A stretch of 64,000 nt of DNA, from positions 40,976,924 through 41,040,923 of the forward strand of contig OZ024897.1 of assembly GCA_964017195.1 (NCBI GenBank), in the 5' to 3' direction. Each line of letters begins with the position of its first letter. The first letter of the stretch is position 1. Below, one piece after another: positions 1-64,000 of this stretch. Below the pieces are notes generated by a model, which was given only the letters and a program-made list of their open reading frames with translations, was not told the DNA's origin and did no database searches. Source of the stretch: Siderastrea radians. Taxonomy: Eukaryota > Cnidaria > Anthozoa > Scleractinia > Rhizangiidae. The position numbers were made by a program, and so were the translations under genes.

Positions 1-138
1 ACTTGACTCTGATGATGACTTCCGCTCAGGTTGTCGAAACGTCAGTCAATGTCACCTCAAACAGTCCTTCGCAAGACTACACTCACCCGGACGATCACAA
101 TTTACCGAATTATGATATGACTCCTGGGTCCAAACCAT

Positions 139-339
139 TTACAATGTGATTGTTGATATCGCTCGTTTGTGTTCAGGCAGTCGAATATTCAAGTTGCTGC
201 CGCCCTCACCGATATAAGTGGCCTGGTAGTCGCAGCATTCGATCTTGTAAATTGCTCCCTGTCTGTCGTTTGGTTCGTCTTTGTCCATAGCGTTCGTCAG
301 TAGTTGTCGCAAAGTAGTGATAGGTTGTGAGTAACGCAA
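139..339 (-). pseudogene. GIY-YIG endonuclease fragment of a retroelement
   Basis: The minus-strand frame reads a GIY-YIG-like core (YKIECCDYQATYIGE) followed by an arginine and an EHK motif. This is the layout of the nuclease domain carried at the C-terminus of Penelope-like and related cnidarian reverse-transcriptase elements. Only about 65 residues are open and no RT domain is next to it, so it is a scrap rather than a gene. It lies just upstream of a transporter exon, in what is probably an intron. An alternative is a host GIY-YIG nuclease exon, but no splice sites support that. Confidence 0.55.
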
Positions 340-398
340 TTAACTTCTACAATGACGATCCCTTTTAAATTCCTTTAAAAAAAGTTTGTAACTTTCAG

Positions 399-638
399 GT
401 GGATTCCACGCTCTCCTCGGTGGCTAATCGCCAAGAATCGCTTGGAGGAAGCGCACGAGGAGTTAATGAAATGTGCCACAAACAATAACGTGACTGTCGA
501 TCCCGAGCATCTGAAACACGTGATCCAGGAAGTGGGGAAGAACGAGGCAAGAAAGGCTTCCGATGCAAACTACAGAATCCCTGGCATCGTGAAAACACCA
601 AGTTTTAATTTACAGAGGTTAATCTTGCTCTTCAACCG
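399..638 (+). CDS. SLC22-like exon: post-TM6 signature and cytoplasmic loop
   Basis: It follows a ttcag acceptor and ends CCG|GTGAGA. The first base completes a codon from an upstream exon. It encodes WIPRSPRWLIAKNRLEEA, the conserved motif after TM6, then a charged loop (KKNEARKAS-like) typical of the large intracellular loop. Confidence 0.85.
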
Positions 639-3600
639 GTGAGAATTTTTGCCATAAGTGGTCTTTATCTTTGTTGTTATTCAGAGACAAACTACCTCCT
701 AATAATATCCTTAGTTTCAGACACGTCAACTTTACGCCCAATATGCAATTCGCTGCTTTAAAAAAGGACCAGGGGGCCTGGGATCAGAAAACAATGTGCC
801 CATTATTTAAACGAAGTCTAACTTAGATCGTGCTTTAATTGGGTTAAGGCAACAAATAAACCTCTACATCTGTTTACAAGTGGGTTATTTATAAGAAATA
901 AACGTTCTTGTAGTCTGTGCTGCATGCCTGATTAACATTAATTACGGTAAAGAAGGCTTACATATTTGGGTATGCCAGAATGAAATCGACTTAGACCGCA
1001 GTTTTGTCAAACCTCTTCTAAACTTTGTTTAAATAACCGGCCCAATCAGTTACAGAGAAATGAGAAATGAAAGAGAATATCAGAATAAGTAGCCTTACAA
1101 AGTTGGGAAATTTTGGATGAAGTCACCAAAGTTAAAACTACAAAAATTATTTATCACCTTATATTCCACGCGCGCTATTGAAACAATGATTGATAATAAA
1201 CTTGGGCTGCCTTTCCTGTCTTCCTAGATTTGTGAACTCCCTGACTATATGGGGAATAGAATACAGCATTGAAAACTTCGCCGGGAATACGTACCTGAAC
1301 TTCTTTATTCTGAGTTTGACTTTCTTCCCACCCATCATACTCTACCACTTCTGCTTAAAGAGGTAAGAGCAATACCAAACAATTTAAAATACAAAATTAG
1401 CCATCAAAGTTAGGAGCAACTTTTGGTGTTTTCATGACAGCATTGTCTGCTCAAATGAACAAAATGGAAAAATTATTACAATTTGTGCTCTACATGAATG
1501 ATATATGGCGCCCACGGTAAGTCCTGATTTGAGTTCCTGAATGAAGAGGATCTGGAATTACTTTCCAATGGCATTCTGAGCTTCTAAGCATTGTTTTGCA
1601 TTGTTTAATTTACTCTGAGATTTTGTAGTGAAAGCACTCCCCAAATCGCCATTAGCTGATTTCATCCACTTACCCTGTTAGACATGTGTTCAACAAAGCC
1701 TAAGCTATTCACAGTCTTGACTCATACACTGTAAGTTCCTGTGGAATTAACAACGATTTATTCCATCATGGACTTCATGTTTTTTGCGATAAATACATCA
1801 AAATACAGTTGAAGCTGTCTTCGACCTTCAACAGTTTCTGTTGAACGTGTTACACAATGCAGTAATCATATTCATTCGCACCTTATTATGTAATAATAGT
1901 TATATGCAATCGCACCTTATCATGTAATAATTACACGCACTTCCATCTTATTTGGATTGCCACGTACTTATGCAGATAACATGTATATAAACTTGTAGCT
2001 ACTTAATAAATTCAGTTCTTAATAAATTCAATTCTGTTACCGAACAGATTGAAGGTTGAAGGGGAGTTTTGGTGAAAACGAGTTTCCATGCATATGCAAA
2101 TAAAACTCATTTTCATTCAAAGGCTGTGCACCGGACGTCGCTTTGAAAAAGAGGCTTAGACAACTTAAAAATACCTATAAAGAAAGTGATAACGCCGTTT
2201 CAAACTGTCACTCCAGTTTCAAAATTGAAACTGAGAGTCAAGTCAGTATTTGTCAGTTTCAAAATTGAAACTGACAAATACTGACTTTACTCAGAGAGAA
2301 TGAGCAAGCCCGGCCTACGAAGTAATTTTCTTAACTATTAAAGACCAACAAAGGACTGAGAAGTGACAATCGGTTTAGAGGTGGTTGGTACTGAGCCAAG
2401 CAAAAAACACATTCAAATGAGCATTATACTGAGAATTTTACTAAGTGAATTTTAGTGAAAGCATTTTGGTAACATTTTATGGAGAAAGCCAGGCTGAATC
2501 AAAACCTAACTAATGCTCGAAGTGCCAAGGAAGGATAGTTAGTCTCCTTTTATTCAATCTTCTTGCTTTTTCGCTCTTGGCAAGTTTTTGTTCTTAAAAA
2601 AACTGATCGAAGCGCAGGAAACGGATCAAACCAATAGAATGTTCCTTTTTTTCAAAACTACATACACACATACACACTTAAAAGAATTTCTTGTACTATC
2701 AGGTGTTCTATTCCATGAGGCAGCCGCTAGATATTTGAAAGACTTCAAACCAAAATCGGTTGTTTTTACTGAGGGAATACTCAGTTTTCTTTCCCCTCTT
2801 AAATTATAAGAACAGGAGCCATAATCGGGGACGGAGACCGTAAGTGCAGGGTCCACGCGGCCCCATCGAAAAAGACAAATGTGCTATTTTTAGAGAAAAT
2901 TGCGCCACCCTCAACGTCATAAACGCGCGTAGGTACACGCAAATTTGCGTACAACGAAGGTGCGCTGGATATGATAGATAACTCGGCAACAAGGCGCGTA
3001 GCGCCAAAATGGTTATAATTATTTGATATCCAGCAAGCCCGAGTAGAATAATTGTTTTAATAATTAAAAAGGCAATCATTGGTTGCTATAAAATTAAGAA
3101 AGAGAAAAAAAAGAGAGAGAAACTCCAAGATATAAAAGGGAACAAGAATCGATCGCGATCACATCACTGACCGAAAGAGGCGCGAAAACCTTGCGAAGTG
3201 TTGCAGCGTTTTTTGCGGAGCTGAATGAATCAATGAAAATGCTCCAAAGTGAACGTACAAGCACAAGGTTTGGAAAAAATCTTCCAATATGGGCTCTGAA
3301 ATGTGGTACGTGTTTGCTTTTTCCTGAAAAATTGTTGTAATCATGGTTCAAAGCGGATTGAAGCTGTACGATCTTACCTTAATACATGTAGCTGCGGGAT
3401 TTCAAATGAACGAGTTTGTAATCGCTCCGTTCGCACAACGCTGACAACGGATCGAGCCATCGTGTGTTTGTTTGATTGAACTGAAGAGAGAATTACTATT
3501 TTAACTTAAAGGATAATTTCTATGTAGCTCACTGAAACAAGACTACGGAAGTGAGGAACATTAGAATCCACCATCTTACTTTTTTAAGCGCAAACCACAA

Positions 3601-6600
3601 AACGCAGATGAGTCTCAGCTTACTGAGCTTAGAGCCCGCGGACGGAATGGTAAAAGCATCTCTCAAACAACTGTGACAGCGATTCAAGGTATTTTACATG
3701 GCATCTGATTTATATCTGGACATTTGGAGCTGCTGGAACACAGAGAGAGCTACATCGAGTACAGGTAAATCAGTGTCAATTTTGCGTGGTATAGCCAAAA
3801 AAATTTCGCCTTTCTGGCTCTGAATTTGTTCAATGCTTGTTGTTCAGACTGCCGCATGATTTTTGTACCGACTCGCCACAAAAATTTGTATTAAATGCCT
3901 TATTTTGTCTTGTCTCGATATTTCGGAGTCAAAGCCTTCCGTAAAAACCTACTGTTTGTGAAATTTTAAGAACAAGTGATTGACTTGACGATAAAAGAAA
4001 TTGTAAACACAGAGCTAAATGCTTAAAGTGCCACTGGCACCAGAATTTTGGTATTCCATGTTTTTACATTTTCGAACATAGTTTGTGGTTCTTAGTCACC
4101 ATGCCAAATTTCAACTTATTACGACGACTAGAAGTTGCTTTTTTCGGACGGTTTTTGCCGAGATTTTGCGGCCGCCATTACTGGCTCTTGTTCCGGAAGC
4201 TGGCTTGCGAATGAGCGGAAGTGACGTCAGAGGCTCACCTCAAACCTAGTGCCTTCACATGGTTACTTCCCACGGGAGAGCAAATTGTCGCTCGAGGAAA
4301 GATTTCTTGCCAACTGTTTGTTGCACGACTTTGAAATCTTCCTTGCTACAGCAGTAATGACAGGTAGCACTTGTGTTGTACAATGCTACAACAATAAATC
4401 CAACCACCGAGCTGGTATTTTGCTTCATTGAAGCCCTGCTAGCGGACCGGCAATGGCAAAACATAGGTGCGCAATACGCGCAGAGCCAATGACGTTTTTT
4501 TTCACAATATGGTGAAATTTGTCCTGACAATCTATGGGACCTTACACCTCCAGTAAGTCCCACACTAACCCCTCAGCCCCCCCCCCCCCCCCCACCACCA
4601 CCATCGAAAAGATCTTGTGGTTATCCACTATAAAACCTGGTAATGATTCAGCAGCGTGACTACGCGGAGTAAAAAAAAAACCGAAGAAAGCTCTTTGTTT
4701 CACGGTTCTTCAAAGAACACAGACAAAAACAAGTAAACTTAAACTTAAACTCACCGTCGAAAAATATTGCATACATAATTTAGGCAAAGATCAGTGGAAA
4801 GTTAACAATTTTACTTCAGAAATAAATGCAAGTTGCAGTTGAACCTTTTAATTTCTTACTTCTACCGGCAAATATCCAATACTTTTCAGTGCTCATAAAC
4901 GGTCAACTTTCTAAAGGGTGCCGTTTTGACGCTCTGCGTGATTTGCGTGACACACGACTCGCTTTACTTTGTTTAATTTGAAAGGTTTCAGACGTTTCAG
5001 GCAACCACTTACGTTCTTAGTACATTGTATTGTCAAAACAGGAGTCTGCCATCAAACGGCGTTTCTTGTATCCACAATATTTTCGTTCGAAATCGGTTTG
5101 AACTAGCGTTTATAAACACGACTGAAATAGTTTTGCAACTATATTTATTTCCCCTGTTATTTGAAGTTGCTTGCTTTGTAATCAAGTCGGCTATAATAAT
5201 TTTCGTCTTTTTGCTTCACAAATCGACCAAAGTATGTTTACATTTGTAACTTTCCCACGGTACAAAGTTATTTTTAGCTCACGTGTTTAATTGGAGTCTC
5301 AACCTACAGCCGAATAAATTTCGTTTGCTTTACCTTCGAAGAGTATGAAAATGTTCAAATTCAGCTCGCTTTACAGTAGATCCAACAGGTCTCTGTTAGA
5401 ATGCTTTGTCACACATCTGTTGTTGTTAATCTTTCGGTACTGTTTCGGTCGGTTCGAGATGTTTCAAGTGTTGCGTTACATTCCTTATAAGGCTGAAATT
5501 ACAGTTGTCAACTATGCAAATTTCTCAACATACGCTTTACACTTTGAGCTATGAATAACCCCGAAATAACGTTTATTATTTTTTTCTCAGCGCGTGAGCG
5601 GGCAAGATGAACCAAATCCTGCAATCTGATTGGTTCCGGGAGCGGGCGGAATTTTCCGATCTTGACCGCGGTCAACGGAACGTCAATAACAAAAAATTTG
5701 TAATGGGTTTTTAAAACCTTTAAAATCTTTAAAACGTTCTCCGAAACTTAGAATTCTGAAATTTTTTGTACATTGTCGTTAAAAACTTTCTTTCCAAACT
5801 TCCTGGTTAAAATACCGAAGGTTGTACAATGTAAATCGCCTCTTCCCTTTCGACAAACATTTGAGTAAATCGAGCAGGAGTTAGCTACATGTATCGAAAT
5901 TTGGGAAAATAAAGGGGTTTCTTTTAGTTATATTGCTTCCTGTGATCTCTGAGTTTTAACAGAGTAAAAAAGCGTATTTTGCTGCTCTGGTGTCACAAAC
6001 GGCTTCGTTTCATGGTTCATTTTACGCGCGCTTGCAAAACGTTGCTTTCCGAAAACAACAAGATACGTTTAACTTTTGAAAAACAACAAGAAAAAAATAA
6101 AAATATTATTTGCCGGCCTTGGTCGGTCCGTATTGAGAAAAACTGTGCCCTCGGTCTTGAGCACGGCCCTCGGCCTGCGGCCTCGGGCCGTACTCAAGAC
6201 CTCTGGCACAGTTTTTCTCAATACGGACCTCCCGGCCGGCAAATAATATATATGTATCTTATTAAGATTTTACTACATCCATCCTCTAATTCCTTGATCA
6301 CCACTGTGACTTGGATTTTAATACTAGTTTCATTCAAGTTTTTCAGTTTTAAGAATAGCTAGCAACAAGCCGCGCAATTTCCGATTTAGTTTTAATTGGG
6401 TTCATGTTTTATAACACGCACACAAAAATGACACTGCAAATTTTAGATTCGCTGTTACCGAGTAGCCTGCGTTGCAGCCGGCCCACGCGTTGTCGAAACT
6501 CGAAACCGTCGATATTCTATACAGGCGGTGTAGAGTGTCTGCGACGCAGGCTATTACCGAGAGATAATCCCGAAAAATTTTATGCTGTTTTACTCTACTC

Positions 6601-9600
6601 TTTTCACTATCGTTAAAAACTTGGGCTTTAAATATTGTTTCTTTCACTGTTAATTAGGGATCGATGTAACGTTAATTTCCACGTTCTGTTCATACAACAT
6701 CTCAAATTGGCAAGGGCTATCTCTAAAATAGGGAACGGGGAATCAAGGAACGGGGAACGGGGAATGGGGAACGGGGAACGGATAACGAGGAACAGGGAAT
6801 GGGGAACGGGGAATCTCTAAAATAGGGAATATCTAACACAGGGAATCTCTAAAATAGGGAATCTCTAAAACGGGGAATCTCTAAAATAGGGAATCTCTAA
6901 AACGGGGAATCTCTAAAATAGGGAATCTCTAAAATAGGGAATCTCTAAAACGGGGAATCTCTAAAATAGGGAATATCTAAAACGGGGAATCTCTAAAATA
7001 GGGAATCTCTAAAATGGGGAATCTCTAAAACGGGGAATCTCTAAAATAGGGAATCTCTAAAACGGGGAATCTCTAAAATAGGGAATCTCTAAAATAGGGA
7101 ATCTCTAAAACGGGGAATCTCTAAAATAGGGAATATCTAAAATAGGGAATCTCTAAAACGGGGAATCTCTAAAATAGGGAATATCTAAAGCAAGGAATCT
7201 CTAAAATAGGGAATCTCTAAAACGGGGAATCTCTAAAATAGGGAATCTCTAAAACGGGGAATCTCTAAAATAGGGAATCTCTAAAATAGGGAATCTCTAA
7301 AACGGGGAATCTCTAAAATAGGGAATATCTAAAGCAGGGAATCTCTAAAATAGGGAATCTCTAAAACGGGGAATCTCTAAAATAGGGAATCTCTAAAACG
7401 GGGAATCTCTAGAATAGGGAATCTCTAAAATAGGGAATCTCTAAAACGGGGAATCTCTAAAACGGGGAATCTCTAAAATAGGGAATCTCTAAAACGGGGA
7501 ATCTCTAAAACAGGGAATATCTAAAGCAGGGAATCTCTAAAATAGGGAATCTCTAAAACGGGGAATCTCTAAAATAGGGATCTCTAAAACGGGGAATCTC
7601 TAAAATAGGGAATCTCTAAAATAGGGAATCTCTAAAACGGGGAATCTCTAAAATAGGGAATCTCTAAAACGGGGAATCTCTAAAATAGGGAATCTCTAAA
7701 ATAGGGAATCTCTAAAGCAGGGAATCTCTAAAGCAGGGAATCTCTAAAATAGGGAATCTCTAAAACGGGGAATCTCTAAAATAGGGAATCTCTAAAACGG
7801 GGAATCTCTAAAATAGGGAATCTCTAAAATAGGGAATCTCTAAAACGGGGAATCTCTAAAACGGGGAATCTCTAAAATAGGGAATCTCTAAAACGGGGAA
7901 TCTCTAAAATAGGGAATATCTAAAGCAGGGAATCTCTAAAATAGGGAATCTCTAAAACGGGGAATCTCTAAAATAGGGAATCTCTAAAACGGGGAATCTC
8001 TAAAATAGGGAATCTCTAAAATAGGGAATCTCTAAAACGGGGAATCTCTAAAATAGGGAATCTCTAAAATAGGGAATCTCTAAAACGGGGAATCTCTAAA
8101 ATAGGGAATCTCTAAAATAGGGAATCTCTAAAACGGGGAATCTCTAAAATAGGGAATCTCTAAAACGGGGAATCTCTAAAATAGGGGATCTCTAAAATAG
8201 GGAATCTCTAAAACGGGGAATCTCTAAAATAGGGAATATCTAAAACGGGGAATCTCTAAAATAGGGAATCTCTAAAATGGGGAATCTCTAAAACGGGGAA
8301 TCTCTAAAATAGGGAATCTCTAAAATAGGGAATCTCTAAAACGGGGAATCTCTAAAATAGGGAATCTCTAAAACGGGGAATCTCTAAAATAGGGGATCTC
8401 TAAAATAGGGAATCTCTAAAACGGGGAATCTCTAAAATAGGGAATATCTAAAACGGGGAATCTCTAAAATAGGGAATCTCTAAAATGGGGAATCTCTAAA
8501 ACGGGGAATCTCTAAAATAGGGAATCTCTAAATCCAGAAGCCCGAACTAAAATTTCATGTCTGTTTTTCTCTCCACCATAATTTGGAAAGGATAGATAAC
8601 CCAAGATGGCAGTTCACGTTTGTAATGGGAATTCTTTGGATAATTTTTTCATGGCCAATCAAAGAAAACGTAATGATAACTTTGTACAAGTGGCATCGGA
8701 ATGGCGCGCAGCACTGTAACAGAAAAGCGCTGCTTCGATTGCGAATTGCCGAGTCGACCAAGCCGTGTTCCACCGTGGAAAGGTAAGCAAACATCACAAC
8801 CCGTGATACCCTGCTAACAGGGACTTTTCGTTTTGTATTCACGATAAACAAAGCAACTAAGCGAAATACGAGAGACGCAAACATCATCATACATGCTAAG
8901 AAAACTTTCCAGAAAGAAACACTCTGCTAGCAGGGTATACCTATAAACTGTAAACTGTTAAGCACGTTTTCGAATTCTCGTATGAACGGTAACAATACCT
9001 ATGTTATATTATTTTACTGTAAGCAAAAGAAAAAATGTACAACAGCCTCATTTTACCAATAACTAATAAAGGAGCCATTTACGCTGGCTTTGCGCCTCGA
9101 GCCAACGACATGTGACTGTGATGTCGTGACCTTTTACGTCTCGATTGTGATGGCGTGACTTTTGACATCTTGAGCCAAAAACATGTTGCGTTTTGAGCGG
9201 TGACTGTTATTGTCTAGACTTGTTTCAGATGTACCTTATTTTTACTTATCTTCGCGCGTCTTAATTTTAGCGAATTGAAAAAAAAATTGAGAAATTAAAG
9301 GCCAGCACAAAAAATCCTCTCAAAATTTACACACGCAGAATGTAATACACTCGTGAGAAATTTACATAATCAAACATATGAATCAATAAATATAAGAACG
9401 ATTTTCGTTTGACATGGAAGTAACTACGTGCGAACAAACAACAGAGGAATCAAACAATGGCAATTTAATTTAATTGGTTTAGGGAACAGACACAAACGCA
9501 CACGGCTTTTGGTTGGTTTAGCGAACATCAAGCATTTTCCACCTAGTAAAGAGCTTTCATGTACCTCTGTATTCAGCAATACGGTTGCACAATGGAACAA

Positions 9601-12600
9601 TGCTTTACCCATATTAGGGTTCTCTTCAGCGGTAAAGGAACGACGTCTTGTTTTCACATTTTTAACTAGTGGCTGATGAAACAAATAACGAACGCTTACG
9701 GAAACACTTTTTCAAGGTCAAATGAAAATCGCTCTTTTAGCAAGTTCTTACCAACATACCCACTACCGTCTTGATCTGCAAACTAGTGAATGACGGACTG
9801 TTCATTACCTCTGCAGAGGTTTAGAAAAGTAACATTTTATGGACAATTGTTTCACGAAATGGAATACTCTTTCACCAGTTTGTCTTCTTGAAATCGCGAA
9901 ATCAAAGCCTCGTAAATATTGGCTTGCCAAAATGGCGAAATTAAGTACGGCTGTATGTCGCGGGTTTGATGGGTATCTTGTCGAGATCAAAAGGGGAAAG
10001 AAGAAATCGAAACAGAAAGTTACCGCTTGAAAGGTTATTGGAAAATGGGAATGCAGTCTACAGGGCGAGCTTTGCTGATTTGGCAAACATCGAATCCGGC
10101 TCCGATTAATCTTTTCCAGTGCCTTCGATGATGTTTATTTTTTCTCTGGAAGCCCAGTTCGAACAAGTTTGAGTGTCTTGTTATTGACCTTAAAACAGGG
10201 ATTTTTTTGTTTTGGCCCTTAAATGCCTTGCTTAACTTGTGTCAGTTAGAGGGCCCTAACAAGCAGTACCAAGTCGCACGGGATTGTTGTTGTTGTTGTT
10301 GATAACACTGTTAAAAACGTATCCTAATAATTACAACTGTTAACGAACACTGTTTGCTGCCAAACGTATCAGAAATGCAGTTTTTTTTTCACGAGAGTTT
10401 CGAAGAATACAGTTTATTCTATGTAAGATAAGAGTGCAAATTCGTAAAAGAGAAGAGTTTTGTTGAAATTACAATTAAAAAGGGTTTTCATTCAACCATA
10501 GGTAATAAAAGAATCTGGTTTATGAAGCTCAGTGAAGTCCTTTGTTTTATTACTTTTGTTAGGTTTTGAATTTTGCATGAGCAACTAACCAATGAAATTG
10601 TTACTGTTAAGATATTCAGCCACAGCATATGAACTTTAAACAAAGGAATGTGCACGGTCATGGTACTTTTAAACTTGCAAGGTTTTGTAGCCAGTTTTTA
10701 ATTTGGCAATTCACACGTTTCCTTTTCGGTAAGGACATGTTATTGTTTGGTATTGTCTAAAGTTTTATCCGTCACAATGACGCATAAATTTCAAAGCAAC
10801 GTAACTAGGGATAATTACTTACTCATTTCTTCGCCTCTTCGGAATATTTCACCCGATCCAGTCTGAAAGGTGTAGCAGAGAAAACCAGCAGTCGCGATTT
10901 CCAGTAACGTTTCCAGTGTGCTCGGAAAAATTGACAGAAAATGGAAAAATGTTTCTGCTTACATTTTCTGATCAGCTACACCCCTTCAACTTCAAGGATT
11001 CTAAACCATTTCTGAACTGAAATTTGATTACAGTTTTTTGACATCCGATTCCCTCTTTCTCGCGCAGACACTGTAATCCGCACCATATTTGGATCAATTG
11101 AAAGGCCTATTATTCAGGCTGAGAAAAAAATGCATACCGACGAAAGTAGGATCCTATATGTTAGAGACTCCCTATTATAGAGATTCCCTACTTTAGAGAT
11201 TCCCTGTTTTAGATATTCCCTGTTTTAGAGATTCCCCATTTTAGAGATTCCCTATTTTAGAGATTCCCTATTTTAGAGATTCCCCATTTTAGAGATTCCC
11301 TATTTTAGAGATTCCCTATTTTAGAGATTCCCTATTTAAGAGATTCCCTATTTTAGAGATTCCCCGTTTTAGAGATTCCCCGTTTTAGAGATTCCCTATT
11401 TTAGAGATTTCCTATTTTAGAGATTCCCCGTTTTAGAGATTCCCTATTTTAGAGATTCCCTGTTTTAGAGATTCCCTATTTTAGAGATTCCCCATTTTAG
11501 AGATTCCCTATTTTAGAGATTCCCTATTTTAGAGATTCCCTATTTTAGAGATTCCCCGTTTTAGAGATTCCCCGTTTTAGAGATTCCCTATTTTAGAGAT
11601 TCCCTATTTTAGAGATTCCCTATTTTAGAGATTCCCCGTTTTAGAGATTCCCTATTTTAGAGATTCCCTATTTTAGAGATTCCTCGTTTTAGAGATTCCC
11701 TATTTTAGAGATTCCCCGTTTTAGAGATTCCCTGTTTTAGAGATTCCCCGTTTTAGAGATTCCCTATTTTAGAGATTCCCTATTTTAGAGATTCCCTATT
11801 TTAGAGATTCCTCGTTTTAGAGATTCCCTATTTTAGAGATTCCCCGTTTTAGAGATTCCCTGTTTTAGAGATTCCCCGTTTTAGAGATTCCCTGTTTTAG
11901 AGATTCCCTATTTTAGAGATTCCCTATTTTAGAGATTCCCCGTTTTAGAGATTCCCTATTTTAGAGATTCCCCGTTTTAGAGATTCCCTATTTTAGAGAT
12001 TCCCTATTTTAGAGATTCCCTATTTTAGAGATTCCCTATTTTAGAGATTCCCCGTTTTAGAGATTCCCCGTTTTAGAGATTCCCTATTTTAGAGATTCCC
12101 TATTTTAGAGATTCCCTATTTTAGAGATTCCCCGTTTTAGAGATTCCCTGTTTTAGAGATTCCCCGTTTTAGAGATTCCCTATTTTAGAGATTCCCCGTT
12201 GTAGAGATTCCCCGTTTTAGAGATTCCCTATTTTAGAGATTCCCTATTTTAGAGATTCCCCGTTTTAGAGATTCCCTATTTTAGAGATTCCCCGTTTTAG
12301 AGATTCCCTATTTTAGAGATTCCCTATTTTAGAGATTCCCCGTTTTAGAGATTCCCTCTTTTAGAGATTCCCTATTTTAGAGATTCCCTATTTTAGAGAT
12401 TCCCCGTTTTAGAGATTCCCCGTTTTAGAGATTCCCTGTTTTAGAGATTCCCCGTTTTAGAGATTCCCTATTTTAGAGATTCCCTATTTTAGAGATTCCC
12501 TATTTTAGAGATTCCCCGTTTTAGAGATTCCCTATTTTAGAGATTCCCCGTTTTAGAGATTCCCTATTTTAGAGATTCCCTATTTTAGAGATTCCCTATT

Positions 12601-15600
12601 TTAGAGATTCCCTATTTTAGAGATTCCCCGTTTTAGAGATTCCCCGTTTTAGAGATTCCCTATTTTAGAGATTCCCTATTTTAGAGATTCCCTATTTTAG
12701 AGATTCCCTATTTTAGAGATTCCCCGTTTTAGAGATTCCCCGTTTTAGAGATTCCCTATTTTAGAGATTCCCTATTTTAGAGATTCCCCGTTTTAGAGAT
12801 TCCCTATTTTAGAGATTCCCCGTTTTAGAGATTCCCTGTTTTAGAGATTCCCCGTTTTAGAGATTCCCTATTTTAGAGATTCCCCGTTTTAGAGATTCCC
12901 TATTTTAGAGATTCCCCGTTTTAGAGATTCCCTATTTTAGAGATTCCCCGTTTTAGAGATTCCCTATTTTAGAGATTCCCCGTTTTAGAGATTCCCTATT
13001 TTAGAGATTCCCTATTTTAGAGATTCCCTATTTTAGAGATTCCCTATTTTAGAGATTCCCCGTTTTAGAGATTCCCCGTTTTAGAGATTCCCTATTTTAG
13101 AGATTCCCTATTTTAGAGATTCCCCGTTTTAGAGATTCCCTGTTTTAGAGATTCCCCGTTTTAGAGATTCCCTATTTTAGAGATTCCCCGTTTTAGAGAT
13201 TCCCTATTTTAGAGATTCCCCGTTTTAGAGATTCCCTATTTTAGAGATTCCCCGTTTTAGAGATTCCCTGTTTTAGAGATTCCCCGTTTTAGAGATTCCC
13301 TATTTTAGAGATTCCCCGTTTTAGAGATTCCCTATTTTAGAGATTCCCCGTTTTAGAGATTCCCTATTTTAGAGATTCCCCGTTTTAGAGATTCCCTATT
13401 TTAGAGATTCCCTATTTTAGAGATTCCCCGTTTTAGAGATTCCCTCTTTTAGAGATTCCCTATTTTAGAGATTCCCTGTTTTAGAGATTCCCCGTTTTAG
13501 AGATTCCCTATTTTAGAGATTCCCTATTTTAGAGATTCCCTATTTTAGAGATTCCCTGTTTTAGAGATTCCCCGTTTTAGAGATTCCCTATTTTAGAGAT
13601 TCCCTATTTTAGAGATTCCCCATTTTAGAGTTTCCCTATTTTAGAGATTCCCCATTTTAGAGATTCCCTATTTTGGAGATTCCCTATTTTAGAGATTCCC
13701 TATTTTAGAGATTCCCCATTTTAGAGATTCCCTATTTTAGAGATTCCCTATTTTAGAGATTCCCCGTTTTAGAGATTCCCTATTTTAGAGATTCCCTATT
13801 TTAGAGATTCCCCGTTTTAGAGATTCCCTATTTTAGAGATTCCCCGTTTTAGAGATTCCCCGTTTTAGAGATTCCCTATTTTAGAGATTCCCTGTTTTAG
13901 ATATTCCCTATTTTAGAGATTCCCTATTTTAGAGATTCCCCGTTTTAGAGATTCCCCGTTTTAAAGATTCCCTATTTTAGAGATTCCCTATTTTAGAGAT
14001 TCCCCGTTTTAGAGATTCCCTGTTTTAGAGATTCCCCGTTTTAGAGATTCCCTATTTTAGAGATTCCCCGTTTTAGAGATTCCCTATTTTAGAGATTCCC
14101 CGTTTTAGAGATTCCCTATTTTAGAGATTCCCCGTTTTAGAGATTCCCTGTTTTAGAGATTCCCCATTTTAGAGATTCCCTATTTTAGAGATTCCCCGTT
14201 TTAGAGATTCCCTATTTTAGAGATTCCCCGTTTTAGAGATTCCCTATTTTAGAGATTCCCCGTTTTAGAGATTCCCTATTTTAGAGATTCCCCGTTTTAG
14301 AGATTCCCTATTTTAGAGATTCCCTATTTTAGAGATTCCCTATTTTAGAGATTCCCCGTTTTAGAGATTCCCCGTTTTAGAGATTCCCTATTTTAGAGAT
14401 TCCCTATTTTAGAGATTCCCCGTTTTAGAGATTCCCTGTTTTAGAGATTCCCCGTTTTAGAGATTCCCTATTTTAGAGATTCCCCGTTTTAGAGATTCCC
14501 TATTTTAGAGATTCCCCGTTTTAGAGATTCCCTATTTTAGAGATTCCCGGTTTTAGAGATTCCCTGTTTTAGAGATTCCCCGTTTTAGAGATTCCCTATT
14601 TTAGAGATTCCCCGTTTTAGAGATTCCCTATTTTAGAGATTCCCCGTTTTAGAGATTCCCTATTTTAGAGATTCCCCGTTTTAGAGATTCCCTATTTTAG
14701 AGATTCCCTATTTTAGAGATTCCCCGTTTTAGAGATTCCCTCTTTTAGAGATTCCCTATTTTAGAGATTCCATGTTTTAGAGATTCCCCGTTTTAGAGAT
14801 TCCCTATTTTAGAGATTCCCTATTTTAGAGATTCCCTATTTTAGAGATTCCCTATTTTAGAGATTCCCTGTTTTAGAGATTCCCCATTTTAGAGATTCCC
14901 TATTTTAGAGATTCCCTATTTTAGAGATTCCCCATTTTAGAGATTCCCTATTTTAGAGATTCCCTATTTTAGAGATTCCCCGTTTTAGAGATTCCCTATT
15001 TTAGAGATTCCCTATTTTAGAGATTCCCCGTTTTAGAGATTCCCTATTTTAGAGATTCCCCGTTTTAGAGATTCCCCGTTTTAGAGATTCCCTATTTTAG
15101 AGATTCCCTGTTTTAGATATTCCCTATTTTAGAGATTTCCTATTTTAGAGATTCCCCGTTTTAGAGATTCCCCGTTTTAGAGATTCCCTATTTTAGAGAT
15201 TCCCTATTTTAGAGATTCCCCGTTTTAGAGATCCCTATTTTAGAGATTCCCCGTTTTAGAGATTCCCTATTTTAGAGATTCCCTGCTTTAGATATTCCCT
15301 GTTTTAGAGATTCCCCGTTTTAGAGATTCCCTATTTTAGAGATTCCCCGTTTTAGAGATTCCCTATTTTAGAGATTCCCCGTTTTAGAGATTCCCTATTT
15401 TAGAGATTCCCTATTTTAGAGATTCCCCGTTTTAGAGATTCCCTCTTTTAGAGATTCCCTATTTTAGAGATTCCATGTTTTAGAGATTCCCCGTTTTAGA
15501 GATTCCCTATTTTAGAGATTCCCTATTTTAGAGATTCCCTATTTTAGAGATTCCCTATTTTAGAGATTCCCTGTTTTAGAGATTCCCCATTTTAGAGATT

Positions 15601-18600
15601 CCCTATTTTAGAGATTCCCTATTTTAGAGATTCCCCATTTTAGAGATTCCCTATTTTAGAGATTCCCTATTTTAGAGATTCCCCGTTTTAGAGATTCCCT
15701 ATTTTAGAGATTCCCTATTTTAGAGATTCCCCGTTTTAGAGATTCCCTATTTTAGAGATTCCCCGTTTTAGAGATTCCCCGTTTTAGAGATTCCCTATTT
15801 TAGAGATTCCCTGTTTTAGATATTCCCTATTTTAGAGATTTCCTATTTTAGAGATTCCCCGTTTTAGAGATTCCCCGTTTTAGAGATTCCCTATTTTAGA
15901 GATTCCCTATTTTAGAGATTCCCCGTTTTAGAGATTCCCTGTTTTAGAGATTCCCCGTTTTAGAGATTCCCTATTTTAGAGATTCCCCGTTTTAGAGATT
16001 CCCTATTTTAGAGATTCCCCGTTTTAGAGATTCCCTATTTTAGAGATTCCCCGTTTTAGAGATTCCCTGTTTTAGAGATTCCCCGTTTTAGAGATTCCCT
16101 ATTTTAGAGATTCCCCGTTTTAGAGATTCCCTATTTTAGAGATTCCCCGTTTTAGAGATTCCCCGTTTTAGAGATTCCCTATTTTAGAGATTCCCTATTT
16201 TAGAGATTCCCCGTTTTAGAGATTCCCTGTTTTAGAGATTCCCCGTTTTAGAGATTCCCTATTTTAGAGATTCCCCGTTTTAGAGATTCCCCGTTTTAGA
16301 GATTCCCTATTTTAGAGATTCCCTATTTTAGAGATTCCCCGTTTTAGAGATTCCCTGTTTTAGAGATTCCCCGTTTTAGAGATTCCCTATTTTAGAGATT
16401 CCCCGTTTTAGAGATTCCCCGTTTTAGAGATTCCCTATTTTAGAGATTCCCTATTTTAGAGATTCCCCGTTTTAGAGATTCCCTGTTTTAGAGATTCCCC
16501 GTTTTAGAGATTCCCTATTTTAGAGATTCCCCGTTTTAGAGATTCCCTATTTTAGAGATTCCCCGTTTTAGAGATTCCCTATTTTAGAGATTCCCCGTTT
16601 TAGAGATTCCCTGTTTTAGAGATTCCCCGTTTTAGAGATTCCCTTTTTTAGAGATTCCCCGTTTTAGAGATTCCCTATTTTAGAGATTCCCCGTTTTAGA
16701 GATTCCCTATTTTAGAGATTCCCCGTTTTAGAGATTCCCTATTTTAGAGATTCCCTATTTTAGAGATTCCCCGTTTTAGAGATTCCCTCTTTTAGAGATT
16801 CCCTATTTAAGAGATTCCCTGTTTTAGAGATTCCCCGTTTTAGAGCTTCCCTATTTTAGAGATTCCCTATTTTAGAGATTCCCTATTTTAGAGATTCCCT
16901 ATTTTAGAGATTCCCTGTTTTAGAGATTCCCCATTTTAGAGATTCCCTATTTTAGAGATTCCCTATTTTAGAGATTCCTCATTTTAGAGTTTCCCTATTT
17001 TAGAGATTCCCCATTTTAGAGATTCCCTATTTTGGAGATTCCCTATTTTAGAGATTCCCTATTTTAGAGATTCCCCGTTTTAGAGATTCCCTATTTTAGA
17101 GATTCCCTATTTTAGAGATTCCCCGTTTTAGAGATTCCCTATTTTAGAGATTCCCCGTTTTAGAGATTCCCCGTTTTAGAGATTCCCCGTTTTAGAGATT
17201 CCCTATTTTAGAGATTCCCTGTTTTAGATATTCCCTATTTTAGAGATTCCCCGTTCCCCATTCCCCGCTCCCCGTTTCCCGTTTCCCGTTCCCCGTTCCC
17301 CGTTCTCCGTTCCCCGTTCCCCGTTCCCCGTTCCCCGTTCCCCGTTCCCCGTTCCCCGTTCCCCGTTCCCCGTTCCCCGTTCCCCGTTCCCCGTTCCCCG
17401 TTCCCCGTTTTCCGTTTCTCGATTCCCCGTTCTCTATTTTAGAGATAGCCAATTGGCAAGTCCGTCTTGTATTTGCTGCTGTGGAAAAATGTACTTCAGC
17501 TAAGTAAACACAGGACTACAACGCGAATAAAATCCCGCCAGACCTCACGTACACAAAACAGGCATTCGAAGTAGATCCACACTTGCGAATGCAAAACACT
17601 TCAAAGCCCGGGGGTCTTACTCCCATGACATTAGCTGTATGGGTTTGTGCCGCTGATAAGGTAAGACTTTCAGTGTCCCGGTGCACACCCCCACCCATCG
17701 TCTCACAGAATATTCCCCCAGCCTCACAAATCGTAAGACAGACATCGCACGTACGTACAACGTCTATCTATCCAGACGTCTATCGTTGATTTTTAGGCTC
17801 TGACAGTAGCCATATGACGTCACTAACGTGACGTCATTGGCTAAAAAGGACAATGTTCGTACTCACACAGTGCGAATTTCAACCCGAGAGGCATTTTGAT
17901 CACTTCACGGACGAGTTTTTCCAGAGGGCTGTTCATGTCGCAAGATCCCCGAGGTCGATCATTCCATTGCCTATTCCAACTATATGGAAAAAAGAACTGG
18001 AAAAAAACATTATCTGCGCGAACAAGACGAAAGGTAACTTACCTAATCTTATAATGCACCTATCAATTTAAGGCCGGCGGGGGGGGAGGCAGGGCATGGG
18101 GTGGGGATTTGATTGTTATTGTTGGCCCTGGGGTGGGGCTTTTGACTGATCTTGCCTTCCCGGGGGAGGGGATATTTGAATTTGTCTTCGGCCCAACGTG
18201 GATCTGTTTGAACGTCGACTTGAACGAAAGAAACTGGGACCGAAATTACTTTTCCCACGTCACGCATGCGCTCTACGTCCTTGAAATCATAATGGCTGTC
18301 CACGAGATCGAGAATCAGATAATCAAAGAATTTGACCGTTTTATCTCCATATTTTCGATTAATTTAGAGTTTTGTTTTTGTTGATTTGAACGTTTTTAGA
18401 CATTGCAGTATCGAAGTAAACAGGGATAAAGAGAAACCAAGTCGATTTTTTGGCCAATGTAAACGATCAGTGTACCGGCCAGTCGCTGCAACGACTGCTC
18501 TTTTCAAATGTTATGCTTTCTGCAGCCTTTGCAGAAAATACGAACTGCTTATTAAAGACTGTTGATTTTGTAATCCGATATACACAGTGTATTAAACGCA

Positions 18601-21600
18601 GTTGAATTTTGGAGACGTAGTAATGCTGAGAAGTCGTGAAAATTATAGAGTTTTCCGGTTTTCCTTGCGTCTTTCTTGCATCCAGCCTGGGAATGATTGA
18701 CAGCAATATGCCACCCGGGGTAGGGAAATTTTTGTGCATTTGACTGGAATGGTTTGCCCGCGGGTAGGGAATTTGACGGCAAATTTTTGAAAAATGTCAA
18801 ATCCCCACCCCATGCCCTGCCTCCCCCCCCGCCGGCTTTAAATTGATAGGTGCATAACGCAGTTGAAGTGATAGTTTGTTTCCTTTTCAACGCATCCACC
18901 ATTGTGCAAAACTCATTTTCTTTTAACGTATTTTGAAATTTATTATCGTCGCGGAAAACCCTTTCAGTTCCGCCGTCTGCTAGCGCGAAGATCCTCGGCG
19001 AATGCAATCCTGACCGCCGTGATTAAGCTGATGTAGTTTTTACTGCTTATCTTTTCCTTTTTTTTAATTCCGCGTGTGTTAATTTCAGAGCAGTAATCGC
19101 TTAGAAGCATGGACATTTATTTTATAACATACCATCCTGAATGTGGAGAAACTTTTCTCTCTTTATTCCCTGTCGGTGAACAGTCGATTGACATTATGGT
19201 TCGGGCAGTAGCGAAACTTAGGTAATTACAACCTAAGAATTGAAAATGGAAGACATTCCACCCCTAGACTTCCTGAGCATCTGAGAATTTGTTAATGCTG
19301 CAGCTCAAATGAAGTTGAAAACGAAGTACACTTCCTCTTATCTTGCAGTAGATATGATGCACTTAGAAAATCTTTAATGGACGATATTATTAGTAAATAT
19401 TCCGATTTCGATCCTTAAAATCGTATTTCTCTTAAATAGCATTGACGCTTTCACTTGTAAAAAATAAGGTTACTTCATTTACGAAGCTTTTGCATTAAGA
19501 AATGGATCAATAGACACAGGAAGTGTAAATTAATCGATTTTGGTAACTTTTTTCTTTCTCTTTTCTCTGTGCAATGGCATTTGTAATTGGGAATGCAAAT
19601 AAAATGTTGTTGTTGTTGTTCGATCGGATCGTCGGTGCGTGGAAATTGAAGTTGGGAAAAAATATCACACGCCACTATTTGCCTAAGGGTTTAACAATTT
19701 TATTTCTTTTACCTGTCATAGCAATCTTAGTAAATGAACTACTAAGAAAAATGATTAAATATCAAGTTATTATTTTTACGCAGCGAATAAGGCAAGCGAA
19801 AGCTTCGTTTCCTCGGCGGTCCGCATGTTGTTGTTGAGCAGCGGAAAATTTTCCTTGTGGCTTTTAATTTTGACAACAAATATTTAGATTCCGGTCACAC
19901 AAGGCCTCCAGTTCTTGAAAAATAGGGTTTGATTTATTTCACTTCTTTCGGCTCAGAAAAAGAATTCTATCAAACTGTTTAAAATATTGAGCAGCGCCAA
20001 GCACGTGTGTTTCAATGTGTTGAGTGAGCACTGTACTATGATAGACACGATAAGCTGCCTGCCAGCTGACTACAACAATTGCGGTTTTTCAAGAAAGTTT
20101 CCCACACTATGCCAAGAATGGCCAAAAATGCTTTTTTATAATATATAATGAACATAAACAACGGCAGACAAAGTATCGCTTCTTTTATTTTCTCCCACGC
20201 CAACAGTAACATCGATCGACCCATGGTTGAGAATTCGCGAGCATCAAAGTCTAAAGTTTTCATAGGTGTTTTGTCTAAATTTCCACAGCTTAAAAGATCA
20301 ATTCTTCGAATAGCTATGTCTATTTTGCTACAGGTTTACAGTGGACAACAGTTACACAACCTACCTTGGAATGGACAACTTTATGATCGCTGGATAGCGG
20401 CTGAACAGCTGGCTGGATAGCGCTATCCAAGCTTTGAACAACCGAGATGAAGCGATAAATTTTATCCACCGGACAGCGGCTTATCCGTTGAAAAAGAGTT
20501 ATCCACTTTTTGAGCAACTGGGGCCTGAACTACAATCATTGTCTAAGCATATTTCACTTATGTTTTGAACTCCCGCCAAATAACTCAAATAATATGGCGA
20601 GAAAAAAAAGCTTTAAACAGTTTGTTGACAAGATTACTAGTTGAAACCTCACATCAGTTCTTACATCGTACGGTAAGAAAAATTCTTCATTTGCCGAATG
20701 AAACGCATCCTCAGAGGCTTCGGAAGCTAAAGACTGTTCCGAATCGTAGAAATACTCTTCGGAGGTTTCGCAGTCGACGGTAGACATCTTCAGTCAAAAC
20801 ACAAGGAAACGCGACTGAGCAACCTCGTACCCAGGGTCCTCTCTCTTCCTCCCTCGAGAAAGTACCCTGGTTTCGGCTGGTCACGTGTCTCCCTTAAGCA
20901 AACAGCTTCCCACCAGGGTGGACTCGCTTTTCTTCAAGAAGCGAAAGGAAAAGCGAATGCAAATCTTTTCAAACTGGCACGAAGACAGAGGAATAGAAGT
21001 CATTAGCTCACTTTTTTTCAAAGACAGGGATGCTGAAAAAATCTACAGTCTATTATCTGCGGCGTTTCAGAAGCACAAATAATGCAGATTTCCCATCAAC
21101 AAAATATTTTACGGTAGGCTCGATCTGTTTTGAATTTGCCGAAGGCGTTTGATAAGAAGCTGCTCGTATTACCCGAACAAAATGTCACACACTCATTTGT
21201 TTGCTATATATTATAATTAATTGGCCTAATAATGCAAGTAAAATTCCGATAATAAAAGCCCACGCTGCACTTGTGTATTTTTATCTGCAAGCTTCAATGT
21301 AATGGTAAAATCCTGCAGACCAGAGTACAACCTTCTTGTCAACAAAGCTCTTAATTATAAATGTTATTTAGTTTAGCACATTTTTCATTTTGTCATGTCA
21401 CTGTTTTGTGGTGAAAAAAGTTAGTTTTTTTCGGTCAATCGGCGGTGTGAGAGCAATTTCGCCTACTCGACAGGAATAAAACAAATTACCTTCAAATTCA
21501 CAAGAACGGTGGTTTCAGCACAGGCAGACCACCCTATGTGTTCGTAGTTAATAATTGTTGACAAAGGTCAAATTCACCAATCAGCGCTTGGCATCCCGTG

Positions 21601-24600
21601 GCAGCTCGCCGCTGATTGGTGAATTTGAAACGGCCGGCGTGATCGGAATTTCTCTGGTCGCTGAGTCGAGCACCGATCATATTGAGAAAGCCGTATGCAC
21701 GAATTCAGCATGGATTTTCTCGGAAACTGTTGGAGGGATGAAGTTCAAATTTGGCGAAGAGATAGAGCAACAACTCAGCGATCGATAGCCGTCGTCAGAT
21801 AGGTGAGATTTTCAGTAGTTTGGCGTTAATTCCGGTTTGAAGTGGAGTCGGTCGCTGCTGGCGGCGGCCGACTTGCAAGCCTTGTTCTCTCTTCTCTCTC
21901 TCTACCACCGGTCGCTAAATAATCTCGCAAAATAACGCCTCAAAAGGCTCGCGGCGGCAAAAAAACATGACACAAGACTCATTTGACATTTCATCTTAAC
22001 TTTTATTGAATAATTTAGAGTAAACTCTATATTTTGTAGTAAATCGAAGCCGACCTACTGTTTCTCCATATATCTTCTTATACGCGCCATTGATTTCAAC
22101 ATGACCTTTGTCAACAATTATTAACTACGAACACATAGGGTGGTCTGCCTGTGGTTTCAGTCGGTTGGCGCGGCGTATTTTAACCTGATTTTACCATCGC
22201 GCCGTTTGTCTGTCTTGCGTACGGTTGCCGAAAATTCTGCTGCTCCTTGGAGATGCCGAAAATAAATTAGTCCTTCCTAATCCTTAACACTCCATTTCAT
22301 TTCGAGCTCCGTAAAGCATAAAGCCGATGGCTCTCCTTGTTGTAAATTTGTTATGTTGTGACTCGTGCCGGCTTCCGTTGACTATGGCGATGGTTAGCGA
22401 CAGTGTTTTGAAATTCAGAGACTTGTAAACGTGTTTTTCTGAGTCGAAAATAACATAGACCGCTTCGATGTCGAACGTTCGTATGTAATGAAGAAATACT
22501 TGTCTATAAAAGGATTTCTTATCACCACAAATACTTCTGAAAAAGCTTACATCCTCTCCGGTACTTTCCACCATTCTGACACTAGTGACAATCTTACACT
22601 TTGCTACCCCTCCCCTGTGACACATTCTTGTTAGCACCCAGATTTTGGGTGCCACGTGACCAGCCGAAACCAGGGTACTTTCTCGAGGGAGGAAGAGAGA
22701 GGACCCTGGGTACGAGGTTGGCGACTGAGGTGAGCCTCTGACGTCACAAGCTATTAAATTGCGCAATCACCCAGGAACACGTTTTCAGTAATGGCGGACA
22801 CATTTTACGCTACTTTGGAGCTAAAAAATATTAGGATGGAAGGTTTGTTGTTCAGTTTTCTGGGGAAATATGAACAAAACGCGATATTCTGCGACAGAAT
22901 TTGGCGGAAATAAACCTATGAATTTTCGTCCACACTTTAAATAAACTTACAAATTTCTATTTCTACAGTTTCCTTTCGTCCTAGGAAGACAAGCACTCTG
23001 AAGCAACGTAGATTTGTTTCTCAGTGACGTTCAGTTGTAATTCATCCTTTATTTAACTTCGATACAAAGTGATTTTTCTCGGGCGGAGAAAAATATAAGT
23101 TAAGCTTACTTTAAGCTCACTCTGTCGTTGAACCCTTGCTACGTCCACTGCGCTATGTATCCCTTCTAGGTTCGTAAATTGCTCAGTAAGTAATATTCAT
23201 TACTAAGGCAGAATGAAGTTTCACTTCAGCTTTCTCTTTCTCATCGACGGAAGAAGTTTTTCTTCGTGCTTTTCCAGTTCTCTATTTTGTCGACGATTGA
23301 TAACGCACCGCGAGAGCATTTGATTGAAAACAAAGCGCGCTTTTCGCTGTTTTTTGTCTTCATTTCGATCCATTTCTGCCACTTCGGTAAAGGTGGACAT
23401 TATTTCAGAAAACATACGCTAAGAAACCTTGGCAAACGTCTTCTTTCCCGGTAGTTTGAATTTATGTTACTATTTTCGGGCACCGTGCTTGGACATTTCA
23501 ATCTCTGTACATCCTCAGAGGAAATATATTTTCGGGATGTCTTTTGCGTTTTCCTGCCTGATTCGCCTTCAACTGTTTTTTCGTAGTTCGACGCCTTTTT
23601 TGCCCGCAAAACGTTTCATCCGTCTAAAGGGGAAATTCTCGAAGTCCGACATGTCCGAAGCATCTTCGACACAGGATTTGTCTAAAATATTCTCACTGCC
23701 ATCATCAACAACAACACTTGCGCTTTATTTGCATGACCATAAAACATAACAGTATTGCAAAAGCATAAGATAATATATAATAACAATAATTACAATAAAA
23801 AGTCATTAAACAAAACTAATCAAATAATCACTGATCAAGAATTTGACAATAATTTGTCTCTCATTTCAAAACAGGACGATATAAACTGCACTAATTGCAT
23901 ATTAATATTATAGTCAGTGGAGTTCATTAATTGCACAATCAAGGTTGAAATTGATAGCTGCTTGGGATTCGAAATTACATGATCTATTTTACTGAAAAAG
24001 TTGTCTCTAAGTGATGAATATCTTGGACAATGAAATAGAAAATGGGTTTCATCTTCAACATTATGCCCACAAATAGTGCATAGTCTGTCACTTCTGGGGA
24101 CATTGTTATATCTTCCTGTTTCAATCAGGAGTTTGTGATTACGTATTCTTAGTTTCACAAGCGTTTTTCGATTGGGATTTTCTCTAGTCAAATGTAAATA
24201 AGGCGAAGGTGTATAACTGTCTTTAATAGTATTATAAAATTCTAGTTTTTGAGAATTACAAAGAGAATGTTTCCAATAAGCGATATATTTCTTTTTCATT
24301 TGATCTACAAGGTACGTTATCTTAGTGTCATCTAAAGTGTCATGATTAAAGTTAAAGGGAATGTCATAATAATTGAGCATATTTATAACACTGGAATAGA
24401 AACTATTTTTACCATTACAGTGCAAATCTATTGACATTATCAGTGATTGCACGACGAAGGAGTTTTGATCTTTATTTTGAAGATAACTTATGTACTTAAG
24501 AATTCGTTTATTTATATCAAAGGTTAAAGGGAAGCGACCCATTTCAGCCCGGCATGCAATATTAGATGCCTTGTTATTAACTTGTAAGTAGCGTTTGCAA

Positions 24601-27600
24601 AATTGTAAGTGACTTTTTTCAATTGGTGAAGTGTCCCAAGACTTGAAATCTGATTTAGCAAAGACACCCCAGGCTTCGCTATTATAAGTCAAAATGGGTG
24701 AAATCATCGTGTCGAAAATTTTGCAAGCAAGAGAGGGTTTTAAACGGCTTAAGTCAACGTGCCGTCTTAAAGCAAAGAGAGCATGAAGAGCCTTTTCTCT
24801 CAAGTGATCCAACGACAGTGTGAAATTTCCAGATGAAGAAATTCGCGTTCCTAGATAAGTATAATTCTGAACAGTGTCAATCTTTTCTTTGTCAATATAA
24901 AAGTTACATTCATATTTTTTCGCGCGTTTTTGAAAAACCATTATTTTAGTTTTCTTAGGATTAATCTGTAACATCCACGATGTACAGTACTGGGCTAATG
25001 CATTGAGACAATTTTGCAGCCCTGTTTTTGATCGTGATAGTATAATCAAGTCATCTGCACACAAAAGAGAGTTTAATTTGGTTCCATTGGGTAAAACAAA
25101 TGGATCAGATAGAATATTGTCGAAAGAGAAAGGTAAGTCATTAATGTATAGGTTAAACAGAAGTGGACTCAGAATGCAGCCTTGGCGTACACCTCTTGCA
25201 TATTGAAAAGGTCGCGTTTGGTTATTGCCAATCCTTATAGAACCGGTAGAATTGTAGTAGAGGCTTTTGATTAGGTTATAAAAATTTCCTCCAACATTAT
25301 TTTGCAGCAGTTTATAAAGGAGCCCATCGTGCCATACCGAGTCGAAAGCTTTCCTGAAATCGACAAAACAGGCGTATACCTTTTCATGGTGACAATTAAC
25401 GTACTTATCTATCAATGTTCGCAAAGTAAGAACATGGTCTGCAGTTCGGTTATTCGGTAAAAAACCGATTTGAGATTTGTGAAGGATGTTCAACGAGTTG
25501 ACATGTTCTAGAAGTCTTTGATTTAAAATCGAACAAAATAATTTTCCTAGACAGCTAGAAACGCAAATTCCTCGGTAATTTGAGGGGTCATTTCTTCCAC
25601 CAGACTTGAATATTGGTGTAATGAGCCCACCACACCACATTTGAGGCATTGATCCCAAATCAAGAATATTGTTGAAAAGTTTCTGATAAACGAGTATCAT
25701 TTCATTTAAACTAGTTTTAATCATTTCGTTTCGTATTTTGTCTGAATAGGGTGATTTGTTATTCTTTAATTTTTTTACTGCTGTACGTATTTCGGCTTCT
25801 GTGATGAAGAAGTCCAATGGAAGCGATTGCATTTTGTTGTCTTCTTGTTTTCGTAACTCATAGATAAGGTTTTGTTGATCGGAGTTAAGAGGGTCATTTG
25901 AATGAAGAGACTGGAAATGTTTCATCCAATTTTCTTCTGAAATCAGTGGAGTATGTTTTAATTTCACTGAGTCATCAATTGATTTCAGACAATTCCAAAA
26001 GTGTTTCTTGTCTGAATCGAGGGCGGTTTCCTCTAGCTCAGAAATCTTGTTATTGTAGTATTCATTTCTTTTATTATTTAGAAGGTTCTTATACTGTTTT
26101 AAGACAGTATGATATTCTTCACGGAGAATGACGTTTAAGGGATCTCTGTGTTTTTGATTTGCTAATTTTCTTAATTCATGTCTTTTCAAGCGACATTCTT
26201 TATCAAACCATTTTTGTTTGAAGATAATTGGGCGCGTTTATGTTTTTTTATAGTTTTTATCTTTAAGCAGCGTTTTGCAGTTGCGATGAAAATGTTTTCT
26301 ACTTTTTGAAGGGAGATGTTAACATTTGCGATTGATTCGTTGTCGTTTAGAAACTCTGGGATTAACGTTTGGGTACTTGGAGACCGTAGTGCCTCTTTGA
26401 ATTTTTGTGTGGAGTCATGCTCCCAGCAGAACTGTTTCGGTAAACTCGTCAAAGTATCATTTGCAGGTATTGCATCCCGATTAGAAATATTCGTGTTAAT
26501 ATTCAGCCAAGTCACTATTGGGCTATGATCTGATAAACAGGATGGCTCTTTAACAATAAAATTTGCTACATGTTGAAATAAATCTTGATCACATATTGAA
26601 TAATCGACGACACTTGTTCCGTTTCTACCATGAAACGTGGCTCTTCCTAATGAATCACCACAATCACCACACATCAGAATCACTTGTATAATCCTCATAT
26701 TCAGAGTCACTATCTGGAAAGCTCTCCTCAAGGTCTTGCCTCAAATTTGGAAGTGACACTGATAACAGAAACTGAATTTCTTCATCTCCAACGAAAGTAA
26801 TTTCCGACGCCATTTTGTTTGTTTTCCTTTGCGCGGAGTCCTCGCAACATGTACGGGCGCGTGTAACGTGCGATGGCGCAATTTTTTTCTAAAAATAGCA
26901 CATTTGTCTTTTTCGTTGGGGCCAACGCCATTACGGAAAATGGCATTTAGTTACGCTCTCCGTCCCCGATTATGGCTCCTGATAAGAACCAATACCTGGA
27001 CGATCCTGAAAATAATAGCAAGCTTAGTAGGTGGGGCCATATAAGATAAGGATTTGTAAACTGCGTGTTTTAGATGTTAACATAAAACTGAATACGTCAT
27101 ACAGAAAGACATTCTAATTCTACCTTGTATTTTGTGTAATGTTAAGTTTAGTTAACATGTCTTTACTATTCTAACCAACTTTCATTGACATGGTCATCAG
27201 ATTTGGTCACCGTTTCACCTACTCGTTTCTGATGGTCCTGGTGGCGATTGTACTACAAATTGCTGGAGGTACTAAGTTTTAAATTAATTTATGACTACGG
27301 TTAACTCTTTTTAAGGCGAACACCCTTGGGACCAGCTCTCTGCCTTAGAGAAGTGTCCGCCTTAGAGAGGTGTCTTCCTTTCCAGAGAGAGGTGCTTGCC
27401 TTGTCCACTATAGTAAGGTTTCTGTCTTAGAAAGGTAGCTGAAGATGTCCGCCTTTCAGAGAGAGGTGTCCGCCGTGGGAAAGATTGGCTACAGCCAAAC
27501 GCGTAAAATTCGCCTGGGTCCAGCTAACATGACAGTGTCTACCATTGAGAGTTGTCTGTCTTACAATGATGTCCACATTGAACACGTCCTCTTTATCTTA

Positions 27601-30070
27601 AATACGTTCTTCTAAATAAATCAGTGTGCACTGATGGTAATGAGGACAAAACATGGACATCCAAGAAATTAGTTAAAGAAACCATTTCCAATTCTTTGAC
27701 GGCCATACTTTCGTTCTAAATTCAGTAAAATTTGTTATTTTTGGTGTCAAATTTCGAACCGAAAGTAAATTAAATTTTCGGGCAATCGCTTCAGTTTGCT
27801 CAAGTACTAGTTGGTCTTCCATCCAGACTCTATTTTACCTAAGAAGTTCCTTTTAATTGTTCCGTCTATCATCAATACGCAGTTTACATCATATCAATAA
27901 AAGTTCCAGGCAATTTAAACACACAGCATGTTGCTAGAAAAAAATTACAAAAACAAAACACGAGTGCGCTTGATAACAGTCGTGGCCTGTTGTTTGAAAA
28001 AACCAAAAGATAAAAGCTGTTAGCTAAGGACAGCTGTTAAGACCATCCTCTGTTTAAAGAATGCAATGGCTCTGAAAATTGCTAAGGCTCTTCAAGATTT
28101 GGTTTTAGAGGTACTGCGAGACTTCGCTAGTCTCAGGTCTTGAGGTAGACAAGTCCGCCGCATTCGGTTACGCTATGACTTAAAATGCTCTTGGAATAAT
28201 TAGTGTGAGGCTTTGGAATATAAAAGAACAATTGGTATTTCTTAAATTGTAAGTTGAAATATAGTTGTATGGTTAGTGGACTTTAATTGTAAGTTAATAT
28301 ATTGCCGTATGATTATGTCGTGCAAACTGACTCCATCCACGCTAAGTTATTTACATGATCTCCAAAGAAACAAAATGTCTATTATCATTTTGTTTTCACT
28401 CATTTATAGTCAAACCATGATGAAACAGTCACTTTGCCTTGATAATGATGATAGTACCATCGAAACGTCGGACAGCATTAGTTTTTGAAATATTGTTACA
28501 CGGAATGTAATGTGTTTTACGGCCTGCGTGCAGCCGCGGGAAGGGGAGGGAAAAGGGGAGAAATCCTTTCCTCTCGCGCTCCTTACTCGTTGCTCGCGCT
28601 TCGAACTCGCCAATGATTTCCCCCCTTTTTCCTCGCCAATGATTTCTCCCCTTTTTCCTCTCCTTTCCGTGCCTGCCACACAGGCTGCACCATGATAGGT
28701 AAAGTCGCACACGGCCCACATGGCCAGAGCTTAGCCCGGTTTCTGTAGTATGAAGCAACAGAGAGTTTTGCTACTCCCCTTGGATGGGATGCTAGTCCAT
28801 CGCAGGGTTACCCCCCAGCAGTATGTCGCCGGTACCCATTTATACACCTGGGTGGAGAGAGACAATGTGGGGTAAAGTTTCTTGTCTAAGAAAACAACAC
28901 GATGGCAGGGACTGGGCCTTGAACCACCGACTATCAGATCCAACTACACCACAGTAACTACACCACTGCTCCCCACCGCGTCCCCACCGCGTCCCCAACA
29001 TGATAGTTGACGATTTAGTTCATCACCATTATAATCTTTTGAAACGTTCATTTGTATTAACATCGCACCTAGAGAAGATTACGATTTGTGGCTCTTGGTT
29101 TTGAAGGTTTTGCAATTTGTGAGAGGGGACAATTGAACAGCAACCACGTACAACGCTATTGTAACCAAAATGCGGTTGCACTGGTGGTAGAAGTGTTTCA
29201 CGCGGGAAGAGAATCTAAATGGGTTTAACGGTGCATGCGTAGAGATGCAATCCTCGCCTACCTGAAGGGACAGTCAGCCTTAATTTCACGGGGAGAGGGG
29301 AGAGGACCTTAAGCTGACAAGTACCTCCTCACAACATTTAAAGGGGTTTTGTTCTTGGACAGTCCCTACCCTGTGCTTTATTGGCTTTCTAGGGCTGATT
29401 AAAGCAGGTTAACGCTTTTCCAAACCCATGAATCAAAACACAACGTTCATTTCTCGGGTTTCAAGCGTTTTTCAAGGCTAGTTTCGCGTTTTACCTTTAG
29501 TTAACACAAGGAAAATCTAAAAGAAAGGAGAGTCAATCTTTTTTTAAAATATGAATTTAAAGTAAAGGCTAGGACGCTTTAAAAGTTCTGGATATGTTTT
29601 AATAGAGTAAGCTTTGAAAAACCGAATCCACTTTGTATTTTGTGCTATATATTTCAGATTTCCAAGTCTCTGTGGTCATCCTTGTGATCGCTGCAAGATT
29701 CTTCCAATGCAGCACCATAAACGCAGTGTACGTGTACTCTGCTGAGTTTGATCCAGCTATGTTGAGGTGGGGGAATGTTGTCCATCGTGTATTTTGTAAA
29801 ACGTTAGGGTTATATTCGGAAACTGTTTGAAAACTTGGTTACTGACATAATTATCTTACAGGGCGTTACTTCTCAAACGTTTGGGTGGCGGTGGGCAGCC
29901 TGGAGCTCGAAACATAAAAAGCAGAAAACTCATTCGCCTACGAGTTACGGAGCGAGTTTTTTTTTTTCTGATAATTATTGTTTTTGTCTACTAAACAAAT
30001 GCTATTTGCCTACAGGATTAACAGATCATGGTCTCTAATACGGGGATCTGCTGGAATTGTCGCCCTGATG
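399..30070 (+). CDS. SLC22-family organic ion transporter, partial, five exons seen
   Basis: Five exons join in consistent phase: 399-638, 1228-1362, 27201-27268, 29658-29766 and 30016-30070, all with GT-AG borders. The product is the C-terminal half of a 12-helix major-facilitator transporter of the SLC22 (organic cation, carnitine or anion) type at the plasma membrane. Evidence is the family signature after TM6 (PRSPRWLIAK), the NFAGNTYLNFF segment before TM8, an RFGHR loop after TM8 and YVYSAEFDPAMLR before TM10. Helices 1-6 lie upstream of the window. The exons for TM11-12 were not found downstream of 30070, so the gene may be disrupted, or its last exon hidden among repeats. Substrate cannot be inferred. 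One intron (1363-27200) is 25.8 kb of transposons. Confidence 0.85.
1228..1362 (+). CDS. SLC22-like exon: TM7-TM8
   Basis: It sits between a polypyrimidine cctag acceptor and an AG|GTAAGA donor. It encodes RFVNSLTIWGIEYSIENF and then a strongly hydrophobic LNFFILSLTFFPPIILYHF helix. Phase fits the exon before it and the exon 25.8 kb downstream. Confidence 0.85.
1400..2239. other. Intronic sequence, nothing recognised
   Basis: Apart from an imperfect direct repeat around 1866-1932 (two similar stretches ending in TTATNATGTAATAAT), I see no coding or repeat structure here. Confidence 0.4.
2240..2287. repeat. Near-perfect 48-nt palindrome
   Basis: AAGTCAGTATTTGTCAGTTT reads into its own reverse complement around a short AAAATT centre. 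A related half-palindrome (CAGTTTCAAAATTGAAACTG) lies just upstream at about 2213-2233, so the site is a small cluster of foldback sequence. Confidence 0.7.
2813..2935 (+). repeat. Dispersed repeat shared with 26870-26980 (inverted)
   Basis: GGAGCCATAATCGGGGACGG, followed by a stretch containing AAAAAGACAAATGTGCTATT, occurs here and in inverse orientation at 26870-26980. At the second site it lies just upstream of an acidic-protein start codon, so it is probably the 5' end of a DNA transposon family. Confidence 0.6.
2960..4020. other. Intronic sequence, no recognised gene
   Basis: Several 60-90 codon open frames overlap on both strands here, but none shows a known motif, splice context or repeat structure. 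Confidence 0.35.
4023..4443 (+). mobile_element. TTAA-type element fragment (copy C)
   Basis: It starts TTAA-AGTGCCACTGG and matches, in order, the reversed right end of the RPS12-intron copy (56160-57014), including a CGTCAGAGGCTCACCTC block and a 75-nt ORF at 4357-4431. It lacks the 430-bp insertion found in that copy at 56513-56942, and so shows the empty site. It is truncated near 4443. Confidence 0.75.
4357..4431 (+). pseudogene. THAP-like N-terminal zinc-finger ORF of TTAA element
   Basis: The 24-codon ORF reads [20 protein letters not shown]. The C-x3-C spacing resembles the start of a THAP domain, a DNA-binding zinc finger common in animal transposases. The same ORF, also 75 nt, is kept at 56175-56249 on the other strand, which suggests it was once coding. 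The remainder of a THAP domain may be encoded at 17853-18071 and 55951-56178. THAP identity is tentative. Confidence 0.35.
4444..6100. other. Intronic sequence with unresolved repeats
   Basis: There is a C-run at about 4578-4593 and a GC-rich repeat-like block near 5590-5700. No gene was recognised. Confidence 0.35.
6103..6249. repeat. 147-bp palindromic MITE-like hairpin
   Basis: ATATTATTTGCCGGCC on the left is answered by GGCCGGCAAATAATAT on the right. The inner arms match through TCCGTATTGAGAAAAACTGT to a GC-rich centre (CCTCGGCCTGCGGCCTCGGG). It is a compact foldback insertion with no coding capacity. Confidence 0.75.
6705..6714 (+). repeat. Left target-site duplication of foldback element
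   Basis: AATTGGCAAG, repeated exactly in direct orientation at 17451-17460 immediately outside the other terminus. Confidence 0.85.
6731..8531 (+). repeat. Left arm: heptamer block and about 107 copies of 16-bp monomer
   Basis: Heptamers of the GGGGAAC type occupy about 6731-6814. They are followed by monomers GGGAATCTCTAAAAYR to 8531. The variable dinucleotide is CG or TA in most copies, with TG and CA as minorities. Rare variants are GGGAATATCTAAAG and a 15-mer at about 7577. Confidence 0.95.
8532..11164. other. Unique core of foldback element
   Basis: This is 2.6 kb of ordinary-complexity sequence between the two arms. Open frames at 9428-9676 (+) and 9839-10030 (+) show no known domain. 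One exon-like frame (8606-8782) is listed separately. The core may be a captured gene piece or the remains of a transposase gene. Confidence 0.6.
8606..8782 (+). pseudogene. Exon-like reading frame with one nonsense codon
   Basis: An ATG at 8606 opens a frame starting MAVHVCNGNSLDNFFMANQR that runs to TAA at 8717-8719. It then stays open in the same frame to a consensus donor (GAAAG|GTAAGC) at 8783. The total, 177 nt, is a multiple of three. The hydrophilic composition looks coding. It could be the broken first exon of the element's own gene or of captured host sequence. I recognise no family. Confidence 0.3.
11165..17250 (-). repeat. Right arm: about 380 tandem copies of the 16-bp monomer
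   Basis: The monomer TTTTAGAGATTCCCYR is the reverse complement of the left-arm unit. Rare variants mark internal duplications: TTCCATG at about 14769 and again at about 15472, and a TTTTGGAGAT unit at 13671 and 17030. One unit is shortened at about 15229 (GAGATCCC), breaking the 16-bp register. Confidence 0.95.
17251..17450 (-). repeat. Right terminal heptamer minisatellite and TIR
   Basis: About 20 copies of CCCCGTT occupy about 17251-17430, then CTATTTTAGAGATAGCC closes the element. The block is the inverted counterpart of 6715-6814 but longer and more uniform. Confidence 0.9.
17451..17460 (+). repeat. Right target-site duplication of foldback element
   Basis: AATTGGCAAG is identical to 6705-6714. 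Confidence 0.85.
17853..18071 (+). pseudogene. THAP-like C-terminal segment of TTAA element
   Basis: The 72-codon frame contains [19 protein letters not shown] and then PIPTIWKK. In THAP domains a (C-x2-)HF-x-x-x-x-F motif is followed by an arginine and an AVPTIF-like end, which this resembles, though the expected C-x2-H cysteine is missing. The same frame is present at 55951-56178 (-) in copy B. It is probably a decayed DNA-binding domain of the transposase. Confidence 0.35.
18056..18853. mobile_element. 798-bp G-rich MITE-like element nested in copy A
   Basis: The ends are inverted repeats about 55 bp long (GCACCTATCAATTTAA, then a GCCGGC plus poly-G plus AGGCAGGGCATGGGGTGGGG stretch; the complement ends at 18853). 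Copy B has the uninterrupted sequence CTTATAACGCAGTTG at this point. Flanks ATAATG and ATAACG suggest a duplication of about 6-7 bp that has lost one CpG. An open frame at 18109-18384 is unremarkable. Confidence 0.75.
19085..19625 (+). mobile_element. LINE 3' end (ORF2 C-terminus and TTG tail)
   Basis: With one or two frameshifts it encodes a C-x2-C...[10 protein letters not shown]...Y motif, the zinc-knuckle-like C-terminus of many LINE ORF2 proteins, followed by a stop and AATAAAATG(TTG)n. The same fragment lies at the equivalent place in copy B (55225-55720), so it inserted before the copies separated. Confidence 0.65.
20554..20787 (-). pseudogene. Acidic N-terminal ORF of TTAA element
   Basis: The frame starts [20 protein letters not shown] and is rich in Glu, Asp and Ser before turning hydrophobic. 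It is nearly identical to 50293-50580 in copy B. Acidic N-termini of this sort are usual in piggyBac-type transposases, which also duplicate TTAA, but no catalytic core is present. Function is inferred only. Confidence 0.4.
20811..20819 (+). repeat. 9-bp target duplication (left) of 1.9-kb element
   Basis: GCGACTGAG is repeated at 22721-22729. Copy B carries this sequence once (as CTCAGTCGC near 50260), which confirms the empty site. Confidence 0.85.
20888..21082 (+). CDS. Small basic ORF inside 1.9-kb element
   Basis: The frame starting at about 20885 reads a lysine- and arginine-rich stretch (FFKKRKEKRMQIFSNWHED), ending in an AEKIYSLL helix-like segment and a stop. It begins just inside the left inverted repeat. 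I do not recognise it. It may be the start of a lost transposase or chance. Confidence 0.25.
   Translation, partial: SPLSKQLPTRVDSLFFKKRKEKRMQIFSNWHEDRGIEVISSLFFKDRDAEKIYSLLSAAFQKHK
21519..22153. mobile_element. 635-bp TIR element nested in the 1.9-kb element
   Basis: CACAGGCAGACCACCCTATG and about 30 further bases are repeated inverted at 22101-22153. The direct duplication GTTTCAG (21512-21518 and 22154-22160) borders it; one extra G makes 7 or 8 bp possible. No transposase ORF. The size and structure suit a MITE. Confidence 0.8.
22284..22766 (-). CDS. Unassigned 160-codon ORF across the right TIR
   Basis: The frame crosses the right inverted repeat of the 1.9-kb element and continues outward, so its first part is TIR sequence. 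The inner part (SICGDKKSFYRQVFLHYIR, then FDSEKHVYKSLNF) has a coding-like composition. I recognise no family. It could be a remnant of the element's protein or a captured exon. Confidence 0.25.
   Translation of the reverse strand: MRNLIACDVRGSPQSPTSYPGSSLFLPRESTLVSAGHVAPKIWVLTRMCHRGGVAKCKIVTSVRMVESTGEDVSFFRSICGDKKSFYRQVFLHYIRTFDIEAVYVIFDSEKHVYKSLNFKTLSLTIAIVNGSRHESQHNKFTTRRAIGFMLYGARNEMEC
23221..23670 (-). pseudogene. 3' part of acidic-protein transposon exon region
   Basis: On the minus strand, sequence immediately beyond the LINE insertion continues the interrupted acidic frame (SENILDKSCVEDASDMSDFE). It then breaks at an A-run into frames rich in Lys, Arg and Glu (23221-23415 and 23400-23609). 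It is probably the body of a decayed transposon gene whose start is at 26812. Confidence 0.4.
23835..26189 (-). CDS. LINE ORF2: reverse transcriptase and C-terminal zinc motif
   Basis: The 784-codon frame contains the RT palm with a FVDFRKAFDSVWHDGLLYKL block, an RQGCILSPLLFNLYINDL block and the catalytic box LLCADDLIIL (C in place of the usual F/Y before ADD). It ends with CTICGHNVEDETHFLFHC, a C-x2-C-x(n)-H-x4-C motif typical of many LINE C-termini. The frame is intact. The first codon used here is only the first Met after a frameshift: upstream sequence (WFDKEC) in the same frame shows that the protein once continued into the endonuclease. It copies element RNA into target DNA by target-primed reverse transcription. 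Confidence 0.9.
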   Translation of the reverse strand: MKRHELRKLANQKHRDPLNVILREEYHTVLKQYKNLLNNKRNEYYNNKISELEETALDSDKKHFWNCLKSIDDSVKLKHTPLISEENWMKHFQSLHSNDPLNSDQQNLIYELRKQEDNKMQSLPLDFFITEAEIRTAVKKLKNNKSPYSDKIRNEMIKTSLNEMILVYQKLFNNILDLGSMPQMWCGGLITPIFKSGGRNDPSNYRGICVSSCLGKLFCSILNQRLLEHVNSLNILHKSQIGFLPNNRTADHVLTLRTLIDKYVNCHHEKVYACFVDFRKAFDSVWHDGLLYKLLQNNVGGNFYNLIKSLYYNSTGSIRIGNNQTRPFQYARGVRQGCILSPLLFNLYINDLPFSFDNILSDPFVLPNGTKLNSLLCADDLIILSRSKTGLQNCLNALAQYCTSWMLQINPKKTKIMVFQKRAKKYECNFYIDKEKIDTVQNYTYLGTRISSSGNFTLSLDHLREKALHALFALRRHVDLSRLKPSLACKIFDTMISPILTYNSEAWGVFAKSDFKSWDTSPIEKSHLQFCKRYLQVNNKASNIACRAEMGRFPLTFDINKRILKYISYLQNKDQNSFVVQSLIMSIDLHCNGKNSFYSSVINMLNYYDIPFNFNHDTLDDTKITYLVDQMKKKYIAYWKHSLCNSQKLEFYNTIKDSYTPSPYLHLTRENPNRKTLVKLRIRNHKLLIETGRYNNVPRSDRLCTICGHNVEDETHFLFHCPRYSSLRDNFFSKIDHVISNPKQLSISTLIVQLMNSTDYNINMQLVQFISSCFEMRDKLLSNS
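26186..26690 (-). pseudogene. LINE ORF2: truncated AP-endonuclease domain
   Basis: The frame includes SVVDYSICDQDL and the conserved SDHSP motif of the APE-type endonuclease, which nicks the target. The N-terminal catalytic blocks are missing. It ends one frame away from the RT ORF after an A-run at about 26212, so the original single ORF2 has a one-base shift here. Codons before about 26690 in this open frame belong to the host element, not the LINE. Confidence 0.75.
26690..26812 (-). pseudogene. Acidic first-exon fragment of a DNA transposon
   Basis: ATG at 26812 opens MASEITFVGDEEIQFLLSVS followed by a run of Asp, Glu and Ser (SFPDSDSEYEDYTSDSD), then is cut by the LINE. It resembles in style, not sequence, the acidic ORFs at 20787 and 50293. 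Upstream is the dispersed repeat also found at 2813. Confidence 0.45.
26870..26980 (-). repeat. Dispersed repeat, inverse copy of 2813-2935
   Basis: It carries GGAGCCATAATCGGGGACGG and the AAAAAGACAAATGTGCTATT block on the minus strand, about 60-160 bp upstream of the acidic ORF start. Confidence 0.6.
27201..27268 (+). CDS. SLC22-like exon: conserved loop and TM9
   Basis: The exon begins after catcag and ends before GTACTA. With the split arginine codon it reads KRFGHRFTYSFLMVLVAIV, matching the family's basic loop between TM8 and TM9 followed by a helix. Correct phase across the 25.8-kb intron argues that the intron is real rather than two separate genes. Confidence 0.8.
27269..28735. other. 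Transporter intron, nothing recognised
   Basis: A purine/pyrimidine-biased stretch with repeated GAGAGGTGTCCGCC-like phrases lies at about 27340-27480. Otherwise no gene or clear element. Confidence 0.35.
28737..28990 (-). mobile_element. tRNA-derived SINE
   Basis: On the minus strand the head has A-box-like GGTGTAGTTGG and B-box GGTTCAAGGCC with tRNA-like spacing. The body (GGGTAACCCTGCGATGGAC on this strand) is a motif I associate with invertebrate SINE-like repeats. The head has a short tandem duplication (GGGGACGCGGT twice at about 28976-28995). It is not a functional tRNA: no acceptor stem is formed. Confidence 0.6.
29658..29766 (+). CDS. SLC22-like exon: TM10 region
   Basis: It is flanked by tttcag and GTGGGG. 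It encodes DFQVSVVILVIAARFFQ and then the family-typical STINAVYVYSAEFDPAML. The Y-x-Y-[ST]-x-E-x-x-P motif here is an SLC22 hallmark. Confidence 0.85.
30016..30070 (+). CDS. SLC22-like exon: start of TM11
   Basis: It lies between ctacag and GTGAGA and encodes RINRSWSLIRGSAGIVALM, matching the R-x(n)-S-x-x-x-R-x-G-G-x-x-A segment after TM10. It ends in phase 0. No continuing exon was recognised in the next 10 kb. Confidence 0.75.
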
Positions 30071-30899
30071 GTGAGAAATCATTTTCGTCTTTACCACAGA
30101 TTTGGAATATTTGCTCTTTTAATAGTATTCAAATACCGTGGTAATAAAGTTTACTCATAACTGAATTGTTGGCCCCCAAAGAGGAACTTAAGGCCGCAGG
30201 TGAGAAATGTAGGTCATCAGTATTCATTAATTTAAAGCGTATGCACGAAGTGCGACGAATGATAGCGACATTGCGCGAAATATTCATAAACAGGCTCTTC
30301 AGTAAAACTTTCAGTTTCTGAATCAATGATTGTACGTGCATTAAAGCGTGTGCCACGGATATCTTGTGACTTTTTATGTATTTAAAACAAAATGCTGTCG
30401 AAGTCCGACTTTTCTTTACGTTCAAACGTTAATAGAAACTTTTTAGAAGTTTTCCAACAAAACAAAACAAAAACTAAAATAGTACTTCTGATAGCCAACA
30501 TAGGGAAACGCTCATATTCTTCAATCCAAATATTTATGATCTCTAAATTGCAAAATATTTTCTTTTCTGCTAGAATTTGATTTTCTTAGTTATCATAATC
30601 TTACCTTAAACGTTCGTATTTATTCGTTAAGCCTTCGGAAGCCCTAAGACCACCAATTTTGTGTCCAAGAATACAGCGCGGATATAGAATTCCCTGAACT
30701 GACACAACAGGCAAATAATCTAGGTGTGTTGTAGGTTGTCGCAACAGAAGCAATTTTTTTCAAACAAGCTTTTTGACAAAATATTGAAGGCTTCACATTT
30801 AAACAAGGACGATTTTACTCATTTAAAAGCTTACAACTTTCAGTGGAACTCGAAATCCCATAATCGGCTTGTGTTTGAAACAAGAGGTTTTAACTGATC

Positions 30900-31140
30900 A
30901 ATGAGTGGTAAAATCAAGAAGTGTTGTCTTCTCCACGAGGAGAAAACTTGGACACGAAGTCGCAAAGAAGCGCAATCTATCAAATCAAAAACAACCTTGT
31001 TGCACTTTCACCATTCCCAAGCTCTATGTTACGTTTCAATGGAATCGGCTCCCAAACGTTCAAGATATAAAGTCTTTTAACGTAAGACCTCCACCGATAT
31101 TTTTTCCTTATAAATTTATTCATGAGCAGCTTGACACCCG
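30900..31140. other. Intergenic or intronic, no recognised feature
   Basis: An open frame at 30905-31186 (+) shows no domain or splice context. Confidence 0.3.
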
Positions 31141-31202
31141 CGTAATAATAAGCAATTATTGGACGAGGTTGAGCAAAATATCGTGATTTGTCAGTGGCGA
31201 GC

Positions 31203-31249
31203 AGATCAATTATTTGCCGATGCCGAAGGCAGAGGCAAATAATTGATCT
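31203..31249. repeat. Short hairpin, copy 1
   Basis: AGATCAATTATTTGCC and its complement GGCAAATAATTGATCT flank GATGCCGAAGGCAGA. It is the core of the longer palindrome at 31581-31745, preceded by the same AAAATATCGTGATTTGTCAG sequence. Confidence 0.7.
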
Positions 31250-31290
31250 AATAATAATTGAATAAGTAAATAATTGAATTAGTAAATTCC

Positions 31291-32210
31291 GCTTTCGCCA
31301 ATAATTAATTGCTTTAAAACGAATACATCAACTGATTTGCCAAAAAGTTCAACTTTCAAAAGGAAGATTCAGACCTTTTTCGTCAAAAATTTTGGTCAAA
31401 AATCGCAGAATTTCCGCACTTTAATGGCTTACTTGCCCGCGTTTGAGTTTGAGCTGATGTATTCGCAGCAAAACAACTTCGCACCGTAATGCGCATGAGC
31501 AGACAATTATTCGTAGGCAGTTATTTGCAGTGACGTAATGGTCTCTCGGCCAATTAAAACTCCGGATAAAATAACGTGAATGATAATAAACAATTACTGG
31601 ACAAGATTGAGCAAAATATCGTGATTTGTCAGTGGCGAGCAGATCAATTATCTGCCGATGACGAAGGCAGAGGCAGATAATTGATCTGCGAGACACTGAC
31701 AAATCACGATATTTTGCGAAATCGAGTTCAATAATTGTTTTATCATTCAACAAGACAATGTGTTTATGCATTTAACCAACACGCTTGTTTCACAATTATT
31801 TATTCCTACACCAAGTGCGCGCTTTCATTTCGTTCAAAACTTTAATATTGTGCAAAAAAATACAAAATTAGTAACTTCGGCTTTCGCCAATAATTAATTG
31901 CTTTAAAACGAATACATCAACTGATTTGCCAAAAAGTACAACGTTCAAAAGGAAGATTCACACTTTTTTCTTCAAACTTCTTAGTCAAAAAATCGCAGAA
32001 GTTCCGCACTTTAATGGCTTACTTGCCCGTGTTTGAGTTTGAGCTCTGAGCAGGTGACTCAACTGCGCACGAGCAGAATTATTCGCAGCAAAACAACTTC
32101 GCACCGTAATGCGCATGAGCAGACGATTATTCGTAGGCAGTTATTTGCAGTGACGTATTGGTCTCTCGTCCAATTGAAACGCCAGATAAAATAACGTGAA
32201 TGATAATGAA
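31291..32210 (+). repeat. Direct duplication about 590 bp apart (31291-31592 and 31880-32210)
   Basis: Both copies start GCTTTCGCCAATAATTAATT and end ATAAAATAACGTGAATGATAAT with minor differences. The second has an extra stretch near 32048-32090. The 165-bp palindrome lies between them, so the block is palindrome plus flank, duplicated. Confidence 0.75.
31581..31745. mobile_element. 165-bp near-perfect palindrome (foldback MITE)
   Basis: The arms run TGATAATAAACAATTA... and ...TAATTGTTTTATCA, with AAAATATCGTGATTTGTCAG matched by CTGACAAATCACGATATTTT. A short CGATGACGAA centre separates them. Confidence 0.75.
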
Positions 32211-32219
32211 AAATATCCA

Positions 32220-32950
32220 CACTAGTGGCAAAATAAACTCAATTCAAAGTAAAATGTTCCTCTTCCTTCCGTTTCCCTGTGCAGGAAAATAAGCCACACG
32301 GTAGCCTTAAGGTTCTCTGTTACTTGTAGTTGGAATTATTAAATCGTAGTAAATACGTTGCACCTACCCTGGAGATTTAGGAGTCTGAGTCTAATGCTGA
32401 CAGTTCCTCTTTTATCTCAGCCCCTTTCTCGATAGTTGAGAGGGTACGCGAAATAGCCGAGCGAAAAAGCGGAAACCTGGAGCACCGCCTCCGCCCGGTC
32501 TCTTTTCGTCTTTTTCACCTCTCTCCAATCTCGCCACGCTGTTGATAGCTCGTGTTCTCGCGCGCACTATCGATCATCCAGAAAGGGACTACTAGCAGTC
32601 TAAGATTATGTGAACACATTGACGCATTCCTGTCGTTATGTCCGTGAAGAGTCGTGTCGATTCGGTGTTGTTCGGGTGATGTTCGGTATTCCCAAGAGAG
32701 CCACTTCGCTCTGTTTTCTGGCCTTGTCGGAGATGTCTTCGTTATTTTAGGCGCTGATGTATTTTTTAACTAGGGTAATGCATGATTTCACGCTCAGTAG
32801 CATTCAATATGTTGCAGTAAGATTTAAGAGAAATAGCGTTGGATCACAGCGATGTGATTATACTTGTGTTAGTTTGTGAAGCATACACATTCGATAACAA
32901 CGATCGATTTGCGGTTCGGATTACATCATCAGAAATATTTTATGGTGCAA
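32220..32950. other. No recognised feature
   Basis: No gene, repeat or RNA structure was recognised in this stretch. Confidence 0.3.
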
Positions 32951-33370
32951 GCCCGGGGGGGGGTTCTCCCTTATATAAGCTATATAGGTATGTGTGGCGC
33001 CAAAGGGTACGGTTTTTGAGCCTTTTTGGTCTGAAATAGGGTAAAGATTTTGACCATTTTGGTCTGAAATAGGGTGACGTTTGTGCACTCTGATATGGGA
33101 TCTGGTATGGCTCTACAAGAAGCCATCTTTTTATTAACTTTCTTCTCCAAAGAACTCAGGTTTGATTAACGTTGGGAATTTAAAGCCCTTCTCAAATGTT
33201 TAAGCAAACGAAATCGGGTTCGGGTCTGGTCTAAAATAGGGTATCAAATTTTGGGTCACGTCTGAAATAAGGTAGGGAAAATCACATATTTGGTCTGAAA
33301 TAGGGTAAGGGTTTCCAGAAGCGCGCGCCGCCCCCGTCCAAATCTTCGGGAAGTACCCCCCGGGGGGTGC
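32951..33370. mobile_element. MITE-like element with CCCGGGGGG ends and internal TCTGAAATAGGGTA repeats
   Basis: Left CCCGGGGGGGGGTTCTCCC is answered by GGGAAGTACCCCCCGGGG on the right. Inside, the phrase GGTCTGAAATAGGGTA recurs at least four times in slightly varied form. A related GC-rich end appears near 42043. Confidence 0.6.
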
Positions 33371-33470
33371 AATGACCCAAATGTTTGATTTTAGTGGTGT
33401 GACTGGACTGCATGAATTCTGTATTGGAAAATTCAATTCAGCTTTTGTGGCTTCTGTCCATTGGCGATTG

Positions 33471-33655
33471 TTATTCAAGAGCTACGTTTAGCTGGTCTTT
33501 GATGGTCTGGGCAAATAATGTGGTTTTCCGCAGCACTTGCAGATTCTTTAAATTTATCAATTTGTATACACGAAGAATCGAATGAAATTTATGCTTCATT
33601 GACTTTTGCTGTTGTTTTATACTTGATACCACCAAATGAATGAAGGCAAAGATAA
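33471..33655 (-). CDS. Candidate 3'-terminal exon, unknown protein
   Basis: A good acceptor (CACGCGATTGCAG) precedes a 61-codon frame beginning hydrophobic (IFAFIHLVVSSI) and continuing with many Lys, Leu and Gln residues (KNLQVLRKTTLFAQTIKDQL) to a stop. It could be the end of a membrane protein on the minus strand. No partner exon was identified with certainty. Confidence 0.3.
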
Positions 33656-34196
33656 CTGCAATCGCGTGAGGGGTCAATTAAGCATTTTGAAGGGATCCCA
33701 AAATAGGCCGATTCTACTTTTATTTACAGATCGGTCACCCAAACAAAATTCGTAAGTTATCTCGGCTATGCCTCTTGAAAATGTAGACCAATAACTAGTC
33801 AATATGACAACTAGTAGTTAATTCACACAAAATTCACAAAAATACATAAATTATTAAATACAAAAAAAAATTATAAACTAAGATACGAATGATTAAAGGT
33901 TCGGTTCCACCCGCAAATAGCAGAAGCTAATCGAGGTGGGCGGAGCTACAAGGGTACAGCAGTCACAATTATGTAAGGATAATTAAATAAACACAATATA
34001 CAATTAAACAAGGATACTAAAACTAAATAACTGTCTAACTATATATACAACTTTAAGGAATTTGCATTCAAGAACTACACGAATTACAGAAAACACAATT
34101 AGTAGAGGAGAGGAAGAAAGGATGCGACAGAACAGGAAAATTGATCAGTTATACTACATACTTTGCAATTTTCTGCAGTAAAATAGGTACTTCAAC

Positions 34197-34375
34197 TTAA
34201 TCATCCTCAGCCTCCAGTATCGAAAGCAACATATTTTGAATATGCTTCAGTAAAAACGCTCTTGTGGAGTTGACCAGATAAGATAAAAAGAAGATGCTTT
34301 CAATTATCAGCCCAACAAGAGAAACGAGTAATGAAAAACCGAGATTTATATGTGAAAAATTCGTGAGAAGAGAAA
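34197..34375 (-). CDS. Candidate 3'-terminal exon encoding a membrane helix
   Basis: A long polypyrimidine tract and TTGTCAG acceptor are followed by a frame with a strong helix (LGFSLLVSLVGLIIESIFFL) and an acidic end (LSILEAEDD-stop). The splice context makes it more than a chance ORF. It may belong with the exon at 33471-33655 as alternative last exons of one gene. Family unknown. Confidence 0.3.
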
Positions 34376-34630
34376 CTGACAAGAGAAAACAAGTTAGAAA
34401 ATTAGATCAAATTTCATTGTTTATTAAGGATTAACAGAGAGAAACATATCGAACATATTGGTGACATAAAATACAAAACTCTCCTAGCAGAAATTAAAAA
34501 AAAAAAAAAAAACAAGCGAAAAAGCATCAACATGCAACCACGAGATCTCCCGGTCCGTGGGACGGTTATTCAAGACTTCTCTCACCCAAATCATCTCTCT
34601 AGACAGATCACAGACATCTCACTAGACAGT

Positions 34631-35002
34631 CTAGTTACTTCGAAGCAGCACATTTACGGGATTTTTTTCCTTAGGCTGATATTCCAAGTCTGAAGAAAAC
34701 GTCCCCGCTGTTGATATACGCTGCACTGGCAGCGGCTTCCGGTGTAGTGTCTCTTTGCCTGCCAAGTCAGGTGCCACAAAGCGGGGAACAAACGGAGGCA
34801 TGGGAACAAACGGAGGCATGGGAACAAACGGAGACATTGGAACAAAAGGAGACATGGGAACAAACGGAAGCATGGGAACAAACGGAGACATGGGAACAAA
34901 CGGAGGCATGGGAGAAGGATGATGCTCTCTCTTGGTGTAAAAAGCCTCGGATTCAGGCCCCTTGCGATCGCGAAGAGTTGGAAATAAGGAGAGAAGATAC
35001 AA
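34631..35002 (-). CDS. ORF with in-frame 18-bp minisatellite (PPFVPM repeats)
   Basis: The 123-codon minus frame contains eight or so copies of a six-residue PFVPMP/S unit from about 34785 to 34915. It then leads into PRFVAPDLAGKETLHRKPLP and a stop. The repeat unit is exactly 18 bp, so the frame is kept. It may be a repeat-rich exon or simply a minisatellite in non-coding DNA. No signal or domain was recognised. Confidence 0.3.
   Translation of the reverse strand: MYLLSLFPTLRDRKGPESEAFYTKREHHPSPMPPFVPMSPFVPMLPFVPMSPFVPMSPFVPMPPFVPMPPFVPRFVAPDLAGKETLHRKPLPVQRISTAGTFSSDLEYQPKEKNPVNVLLRSN
34785..34915. repeat. 18-bp minisatellite, about 7-8 copies
   Basis: The unit is GGAACAAACGGAGGCATG with A/G changes between copies. 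Confidence 0.9.
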
Positions 35003-35229
35003 GAGTTTAGTTACCAGTCAAATAGAGAAAACAAAACCATGTATTATATTATATTGTCCTATGACATAGAATATAACAACACGAGAGAAATATAAAAAGC
35101 AAGAGCCGGACACGAGTGTTTTTTACATTTCTCAAGTGAGCTCAAATGTCCGAAGAATTTTATGGCAATATAACAAATACTTTTTGCTTTTTTATACGCT
35201 TTAAGATACAGAATTTAAGCTAAGGTGAA

Positions 35230-35922
35230 AACTGAAGTGAAACGAGTTCTCACACCCTTACTTCTTTAACTTGGCTAGTGTTTCATATTTAGACTACGCA
35301 GATATAGTCTGGGGGGACCAGCCTGGGTTGAAATCTGAGATGGACCAATTACAGGGCTTTCAAAATAAGTTTGCCAAAAAGGTTTTAAGGAAGAACGTTT
35401 CTTCCAAAGAAGCTTTAAAAACTCTAAAGTGGTTGCCACTGGAATGTCGTCGACGTGAGCATCGTTGTGAATTAGTTCAAAATGCTATTAAGGGAAATAT
35501 CCCTGAACATTTTGACAACTTTCGATCGTCACTCAACTCTTCTCACGGCTATAATACCAGGAATGGCTATCTGCCCAGACTACCTAAAGTTAAGTCTGAT
35601 TGGGGTAGACGCGTCACCTCATTCCAAGCCTTTAACGACTGGATGGCTCTTCCCATGGACTTGAGGAGGCCCATGCCATGCAATACATTTAAAAGGCTCT
35701 TGAACATCTTTTTATCAAATCAAATTATATGATTCAATAGTTTTAGCAATATATGTATATATATTTTAAGGACCTTTGATCTATTTTTACCATATTTGTA
35801 CTTTTTATATTCTTAGTTTTAGCTTGTATCTATTATAATGTTTAGTTTTATTTTATTCTTTTGTTATAGAGGACCTCCCTGAAAACCACTCAACGTGATG
35901 GGAGTATCCTCTTTAAAGATTA

Positions 35923-35985
<63 letters not shown>
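35230..35985 (+). mobile_element. 5'-truncated LINE, RT C-terminal region, with TTA tail
   Basis: The frame 35271-35732 reads LDYADIVWGDQPGLKSEMDQ, then RRREHRCELVQNAI and HGYNTRNG, ending at FLSNQII-stop. These are C-terminal phrases common in CR1/L2-like LINE proteins. The element ends in a (TTA)n run at 35921-35985, which doubles as its tail. Confidence 0.75.
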
Positions 35986-35986
<1 letters not shown>

Positions 35987-35989
35987 TTT

Positions 35990-37000
35990 TTTGGGCCAAA
36001 TCACTAGTCCATATTCTTAGATATTTCACTCCCCTAAATCTCTACAGTGATTTAGACGTCAGGAAGACATTCTTTCAACTGCAGAGAAGTCTCCACAGAG
36101 AATTACATGACAAGAACACCTTTCTAATTAACATTTTTGTTTAGTCGCACGGATTACACCTCGAAAATAACGAAACATGCCATTTATAGTACCTTTGACG
36201 TGTTTGCTGCCATTCCCCCTCCCTACGTCATTTATTATAATTCATTTCGTTTGCTTTTTAACTCAGTATTATAAAATGAAACAAAACACTTCATAAATAT
36301 CAGGCCTTCGATCCTCCAAACAATGAGAGGCGTCCCCTCCTTTAACTGCATTACAGGCCCACAGTCAGGGGGTTACCTTTAGATAGCCTGCGAATTTCAC
36401 AGCGGTAAAACATAGACGCGTGCTCAGTTCCCGCCATAATTACCCCGTCGTATTGGCGACGACCGGGTCTAGTAATACCCGTTTTTCTGTTAATTGTTTT
36501 TTACTAGGTTACTTTCCCCAGACTTCCGGTTTTCAGTCAGTTAAGCAACAGTTCCTTGATGGACGTTTTTTCTTTCGGTAGATACCCGTTTCTTTTAGAA
36601 TTCAGAACAATTTTGTTTTTATCAATAAATCTATTTAAATTTCCGTGCCCTTGTTATTCAGAATTATGCTGAGATGTCAGTTCGTTTTACAAAACGTGAC
36701 ATTACTGAGTCACGCTATAGTCAAAGTATATTTCGTCTCGTTCCTTCTTCGCGAAGGGTAGAACAGATGTTGACCAAGGAATGAGGGATAGGATAGGAGT
36801 TCATACTATCATGGATTCATATTATCACAGGGAGAAGGGTGCGGAGAAGACGTAGGGAGGGGGAAATGGCAATGGCAAAGGTAAGATAAATCACCAACTT
36901 CAAATATTTACACCACTTGGGCTCGTATTTTGAGTGACCCCTGCACCCTGAGGGGAGGGAGAACCCTGGGAGTGTGCTTGTTTTGCAAAGGAAAGTACCG
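35990..37000. other. No recognised gene
   Basis: I see no supported feature between the LINE tail and 37 kb. Confidence 0.3.
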
Positions 37001-38780
37001 ACAACAAAGTCGAAAGTATCAATTTAACTGCAAAACTTAACGCCGTTTCTGAACTTCAAACTTACGCTTTTTATGTTATGTGTTCAAATGAAGAAACTGT
37101 CATCTACAAGTTTTCTCAGCGAGAAATTCCGTTTTCCGGGAGAGTTTATGCGTCGTTTTCCTTCGGTTCTTGTTCTACTCTACACAACTGTGGAGAGTTG
37201 TTATCTCAGTAAACGCTTTATTCAACTCTCTAAAATCAATACTTACAATCATATAGGAAATAGATATCACGTAGTCGTATATGTTCTATTTATTAACCTC
37301 AAACACTACAAGTTCGTACTCGGCAGGCTCCGCTTACCGATTTTTCGCGTGCTTCATTTCTCACCAAGGCGCCTGCTCACAGGCTGGCTTTCTAAAGACT
37401 GATCACAATCTAGTCACAACGGAGATACGCTCTTCATCTCAATTAGAAAGGCCCCGTTCATAAGCATTGCCGCCTGAAAGAAATAAGGGAGCGCGTTCGA
37501 ACCTTTTTAGGCAATGCCGACCAGGTACAAGACATTTAGTTTTTAAGTGAAGACAAATTCTTCTGGAATTACTATAGAATTCTTAACATACCATTGACCA
37601 TCTGGTTTTCAAACTCTCTGTTGTTCATGTCACATCGTTAAATGATAACGATAAAATCGTTATTAGATCTATTTAATTTGTATCTGTTTTTTCTGCTATT
37701 TTAATTTTTATATTCACTTTTAAATATTTTTTAAATTTTGTACAGTTGGTGTGATATCCATAGAGATTTTACCAACTGAATACCCACTCTCATCAGTCTT
37801 ATTTTTAAAGGTTTTTCGGTGTTGGGATGACGAAATAAGCATATATTTGTAGTAAAGTGTATATCATCGGTTATTATAAAAGTGGCGCGATCCAAACCTC
37901 AGTCAATTTTGTGAACAGTACAGTTAAAATCACAATTAAAGTTTGAGGAACAGAAATCCTTGCATATCTTTGTCGTGGTTCTTCCGCTGTTTGGACCAGA
38001 TTGACTAAAGTAGACCTTCGCTGGAAGGGGGCCCAGTTTCCTTTGCTGACAATATGTTACCCTTACGAAACATGGCCTTTTCAAATCTTAAATTAGCACC
38101 GGCGAAATAACTACTTCAACACGGTCAAATGCCTCCGCGGGCAAACGCCTCATCAAAGACGCAGTAGATACAGTAGTTTACTTCATTTAAAAGGTACCTT
38201 TTACGGCGAAAGAGATAGAGTGAGACAGACAGACAGAAATGGTTAAGAGCAGACTTAAATACTATATATGGACAAGAGATCGGCTCCTTATAGTGGGATA
38301 TACGAGGCTCCACCCGAAAGAGGAGCCTTTTTCACGCTTGAAGTGTACGAAAGGGTGTGTTAAAGGCTCGCAACTGAAAGGGAATGCCCCTCAGAGTTTT
38401 TGTAAGTGAAAAATATTTGCAAAATTTTGGCAGAAATCCCAAAGCAAAAATATGCGAAAGCCTAGGGTTTTCGAGACACTTAACCGCTTTTGGCTTATTT
38501 TTTAGGTATAAAAACGGCAATGTTGTTCTACGTATATGGAAGGGGTACTGTTTCGACAAAAATTAGTATATTAAAGGGCGAGGTTTTGCACTTCGGAGCG
38601 AGCCTCCTCGTGCGAAACTTTATTGAGTACCTCCCCTTCTTAGTCGTCTGATCAAGTCATATTACTGACTCTTAGTATTCTATCAGTGGACAATATTTTG
38701 AAGAGGCAAGCTTGTTTGTTTGTCTTCGATTGTCTCCATGGCACGTGTGTGACCCTATCAGGAACTATTTTGCAAGAGCT
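37000..38780. other. Unassigned, probably repeat-derived
   Basis: Open frames at 37073-37402 and 38332-38566 lack domains. The wording of the DNA (CGGCAGGCTCCGCTTACCG and neighbours) is repeat-like, but no boundaries could be set. Confidence 0.25.
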
Positions 38781-38790
38781 AGCCATATGA

Positions 38791-38800
38791 TATAAATACA
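38791..38800 (+). promoter_or_regulatory. TATA-box candidate
   Basis: TATAAATACA lies 43 bp upstream of an ATG that starts a short exon with a consensus donor. The spacing suits a start site near 38820. Confidence 0.35.
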
Positions 38801-38833
38801 AGGAAAAAGAAATCATCTGTCCAGCTACCAAGG

Positions 38834-38869
38834 ATGAAACTGGAGTTCGGCCTTCAAAGTTTCTTCAGT
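38834..38869 (+). CDS. Candidate first coding exon (12 codons)
   Basis: ATG opens MKLEFGLQSFFS and stops at a perfect GTAAGT donor. With the TATA box upstream it looks like the start of a gene, possibly a secreted protein whose leader continues in the next exon. No second exon was found. Confidence 0.3.
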
Positions 38870-39025
38870 GTAAGTCTCCACCATTAGACATAAGAAATCT
38901 ATATTCTAGAAGTTTATTCAAGCAACACGTGAACGAACATTTTATGTATGAACAATTAATCTTACTTTTTATTGTCTGTTCTTTAGATTTCACATTTCAG
39001 CATTTTTCTTTCTCATTTTTTTTTT

Positions 39026-39177
39026 CGAGCTAAAGGAACACGCGAGGGAAAGCGAAACTCACCTGCCGCGTCGGAAGGCCACGCGTGTGATTAGCCGCTA
39101 GTGCGGGTCATCACGCGCGCGTCACGTAGGCACGCGGCAAACGATTTTCGCGTTCGCTCGCGTGTTCCTTTTGCTCG
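39026..39177. repeat. 152-bp GC-rich foldback hairpin
   Basis: CGAGCTAAAGGAACACGCGAG is answered by CTCGCGTGTTCCTTTTGCTCG, with further matches inside (TGCCGCGT / ACGCGGCA). MITE-like, no coding. Confidence 0.65.
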
Positions 39178-39199
39178 ACTATCCCTAAGTGGGTAGGTA

Positions 39200-40780
39200 C
39201 TTCATATATAGCCATGTTTCGCTAGTTAAGGTCTAACACTTGCCCAGAGCAGAATATTTCATCTTTCAAACGGTGAAACACTAGACACAGTTTCCAAGTA
39301 AATGGTTTAAAAGATCGAGCCCTTTATATGAACTACTTGGCGATTTGTTCACGGTTTAATAGTATAATGTGAGGAAGCTGTCCACATTGTTAGCTGAATT
39401 CGTAAAGACGTACGGCGCGTTGAAGTTCAAATAGAGACAGGGAAATTGACCGTCATCGGTTCATGCCTGTCTTCCATAAAACCTTTAAATCGGTTAGTTC
39501 ACGTTATAATGCGTTAGAGGACGGAAACAAAACACACCAGGGTGTATAGCGCAAGTGCAGAGGCATCGTTTTCCTCACTAAGGCCTGTTGTTTTGTGACG
39601 GCCTCGCTGCTGTTGCCGACGTGTTTTGGTAAAGTCCAAAACAGCAAAATGTATAAAAATCTCACACCGTGAAAAGGGGAAAAGAGGGCGCTTTGCGTAC
39701 ACATACATACACACATACACACACTTTGTTTTCACTCGAATTTACTGAGTAGCTCTGTTGAGCTAATATCTTTAAGTAAAAAAAATAGTAATAATAAAAT
39801 AATAATGAAAAGGAAGTTGATTGATTAATTAAATCATCCATTATCTTGCGTATGATCTATCGGTTTCCGTACGGCTACATTTTAGAATCACAACTGGATG
39901 ATCAAATCAAATTGTTGGCAACTTAAGTTCGCTGACAAGGTTCTTCTCTTTTCGCTCATAGAAACTATGTTTACATTCAAGCTTATCATTTTACGTTTAA
40001 TCAAGAAATAGAAAATGAAGGGAAATGGCGTGAGTGCGAGCCTGCAGTAAACAGGAAGAGGGGTTTGGAAAATGAGAAGTTTATGTTAACCTGAGCCAAA
40101 GGCGAGGATTTACATGAATTGTAGCACATCTGGATTCTCCCAAACTCCTCCTTATTTGATCATAATTGACTTAAACTGAGATACATAGATAAGAAATAAA
40201 TAATTATAAGAACTTGTCACTGCCGGCTAACGGGGAATGTTGCACTGATCGTTAAGGTTGTTACACTATACTTCCACTTCAAAATTTTACCCTATTTCTG
40301 TCTAACGCTATTTACACTCGTGTCATGCAGAACATCCCTGTTCACAGTGTCTCGGCGGACTTGCCATTTTTTTCTGCCCAGTGCCTAGGCGTTTTATTTG
40401 GCCTTTTTTTTTTTTCATTGATTTTTGTTTTGTTTTGTTTTTTTTTTGGTTTTGGTTTTTTTTTTTTTTTGCACGTAAGAGGTTTTTAATATACTCAACT
40501 TAACAAAAGAGCTAGTTTACAAGACTAATACAGAGCATAAACACAGGAGCTAATTTACAGAACTAATACAACACTTACAAAAGAAGGGCTTAATTACAAC
40601 TGAAACAATATAACACCTTACTTTGATAACAGGGCAAGTAGGAATATATCCTTGTTACCAGCGCCAAACCTGGAACAGATGCAAGCCAGGTTGATTAAGT
40701 GAAACAAAACAAACCGAGAGCATCTGCCGATATTGCAATGTTTTTGCGTTCAATACAGTTTCCATAAAAAACAAGTATCA
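39200..40780. other. No recognised gene; T-rich tract
   Basis: A long T-rich and G/T-rich run lies at about 40405-40475. Nothing else could be supported. Confidence 0.3.
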
Positions 40781-40789
40781 ATTCCTGTT

Positions 40790-42876
40790 TTACTTGATGA
40801 GCTTGATTATTACCTCGCCATCTCCACGTCTTACTCCTTCAGTATTCTCCTGATTCTTGCCACCATTATACGACCCTCCACCTCCAGCCACCGTCCCCTT
40901 GTGTTCTTTAACTTCGTTTGCTTCAATTCCTCCACCGGAATATCCACCTCCTCCCCCAGGATATGATGTGGCTGCCCCCCCGCCACCGAAACCCCCGTTG
41001 GAAACTCCAGGCCTGCTTAGGCCCCCGAGTCCCCCATTCAAAAAGCTTTGCCCCCCTTCACAAGTCCCAGACGACTCCCCATTTCCGCGGTAACCCCCTC
41101 CCCCGGAGCCTTCGATTTTCTGCGACTGCGGACATAAGCTTCCTCCCAAACCATTGTACCCACCATGCCTTGTTCCATTCTTTGTTGTTTGTCCGTGGTC
41201 TCCATTTAATGAACTATTGACAGACTCTAACCCGGCTCCCCCTCCCCCACCCCCAGCGATGACAAGTGGTGTGTCGTCTACCTTGGTAACGAACGTCCCA
41301 CCACCCCCACCCCCAGGAACTGCGTTGGAGGATATTCCCACTTGTCCCTCCTGTCCTTCCTGTCCAACAAGGATTTTCAACTTTTCTCCAGCGTTGAGGC
41401 GGAAGAGTCCTTTAATCCTTGCGCCTTTTCCTCCGAGTGTCCAACCCGGCTTTTGGTTGTTATTGGTCCCATTTCCCCCTGACGCGCCATAGGCTGTTAC
41501 ACTGTACACTCCTGTTACTGGCACGCTCCATATTTGTATGCCGCCATCTAGATTTACTTTGCCCTCTAATGGTGTACCTTTGTACCCGGAAGTATCCCTT
41601 GGGCCTTCACGTCCTTTGGCGCCAAGGGAAGTGAAAGTCACGTGTACACAAAAGTCTGAAACAAACAGCGAGATCATTCATCTGTTAATCTAACCCAATT
41701 ATCATCCTCCCACCGTCGTTTTCAGGGGAGTCTATTTACCCGAGTCGACCGCGTGGGTGGCTGACCAAATCAGAGCGGTGATTAAATAACTTAATCAGAA
41801 CTTTACGCAAGAGCATGCAACTTGCGCCAAGGGCGAGAAGTGCGAGTTATATGTTTTCTTAATGTCTGTAAAAGGTGAGTTTTTTTGGACAATCATACAG
41901 CGTAGACAAACAACACTAAAGTAAACGCGGAACACTTATTGAAAAGGCTTTAATTTTTAGATATTTTTGTTCAGATGTCATTTGGTCTCTAAACAATTCG
42001 TAACGAGAAGTCTGTTCCTCCTAACGACCACTACGTTGATTTCCCGGGTGGTACTCCCTCAGAATTCCTATACGAATATGTGCCGCCCAATGGTGTTGTG
42101 GTTTTAGGACTCATTATCTAGAAAGGGGTATCCATATTCGAGACATTTTGTAGAACCGGGGGGGGGGGGGCATAGTGCAAACGCACGAAAGCTTCAAAGT
42201 ATCAGCAGCGATTTTAAATTATTTTGATAGAGTAATTCTTAAACAAAACGCGTTTGTTACAAATCCTGATTTGCGTAGACGCAGTCGTATTCCTGATGTA
42301 TAAGTCGAAAAAACAAAGCAATAACTTTTTTTAAACGGGGTATTGAAGTTTAGTAAGTATCTACGGAACAGGGTATTAAAAAATTGCCTATTTCCAAAAA
42401 CGGGGTATCACTTTGAAACCAAAACCCTTCTAACATGTCTAAAACGGAGTCTAAATTTGGAGGCCTGGGCAGCACACACTCCCGGATGAGTTTAACCTTT
42501 GAGTTATTCCTGCATCCTTACCAGGCTTATCGCTCTGTTTAACAGACTTTTTTCCAGAACGAACAATTTGCCCGTACATCCACCCTGCTCGCTCTGTGAG
42601 ACCTTGATCAAAGTGTCTAGCGGTGCTACTGGACAGTTCACAAAGTCCCTTGTTTGATGAGAGTTTGTAATTAAAAGACATGCATCCTTCTTTCCTTAAA
42701 CAAAGGTGCGCACATGAGAATTGGCTGGTAATCCGCTGACGTTCCATAACGTGGCCCTTCAAGCGGAAATTTGTTCTGGTTGTCATTAGTGACTCCACAA
42801 ACGTACATGAAGCACTTGTAACGAAGACGATAATGGTGAAAACACAAGCTGAATGGACGTACAAGTGGCAGATCAT
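40790..42876 (-). CDS. Secreted PAN/apple plus glycine-rich (ALK-like) protein
   Basis: Two exons: 42522-42876 and 40790-41655. The donor is CCTG|GTAAGG, the acceptor TTTCAG|ACTTTT, and the split codon is an Asp. They give 406 residues. Residues 1-25 are a signal peptide (MICHLYVHSACVFTIIVFVT). Residues about 26-105 form a PAN/apple domain with conserved Cys pairs (CAHLCLRKEGCMSFNYK). After a short collagen-like phrase (LGAKGREGP) comes a C-terminal glycine-rich region from about residue 150: GVYSVTAYGASGGNG, repeated GGGGGG, ending RRGDGEVIIKLIK. That region matches the style of the extracellular Gly-rich segment of ALK/LTK receptors, but no kinase or membrane helix follows. It is likely an extracellular adhesion or matrix protein; the ligand is unknown. 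An in-frame Met lies upstream of the signal peptide, but the chosen start gives the better leader. Confidence 0.8.
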
Positions 42877-43224
42877 GTTTGCTTCTTGCTGAAAACGAAT
42901 AAAAAATATTACTGTCACAGGAGCATATTACACATTGCTCTCTACTATACTGGTGTTGTGGGAAATTGAGAGGAAAGCTTACGTGAGGCATCATTGCTTA
43001 GTAAGGTTCGAGCTTTTCCTTTTGTCTCTCATAGGGAGTACTCGGAGAGAGAAGATTGGAAAGTGAACACGAGAGTGCGTGGGTGCGAAACTCGTCTACC
43101 GTGTGAATTGAACTGACATGCGAAAATCCCCTGGGGGCCGTGAGAATCGCACGGTTCCAACTTGCGTTCACTTTTGATCCCTTTTGGTCACTGTTTGAAT
43201 GGAGTAACAAATCAACTGTGATCA

Positions 43225-43315
43225 AGCTCGATTTCGAACCCAAGTCGACGCAAAGTCTCTCACCACCAAGCCACCCAAGTAGTTGGCCTAACGCAAGTCC
43301 GTATAGATCACACTT
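43225..43315 (-). mobile_element. tRNA-derived SINE head, tentative
   Basis: The minus strand has an A-box-like TGGCTTGGTGGT and, about 30 nt on, a B-box GGTTCGAAATC. No full tRNA fold forms. No tail was defined. Confidence 0.4.
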
Positions 43316-43379
43316 GCAATTTTTCCAAACCTTGCATCTCGTTTCAGTCGTTTGTCCCAGCGGGGTGTAACAACGACTT

Positions 43380-45800
43380 TATTCAACTTCACTGATAAAA
43401 GGCAGCGACGATTTTGTCAGAAATAGCTTATTCTCAGGTGGTATTATAAAGAATTCTCTTAATAGCTATAAATCAGGAGAAATCTAAGATGTAGGACCTC
43501 TTCGAAGTGTCATTTTTACTTACACTATTTTAGCAGAAAATCAATTAAGTTTAGTGGGGGAAAACAGGCTGAAATTCTAATAAAAGCATTTTCGAAGTAC
43601 TGTTTGTGAGTTATCTTCTACGTCACTCTCTTCTGATGTAAGCCACGACCCACAGATTAGAAAGACGCTCTGCTAGTGTTATTGTTCATACTGCAGGCGG
43701 GCAAAATGAATACGCAAAGCGATATTTCAGTTCGCTTGATCCGAGGTATTTTTCAATCGTAAAGGTGGTTTTAGTTGTCTTAGGAGAATAATTGGAACAA
43801 AATTAGTAGAAGCAATGATTACTTACCACGTTGACCAGAATAATTCCCCAAAATTCACGCCGTGTTTCTGCGCGGAAATATATATTTTTTTCTGGAGCTT
43901 ATCCTCCCTCGATGACAGTGGCCTTATTAATACCGAACACTGCATGTAACTGGTATCGTTTTCTGCAAGAATCATTTCGAGATCTCATACTTTTCACTTT
44001 CAGTGTTTAATTTTCGCTTTGTCCCTGGGAGATGTTCCCTTTAAAATATCGCTTATGTCAAGCACATCGCCTTAAAGCAAATAGAACCGACGCACATACC
44101 CGACGGTTTTATGAAATTACGAAAAAACTGACAGTCATGTTTAATGTGAAGCAACAAACTGAAAATGAGAAGTGAGGCAGGTGTCTATTGTTTATAATAA
44201 GAACAACTTCAAAAAAAGTCATATAAACACTTCAACTAAACCTCTTCACGGTTTTATGTGAATTGTTGTTTCGTTGTAAAAAAAAGAGTGTTTTGCACTC
44301 ATGTTCTGAATTTCCTTCGAAGTTACCCCCCCCCCCCCCACCACCACCACCCAAAGTTTTCTTAACGTTCGCTGAGAACCAGAGGAGAAACAGTAAGCAA
44401 AAAAAGTTTTTCCATGAAAAAGGCAAGATAGACGGCAGGGTCCAAGCTAGACCAACAAAGAGCGTTCATCGCCATGTTGCCAGGGTGATAGAAATCTTAT
44501 TTCTCCCTACGATACCATGACATTGTCAAGCAGAGAGGTGATTATAACATGGTTGAGGTTGATGCAAAACTAAATTCCCATAAATAATATCAAAATACAA
44601 ATCAATTTACGGCAACCGTTATTGAGAAACAATAAATTTAACTACGGTAAGGGCAAAAGAGTGCCAACCAGTGGGAAACTCCATGGCTATAAACCGATTC
44701 ATAGTAAATTGGTTCCAACAATAACATTGTTTTAAAAATGAGAGGAAAAGGTAAAATCAGTTTTGAATAATGGTTTTCAATTTAGGAGATTAATTTCTGA
44801 CTTAATTACTCTTTTAATTTCAAAGCCAAACCAGGACTTGATAGCTATTTGCTCGTTTACTCTTTTAAATTAATAATCTTACGATTGAGAACAATACACT
44901 GTGACAGCCTCTTCCTCGCAATGTTTACAATAAATGATTTTAATCTTTCTCGAGTTTTCATTTATTTATTTTCAGATATATTGTTATTTTAATTATCACC
45001 ATATATTTTGATGTTCAGGTGCGCTAATATTAGCACAAAAATTAATCAGAATTCGGCATCCATGTTTGTATAATAAACAGTTATCCATTTCAGTTGTGGA
45101 TCTCTTGAAAACACTTTTCAGACAACTCCTTCCGAAAGTGTCCCGGGCAATTTCCGGTACAACCTTGTTTTAAAGTGCAGGATCTTTTGTTTGGATTTCG
45201 CGCTGTTTATGCGGCTTCGAACCACGAGTTATCCTCTTTTCATGGAGGGAAGGTGTCATTCTACCAGGGTCACACTCCTAACCAGGCTACCCTGGGAGGG
45301 CTAACTTTTCAAACATTTCTTTACAAACAGGCTAGTCAGAAAAATTAAATTATAGGCAGCCCAGATTGGTAATGTCAATTTGTGAACCTGTGTCAGATTG
45401 GTAGCGACTGCTAAAAAACGCCAGGTAACATTTCACCTTCTTTATTCAAGAGCTTTACTTCTTAAGTTTATTTATTTAGGAATTTTCAGTTCGATTTTCC
45501 ATACAAACTCTTATATTACCCTTGGACTTACGTATGGCCGAACCAGGTTCCCACTGCCACTGATTATAGGTGTTTGTGAAGGACTGGGAATAAATCTACA
45601 ATACCACGTGACTGCCTCGAGTTGTCCTCTTCTCTCAGGAACAAGAAATACGAACGGCGCAAAGTACATCATGTAGGCGAAGTATCTCTTAAAATCTTGC
45701 ACATCATGGCACATGTCCCAGCCAATTTGTCACGAAGTGAGAGAATTAGGTTTAATTCTCTCCTCTATGTTCTTATTTTCAACAGTAAGGAGTTCCGCTC
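43380..45800. other. Intergenic region before RPS12
   Basis: No gene was recognised. A C-run lies at about 44328-44340. Around 45484-45512 is a short sequence (CAGTTCGATTTTCCATACAA) that recurs at 58606. The stretch TATTTTCAACAG just before 45787 could be the acceptor of a 5'-UTR intron of RPS12. Confidence 0.35.
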
Positions 45801-45812
45801 TGATTTATAACC

Positions 45813-46474
45813 ATGTCTGACGCGGAAGGGTAGGTAGTGAAATCACGTGAACCTGTTGGGTCATTCTTCGATATTTTCCTAATATGTATAAGAGTTTTTC
45901 ATATTCACGGCGTGTCTGTGTTTTTGTTCATAGAGATGATGTGCAGCCAACTCCTGCTGTTGGTGAAATGGACGTTAACACCGCTCTTCAAGAAGTCTTG
46001 AAGACTGCCATGATTCACAATGGTCTCGCTCGAGGCCTTCACGAAGCTGCCAAAGCTTTGGACAGGTATAATGGCATAAAACTATATTTATCTCAATAAA
46101 GAGAGACGGAGAGGCTCGGTCATGTTATAAGTAAATTATTCAGTTTCTGGGACTGCAAAAATATGTGTTCCTTTGGAGGTCCATCCCAGGAACTTCTGCA
46201 GGCTGACCACTGAGCTTCAGTGACTGGTAGCGAGCAAGGTCATGTTATTAGATTCATTTTAGCCAGAACAAATTTGTTATTAAAACAACAAGATTGATTG
46301 ACATCAGTTGGAAGCTAATTCGTAATATATTTTACTATGAGGTCAATGACAACAACAAACTTTTGTTTCACTTAGGGGCCGTAGACATAATAACATGATA
46401 ATAACACAGCATAAAGGTAAAACCTACTGCAATGGGAAATGAGAACAAACTCGGTGCCGCTGTGGTCTACATAG

Positions 46475-46526
<52 letters not shown>

Positions 46527-48754
46527 GTAATAATAATAATAATAATAATAATGTCTTTATTTGTCCTGATAAAAACCGATCAACTGAGCACAGAGGAACA
46601 GCTGGTATAAACTGGTGATCAGCAATATAAATAATCAAAATACATATAAAAGTAACCAAAGTATAAAAGTTGATTACACATAAAAAAAAAATCATATACA
46701 TATATGCGTCGATATTAACTGTAAAATCGAGGTAACCTAATACAAGAATACAGATATGCAAAGAAAAGAAAAATGCTATTTGACAGTACAAACATGTTGC
46801 TTTCGTTCTAATTCCAAGAAATACTTATAAAGATACTTATAAAGATCACTTATAAAGATGGTGCAGAAGTTAGGCATTAGCTAGGTTTTACAAAACCGAC
46901 AAAAATGTTCTGTCTCAAAAGTGTTTTGTCTAGATATACGATCCAACAAAACAAAGCATCAGTGGTTAATTTAAAAAAGTTCCAAAAGAATTTTTCTATT
47001 CGGAATTCATTCCATTTACCTTACAAATGCATTTCTTGTCATGTGTATAAATTCAGTCTTAGTGACTTCACTGGCTCTAGAAAAACATGTGAGTGCAAAA
47101 TTCCGTGTGGCAATAAGGATAAGGATGAGGGGGTCTGACCTAAACGTCCAGTGGACGTTAAGTGGCGAACTTGTGAATATGTCAATGGTCCCTTAAGATA
47201 TATAGTGAATAGTCAACGAGGTGCAGCCAAGATGACTTTTGATCATAGGAAATGTGGATGAGTAGTCTACTGTAATAATTATTGTTTTTGTAGAGAACTA
47301 AATATTAACCCTTTCACCACTACGCGCCGGTTTTCCGGCAAAGTGAAGAGGGGTCCATAACACTACGCACCGGATAACTGGCGAAGAAAACATGCTGGAA
47401 AAGTTGAGCCCCCAAGCGAGGCAGATTTGTCGAGAGGGGGGTCAAACTATTTCTATTAGGTTAGCACATGTCTGGGAGTCAAAATGGCCACCAGTTTGAT
47501 GAGCTGAACAGAGAAGAAGGCACACACAAACAGAAAATAAACTTTCCAAGCAGGTTTTTCACCATTTTGGACAACAACCACAGGTGCTGTGTAACTTCAA
47601 AGGAGAATTTTGGCATTGTTTTTATGATTTGAGAGGAAATATATTCGTGATTATTTGATTGATTCCTGCTGAAGAACCATCTAAAGTTTGAAGCCGATTG
47701 ACAAACATTTAGGTTAAAATGTTTGCTTTTCTGTATGTTTGATGCAATGAAATCATGCAGTTAAGAAAGACGACAACACGTTTTAGTTTTGAAGACATGT
47801 TTTGGATGTTTCAACATCCATCATCAGCTCTAAAGAACATAGCACGATTGTAACTATATTTATAAGAAAATTATAACAAAAGAGTGTTGATTACATTTGT
47901 CATAATTTTCTTTTATATATAGTTACAATCGTGCTAAGTTCTGTAGAACTGATGATGGATGTTGAAACATCCAAAACATGTCTTCAAAACTAAAACGTGT
48001 TGTCGTCTTTCTTAACTGCGTGATTTCGTTTATGCAATGAGACATTCACTTCACATCATGGTAAGAGTTGTATCACATTTGTACATCTTTTTGCCTGTAT
48101 TTTGAATGAAATGAAGTTTAGTTTTTTAGACACAATTGTTATTTATGAAATTCGCTACAAAGTCTGTTGTTTTGATGAAAATAATTGTGTAATGTTTCCG
48201 CTAGCTTCACTTGAAATCATCTTCTGCCATTTTGTGCACAAAAACGCCATTTCAGAAATAGCCCGTGTCCTGGGCACTTTTTGTTCAAAATAGCCAGTGG
48301 TGAGAGGGTTAAAAAAAAATCAGAAGAAGCAACTGTCTGTAAATATTCGGTGAAATAAACGTGTGTAACCATGTATCCTGACCTCTTTATGCCTAAAAGG
48401 CCTCCACACTCCCTCTCCGTTGTCTTCTTGGTTGTCTAAAAAGACCTTTACTGTTTCTTTCCTGCAGACGCCAGGCTCATCTGTGTGTCTTGGCTAACAA
48501 CTGTGATGAGGCCATGTATGTTAAACTTGTGGAAGCACTTTGTGCCGAACACAACATCAACCTCCTAAAGGTAAGTGACACAGCCCATTGTATACTGTAG
48601 TGTTGATCCCAGGGGTCCTTGAAAGAGTTCCACTCTGATCACTCAAGATCAGCAATGTTAAACTTGTGATGAATGAATTTCCACTTGCAGCCACCTCAGT
48701 TGTTCTCAGATGATGCCTTCCTTGGAAAACAGTTTGCCCTATACCGCTTGTTAT

Positions 48755-48797
<43 letters not shown>

Positions 48798-51700
48798 TAT
48801 AATTTATTACTTATTAGGTGCAAATTAGCTTGGGAATATGATCAAATGCACCTTGCATTAATTTACAAAATTAATATATAACGAAAAAATACTTATTTAC
48901 CAAAAGTATAGTAACAAGGAAAAATGAGTAATAACACAGGTCCTGGCCGAATGGGTTCAATTTTTTCATTCAACTTTAATTCAACTATGTTGAACAAGTT
49001 GCTGGTGCTGGATGAAGATTGATTTCTATCAAACTTTCGATGTGAATTTCTTTTGTTCTCAGCCATGAACAATAGTGCTGAATTTGTTTGGCAGGCTGTA
49101 CAGAATTCAACATCATTCAATAGGGTAATTGTGAAAATGTAAATGCTGTGTTTATAGTGGATGTGCACTTAGCTACTCCAAGCTAGTTTCCAGGCTCTCC
49201 ACTCAAATAATCAGAAAAAAATAACAGGTAAAAAACCCCTACTAGCAGGAAGCAGACTAGCTGGCTATTTACAAGCACGGACGAAGGGTTAAAACGGGTC
49301 TACTGATAGTAACATCCAACTAGTGCTTGGAGTGGAACTTGAACACAGGACCTCCAGAATTTGAGTCTGCCGCCCTAAGCACGAAGCTGTGCTGCCTCCA
49401 AGGGTGGCCAAATGTTTTTAACATGTGTAATCAATTAAGTTGAACCATGTTTGGAGACTGTGTTCAACATACATTTACTTACAACAAAGTTGTGTTCAAC
49501 AGTTTAGTATGATGGTTGTTGAATGTTTAACCTTGGGAAAGGTATTGTATCTGAGGACATGAAAGGTCACTGGAAGTTAGAATCCATCAGTTGCAAGTTC
49601 ACTTGTCTGGTCTTGGTTTATCTTGCAGTCAACAAAATGGTTATCATTTGATTAATTTTTTTAAACTGTGGAGTGAAATCAACTGTGTGTAAAATGTGCT
49701 AATTTTACTGCAATTTTAAGGAAACACCTAGAATCAATATTATTGTAAGGAAAAAGAACAAAACAAAACAGTGGTACTTTTCACATCAATACATTGTGTA
49801 AATGTTGTGTCCCCTGACCAATTTTGTCTTGCTACTTCCTCAAACGTTTTGTGGAAAACCTTAACCAGTTGACATACTGTTTTCTCAGTCTACATCTCAC
49901 ATATGTCGTTTTGATTTTGCTTGTAGGTTGATGATAACAAGAAACTTGGCGAATGGGCAGGTCTCTGCAAGATCGATAAGGAAGGAAAAGCTAGGAAGGT
50001 TGTCAGCTGCAGTTGTGTCGCTGTTAAGGTAAGATAACATTCAGTTAAAGTGCCACTGGGACGAAAATTCATAGGTTTATTTCGGCCAAATTCTGTCGCA
50101 GAATATCGCGTTTTGTTCATATTTCTCCAGAAAACTGAACAACAAACCTTCCATCCTAATACTTTTTAGCTCCAAAGTCGCGTAAAATGTGTCCACCATT
50201 ACTAAAAACGTGTTCCTTGGTGATTGCGCAATTTAATAGCTTGTGACGTCAGAGGCTCACCTCAGTCGCGGTTCCTTGTGTTTTGACTGAAGATGTCTAC
50301 CGTCGACAGCGAAACCTCCGAAGAGTATTTCTACGATTCGGAACAGTCTTTAGCTTCCGAAGCCTCTGAGGATTCGTTTCATTCGGCAAATGAAGAATTT
50401 TTCTTACCGTACGATGTAAGAACTGATGTGAGGTTTCAACTAATAATCTTGTCAACAAACTGTTTAAAGTTTTTTTTCTCGCCGTATTATTTGAGTTATT
50501 TGGCGGGAGTTCAAAACATAAGCAAAATATGCTTAGACAATGATTGTAGTTCAGGCCCCAGTTGCTCAAAAAGTGGATAACTCTTTTTCAACGGATAAGT
50601 CGCTGTCCGGTGGATAAAATTTATCGCTTCATCTCAGTTGTTCAAAGCTTGGATAGCGCCGATCCAGCCAGCTGTTCAGCCGCTATCCAGCGATCATAAA
50701 GTTGTCCATTCCAAGATAGGTTGTGTAACTTTTATCCACTGTAAACCTGTAGCAAAATAGACATGGCTATTCGAAGAATTGATCTTTTAAGCTGTGGAAA
50801 TTTAGACAAAACACCTATGAAAACTTTAGACTTTGATGCTCGCGAATTCTCAACCATGGGTCGGTCGATGTTACTGTTGGTGTGGGAGAAAATAAAAGAA
50901 GCGGTACTTTGTCTGCCGTTGTTTATGTTCATTATATATTATAACAAGAAAGCCCATTGGGCATTTTAACCGGCCATTCTGACCCTCCCCACCCCTAGGT
51001 TTCACAAAAGTTAGCGCGATCCTCTTTTTTTACGAACCGGCGTGAGGAAAAGTGTGATTGTGTGACACAATATTTTGACTATAGCGGTACTGGATGACGT
51101 AATGTTTAAACTCTGATGACTCAGCTTATCTTTCTTATCGCTTTATTTGTGCTGAAAAACGCAAAATCACTCAAACGTTGAATGTCGATATGAATTCGTC
51201 CACAACTGAGAATGCTCACACAGGGACGACGAAGTATTTACTGTTGTGCCTAGACCTTAAATACAAACAGTGAACATAGCAGTAGAATAAAAAAACACGA
51301 GCTCGAGCAGATCGTCAGAGTATGGGGCACGTCAAGATATCTCATGACGTGATGTTTAAATCCAGTTTGCTAACCCGCTAACCAGGTAAACAAGCGAGCG
51401 GGGACGAAAGTCGCCCACGTCTTTGAAAGCTAACGCGCCTGTCGAGCCGCAATCGATTTCGCGCTCACTCGCCTGTTTTTCTCTTCCTTCACTATCTACC
51501 TCTGAACGGAAAGTGAGACTGCTCGTAGCCTTTAGCGAACACCACACGCAAACCACACAAATCTGTCGATAATATTCAGATATTTTCGTTCTTTCAATGC
51601 AAAAAGACTCGTAACACCTGCCTTATAAATAAAAAAAGTCCTTATTAATGACGATTCCTTCGTATCAGCTTCTCGCCTCAAATAAACACTCATTTCTCTC

Positions 51701-54700
51701 GGTTCACAAGAACTATCATGTACTGATGTGCAATCAACTAATATTGCATCATCATACTAGTACCAATTCCTTCTCTTGTTAACCCACGCCGGCAAAACGC
51801 AACTGTCCTTTTTGTCCGCTGCGAAATACAAGTTAGCCAATCAGAAACCTTACAATCCACTTCGCAAACCACCCCCCCACCCCCCATAAAACGCCAAGGG
51901 AAACTGCCTCTCACGCAAAACGCAACTTTCAAAGCAAATCACATTCACAGAAGCGTGATATGGTCCTGACATTCACAAATCCTTCTGACTCCCACATTTT
52001 TACACCCCTCAAAATGTCAATCCCAATAAAAAAAACTCCTGCGCTAAAAAAAATTTCACCATAGCCACTAACTAGATCAGACAACACAGTCAATTTCGCA
52101 TTCAATCCTATTTTCGCATTCAATCCTATCAAAAATAATGCACGCGCAAGAAGTGGCGCAAGAAGTTCTTGCGCCGCAAGAACACGCAAGCCCGCGCAAG
52201 AAGTGAAAGTGCTAGGTTTTTGCAGTTTACCCGCAAGAACATTCGAAATGCAAGAAGTTGAAAATCTAGCCGCAAGAAGTTACTAATGTTACCACAAGCC
52301 GCAAGAAGGCGCAAGAAGTAGTGAGGGTCCAGCCGAAGAAACTTGTAGTGCTCGTGTTAGTGTGAGGTATTGCAAAAGTAATGAGAGCGAATCTCGCGCT
52401 CTATTCTCTTTGAAATATCACCGAGCTTTCGAGCGATTTTTCGTCGTGTTGGCGTGTTGGCGCGACAATTCGCCAAGTCAAGCGAAAGTTCACAAGGCTA
52501 ATCAAAAAATCAAGGAAGCAAATGTTCGAACAACCGAAGTATCAAAGAAAATTCACATCACGAAATGGAATATCCGCCAGCTTTCCGACTGCAAGATAAA
52601 CTCCCGGTAAACATGATCTCCGGCACATGACAAAACATGAACAATTTTTTTAAGCGTGTCTCAGATACAGTGATACGGGTTCAACTCAGAACTGACTCAA
52701 TTCAGTTTTTCATTCCATCCAAGAAATAGAAACAAAAAGGTCCAAAAGCTATAATAATAATAATAATAAAAATAATAAAATATTTATATAGCGCCAATAT
52801 CCTAAAAGTTCAAAAGCGCTCAACAGAAGTAACGTTAAAAATATTAAAAACACTATTAAAAAAATAAATATAAAAATAGTTAAAAAGTTACAAAAAAAAA
52901 TGCTTAAAATCTTAAGAGTAATAAAAAAAGTTGCTAAAAAGTTATAAAAATGCTTTTTTAAAAAGGAAAGTTTTAAGTTTATGTTTAAAAAGGGACACTG
53001 AGGAGCTGTTCTTGATGTCAGAAGGCAGAGTATTCCAGAGTGTAGGAGCTGCCACGGAGCCGAGATCTTGCGCCATATGTTTTCAAATTGAAATGCGGAA
53101 TTGAAAGAAGGTCTTTTGAAGATGAACGTAGCTGACGAGGTGGAGTGTAAGGAGTAAGAAGATCGTGAACGTATGTAGGTGCCAGATCGTTTAGAGCCTT
53201 GTACGTGATGAGTAGAATTTTGTACGTGATGAGTAGAATTTTTTGCGGCAAACTGCGCGAACTCTTCTTTGACAGGCAAGACAAGACCAGACTTACACAT
53301 GCAGGAGGTCATGCCATCGCGTGGGTGAAGTCATCAAGAATCCCTGCATCTTTACCAGTTTAATTTCCCAGCAAAAAAGGGATACTCGAAGAAATAGCAT
53401 AGACATATGATTTCAACTACACATTCGCCTTTCGACACAGCTTGCTGCCCGGGGCTTGCTGTCTTGACGACTTAGAGAACTGCTCATGCATTGCGTTACA
53501 AAATGTCATTCAAGCAAATCATACCAAATTTGCATACGGCAGATTTGTGTTTACTCAGGTTAGAATTGACATGCCGAATTTCTTTCAGATCGCGGAGTTT
53601 TAGTTTCCTTCAGACTTTTTTGGTTTACTTCGAAGATTTAAAATGTGATATCGACTTCAGCGTAATGAGTGGAACTATTTTTACAAACATAATGTGTTTT
53701 TCCAATTAAGACTTCGGGTATTATTTCTTCTCATCTGAGTGACCATGTTCATTTCTCACACGTGTGAGCGCAACTAATTAAAAGTATTTGTCCGAGTTTA
53801 ATATGTTGGTGGAAGTACAGCAACACTGAACAGGTGAATGTCGGTTCTTTAATAATGTGACTGATGGACTGTGCTTTGCCATTGTTCCTCATTTAAGTGA
53901 AATAAATCGAGCGAAACCTTTCGCACCGCTAAGCGTACCGCATGTCTGGGACTCCGGGACACATAAACAATAACACGCGTGCTTCGTTTGAGTCTCGTTT
54001 CTCCCTAGCCGTTAAAAAATAACATAGAAGGCGACCAGTGTCAAATTCAGAACCTAGTGAACTCTTTATCGGATAAAAAATTCAAAACCGAAGAAAAAAA
54101 CTTACAAGGGACCAAATAAACAACTGATTGCAAGTTACAAAGGCAGCCAATTTCGAACGTGCCTTGCGCTATAAAGTGGTCTCTTTTTTACCTTCTCCGG
54201 GTTCCGGGTTTTTAAGATGTTAGGGCAAGGACGTTCTTGCGCTTACTTGCGGTCCAGATATCTGACCACAAAGAAGTTCTTGCGGTTTTAACTTCTAAAC
54301 GCAAAGACGTTCTTGCGGCTTGCAGTATTCAAGTGCAGGCATCCTGCAAGTAGCCGCAAGAAGTTCTCGGCTTGCGGACGCAAAAAGAAGTTCTTGCGCG
54401 TGCATTATTTTTGGGCTGTACTGTACAAAAAACCCCAAACTTAAACAACCCTTCGCCGTTCATATCTTAAATACTGTAAATTAAAAGACAAAAACATAGG
54501 AAGGTAACATTCAGAAGACTAACATGCGCATGCGTCTTGTATAAGACAGTACCGCTCTTGAGTACCCGTACCACAAGCTTTACAGCACTTTCTTCGTATG
54601 TTAAGCCAACTTGCTTTCACCAAAAACCGTGTCCATTTTATAAACCGGCGGTCGCCATCATGGCGACGGCCGGTTAAAAAAAAGCATTGAAATTTTTGGC

Positions 54701-57700
54701 CATTCTTGGCATAGTCTGGGAAACTTTCTTGAAAAACTGTAATTGTTGTAATCAGCTGGCAGGCAGCTTATCGTGTCTATCATAGCACAGTGGTCACTCA
54801 ACACATTGAAACACGTGCTTGGCGCTGCTAAATATTTTAAACAGTTTTTACAGAATTCTTTTTCTGAGCCGAAAGAAGTGAAATAAATCAAAACCTTTTT
54901 TTTTCAAGAACTGGAGGCCTTGTGTGACGGGAATCTAAATACTTGTAGTCAAAATTAAAAGTCACAAGGAAAATTTTCCGCTGCTCAACAACAACATGCG
55001 GACCGCCGAGGAAACAAAGCTTTCGCTTGCTTTATTCGTTGCGTAAAAATAATAACTTGACATTTAATCATTTTTCATAGTACTTCATTTACTACGATTG
55101 CTATGACAGGTAAAAATAAATAACATTGTTAAACCCTTAGGCAAATAGTGGCGTGTGATATTTTTTTCCCAACTTCATTTTCCACGCACCGACGATCCAA
55201 TCTATTAAAGCCTTTATCTCGAACAACAACAACAACATTTTATTTGCATTTCCAATCACAAATGCCATTGCACATAGAAAGGAGAAAGAAAAAAAGTTGC
55301 AAAATCGATTAATTTACAATTCCTGTGTCTATTGATCCATTTCTTAATGTAAAAGCTTCGTAAATGAAGTATCCTAATTTTAAGAATCGAAATCGGAATA
55401 TTTACTAATAATATCGTCCATTAAAGATTTTCTAATTGCATCATATCTATTGCAAGATAAGAGGAAGTGTACTTCGTTTTCAACTTCATTTGAGCTGCAG
55501 CATTGACAAATTCTCAGATGCTCAGGGTGGAATGTCTCCCATTTTCAATTCTTAGGTTGTAATTACCTAACCTAAGTTTTGCTACTGCTCGAACAATAAT
55601 GTCAATCGACTGTTCACCGACAGGGAATAAAGAGAGAAAAGTTTCGCCACATTCAGGATGGTATGTTATAAAACAAATGTCCATGCTTCTAAGCGATTAC
55701 TGCTCTGAAATTAACACACGCGGAATTAGAAAAGGAAAAGATAAGCAGTACAAACTATAACAGCTTCATCACGGCGGTCAGGATTGCATTCGCCGAGGAC
55801 CTTTGCGCTAGCAGACGGCAGAACTGAAAGGGTTTTCCACGACGATAATAAATTTCAAAATACGTTAAAAGAAAATCAGTTTTGCCTAATGGTGGATGCG
55901 TTAAAGAAGAAACAAACTATCACTTCAACTGCGTTATAAGATTAGGTAAGTTACCTTTCGTCTTGTTCGCGCATATAAAGTTTTTTTTTCGGTCCTTTTT
56001 TCCATATAGTTGGAATGGGCAATGGAATGATCGACCTCTGGGATCTTGCGATATGAACAGCCTTCTGGAAAAACTCGTCCGTGAAGTGATCAAAATGCCT
56101 CTCGGGTTGAAATTCGCACTGTGTGTGATTAAGAACATTGTCCTTTTTTCCATTGCGGGTCCGCTCGCAGGGCTTCAATGAAGGAAAATACCAGCTCGGT
56201 GGTTGGATTTATTGTTGTGGCATTGTACAACACAAGTACTACCTGTCATTACTGCTGCAGCAAGGAAGATTTCAAAGTCGTAGACAAACACTTGGCAAGA
56301 AATCTTTCCTCGAGGACAATTTACTTTCCCGTGGCAAGTAACCATGTGAAGGCACTAGGTTTGAGGTGAGCCTCTGATGTCACTTCCGCTCATTCGCAAG
56401 CCAGCTTCCGGAACAAGGGCCAGTAATGGCAGCCGCAAAATCTCGACAAAAACCGTCCAAAAAAAGCGACTTCTAGTTGTCGTAATAAGTTAAAATTTGG
56501 CAAGGTGACTAAGGGCGCGTTTTTTTATCCACAATTCTGGAATAAGAATGGTTGGTACGGAATGCTAGGAATAATTCGGATTGTCTGCATAAAAAAACGC
56601 CCGTCGAGATGCGCGGTCCTGGTCCTGCCTTTTTCTTGTACGAAACATCACTGAAAAAAACCTCGTACTTTTGGTACAATGAAATTAGAAGCAATGTTTC
56701 ATTGTGTCCAAAAGTGTAACCTGATTTTTTCTCCGGTAGAGACGTATTTGAATCCGCAGCGCTCATTTCGCCGTCCGCCATCTTGGATTTTCATTCACAG
56801 CATTCTGTTCATTCTGCCCCTGGTAGCAGAATGGATGGAATGGCGTTCTGTCTATTCCGGAATAGGAATGCGGAATAGAAAAACGCGCGTATTTTACATT
56901 CTGGCCATTCTCATTCCAGAATTGTGAATAAAAAAGGCGCCCTAAGAACCACAAACTATGTTCGAAAATGTAAAAATATGGAATACCAAAATTCTGGTCT
57001 CAGTGGCACTTTAAGGCTTCTGTTTTGCTAGTTAATAATAATAATAATAAAATATTTATATAGCGCCGTTGTCACTATTTGCTCATGGTGCTTCACAATG
57101 AAAAAGTTAATTATATTATATATAAAATAAAAAGGTTAAAAACAGAAACTATCTTAGTTAAGAACAATCTGCCTTTTCGACCATATTTGATTGTAGGAGG
57201 GAAAGGATAAAAGATTTCGGTTTTCGTGTCTTTATTCTCACAGTTGGTTGATCTTTTCCTTTCTTGCACTCCTGATTTGCCATCTTGCATCTGATTACTG
57301 TTTCCATTCCTGTTATATTCATTTAGTTTAAAGAAAAAGGACTACAGTCATGTGAAAAAACTGTATGAATCCTCTTGAGATAGCTGTTTAATATTAGTGT
57401 GCCATCCTATGACGAAAGAAAGGACTCCCTCTTCTGACATACTGTGAGGATATGTCCAAAACCCGGAATCGATATAGAGAATTCTGAGGAGGCACCACGA
57501 CAGCTCTTTTTCTCACTCTCAAAAGAATCCAAAGATTTCATGCACAGGCTTGAAAGTTAGAATAATAATTTGTCTTGTCCTGTCCTAATATGTCCAAGGC
57601 TTTGCCCTGGCAGTATGCATTATTATGTTATAATTTATAAGTCTTGTTTCTCTATCTTTACAGGATTGGGGAAAGGAGGGTCAAGCACATGATGTCTTGA

Positions 57701-57729
57701 TGCAGTACTTTAAATCCAAACGCAGCTAA
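45813..57729 (+). CDS. RPS12: 40S ribosomal protein S12 (eS12), complete
   Basis: Five coding exons join in perfect phase: 45813-45829, 45934-46065, 48468-48570, 49927-50028 and 57664-57729. That is 420 nt, 139 residues plus stop. The product starts [20 protein letters not shown] and contains family-typical phrases [40 protein letters not shown] and [16 protein letters not shown], with the usual C-terminal DWGKEG block. eS12 is a structural protein of the small ribosomal subunit near the beak. All introns are GT-AG. Intron 2 holds a 1,000-bp TTAA element and intron 4 a 7-kb nested transposon plus a C/D snoRNA candidate; vertebrate RPS12 introns also host snoRNAs. Little doubt about identity. 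Confidence 0.97.
46066..46300 (+). other. Intron 2 start with short direct repeat and hairpins
   Basis: GGTCATGTTATAAG and GGTCATGTTATTAG bracket two small stems (GTTCCT...AGGAAC and CACTGA-GCT-TCAGTG). The pattern loosely resembles an H/ACA RNA layout, but no H box or terminal ACA could be fixed. Confidence 0.2.
46478..46552 (+). repeat. (TAA)n microsatellite
   Basis: About 25 trinucleotides with one TAG interruption, in RPS12 intron 2. Confidence 0.95.
47309..48308. mobile_element. 1,000-bp piggyBac-like non-autonomous element
   Basis: TTAA at 47305-47308 and 48309-48312 flanks termini CCCTTTCACCACTACGCGCC and, inverted, CCCTCTCACCACTGGCTA. The TTAA duplication and CCC start are piggyBac hallmarks. 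No transposase is present. A 279-bp palindrome (47749-48027) is nested inside. Confidence 0.8.
47749..48027. mobile_element. 279-bp palindrome nested in the piggyBac-like element
   Basis: The arms are almost identical for over 100 nt (CAGTTAAGAAAGACGACAAC and GTTGTCGTCTTTCTTAACTG are the outer parts). They include GATGATGGATGTTGAAACAT. ATGCAATGA is repeated directly at 47742-47750 and 48032-48040, a likely 9-bp target duplication. Confidence 0.8.
48758..48794 (+). repeat. (TAA)n microsatellite
   Basis: About 12 units, in RPS12 intron 3. Confidence 0.9.
49160..49405 (-). mobile_element. tRNA-derived SINE
   Basis: The minus strand begins CCTTGGAGGCAGCACAGCTT with an A-box-like region and B-box GTTCAAGTTCC about 55 nt further. 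A SINE body follows towards 49160. Its tRNA-like head has degenerate stems. Confidence 0.5.
50293..50580 (+). pseudogene. Acidic N-terminal ORF of TTAA element (copy B)
   Basis: The frame reads [20 protein letters not shown] onward, with nearly the same residues as 20554-20787 for the first 50 codons. After that the copies drift. Conservation of protein over two copies argues it was translated. No catalytic domain. Confidence 0.45.
52131..54412. mobile_element. 2.3-kb element with GCAAGAAGT-rich ends
   Basis: Perfect 22-bp inverted ends start AAAAATAATGCACGCGCAAG. Both subterminal regions (52140-52320 and 54225-54400) are packed with GCAAGAA or its complement TTCTTGC, many copies in each, as expected for binding sites of a transposase. 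No target duplication was seen. A LINE fragment sits inside. Confidence 0.7.
52748..53330 (-). mobile_element. LINE 3' fragment (RT C-terminus)
   Basis: The minus frame reads [20 protein letters not shown], then LRSSSKDLL and YGARSR, typical of CR1/L2-like ORF2 C-termini. It has a 22-bp local tandem duplication at about 53210-53240 and ends in GGCGCTATATAAATATTTTA(TTA)n. The same tail is found at 57037. Confidence 0.7.
55225..55720 (-). mobile_element. LINE 3' end, copy B counterpart of 19085-19625
   Basis: The same ORF2 C-terminal motif ([20 protein letters not shown] with one frameshift) and the AATAAAATG(TTG)n tail appear on the minus strand, in the same position within the host element as in copy A. 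Confidence 0.65.
55951..56249 (-). pseudogene. THAP-like segments of TTAA element (copy B)
   Basis: A 75-nt ORF (56175-56249) reads [21 protein letters not shown] frame at 55951-56178 reads [19 protein letters not shown] and PIPTIWKK. Together they resemble the two ends of a THAP zinc finger. The intervening sequence is out of frame, so the domain is broken or needs splicing. Confidence 0.35.
56513..56942. mobile_element. 430-bp Harbinger-like MITE
   Basis: Inverted ends start GGGCGCGTTTTTTTATCCAC, with a 3-bp TAA duplication (56510-56512 and 56943-56945). Copy C at about 4100 has the empty site. The TWA duplication and GGG ends fit PIF/Harbinger. Confidence 0.8.
57037..57120 (-). repeat. 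LINE 3' tail fragment
   Basis: (TAA)n followed by AATATTTATATAGCGCCGTT repeats the 3' terminus of the LINE fragment at 52748, without coding sequence. Confidence 0.55.
57401..57493 (+). ncRNA. C/D-box snoRNA candidate in RPS12 intron 4
   Basis: A terminal stem pairs GCC(A)TCC at 57401-57407 with GGAGGC at 57488-57493 (one bulged A). Box C is ATGACGA (57409-57415, one base off RUGAUGA), D' is CTGA (57434-57437), C' is TGAGGA (57445-57450) and D is CTGA (57484-57487). The guide next to D' (CTCCCTCT) pairs with the conserved 18S rRNA stretch AGAGGGAG. A second segment (CCGGAATCGA, 57463-57472) pairs with the 18S sequence TCGATTCCGG that directly precedes it. Box order, stem and rRNA pairing together make it convincing. 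The predicted methylation site (fifth base from D') is the first G of GGG. Confidence 0.7.
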
Positions 57730-57756
57730 ATATGGCACTGTCATGTTTGTTAGCCA

Positions 57757-57762
57757 AATAAA
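57757..57762 (+). terminator. Polyadenylation signal of RPS12
   Basis: AATAAA lies 28 bp after the stop codon, a normal distance for the compact 3' end of a ribosomal protein gene. Confidence 0.75.
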
Positions 57763-58215
57763 GAAATGGTGTAAAATCAATTTTATGGTGTCCTTTTATT
57801 GTCAAATATAAAGTAAATGCACTTAAAAATCTCAAAACTTTGTAAGCATGATTGGAGTCATTCTGGCACCTGACTTTTATCCTAAAACTGGGCAAAATAT
57901 AAGGTATACGGTATTTTCCATGGAGCCTTGCAGTATTGGAAGGAACATTGTTTGATGAGCAGAACTACATTTGGTTTGACACTAATTTCTTTTTGTTACT
58001 GTAATGTACCCTGTGATGTGGAAATCTTTCTTGTGTGCTTTCATGGCATACATAGCTGCAAGTAGAAGCAAGCTTCTTACTGGGTTGGTGCTATCAAAAG
58101 ACTGTTGATTAACGGTATGCAGGAGGCTGTTTTTACACAGGTGGCCTAGGCATAATATAAGAGTTTGTATGGAAATTCAAACTGAGAATTCCTATTGATG
58201 AATAAATAAATAAGC

Positions 58216-58230
58216 TTTAAAAGGTATTAC

Positions 58231-58285
<55 letters not shown>
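58216..58285 (+). repeat. (ATT)n microsatellite
   Basis: Over 20 units, ending at the TTAA of the next element. Confidence 0.95.
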
Positions 58286-58287
<2 letters not shown>

Positions 58288-58288
<1 letters not shown>

Positions 58289-58484
58289 CCTTTAAGCCCC
58301 AATATCAATATGCGTGTTCTCCTCAGTGTTCTCCTTATGTTTCTTATGGTACTAGTTGGGAGAATTTGCACAAACATCAAGACATTTGATGTTTGATCAT
58401 TTCCTTTATTCTCATGACCTGTATGTTTGATCAAGTAGTGATATTGTAAGGAGAGAAATTAGATGCTTGTCACTCTTGGGGCTT
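58288..58484. mobile_element. Short TTAA-CCCTTTAAGCCCCAA element, tentative
   Basis: The left end reads TTAACCCTTTAAGCCCCAA and the right TTGGGGCTT. The piggyBac-style CCC after TTAA suggests a MITE, but the right TTAA is not seen. Confidence 0.4.
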
Positions 58485-58489
58485 ATTTT

Positions 58490-59320
58490 TGTCACTAAAG
58501 TAGATACATTGTAAAATGTTACATGGTGTTGTTTTGTGCCTTTCTGCAAAAACCTTTCCAGTGGCACTTGGTAACATTTAATTTACATTGTTCAGAACCT
58601 TAATTTCAGTTCGATTTTCCATACAAACTTGGGGGGATCCGAGTGGTGAGTGGTATAGCCGAGGGTGGGGCGGGGGAGGAGCAAGGCTCAAGCCTTAGTA
58701 GGACATTTTTTTCTTCGTTGGGCGTGCACCCTCGCTCCTCGTGGCTACTTGGTATCCCTGAAGAAAAATGACTATTTGCAGTCTACACCTTTACCCTTTT
58801 GTGCTCAACTTTCTTGTGCTTCGTGCTTGTTTTTGTTTTTTTTTTGTTTGTTTTTTTTTTTTCACTCCCTGAGAAAAAACTCGGGCTTTGTGAGCTTGAC
58901 CTCTTACCGAGAATGAGCCTGCCCAGATTTTGGCGAAATGACCAGCAACAATGCTTTGAAAGTGGTAGTGTGTGATAATGGGGAAGCATGAGGAGGCTGA
59001 TTTGCTTTCAAATTTTAAAATTTGATTGAAAGGTCACGGAGGATCACATCATTTTTTCTGTCTCTGTTGCTCTCTGCAAGGAGATCCCACCATGTTGCTC
59101 ACTCCTTGTAAAACTTAGCCTGTTCCAGGCTCTATGTCAGAGCCCCGCGCGTTTTTTTCGCCCTCGTTTTCTCTTCGCCCTTTCCCCACTATTCACACTG
59201 CATACATTAAAGCAACGCATATAAGATTAGTGCACGTGAATAAATTATCACTTTGGCTCAACTGCCGTACGGTGCGGATCGTTCTTTTCCGTTCCTCGTG
59301 TTTCCTTCTTTTCTCATTTA
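58490..59320. other. 5' flank of DIRS-like element
   Basis: No gene was recognised. CAGTTCGATTTTCCATACAA at about 58606 repeats a sequence from 45490. The promoter or terminal repeat of the downstream retroelement may lie here but could not be defined. Confidence 0.3.
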
Positions 59321-59569
59321 ATGGCGGACGTACAGTATCCTGCAGGACAAGGAGCCCCTGCTCAAGCCGCTCCACCGGTTGCCCAAGGAATTCAGCCAGC
59401 CGACGAACTAGCAGCTCAAGCGGCCGGTGGTCAAGTAGCTCAAGTAGTTCAACAAGTTGTTGGACAGGACGCTTTGCCGGCGGCCGAACACGTGGCTCAG
59501 GAAATTCAACAAGCCGCGGCTCAAGTACCTCAACAAGCTGTGGGACAAGCTCAACCCGGAGAGTTGGAG
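59321..59569 (+). CDS. DIRS-like gag exon 1 (Ala/Gln-rich)
   Basis: ATG opens MADVQYPAGQGAPAQAAPPV and continues as low-complexity Ala-Gln-Val sequence to ELE, where GTAGAA can act as donor. Reading on in frame past this point turns into non-coding-looking sequence, so splicing to 60684 (TLKKNFAVLQ) in the same phase is preferred. Low complexity, no domain. Confidence 0.55.
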
Positions 59570-60040
59570 GTAGAATATGTTTACTTTTGTCGTTTATGTG
59601 TCCTTTTTTTTATAAATTACGAGCAGGGACAAGGGCGGCAACCCTTTATTTGTCTTCTTCTTTGCTTGTGTTCGGCTTTCCCGCTTATTCATTGCTCGCG
59701 CTTTAGTCATTTTTTTGTTTTTGTTTGTTGTTATTAAGCTTATCGGTAATTCGAGTGTATTTCGGATCTTGGCGGGTTTTTTATGGGTGACTATATGTTG
59801 TCAACGTCGGTAGCGTGTATATTTTCTCGTGGATATGGGAATGTTTGTTATCGGCTCGGTTATTATTCTTTTGTTGTGTTGTTGTTATTGCTGTTCAAAA
59901 CTGTTAGCGGCGGCGTACCGCTGGTAGTTGTTTGACGTTTCTATAGAATGTTGAAAATGTACCAAAGCAAAACAATAGCTGTAAGATGGTGTCAAACTTC
60001 ACCTTTGAGTGACAAAATGTATATGTATTATAAAGGCAAT

Positions 60041-60575
60041 GGGGTGAGTGTTCACCAGGAACAGTTTAAAATGGGTGAGAGTTCACCACGGAAAAGTGCA
60101 ATGGGGTGAGAGTTCACCATAGTAAAGATAAAGAGCAATGGGTGAGAGTTCACCATAAAAATAATAAAAAAAAAAATTGAGCAATGGGGGTGAGAGTTCA
60201 CCATAGTAAAGATAAAGAGCAATGGGTGAGAGTTCACCATGAAAAGAGCAATGGGGTGAGAGTTCACCATAGTAAAAATAGAGAGCAATGGGTGAGAGTT
60301 CACCATAAAAAAAAAAAAATTTGAGCAATGGGGGTGAGAGTTCACCATAGTAAAGATAAAGAGCAATGGGTGAGAGTTCACCGTGGGAAAAAAAAAAAGA
60401 AAAGAGCAATGGGGGTGAGGGTTCACCATAGTAAAGATAAAGAGCAATGGGTGAGAGGTCACCATGAGAAAACAGTAATGGAGTGAGAGTTCACCATAAA
60501 ATGAGATGCGAGTTCACTATGTACAGGCAATAGGTAATAGTTCCCCAGGGTAACAAGAAAAGCAATGGGGTGAGA
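60041..60575 (+). repeat. Array of about 16 GGTGAGAGTTCACC palindromes in gag intron
   Basis: Each unit has the 14-bp palindrome GGTGAGAGTTCACC (stem GGTGA/TCACC), usually preceded by GCAATGG and often followed by ATAGTAAAGATAAAGA. Spacing varies from about 30 to 45 bp. The palindrome begins with GGTGAG, a good splice donor. The last units (60502-60570) are decayed. Confidence 0.85.
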
Positions 60576-60683
60576 GTTCACCACAGAATGGCACGGTTTT
60601 GCTTTATTTTGGGGTTGTTAAGGACCTGTGAGGGTGATGTTGTACATTAAGTCAATTTTCCCCTTCTTTTTTTATTATTCTAG

Positions 60684-61223
60684 ACTCTAAAGAAAAACTT
60701 TGCTGTCCTCCAAAAGTCTCTTGATGAACTGACAAGGCTCTCAGTGGCTGCCGTAATAAGGAAGATGTTGGACTATGCAGCACGGCCGCTCTCTGAGTTC
60801 AATAAGTTTGAGGCGATAGACATCCTAGAAACCCTCCAGAATACATCCCGCGATAATCAGGATGAGAAACGTGAATTTTACCGTTTGGTGTACCAGACAG
60901 CTAGAGGAAAAGTGGACCTTCCAAAAGAGCACTTCCGGGCTCTGATTCTACGCCTTCTAGGGGATAAAGATCACACTAAAGTGTATGAAGCTGTCGCAAA
61001 GGTAGAAAAAGCGATGGGCACAGGGGGCCCATGGTCTGGTTCGTCTCACCGTGGGCGCAGTAGTGATGTTCCGTACAGGGGGCGTGGCATGAGAAGTAGT
61101 GCCCCAGTCCAATGCTATTTTTGTGGAAAGTTCGGCCACATTATGGCAAGGTGTTACGCGAGAAGAGATATGCAGCAAAAGCCCCCGGCGACCCGTGGTC
61201 GCGCTAGGGACAATAAGCAATAG
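60684..61223 (+). CDS. DIRS-like gag exon 2 with CCHC zinc knuckle
   Basis: It follows a TTATTCTAG acceptor. The 179 residues have a helical N-terminal part (LKKNFAVLQKSLDEL, AAVIRKMLDYAARPL), an Arg/Gly-rich linker and a CYFCGKFGHIMARC knuckle (C-x2-C-x4-H-x4-C), ending in a basic tail and TAG. The knuckle binds nucleic acid in gag-type proteins, so it is probably the element's RNA-packaging protein. Confidence 0.7.
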   Translation, partial: TLKKNFAVLQKSLDELTRLSVAAVIRKMLDYAARPLSEFNKFEAIDILETLQNTSRDNQDEKREFYRLVYQTARGKVDLPKEHFRALILRLLGDKDHTKVYEAVAKVEKAMGTGGPWSGSSHRGRSSDVPYRGRGMRSSAPVQCYFCGKFGHIMARCYARRDMQQKPPATRGRARDNKQ

Positions 61224-61717
61224 AGAATCTGGAATTAAATAGAAGCAAGGCGTGTTTTTTCCTTTTGTTCCACAAATACGTATATATTCTTTTCTTGATT
61301 GTAACAAGTACAATTAAATGGATCTTGGAGTTGATTGTTGTTTGACTTAATCCGATGCGAGGCGTTGTGTCAAGTTAATAAAGTTTTACATGAGGGTTTT
61401 CAAGTGAGCAACTAAACATCACAGAGGAGTGAAATACATATATGCTTCTATACCTACTTAAACCCAATACCCCTCTTTTCTCCCTTTTTTTTTCTTGGGA
61501 TTTGCCCTTGGTGCGAATATCCCTTCCTTTTCACTTTCCGGTATTTTACTTCGACTTGTACTCTGGTCACAGAGAGTTGAGAGTTTTGATAACGGGGTAT
61601 CTCAACACCCTCCCGGTCATACTGGGTCAAAGCTGTCCTCTCTCTGCTGACTTGTACGGGGTCTTTGTACATGTAAATAAGATTCCTTTTTTTTTTCCTT
61701 TCCTTTTTTCCCTTTAG

Positions 61718-62890
61718 GCGATATTCTGGTCATGGGAAAAAGATGATAACTTTGACAACCTTATCAGTAATGCTGATGTTTGCGCAGGTGCAATACAGTG
61801 GGTAGACATAAGGGGAAACCCCGTATCGGTCAGCAGTGAGTGGACAGGAAATGACCGGTTGGGGCAGAAAGCCCGTCTAGTTGAAAAGGGAGAGGTCGTT
61901 GGGCACGTAGATGAGCTACTGTTCCGATATCCTGATCATTTTATGGCAGGGGAGCTCCACAAACATGCAGCTAATTGGGCAGAAATCGCAAAATTAGCTC
62001 CTTCTTTACAACAGGAAGAGGTGTTGTCGTGGATTGGGAATAAGGTGTCAATATTCCCATATTTCAGACATTTTAAAGGAACGTTTAAGGGGGAGCGTTA
62101 CGATTCTGATCAGCCACCCCACAGGTTGTTTAAGAATAACGTATCGTGCAAACAGTTCGGAGAATTTGTTAGAACAACGCTACTAAGTCGCCTGAAATCC
62201 GGTGCGATTTCTCTGGTGGGCAAGGTTGGTCAAGTAAGTCCACCTCATATCGTTTAACCGTTAACAGTTGAGCCTACGAAGCCGAGACTGTGTCACGATG
62301 CGCGATATTTAAACCTGTGGATGCTGGAGAAGCCTTTCTCGTTGGACAAAGTGACCGACTTACCCCGGTATGTCTTCAAGGATTCCTATCAGACAGTTCT
62401 AGACGACAAGTCAGGATATGACCACCTTTTGCTTTCTGAAGAAAGCCGCACGTATTTTGGTATCCAGTGGGGCGGTTGGTTTTTTACCTATAATACACTA
62501 CCATTTGGTTGGAAAATCTCACCTTATGTATATCACTCGACGGGCCTTATGGCGTCAAATTTTCTACGCTCCTTAGGTGTTCCGTGCCTCTTGTATATCG
62601 ATGATAGACATAATGGCCAGCTCCAGGTGTCGCTTGACAAGGGACAATATGACACTTTAGATTCTATTGATGAGCGCAACCTCGCGGCTGCTAAATCAGC
62701 AGTGTTTCTCGTAGCATTTCATTTGGTACGCTTAGGGTATTTCCTTGGTTTATCAAAGTCAATTTTAATTCCTCAGAAGATGGTCCCTTATCTCGGTTTC
62801 TGGATAGACTCCGGTAGCGAAGTTTTCCGCCTGATCCCAGAGAAGAAGCGCAAGTTTGTAGGGCTCATCCGGGAAACGTTAAGCTCACGT
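61718..62890 (+). pseudogene. DIRS-like pol: N-terminal part and reverse transcriptase
   Basis: The frame opens after a long polypyrimidine tract and CTTTAG acceptor (AIFWSWEKDDNFDNLI). It reads through a conserved region ending VGQVSPPHIV, then a TAA at 62255-62257. In the same frame the RT follows: KPRLCHDARYLNLW, LDDKSGYDHLLL, TLPFGWKISPYVYHS and the catalytic LYIDDRH. A TAG closes it at 62891-62893. Since the frame is unchanged across both stops, they are point nonsense mutations. Confidence 0.8.
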
Positions 62891-62893
62891 TAG

Positions 62894-63736
62894 GTATCGG
62901 TCAAGACACTCCAGAGATTGGTGGGTAAATGTGTCTCCTTCTCCCTTGCGGTTCCGGCGGCCCGTCTGTTCACCAGGGAGATGTCAGCGGCAATTTCTAT
63001 CGGTATGCGCACGTTGAAACCAATTGCGGTCCAGGGTGCTCTGCGCGATGAAATTGCCCATTGGCTTTTTCTAGAAGAGTGGGACGACCCCCTTCCTTGG
63101 CGTGAAGAGAGACATCTTCAGATTGAGTTAGCTACGGATGCCTCCCAAACTGGATGGGGAGGGGTCATTTCCACACCTGTGAAGCAGGAAACATCTGATT
63201 ATTGGTCAAAGGATGAGATGATGTTGGACATTGCGACTAGGGAGGCCATTGCTGTGAATAAGGTCTTACATGCATTTAAGGACCTTGTCAAGGATTGTCG
63301 CGTCGATCTAATGATTGACAACCTGGCGGTCATGTATGCATGGAATAATCAAGGAGGTAAAAGTCGTGACTTGAACAATGCTATAAAGGCTTTGTTCTTT
63401 ACTACTATGGATCTGAACATCCTACTGCACATGTTGTACGTTCCGTCTCAAGAAAATCCAGCGGACGCCCCTTCTCGCAGATTGTCATCTTTAGACTATA
63501 CACTCACATCGGAGATCTGGAATGAAGTACAACTGAGGTTCGGTGGTGGACAGGGTCACACGTGTGATCTGATGGCCCTCGATTCCAACGCCATGCTTGA
63601 TAGGCTGGGGCGTCCTCTCCCCCATTTCACGCCATTTCCTTCGCCTGGTTCGATAGGTGTGAACTTGTTAGCGCAAGATTTGACTCAGTTTTCGACAGTG
63701 ATGCAGCGTCCGTATGTTTTCCGCCAAATGTTTTAG
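62894..63736 (+). pseudogene. DIRS-like pol: connection and RNase H
   Basis: In the same frame as the RT: LQRLVGKCVSFSLAVPAARL, then the RNase H acidic residues in LATDASQTGWGG, ATREAIAVNKVL, MIDNLAVMYAWNNQGG and ENPADAPSRR. This domain degrades the RNA strand of the hybrid. The frame ends at TAG 63734-63736, just after it has slipped from the coding frame. Confidence 0.8.
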
Positions 63737-63978
63737 TCGGCCCAGTCTTGCGCTTCCTTCAGTCCTATAGGCAACCATGCACAGTTGTGGTCCTGGATAC
63801 ATACCCGAGAAAGTACTGGTGGCCTCTTTTACAACGGCTTTCCAGAAAAGCGCAGAAGCTGGCAGGTGCAGGTGATTCTCAAGCCTTGTTATCACCCTCT
63901 AAGAAAGGTTGGAGTGGAGAAAGCGGGATCCCAGCGGACTTGTGGGCTTTCCAGATAGATTTTCCTTTAGAGTTCTGA
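63700..63978 (+). pseudogene. DIRS-like pol continuation after frameshift
   Basis: The next frame reads PPNVLVGPVLRFLQ, then CTVVVLDTYPRKYWWPLL, a phrase that follows RNase H in DIRS1-like proteins. A one-base shift near 63700 separates it from the RNase H frame. It ends at TGA 63976-63978. Confidence 0.55.
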
Positions 63979-64000
63979 GTTTGTCTGTGTCAGTAGCAAT

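Follow-up and report, generated by a model that had tools for sequence, protein, structure and literature searches.

The window analysed here, a 64,000-nucleotide stretch of contig OZ024897.1 from the stony coral Siderastrea radians, carries at 6715-17450 a single transposon of 10,736 bp with exact inverted ends of 17 bp, which is laid out as follows.

6705..6714 (+): left target duplication AATTGGCAAG, 10 bp, present as a single copy in the unoccupied paralogue in L046
6715..6731 (+): left terminal inverted repeat GGCTATCTCTAAAATAG, 17 bp, exact
6731..6808 (+): left 7-mer block (GGGAACG), diverged (TRF 6731-6813, 76% matches)
6809..8535 (+): left arm, 107-108 units of the 16-mer GGGAATCTCTAAAATA (TRF and unit counts)
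7449..7653 (+): 205-bp tract in the left arm with a 15-bp unit, identical to a right-arm tract
8536..11156 (no strand): core of 2,621 bp without a long ORF, derived by deletion from the core type that bears a kinase
11157..17251 (-): right arm, 381 units of the 16-mer running the opposite way, some of it in large internal duplications
15159..15363 (-): the same 205-bp tract in the right arm
17252..17433 (-): right 7-mer block (TRF 17247-17432, 91% matches)
17434..17450 (-): right terminal inverted repeat, exact
17451..17460 (+): right target duplication AATTGGCAAG, 10 bp, exact

The original prediction had described exact inverted termini flanked by an exact 10-bp duplication, and the pattern positions located both: each strand of the window holds one GGCTATCTCTAAAATAG (6715-6731 on the plus strand, 17434-17450 on the minus strand), and AATTGGCAAG occurs twice, each time adjoining an element end, while the other strand is free of it. 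The opposed arrays, put earlier at about 107 and about 380 copies with a 3.5-fold asymmetry, were counted at 107-108 and 381 units as assembled, arrays of such length being hard to assemble, with 92-93% matches (TRF) and a right/left ratio of 3.5; the higher left count includes a degenerate last unit, and the right arm gave 381 in both counts. The 7-mer blocks between terminal repeats and 16-mer arrays were absent from that prediction. By eye, the 7-mer looks like a variant of the 16-mer lacking TCTCTAAAA; on inspection, the terminal repeat resembles a single unit of the 16-mer.

The element belongs to a family. Its GGCTATCTCTAAAATAG ends have 401 genome matches at no more than one mismatch, against none for a reversed-pattern control, and among the ends listed, 86 of 222 exact ends have no exact partner within 25 kb. 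Outward-facing paired ends with flanking duplications had been proposed as the search to make in the assembly, and their lack in other copies as the finding that would speak against the element; 68 end pairs within 25 kb lie in '+-' orientation versus 8 in other orientations, and among 36 copies chosen by exact ends, 28 have exact 10-bp duplications (control pairings, 0 of 1,260), one (L048) has 9 bp and six have none, an outcome that leaves the proposal standing. All 36 aligned copies have comparable 7-mer blocks at their ends, and in 24 the core is largely palindromic. The number of units per arm runs from 13 to 381. With 489 units in all, versus a median of 96, the window copy exceeds the rest of the set in array length, and its asymmetry is not the family extreme (L014, 4.9; L025a, 4.1; median, 1.6). 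Long terminal inverted repeats built of subrepeats around a middle part, unequal arms, and mobility as a unit with target duplication are thus all present, and the stony coral holds a foldback family that is complete and has amplified recently. The earlier remark that no described cnidarian member with this monomer was known agrees with the open-access papers searched, in which none was seen; the 16-mer monomer had no match in open-access papers, and a 25-bp pattern from the arrays had none among contigs of IMG/VR and GTDB.

Seven palindromic cores share 99.42-99.97% identity, yet array size varies among these copies by as much as five-fold. It seems that the arms would be tandem amplifications of the end motif, which may grow and shrink fast by unequal exchange or slippage, with occasional copying between the two mirror-image arms. 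Duplications inside the right array are evident. The longest unit strings common to both arms of the window copy reach 12, where chance gave up to 18, so that length by itself is not significant; the weighted between-arm score was 30.3, and the highest of 150 shuffles was 25.8, and this score, with the comparison of copies, points well, if not conclusively, to copying between the arms. The tract common to both may also reflect common descent with later loss elsewhere.

By analogy with Galileo, the 16-mers would most likely serve as repeated transposase-binding sites. It is possible, though we tend to doubt it, that the arrays are instead neutral, arising as by-products of unequal exchange and slippage during replication, with no role in transposition, as the wide range of arm sizes and the exact duplications still carried by small-array copies (L015, 25 + 42 units; L034, 24 + 35 units) would allow; against this stand the presence of at least 13 units per side in every one of the 36 copies, chosen as they were by exact ends, the fact that the monomer repeats the end motif, and the precedent of Galileo, where transposase binds to repeats of this kind (PMC3688188).

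The window copy arose by internal deletion from a form with a protein-kinase gene. Comparing its core with transposase profiles had been expected to reveal an autonomous relative; this expectation failed, as the nine core ORFs compared with Pfam gave only matches far below the cut-off and no detectable transposase, and what evidence there is for a transposase lies in a longer copy at another place in the genome. One core ORF has nine matches in the protein collection (74-98% identical), all unnamed and without function, and neither Rfam at the gathering threshold nor a tRNA search found anything in the window. Homogenisation of the unique inner arms was mostly rejected, private alleles being confined to one arm in 71 cases and present in both arms of a copy in 9 (17 copies); because private alleles lie mostly in one arm, the palindrome probably formed before the family spread.

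On C11, exact ends 17,355 bp apart enclose two ORF pieces homologous to a MULE transposase, collinear with residues 641-829 (E 7e-14) and 878-982 (E 1e-15) of a 984-aa MULE transposase from the same genome; C14 has further end pairs of 16.6 and 20.5 kb. They suggest, fairly strongly, a putative MULE transposase in this longer family member, as read from its C-terminal part. A stop codon separates the pieces, the stretch is single-copy, PF10551 gave nothing in this copy even at E 10 (150 of 176 candidates scored), and Pfam reported no PHD finger in the two C-terminal pieces (190 and 215 aa). The ends of the 984-aa MULE and of the family have GGC-N5-CTAAAA in common (13/22, shuffle p 0.0014; 9/14, p 0.004), and the one copy of that MULE that was read has a 9-bp duplication. 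MULE target duplications are given as 8-11 bp (PMC6446971), a range that includes the 10 bp found in most family copies. None of 41 MULE catalytic-domain places lies within 27 kb of the 222 exact ends listed, and terminal repeats were sought at an 805-aa MULE (L050) and none was found.

Because the 17.4-kb copy, whose exact ends are identical, holds a stretch with homology to the C-terminal region of a MULE transposase, the window element is quite likely a non-autonomous MULE-type foldback transposon, a deletion derivative of the kinase form that a transposase of MULE type mobilises in trans. Such an enzyme would recognise the shared ends, and the element's single insertion, by a staggered cut, duplicated 10 bp. 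It is unlikely that the foldback was moved by a non-MULE transposase (P/Galileo, hAT, KDZ or other) and that the C11 stretch is a nested bystander; that account would suit the single-copy state of the stretch and its missing PF10551 match, and foldback arms are not confined to one superfamily, Galileo being of P type (PMC3688188), whereas the 10-bp duplications of 28 of 36 copies and the end similarity to the genome's own 984-aa MULE argue against it.

Insertion of the window element is seen directly by comparison with copies of the target repeat that lack it; one of these has a single AATTGGCAAG and 98.99% identity over 789 bp across the junction. Therefore, from the target duplication, the unoccupied target copies and the different duplications that other copies have of their own (exact 10 bp in 28 of 36), we may conclude that this is one mobile foldback unit, as originally proposed. 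That a pair of satellite arrays, or a join made in assembly, should mimic an element by chance is hardly credible and is refuted for the unit itself, the exact unit number aside: arrays of this length are difficult to assemble and their unit numbers come from the assembly, but unoccupied target copies are seen, the 10-bp duplication is exact, and tens of further copies have the same order of parts.

In this family, the C11 copy carries both a kinase (9524041-9524907) and the transposase stretch (9514181-9514750) on the minus strand. The genome has 37 more distant kinase places that were compared; at 12 of them a MULE-like match lies within 8 kb, always downstream on the same strand and in 10 cases 3.8-5.4 kb away, compared with a mean of 0.14 and a maximum of 3 in 2,000 trials of random placement. 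The match is weak in 10 of the 12 (PF10551 E 0.09-0.47) and falls below 1e-3 only at C4:43400425 and C7:23243933; many of these places probably represent a single unit that was copied. None of the 12 appeared in a SWIM search, which also missed known copies of the 984-aa MULE and is therefore uninformative. It may be, at a little under even confidence, that the family comes from a two-gene MULE lineage with a protein-kinase gene upstream of the transposase on the same strand. In the literature searched, no report was found in which MULEs are regularly accompanied by a kinase. Within the family, kinase pN/pS was 0.56-2.8 (15 pairs, 6 copies), which with few substitutions does not support purifying selection; versus the longest copy it was 1.1-2.1, again with few substitutions. 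The longest kinase (L055) was dropped as a donor host gene, its locus lying between exact ends. Since no stand-alone close relative was seen outside the family's surroundings, the kinase may have travelled with the family for a long time instead of having been captured recently.

One genome offers empty target sites, element ends, non-autonomous forms of several types and a candidate transposase source. Because cores are near-identical while arrays differ several-fold, the family is a good system for tandem-repeat growth inside transposons, and also for possible satellite seeding and end motifs as binding sites. The long mirror-image arms are likely sources of inversions and assembly breaks, and the kinase-transposase pairing, if true, would bring an unexpected gene and a new accessory function to the MULE superfamily.

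Drosophila FB elements have long inverted arms built of subrepeats, as does the coral family, and the Galileo/P superfamily has short target duplications of 7-8 bp, unlike the 10 bp found here. Galileo is similar in its long inverted subrepeat arms and extra transposase-binding sites and differs in its P-type transposase (PMC3688188). Pack-MULEs, with a possible 15-kb example reported from Nematostella, likewise place MULE-type ends around gene sequence (PMC6431247, PMC9842752), as with the kinase in sister copies; as a difference, the coral kinase showed no stand-alone close relative away from the surroundings of the family. Rehavkus is MULE-related with a minisatellite in its terminal region (Rehavkus-1_TC: 9.5 kb, tandem repeats within inverted termini), and differs in its PHD finger, its reported occurrence in arthropods and annelids only, and its 9-bp duplications (PMC6446971, PMC10218199), a length seen here in L048 versus 10 bp in 28 of 36 copies. 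Tetris of Drosophila virilis, placed in Mutator by its authors, is also a foldback without ORFs, with 8-10 bp duplications and an arm repeat partly derived from terminal sequence; its unit is about 220 bp, it has only three complete copies, and its transposase was not found (PMC4079207). Tm1, a Mutator/Foldback family of root-knot nematodes, comes with composite terminal inverted repeats of variable short-tandem-repeat number (13-15 bp), arms unequal within a copy, 9-bp (8-10) duplications versus 10 bp here, and, comparably, non-autonomous members beside members with a MULE (Phantom-like) transposase (PMC3169594). By description, the coral family differs from Tm1 in its 16-mer plus 7-mer, far longer arms, palindromic cores and kinase gene. 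Compared in this way with Tm1 and Tetris, it is most likely a new family of an already known kind of element.

The window element (6715-17450) is bounded by an exact inverted repeat (GGCTATCTCTAAAATAG), and both of its flanks are an exact AATTGGCAAG, a 10-mer with no third copy within the window. Inward from either terminus come a 7-mer block (GGGAACG), a 16-mer array and then the 2.6-kb core, which holds no long ORFs. The arrays are built of GGGAATCTCTAAAATA and its variants, with 107 units on the left (108 counting the degenerate final unit) and 381 on the right. By inspection, the terminal repeat equals GGC plus one array unit, and the second commonest variant, GGGAATCTCTAAAACG (163 of the 488 array units), leaves GGGAACG when TCTCTAAAA is subtracted. 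The entire arm therefore looks like a single motif family.

Features of the window
6715-17450, foldback transposon, 10,736 bp
7449-7653, 205-bp exact tract, left arm
15159-15363, 205-bp exact tract, right arm
23838-26740, minus strand, two long ORFs (800 and 184 aa) resembling, by eye, a non-LTR retrotransposon
34784-34913, seven copies of an 18-bp tandem repeat, several frames open
40796-41677, 294-aa protein, best named relatives from Acropora (66%), which marks the genome as cnidarian and probably that of a stony coral
60041-60498, compound tandem repeat, units of about 30, 36, 81 and 144 bp
60684-63975, plus strand, ORF series resembling, by eye, a retroelement with reverse transcriptase, zinc knuckle and RNase H

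The window flanks were joined by script around one AATTGGCAAG and then matched. They aligned to positions 7390-8174 of one genome stretch (L046) with 98.99% identity over 789 bp, right across the junction, and to a second copy at L046:5689-6215 with 90.7% identity. Both contain CTCAAATTGGCAAGTCCG, which holds one AATTGGCAAG; they are unoccupied versions of the repeat that received the window element. This host sequence (window 6315-6714 and 17461-17860) is dispersed, with at least these two further copies.

In the genome searched (805 Mb, 439 contigs, the window lying on C11), the 17-mer end allowing up to one mismatch gave 181 forward and 220 reverse matches, and the reversed pattern, used as a control, gave none. 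Exact matches numbered 230 (32 + 108 + 90), with positions listed for 222. Among these 222, adjacent ends less than 25 kb apart fell into 68 '+-', 4 '-+', 3 '--' and 1 '++' combinations, and 86 were unpaired by a rule that ignores ends with a mismatch. The median pair length was 4.9 kb, the window copy ranking fifth longest of 68. The set studied in detail comprises 36 copies. Pairing within the first 100 listed ends supplied 33 of them, 7 lone ends yielded two more (L044, L048), and the last is the window copy. At four places two family members are direct neighbours, and 27-58 bp separate the right end of one from the left end of the next.

Back-to-back family members
C3:1823035/1823082
C8:34282442/34282486
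C12:34422999/34423074
C12:35067869/35067944

Exact 10-bp target duplications flank 28 of the 36 copies; in L029 the two flanking copies differ at one position, L048 is compatible with a duplication of 9 bp, and the remaining six have none (L012, L014, L033, L038, L025a, L019_20). Among 1,260 mismatched flank pairings, used as a control, none was exact and the nearest had three mismatches. No strong consensus was seen among the family's duplications. When the flanks of the 35 other copies were joined, the genome stretches read gave a junction-crossing match for only three, two of them (L010, L025b) in the copy's own neighbourhood. The open-access papers searched for a cnidarian or coral foldback element, for this monomer and for cnidarian pack-MULEs (MULE, Mutator-like element) gave no description of the present family.

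The cores are of several types. Of the 36 copies, 24 have within the core an inverted repeat that is 600 bp or longer and at least 97% identical, which together with the inverted arms makes such a copy nearly palindromic as a whole; 11 cores are non-palindromic, and that of L014 has an inverted repeat of 107 bp only. A non-palindromic core of 5.4 kb is common to L034 and L015 and includes a protein-kinase ORF of 299 aa (PF00069, E 6.6e-32); L031 holds a damaged kinase ORF. The palindromic core of L032 corresponds, in both orientations, to the initial 1.6 kb of the core in L034. Lacking the kinase segment but otherwise of the L034 type are the window core and those of L016 and L033 (98.9% and 98.7% identical to it over 2.55 kb). 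The core that L010 and L029 have in common (2.0-2.1 kb) matches neither the window core nor any other, although the ends and arrays of these copies are those of the family. Two further ORFs were recognized by eye. A 413-aa ORF in the core of the 11.5-kb copy lacking a target duplication (L019/L020, C2:8205272-8216935) resembles a Harbinger-type transposase and is probably a nested insertion; a 243-aa ORF in the kinase-bearing copy (L034:6485-7213) resembles part of a Penelope-like retroelement, and Pfam returned nothing for it.

Identity among seven palindromic cores is 99.42-99.97% (median 99.84% over 21 pairs), which makes their amplification recent; the arrays of the same copies range from 27 to 133 units on the left and 33 to 75 on the right, and therefore change much faster than the sequence does. 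The window copy has 489 array units in total, against 186 in the next and a median of 96 over the 36 copies. Its arm ratio of 3.5 is exceeded in L014 (4.9) and L025a (4.1), the median being 1.6. The right arm contains an exact 38-unit repeat, 44 units apart (50 shuffles reached 23 units at most), and further partial copies of it, a pattern pointing to segmental duplication inside this arm. A 15-bp unit beside two rare variants occurs once per arm within the exact 205-bp tract, whose weighted score lies above all 150 Markov shuffles. The unit is absent from the 35 other copies, in which the longest part of the tract is 74 bp. The simplest reading of these sequences is arm-to-arm copying inside the window copy, which hairpin pairing of the arms would permit. 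Across 17 palindromic copies, the unique inner parts of the arms seldom show alleles present in both arms (9 versus 71 private).

Full-length kinase copies at 96% identity or more number eight, six without stops. With identity of at least 93% and an aligned length of 167 residues or more there are 15 places. For 14 of them a listed exact end lies no more than 6 kb away, but only 6 fall within a listed pair; for two of the 15 the nearest listed end faces away. The longest kinase (395 aa) is in a 17.4-kb family copy on C11. We saw no sign of selection on the kinase within the family. Other relatives in the genome reach at most 51% identity; the protein collection gave eight unnamed proteins of 376-408 aa (56-63%) and one of 371 aa from Ptychodera flava (48%), and solved structures gave general kinase matches only (CDK9, JAK2; E about 1e-12). 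After removal of family copies, second pieces and matches with E weaker than 5e-7, 37 of 126 kinase matches were compared against 212 MULE-like places. Twelve of the 37 had a MULE-like match within 8 kb, all downstream on the same strand, 10 of these matches being weak (E 0.09-0.47).

Kinase with a MULE-like match downstream, same strand
C4:43395128
C7:23244647
C3:20959448
C10:13365320
eight others

A young autonomous MULE family with a 984-aa transposase is present in the genome (L049, C1:16083000-16091900): of 12 copies, 10 are full length and 8 of these lack stops. All 12 are flanked by an exact GGCATGTACTAAAACCCGAAAC end pair, and two lone GGCATGTACTAAAACCCGAAAC ends exist besides. The single copy that was read has short inverted subterminal tandem repeats next to its ends, with a 9-bp duplication outside. 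GGC-N5-CTAAAA is common to the foldback and 984-aa MULE ends (13/22, shuffle p 0.0014). Elsewhere, an 805-aa MULE ORF (L050:1675-5631; PF10551, PF21056) lies downstream of a 464-aa ORF; by eye its C-terminus resembles a PHD finger, while the 464-aa ORF has the look of a protease, and no terminal repeats of this MULE were found.

The 17.4-kb copy has two exact ends on C11 (9511438 and 9528776, 17,355 bp apart), and the right one, the end that was read, shows the family end, 7-mers and 16-mers. It encloses two minus-strand ORF pieces, 190 and 215 aa with a stop codon between, collinear with residues 641-829 and 878-982 of the 984-aa transposase (E 7e-14 and 1e-15). The 190-aa piece is single-copy, its next genome match being 52% identical. 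PF10551, the MULE catalytic-domain profile, gave no match there at E up to 10, the pieces read being the C-terminal part; two other stretches of this copy (L059, L060) held nothing recognizable. We infer that the window element is a passenger moved in trans. For Mutator-like elements, PMC6446971 gives target duplications of 8-11 bp, and the family's 10-bp duplication points to this group.
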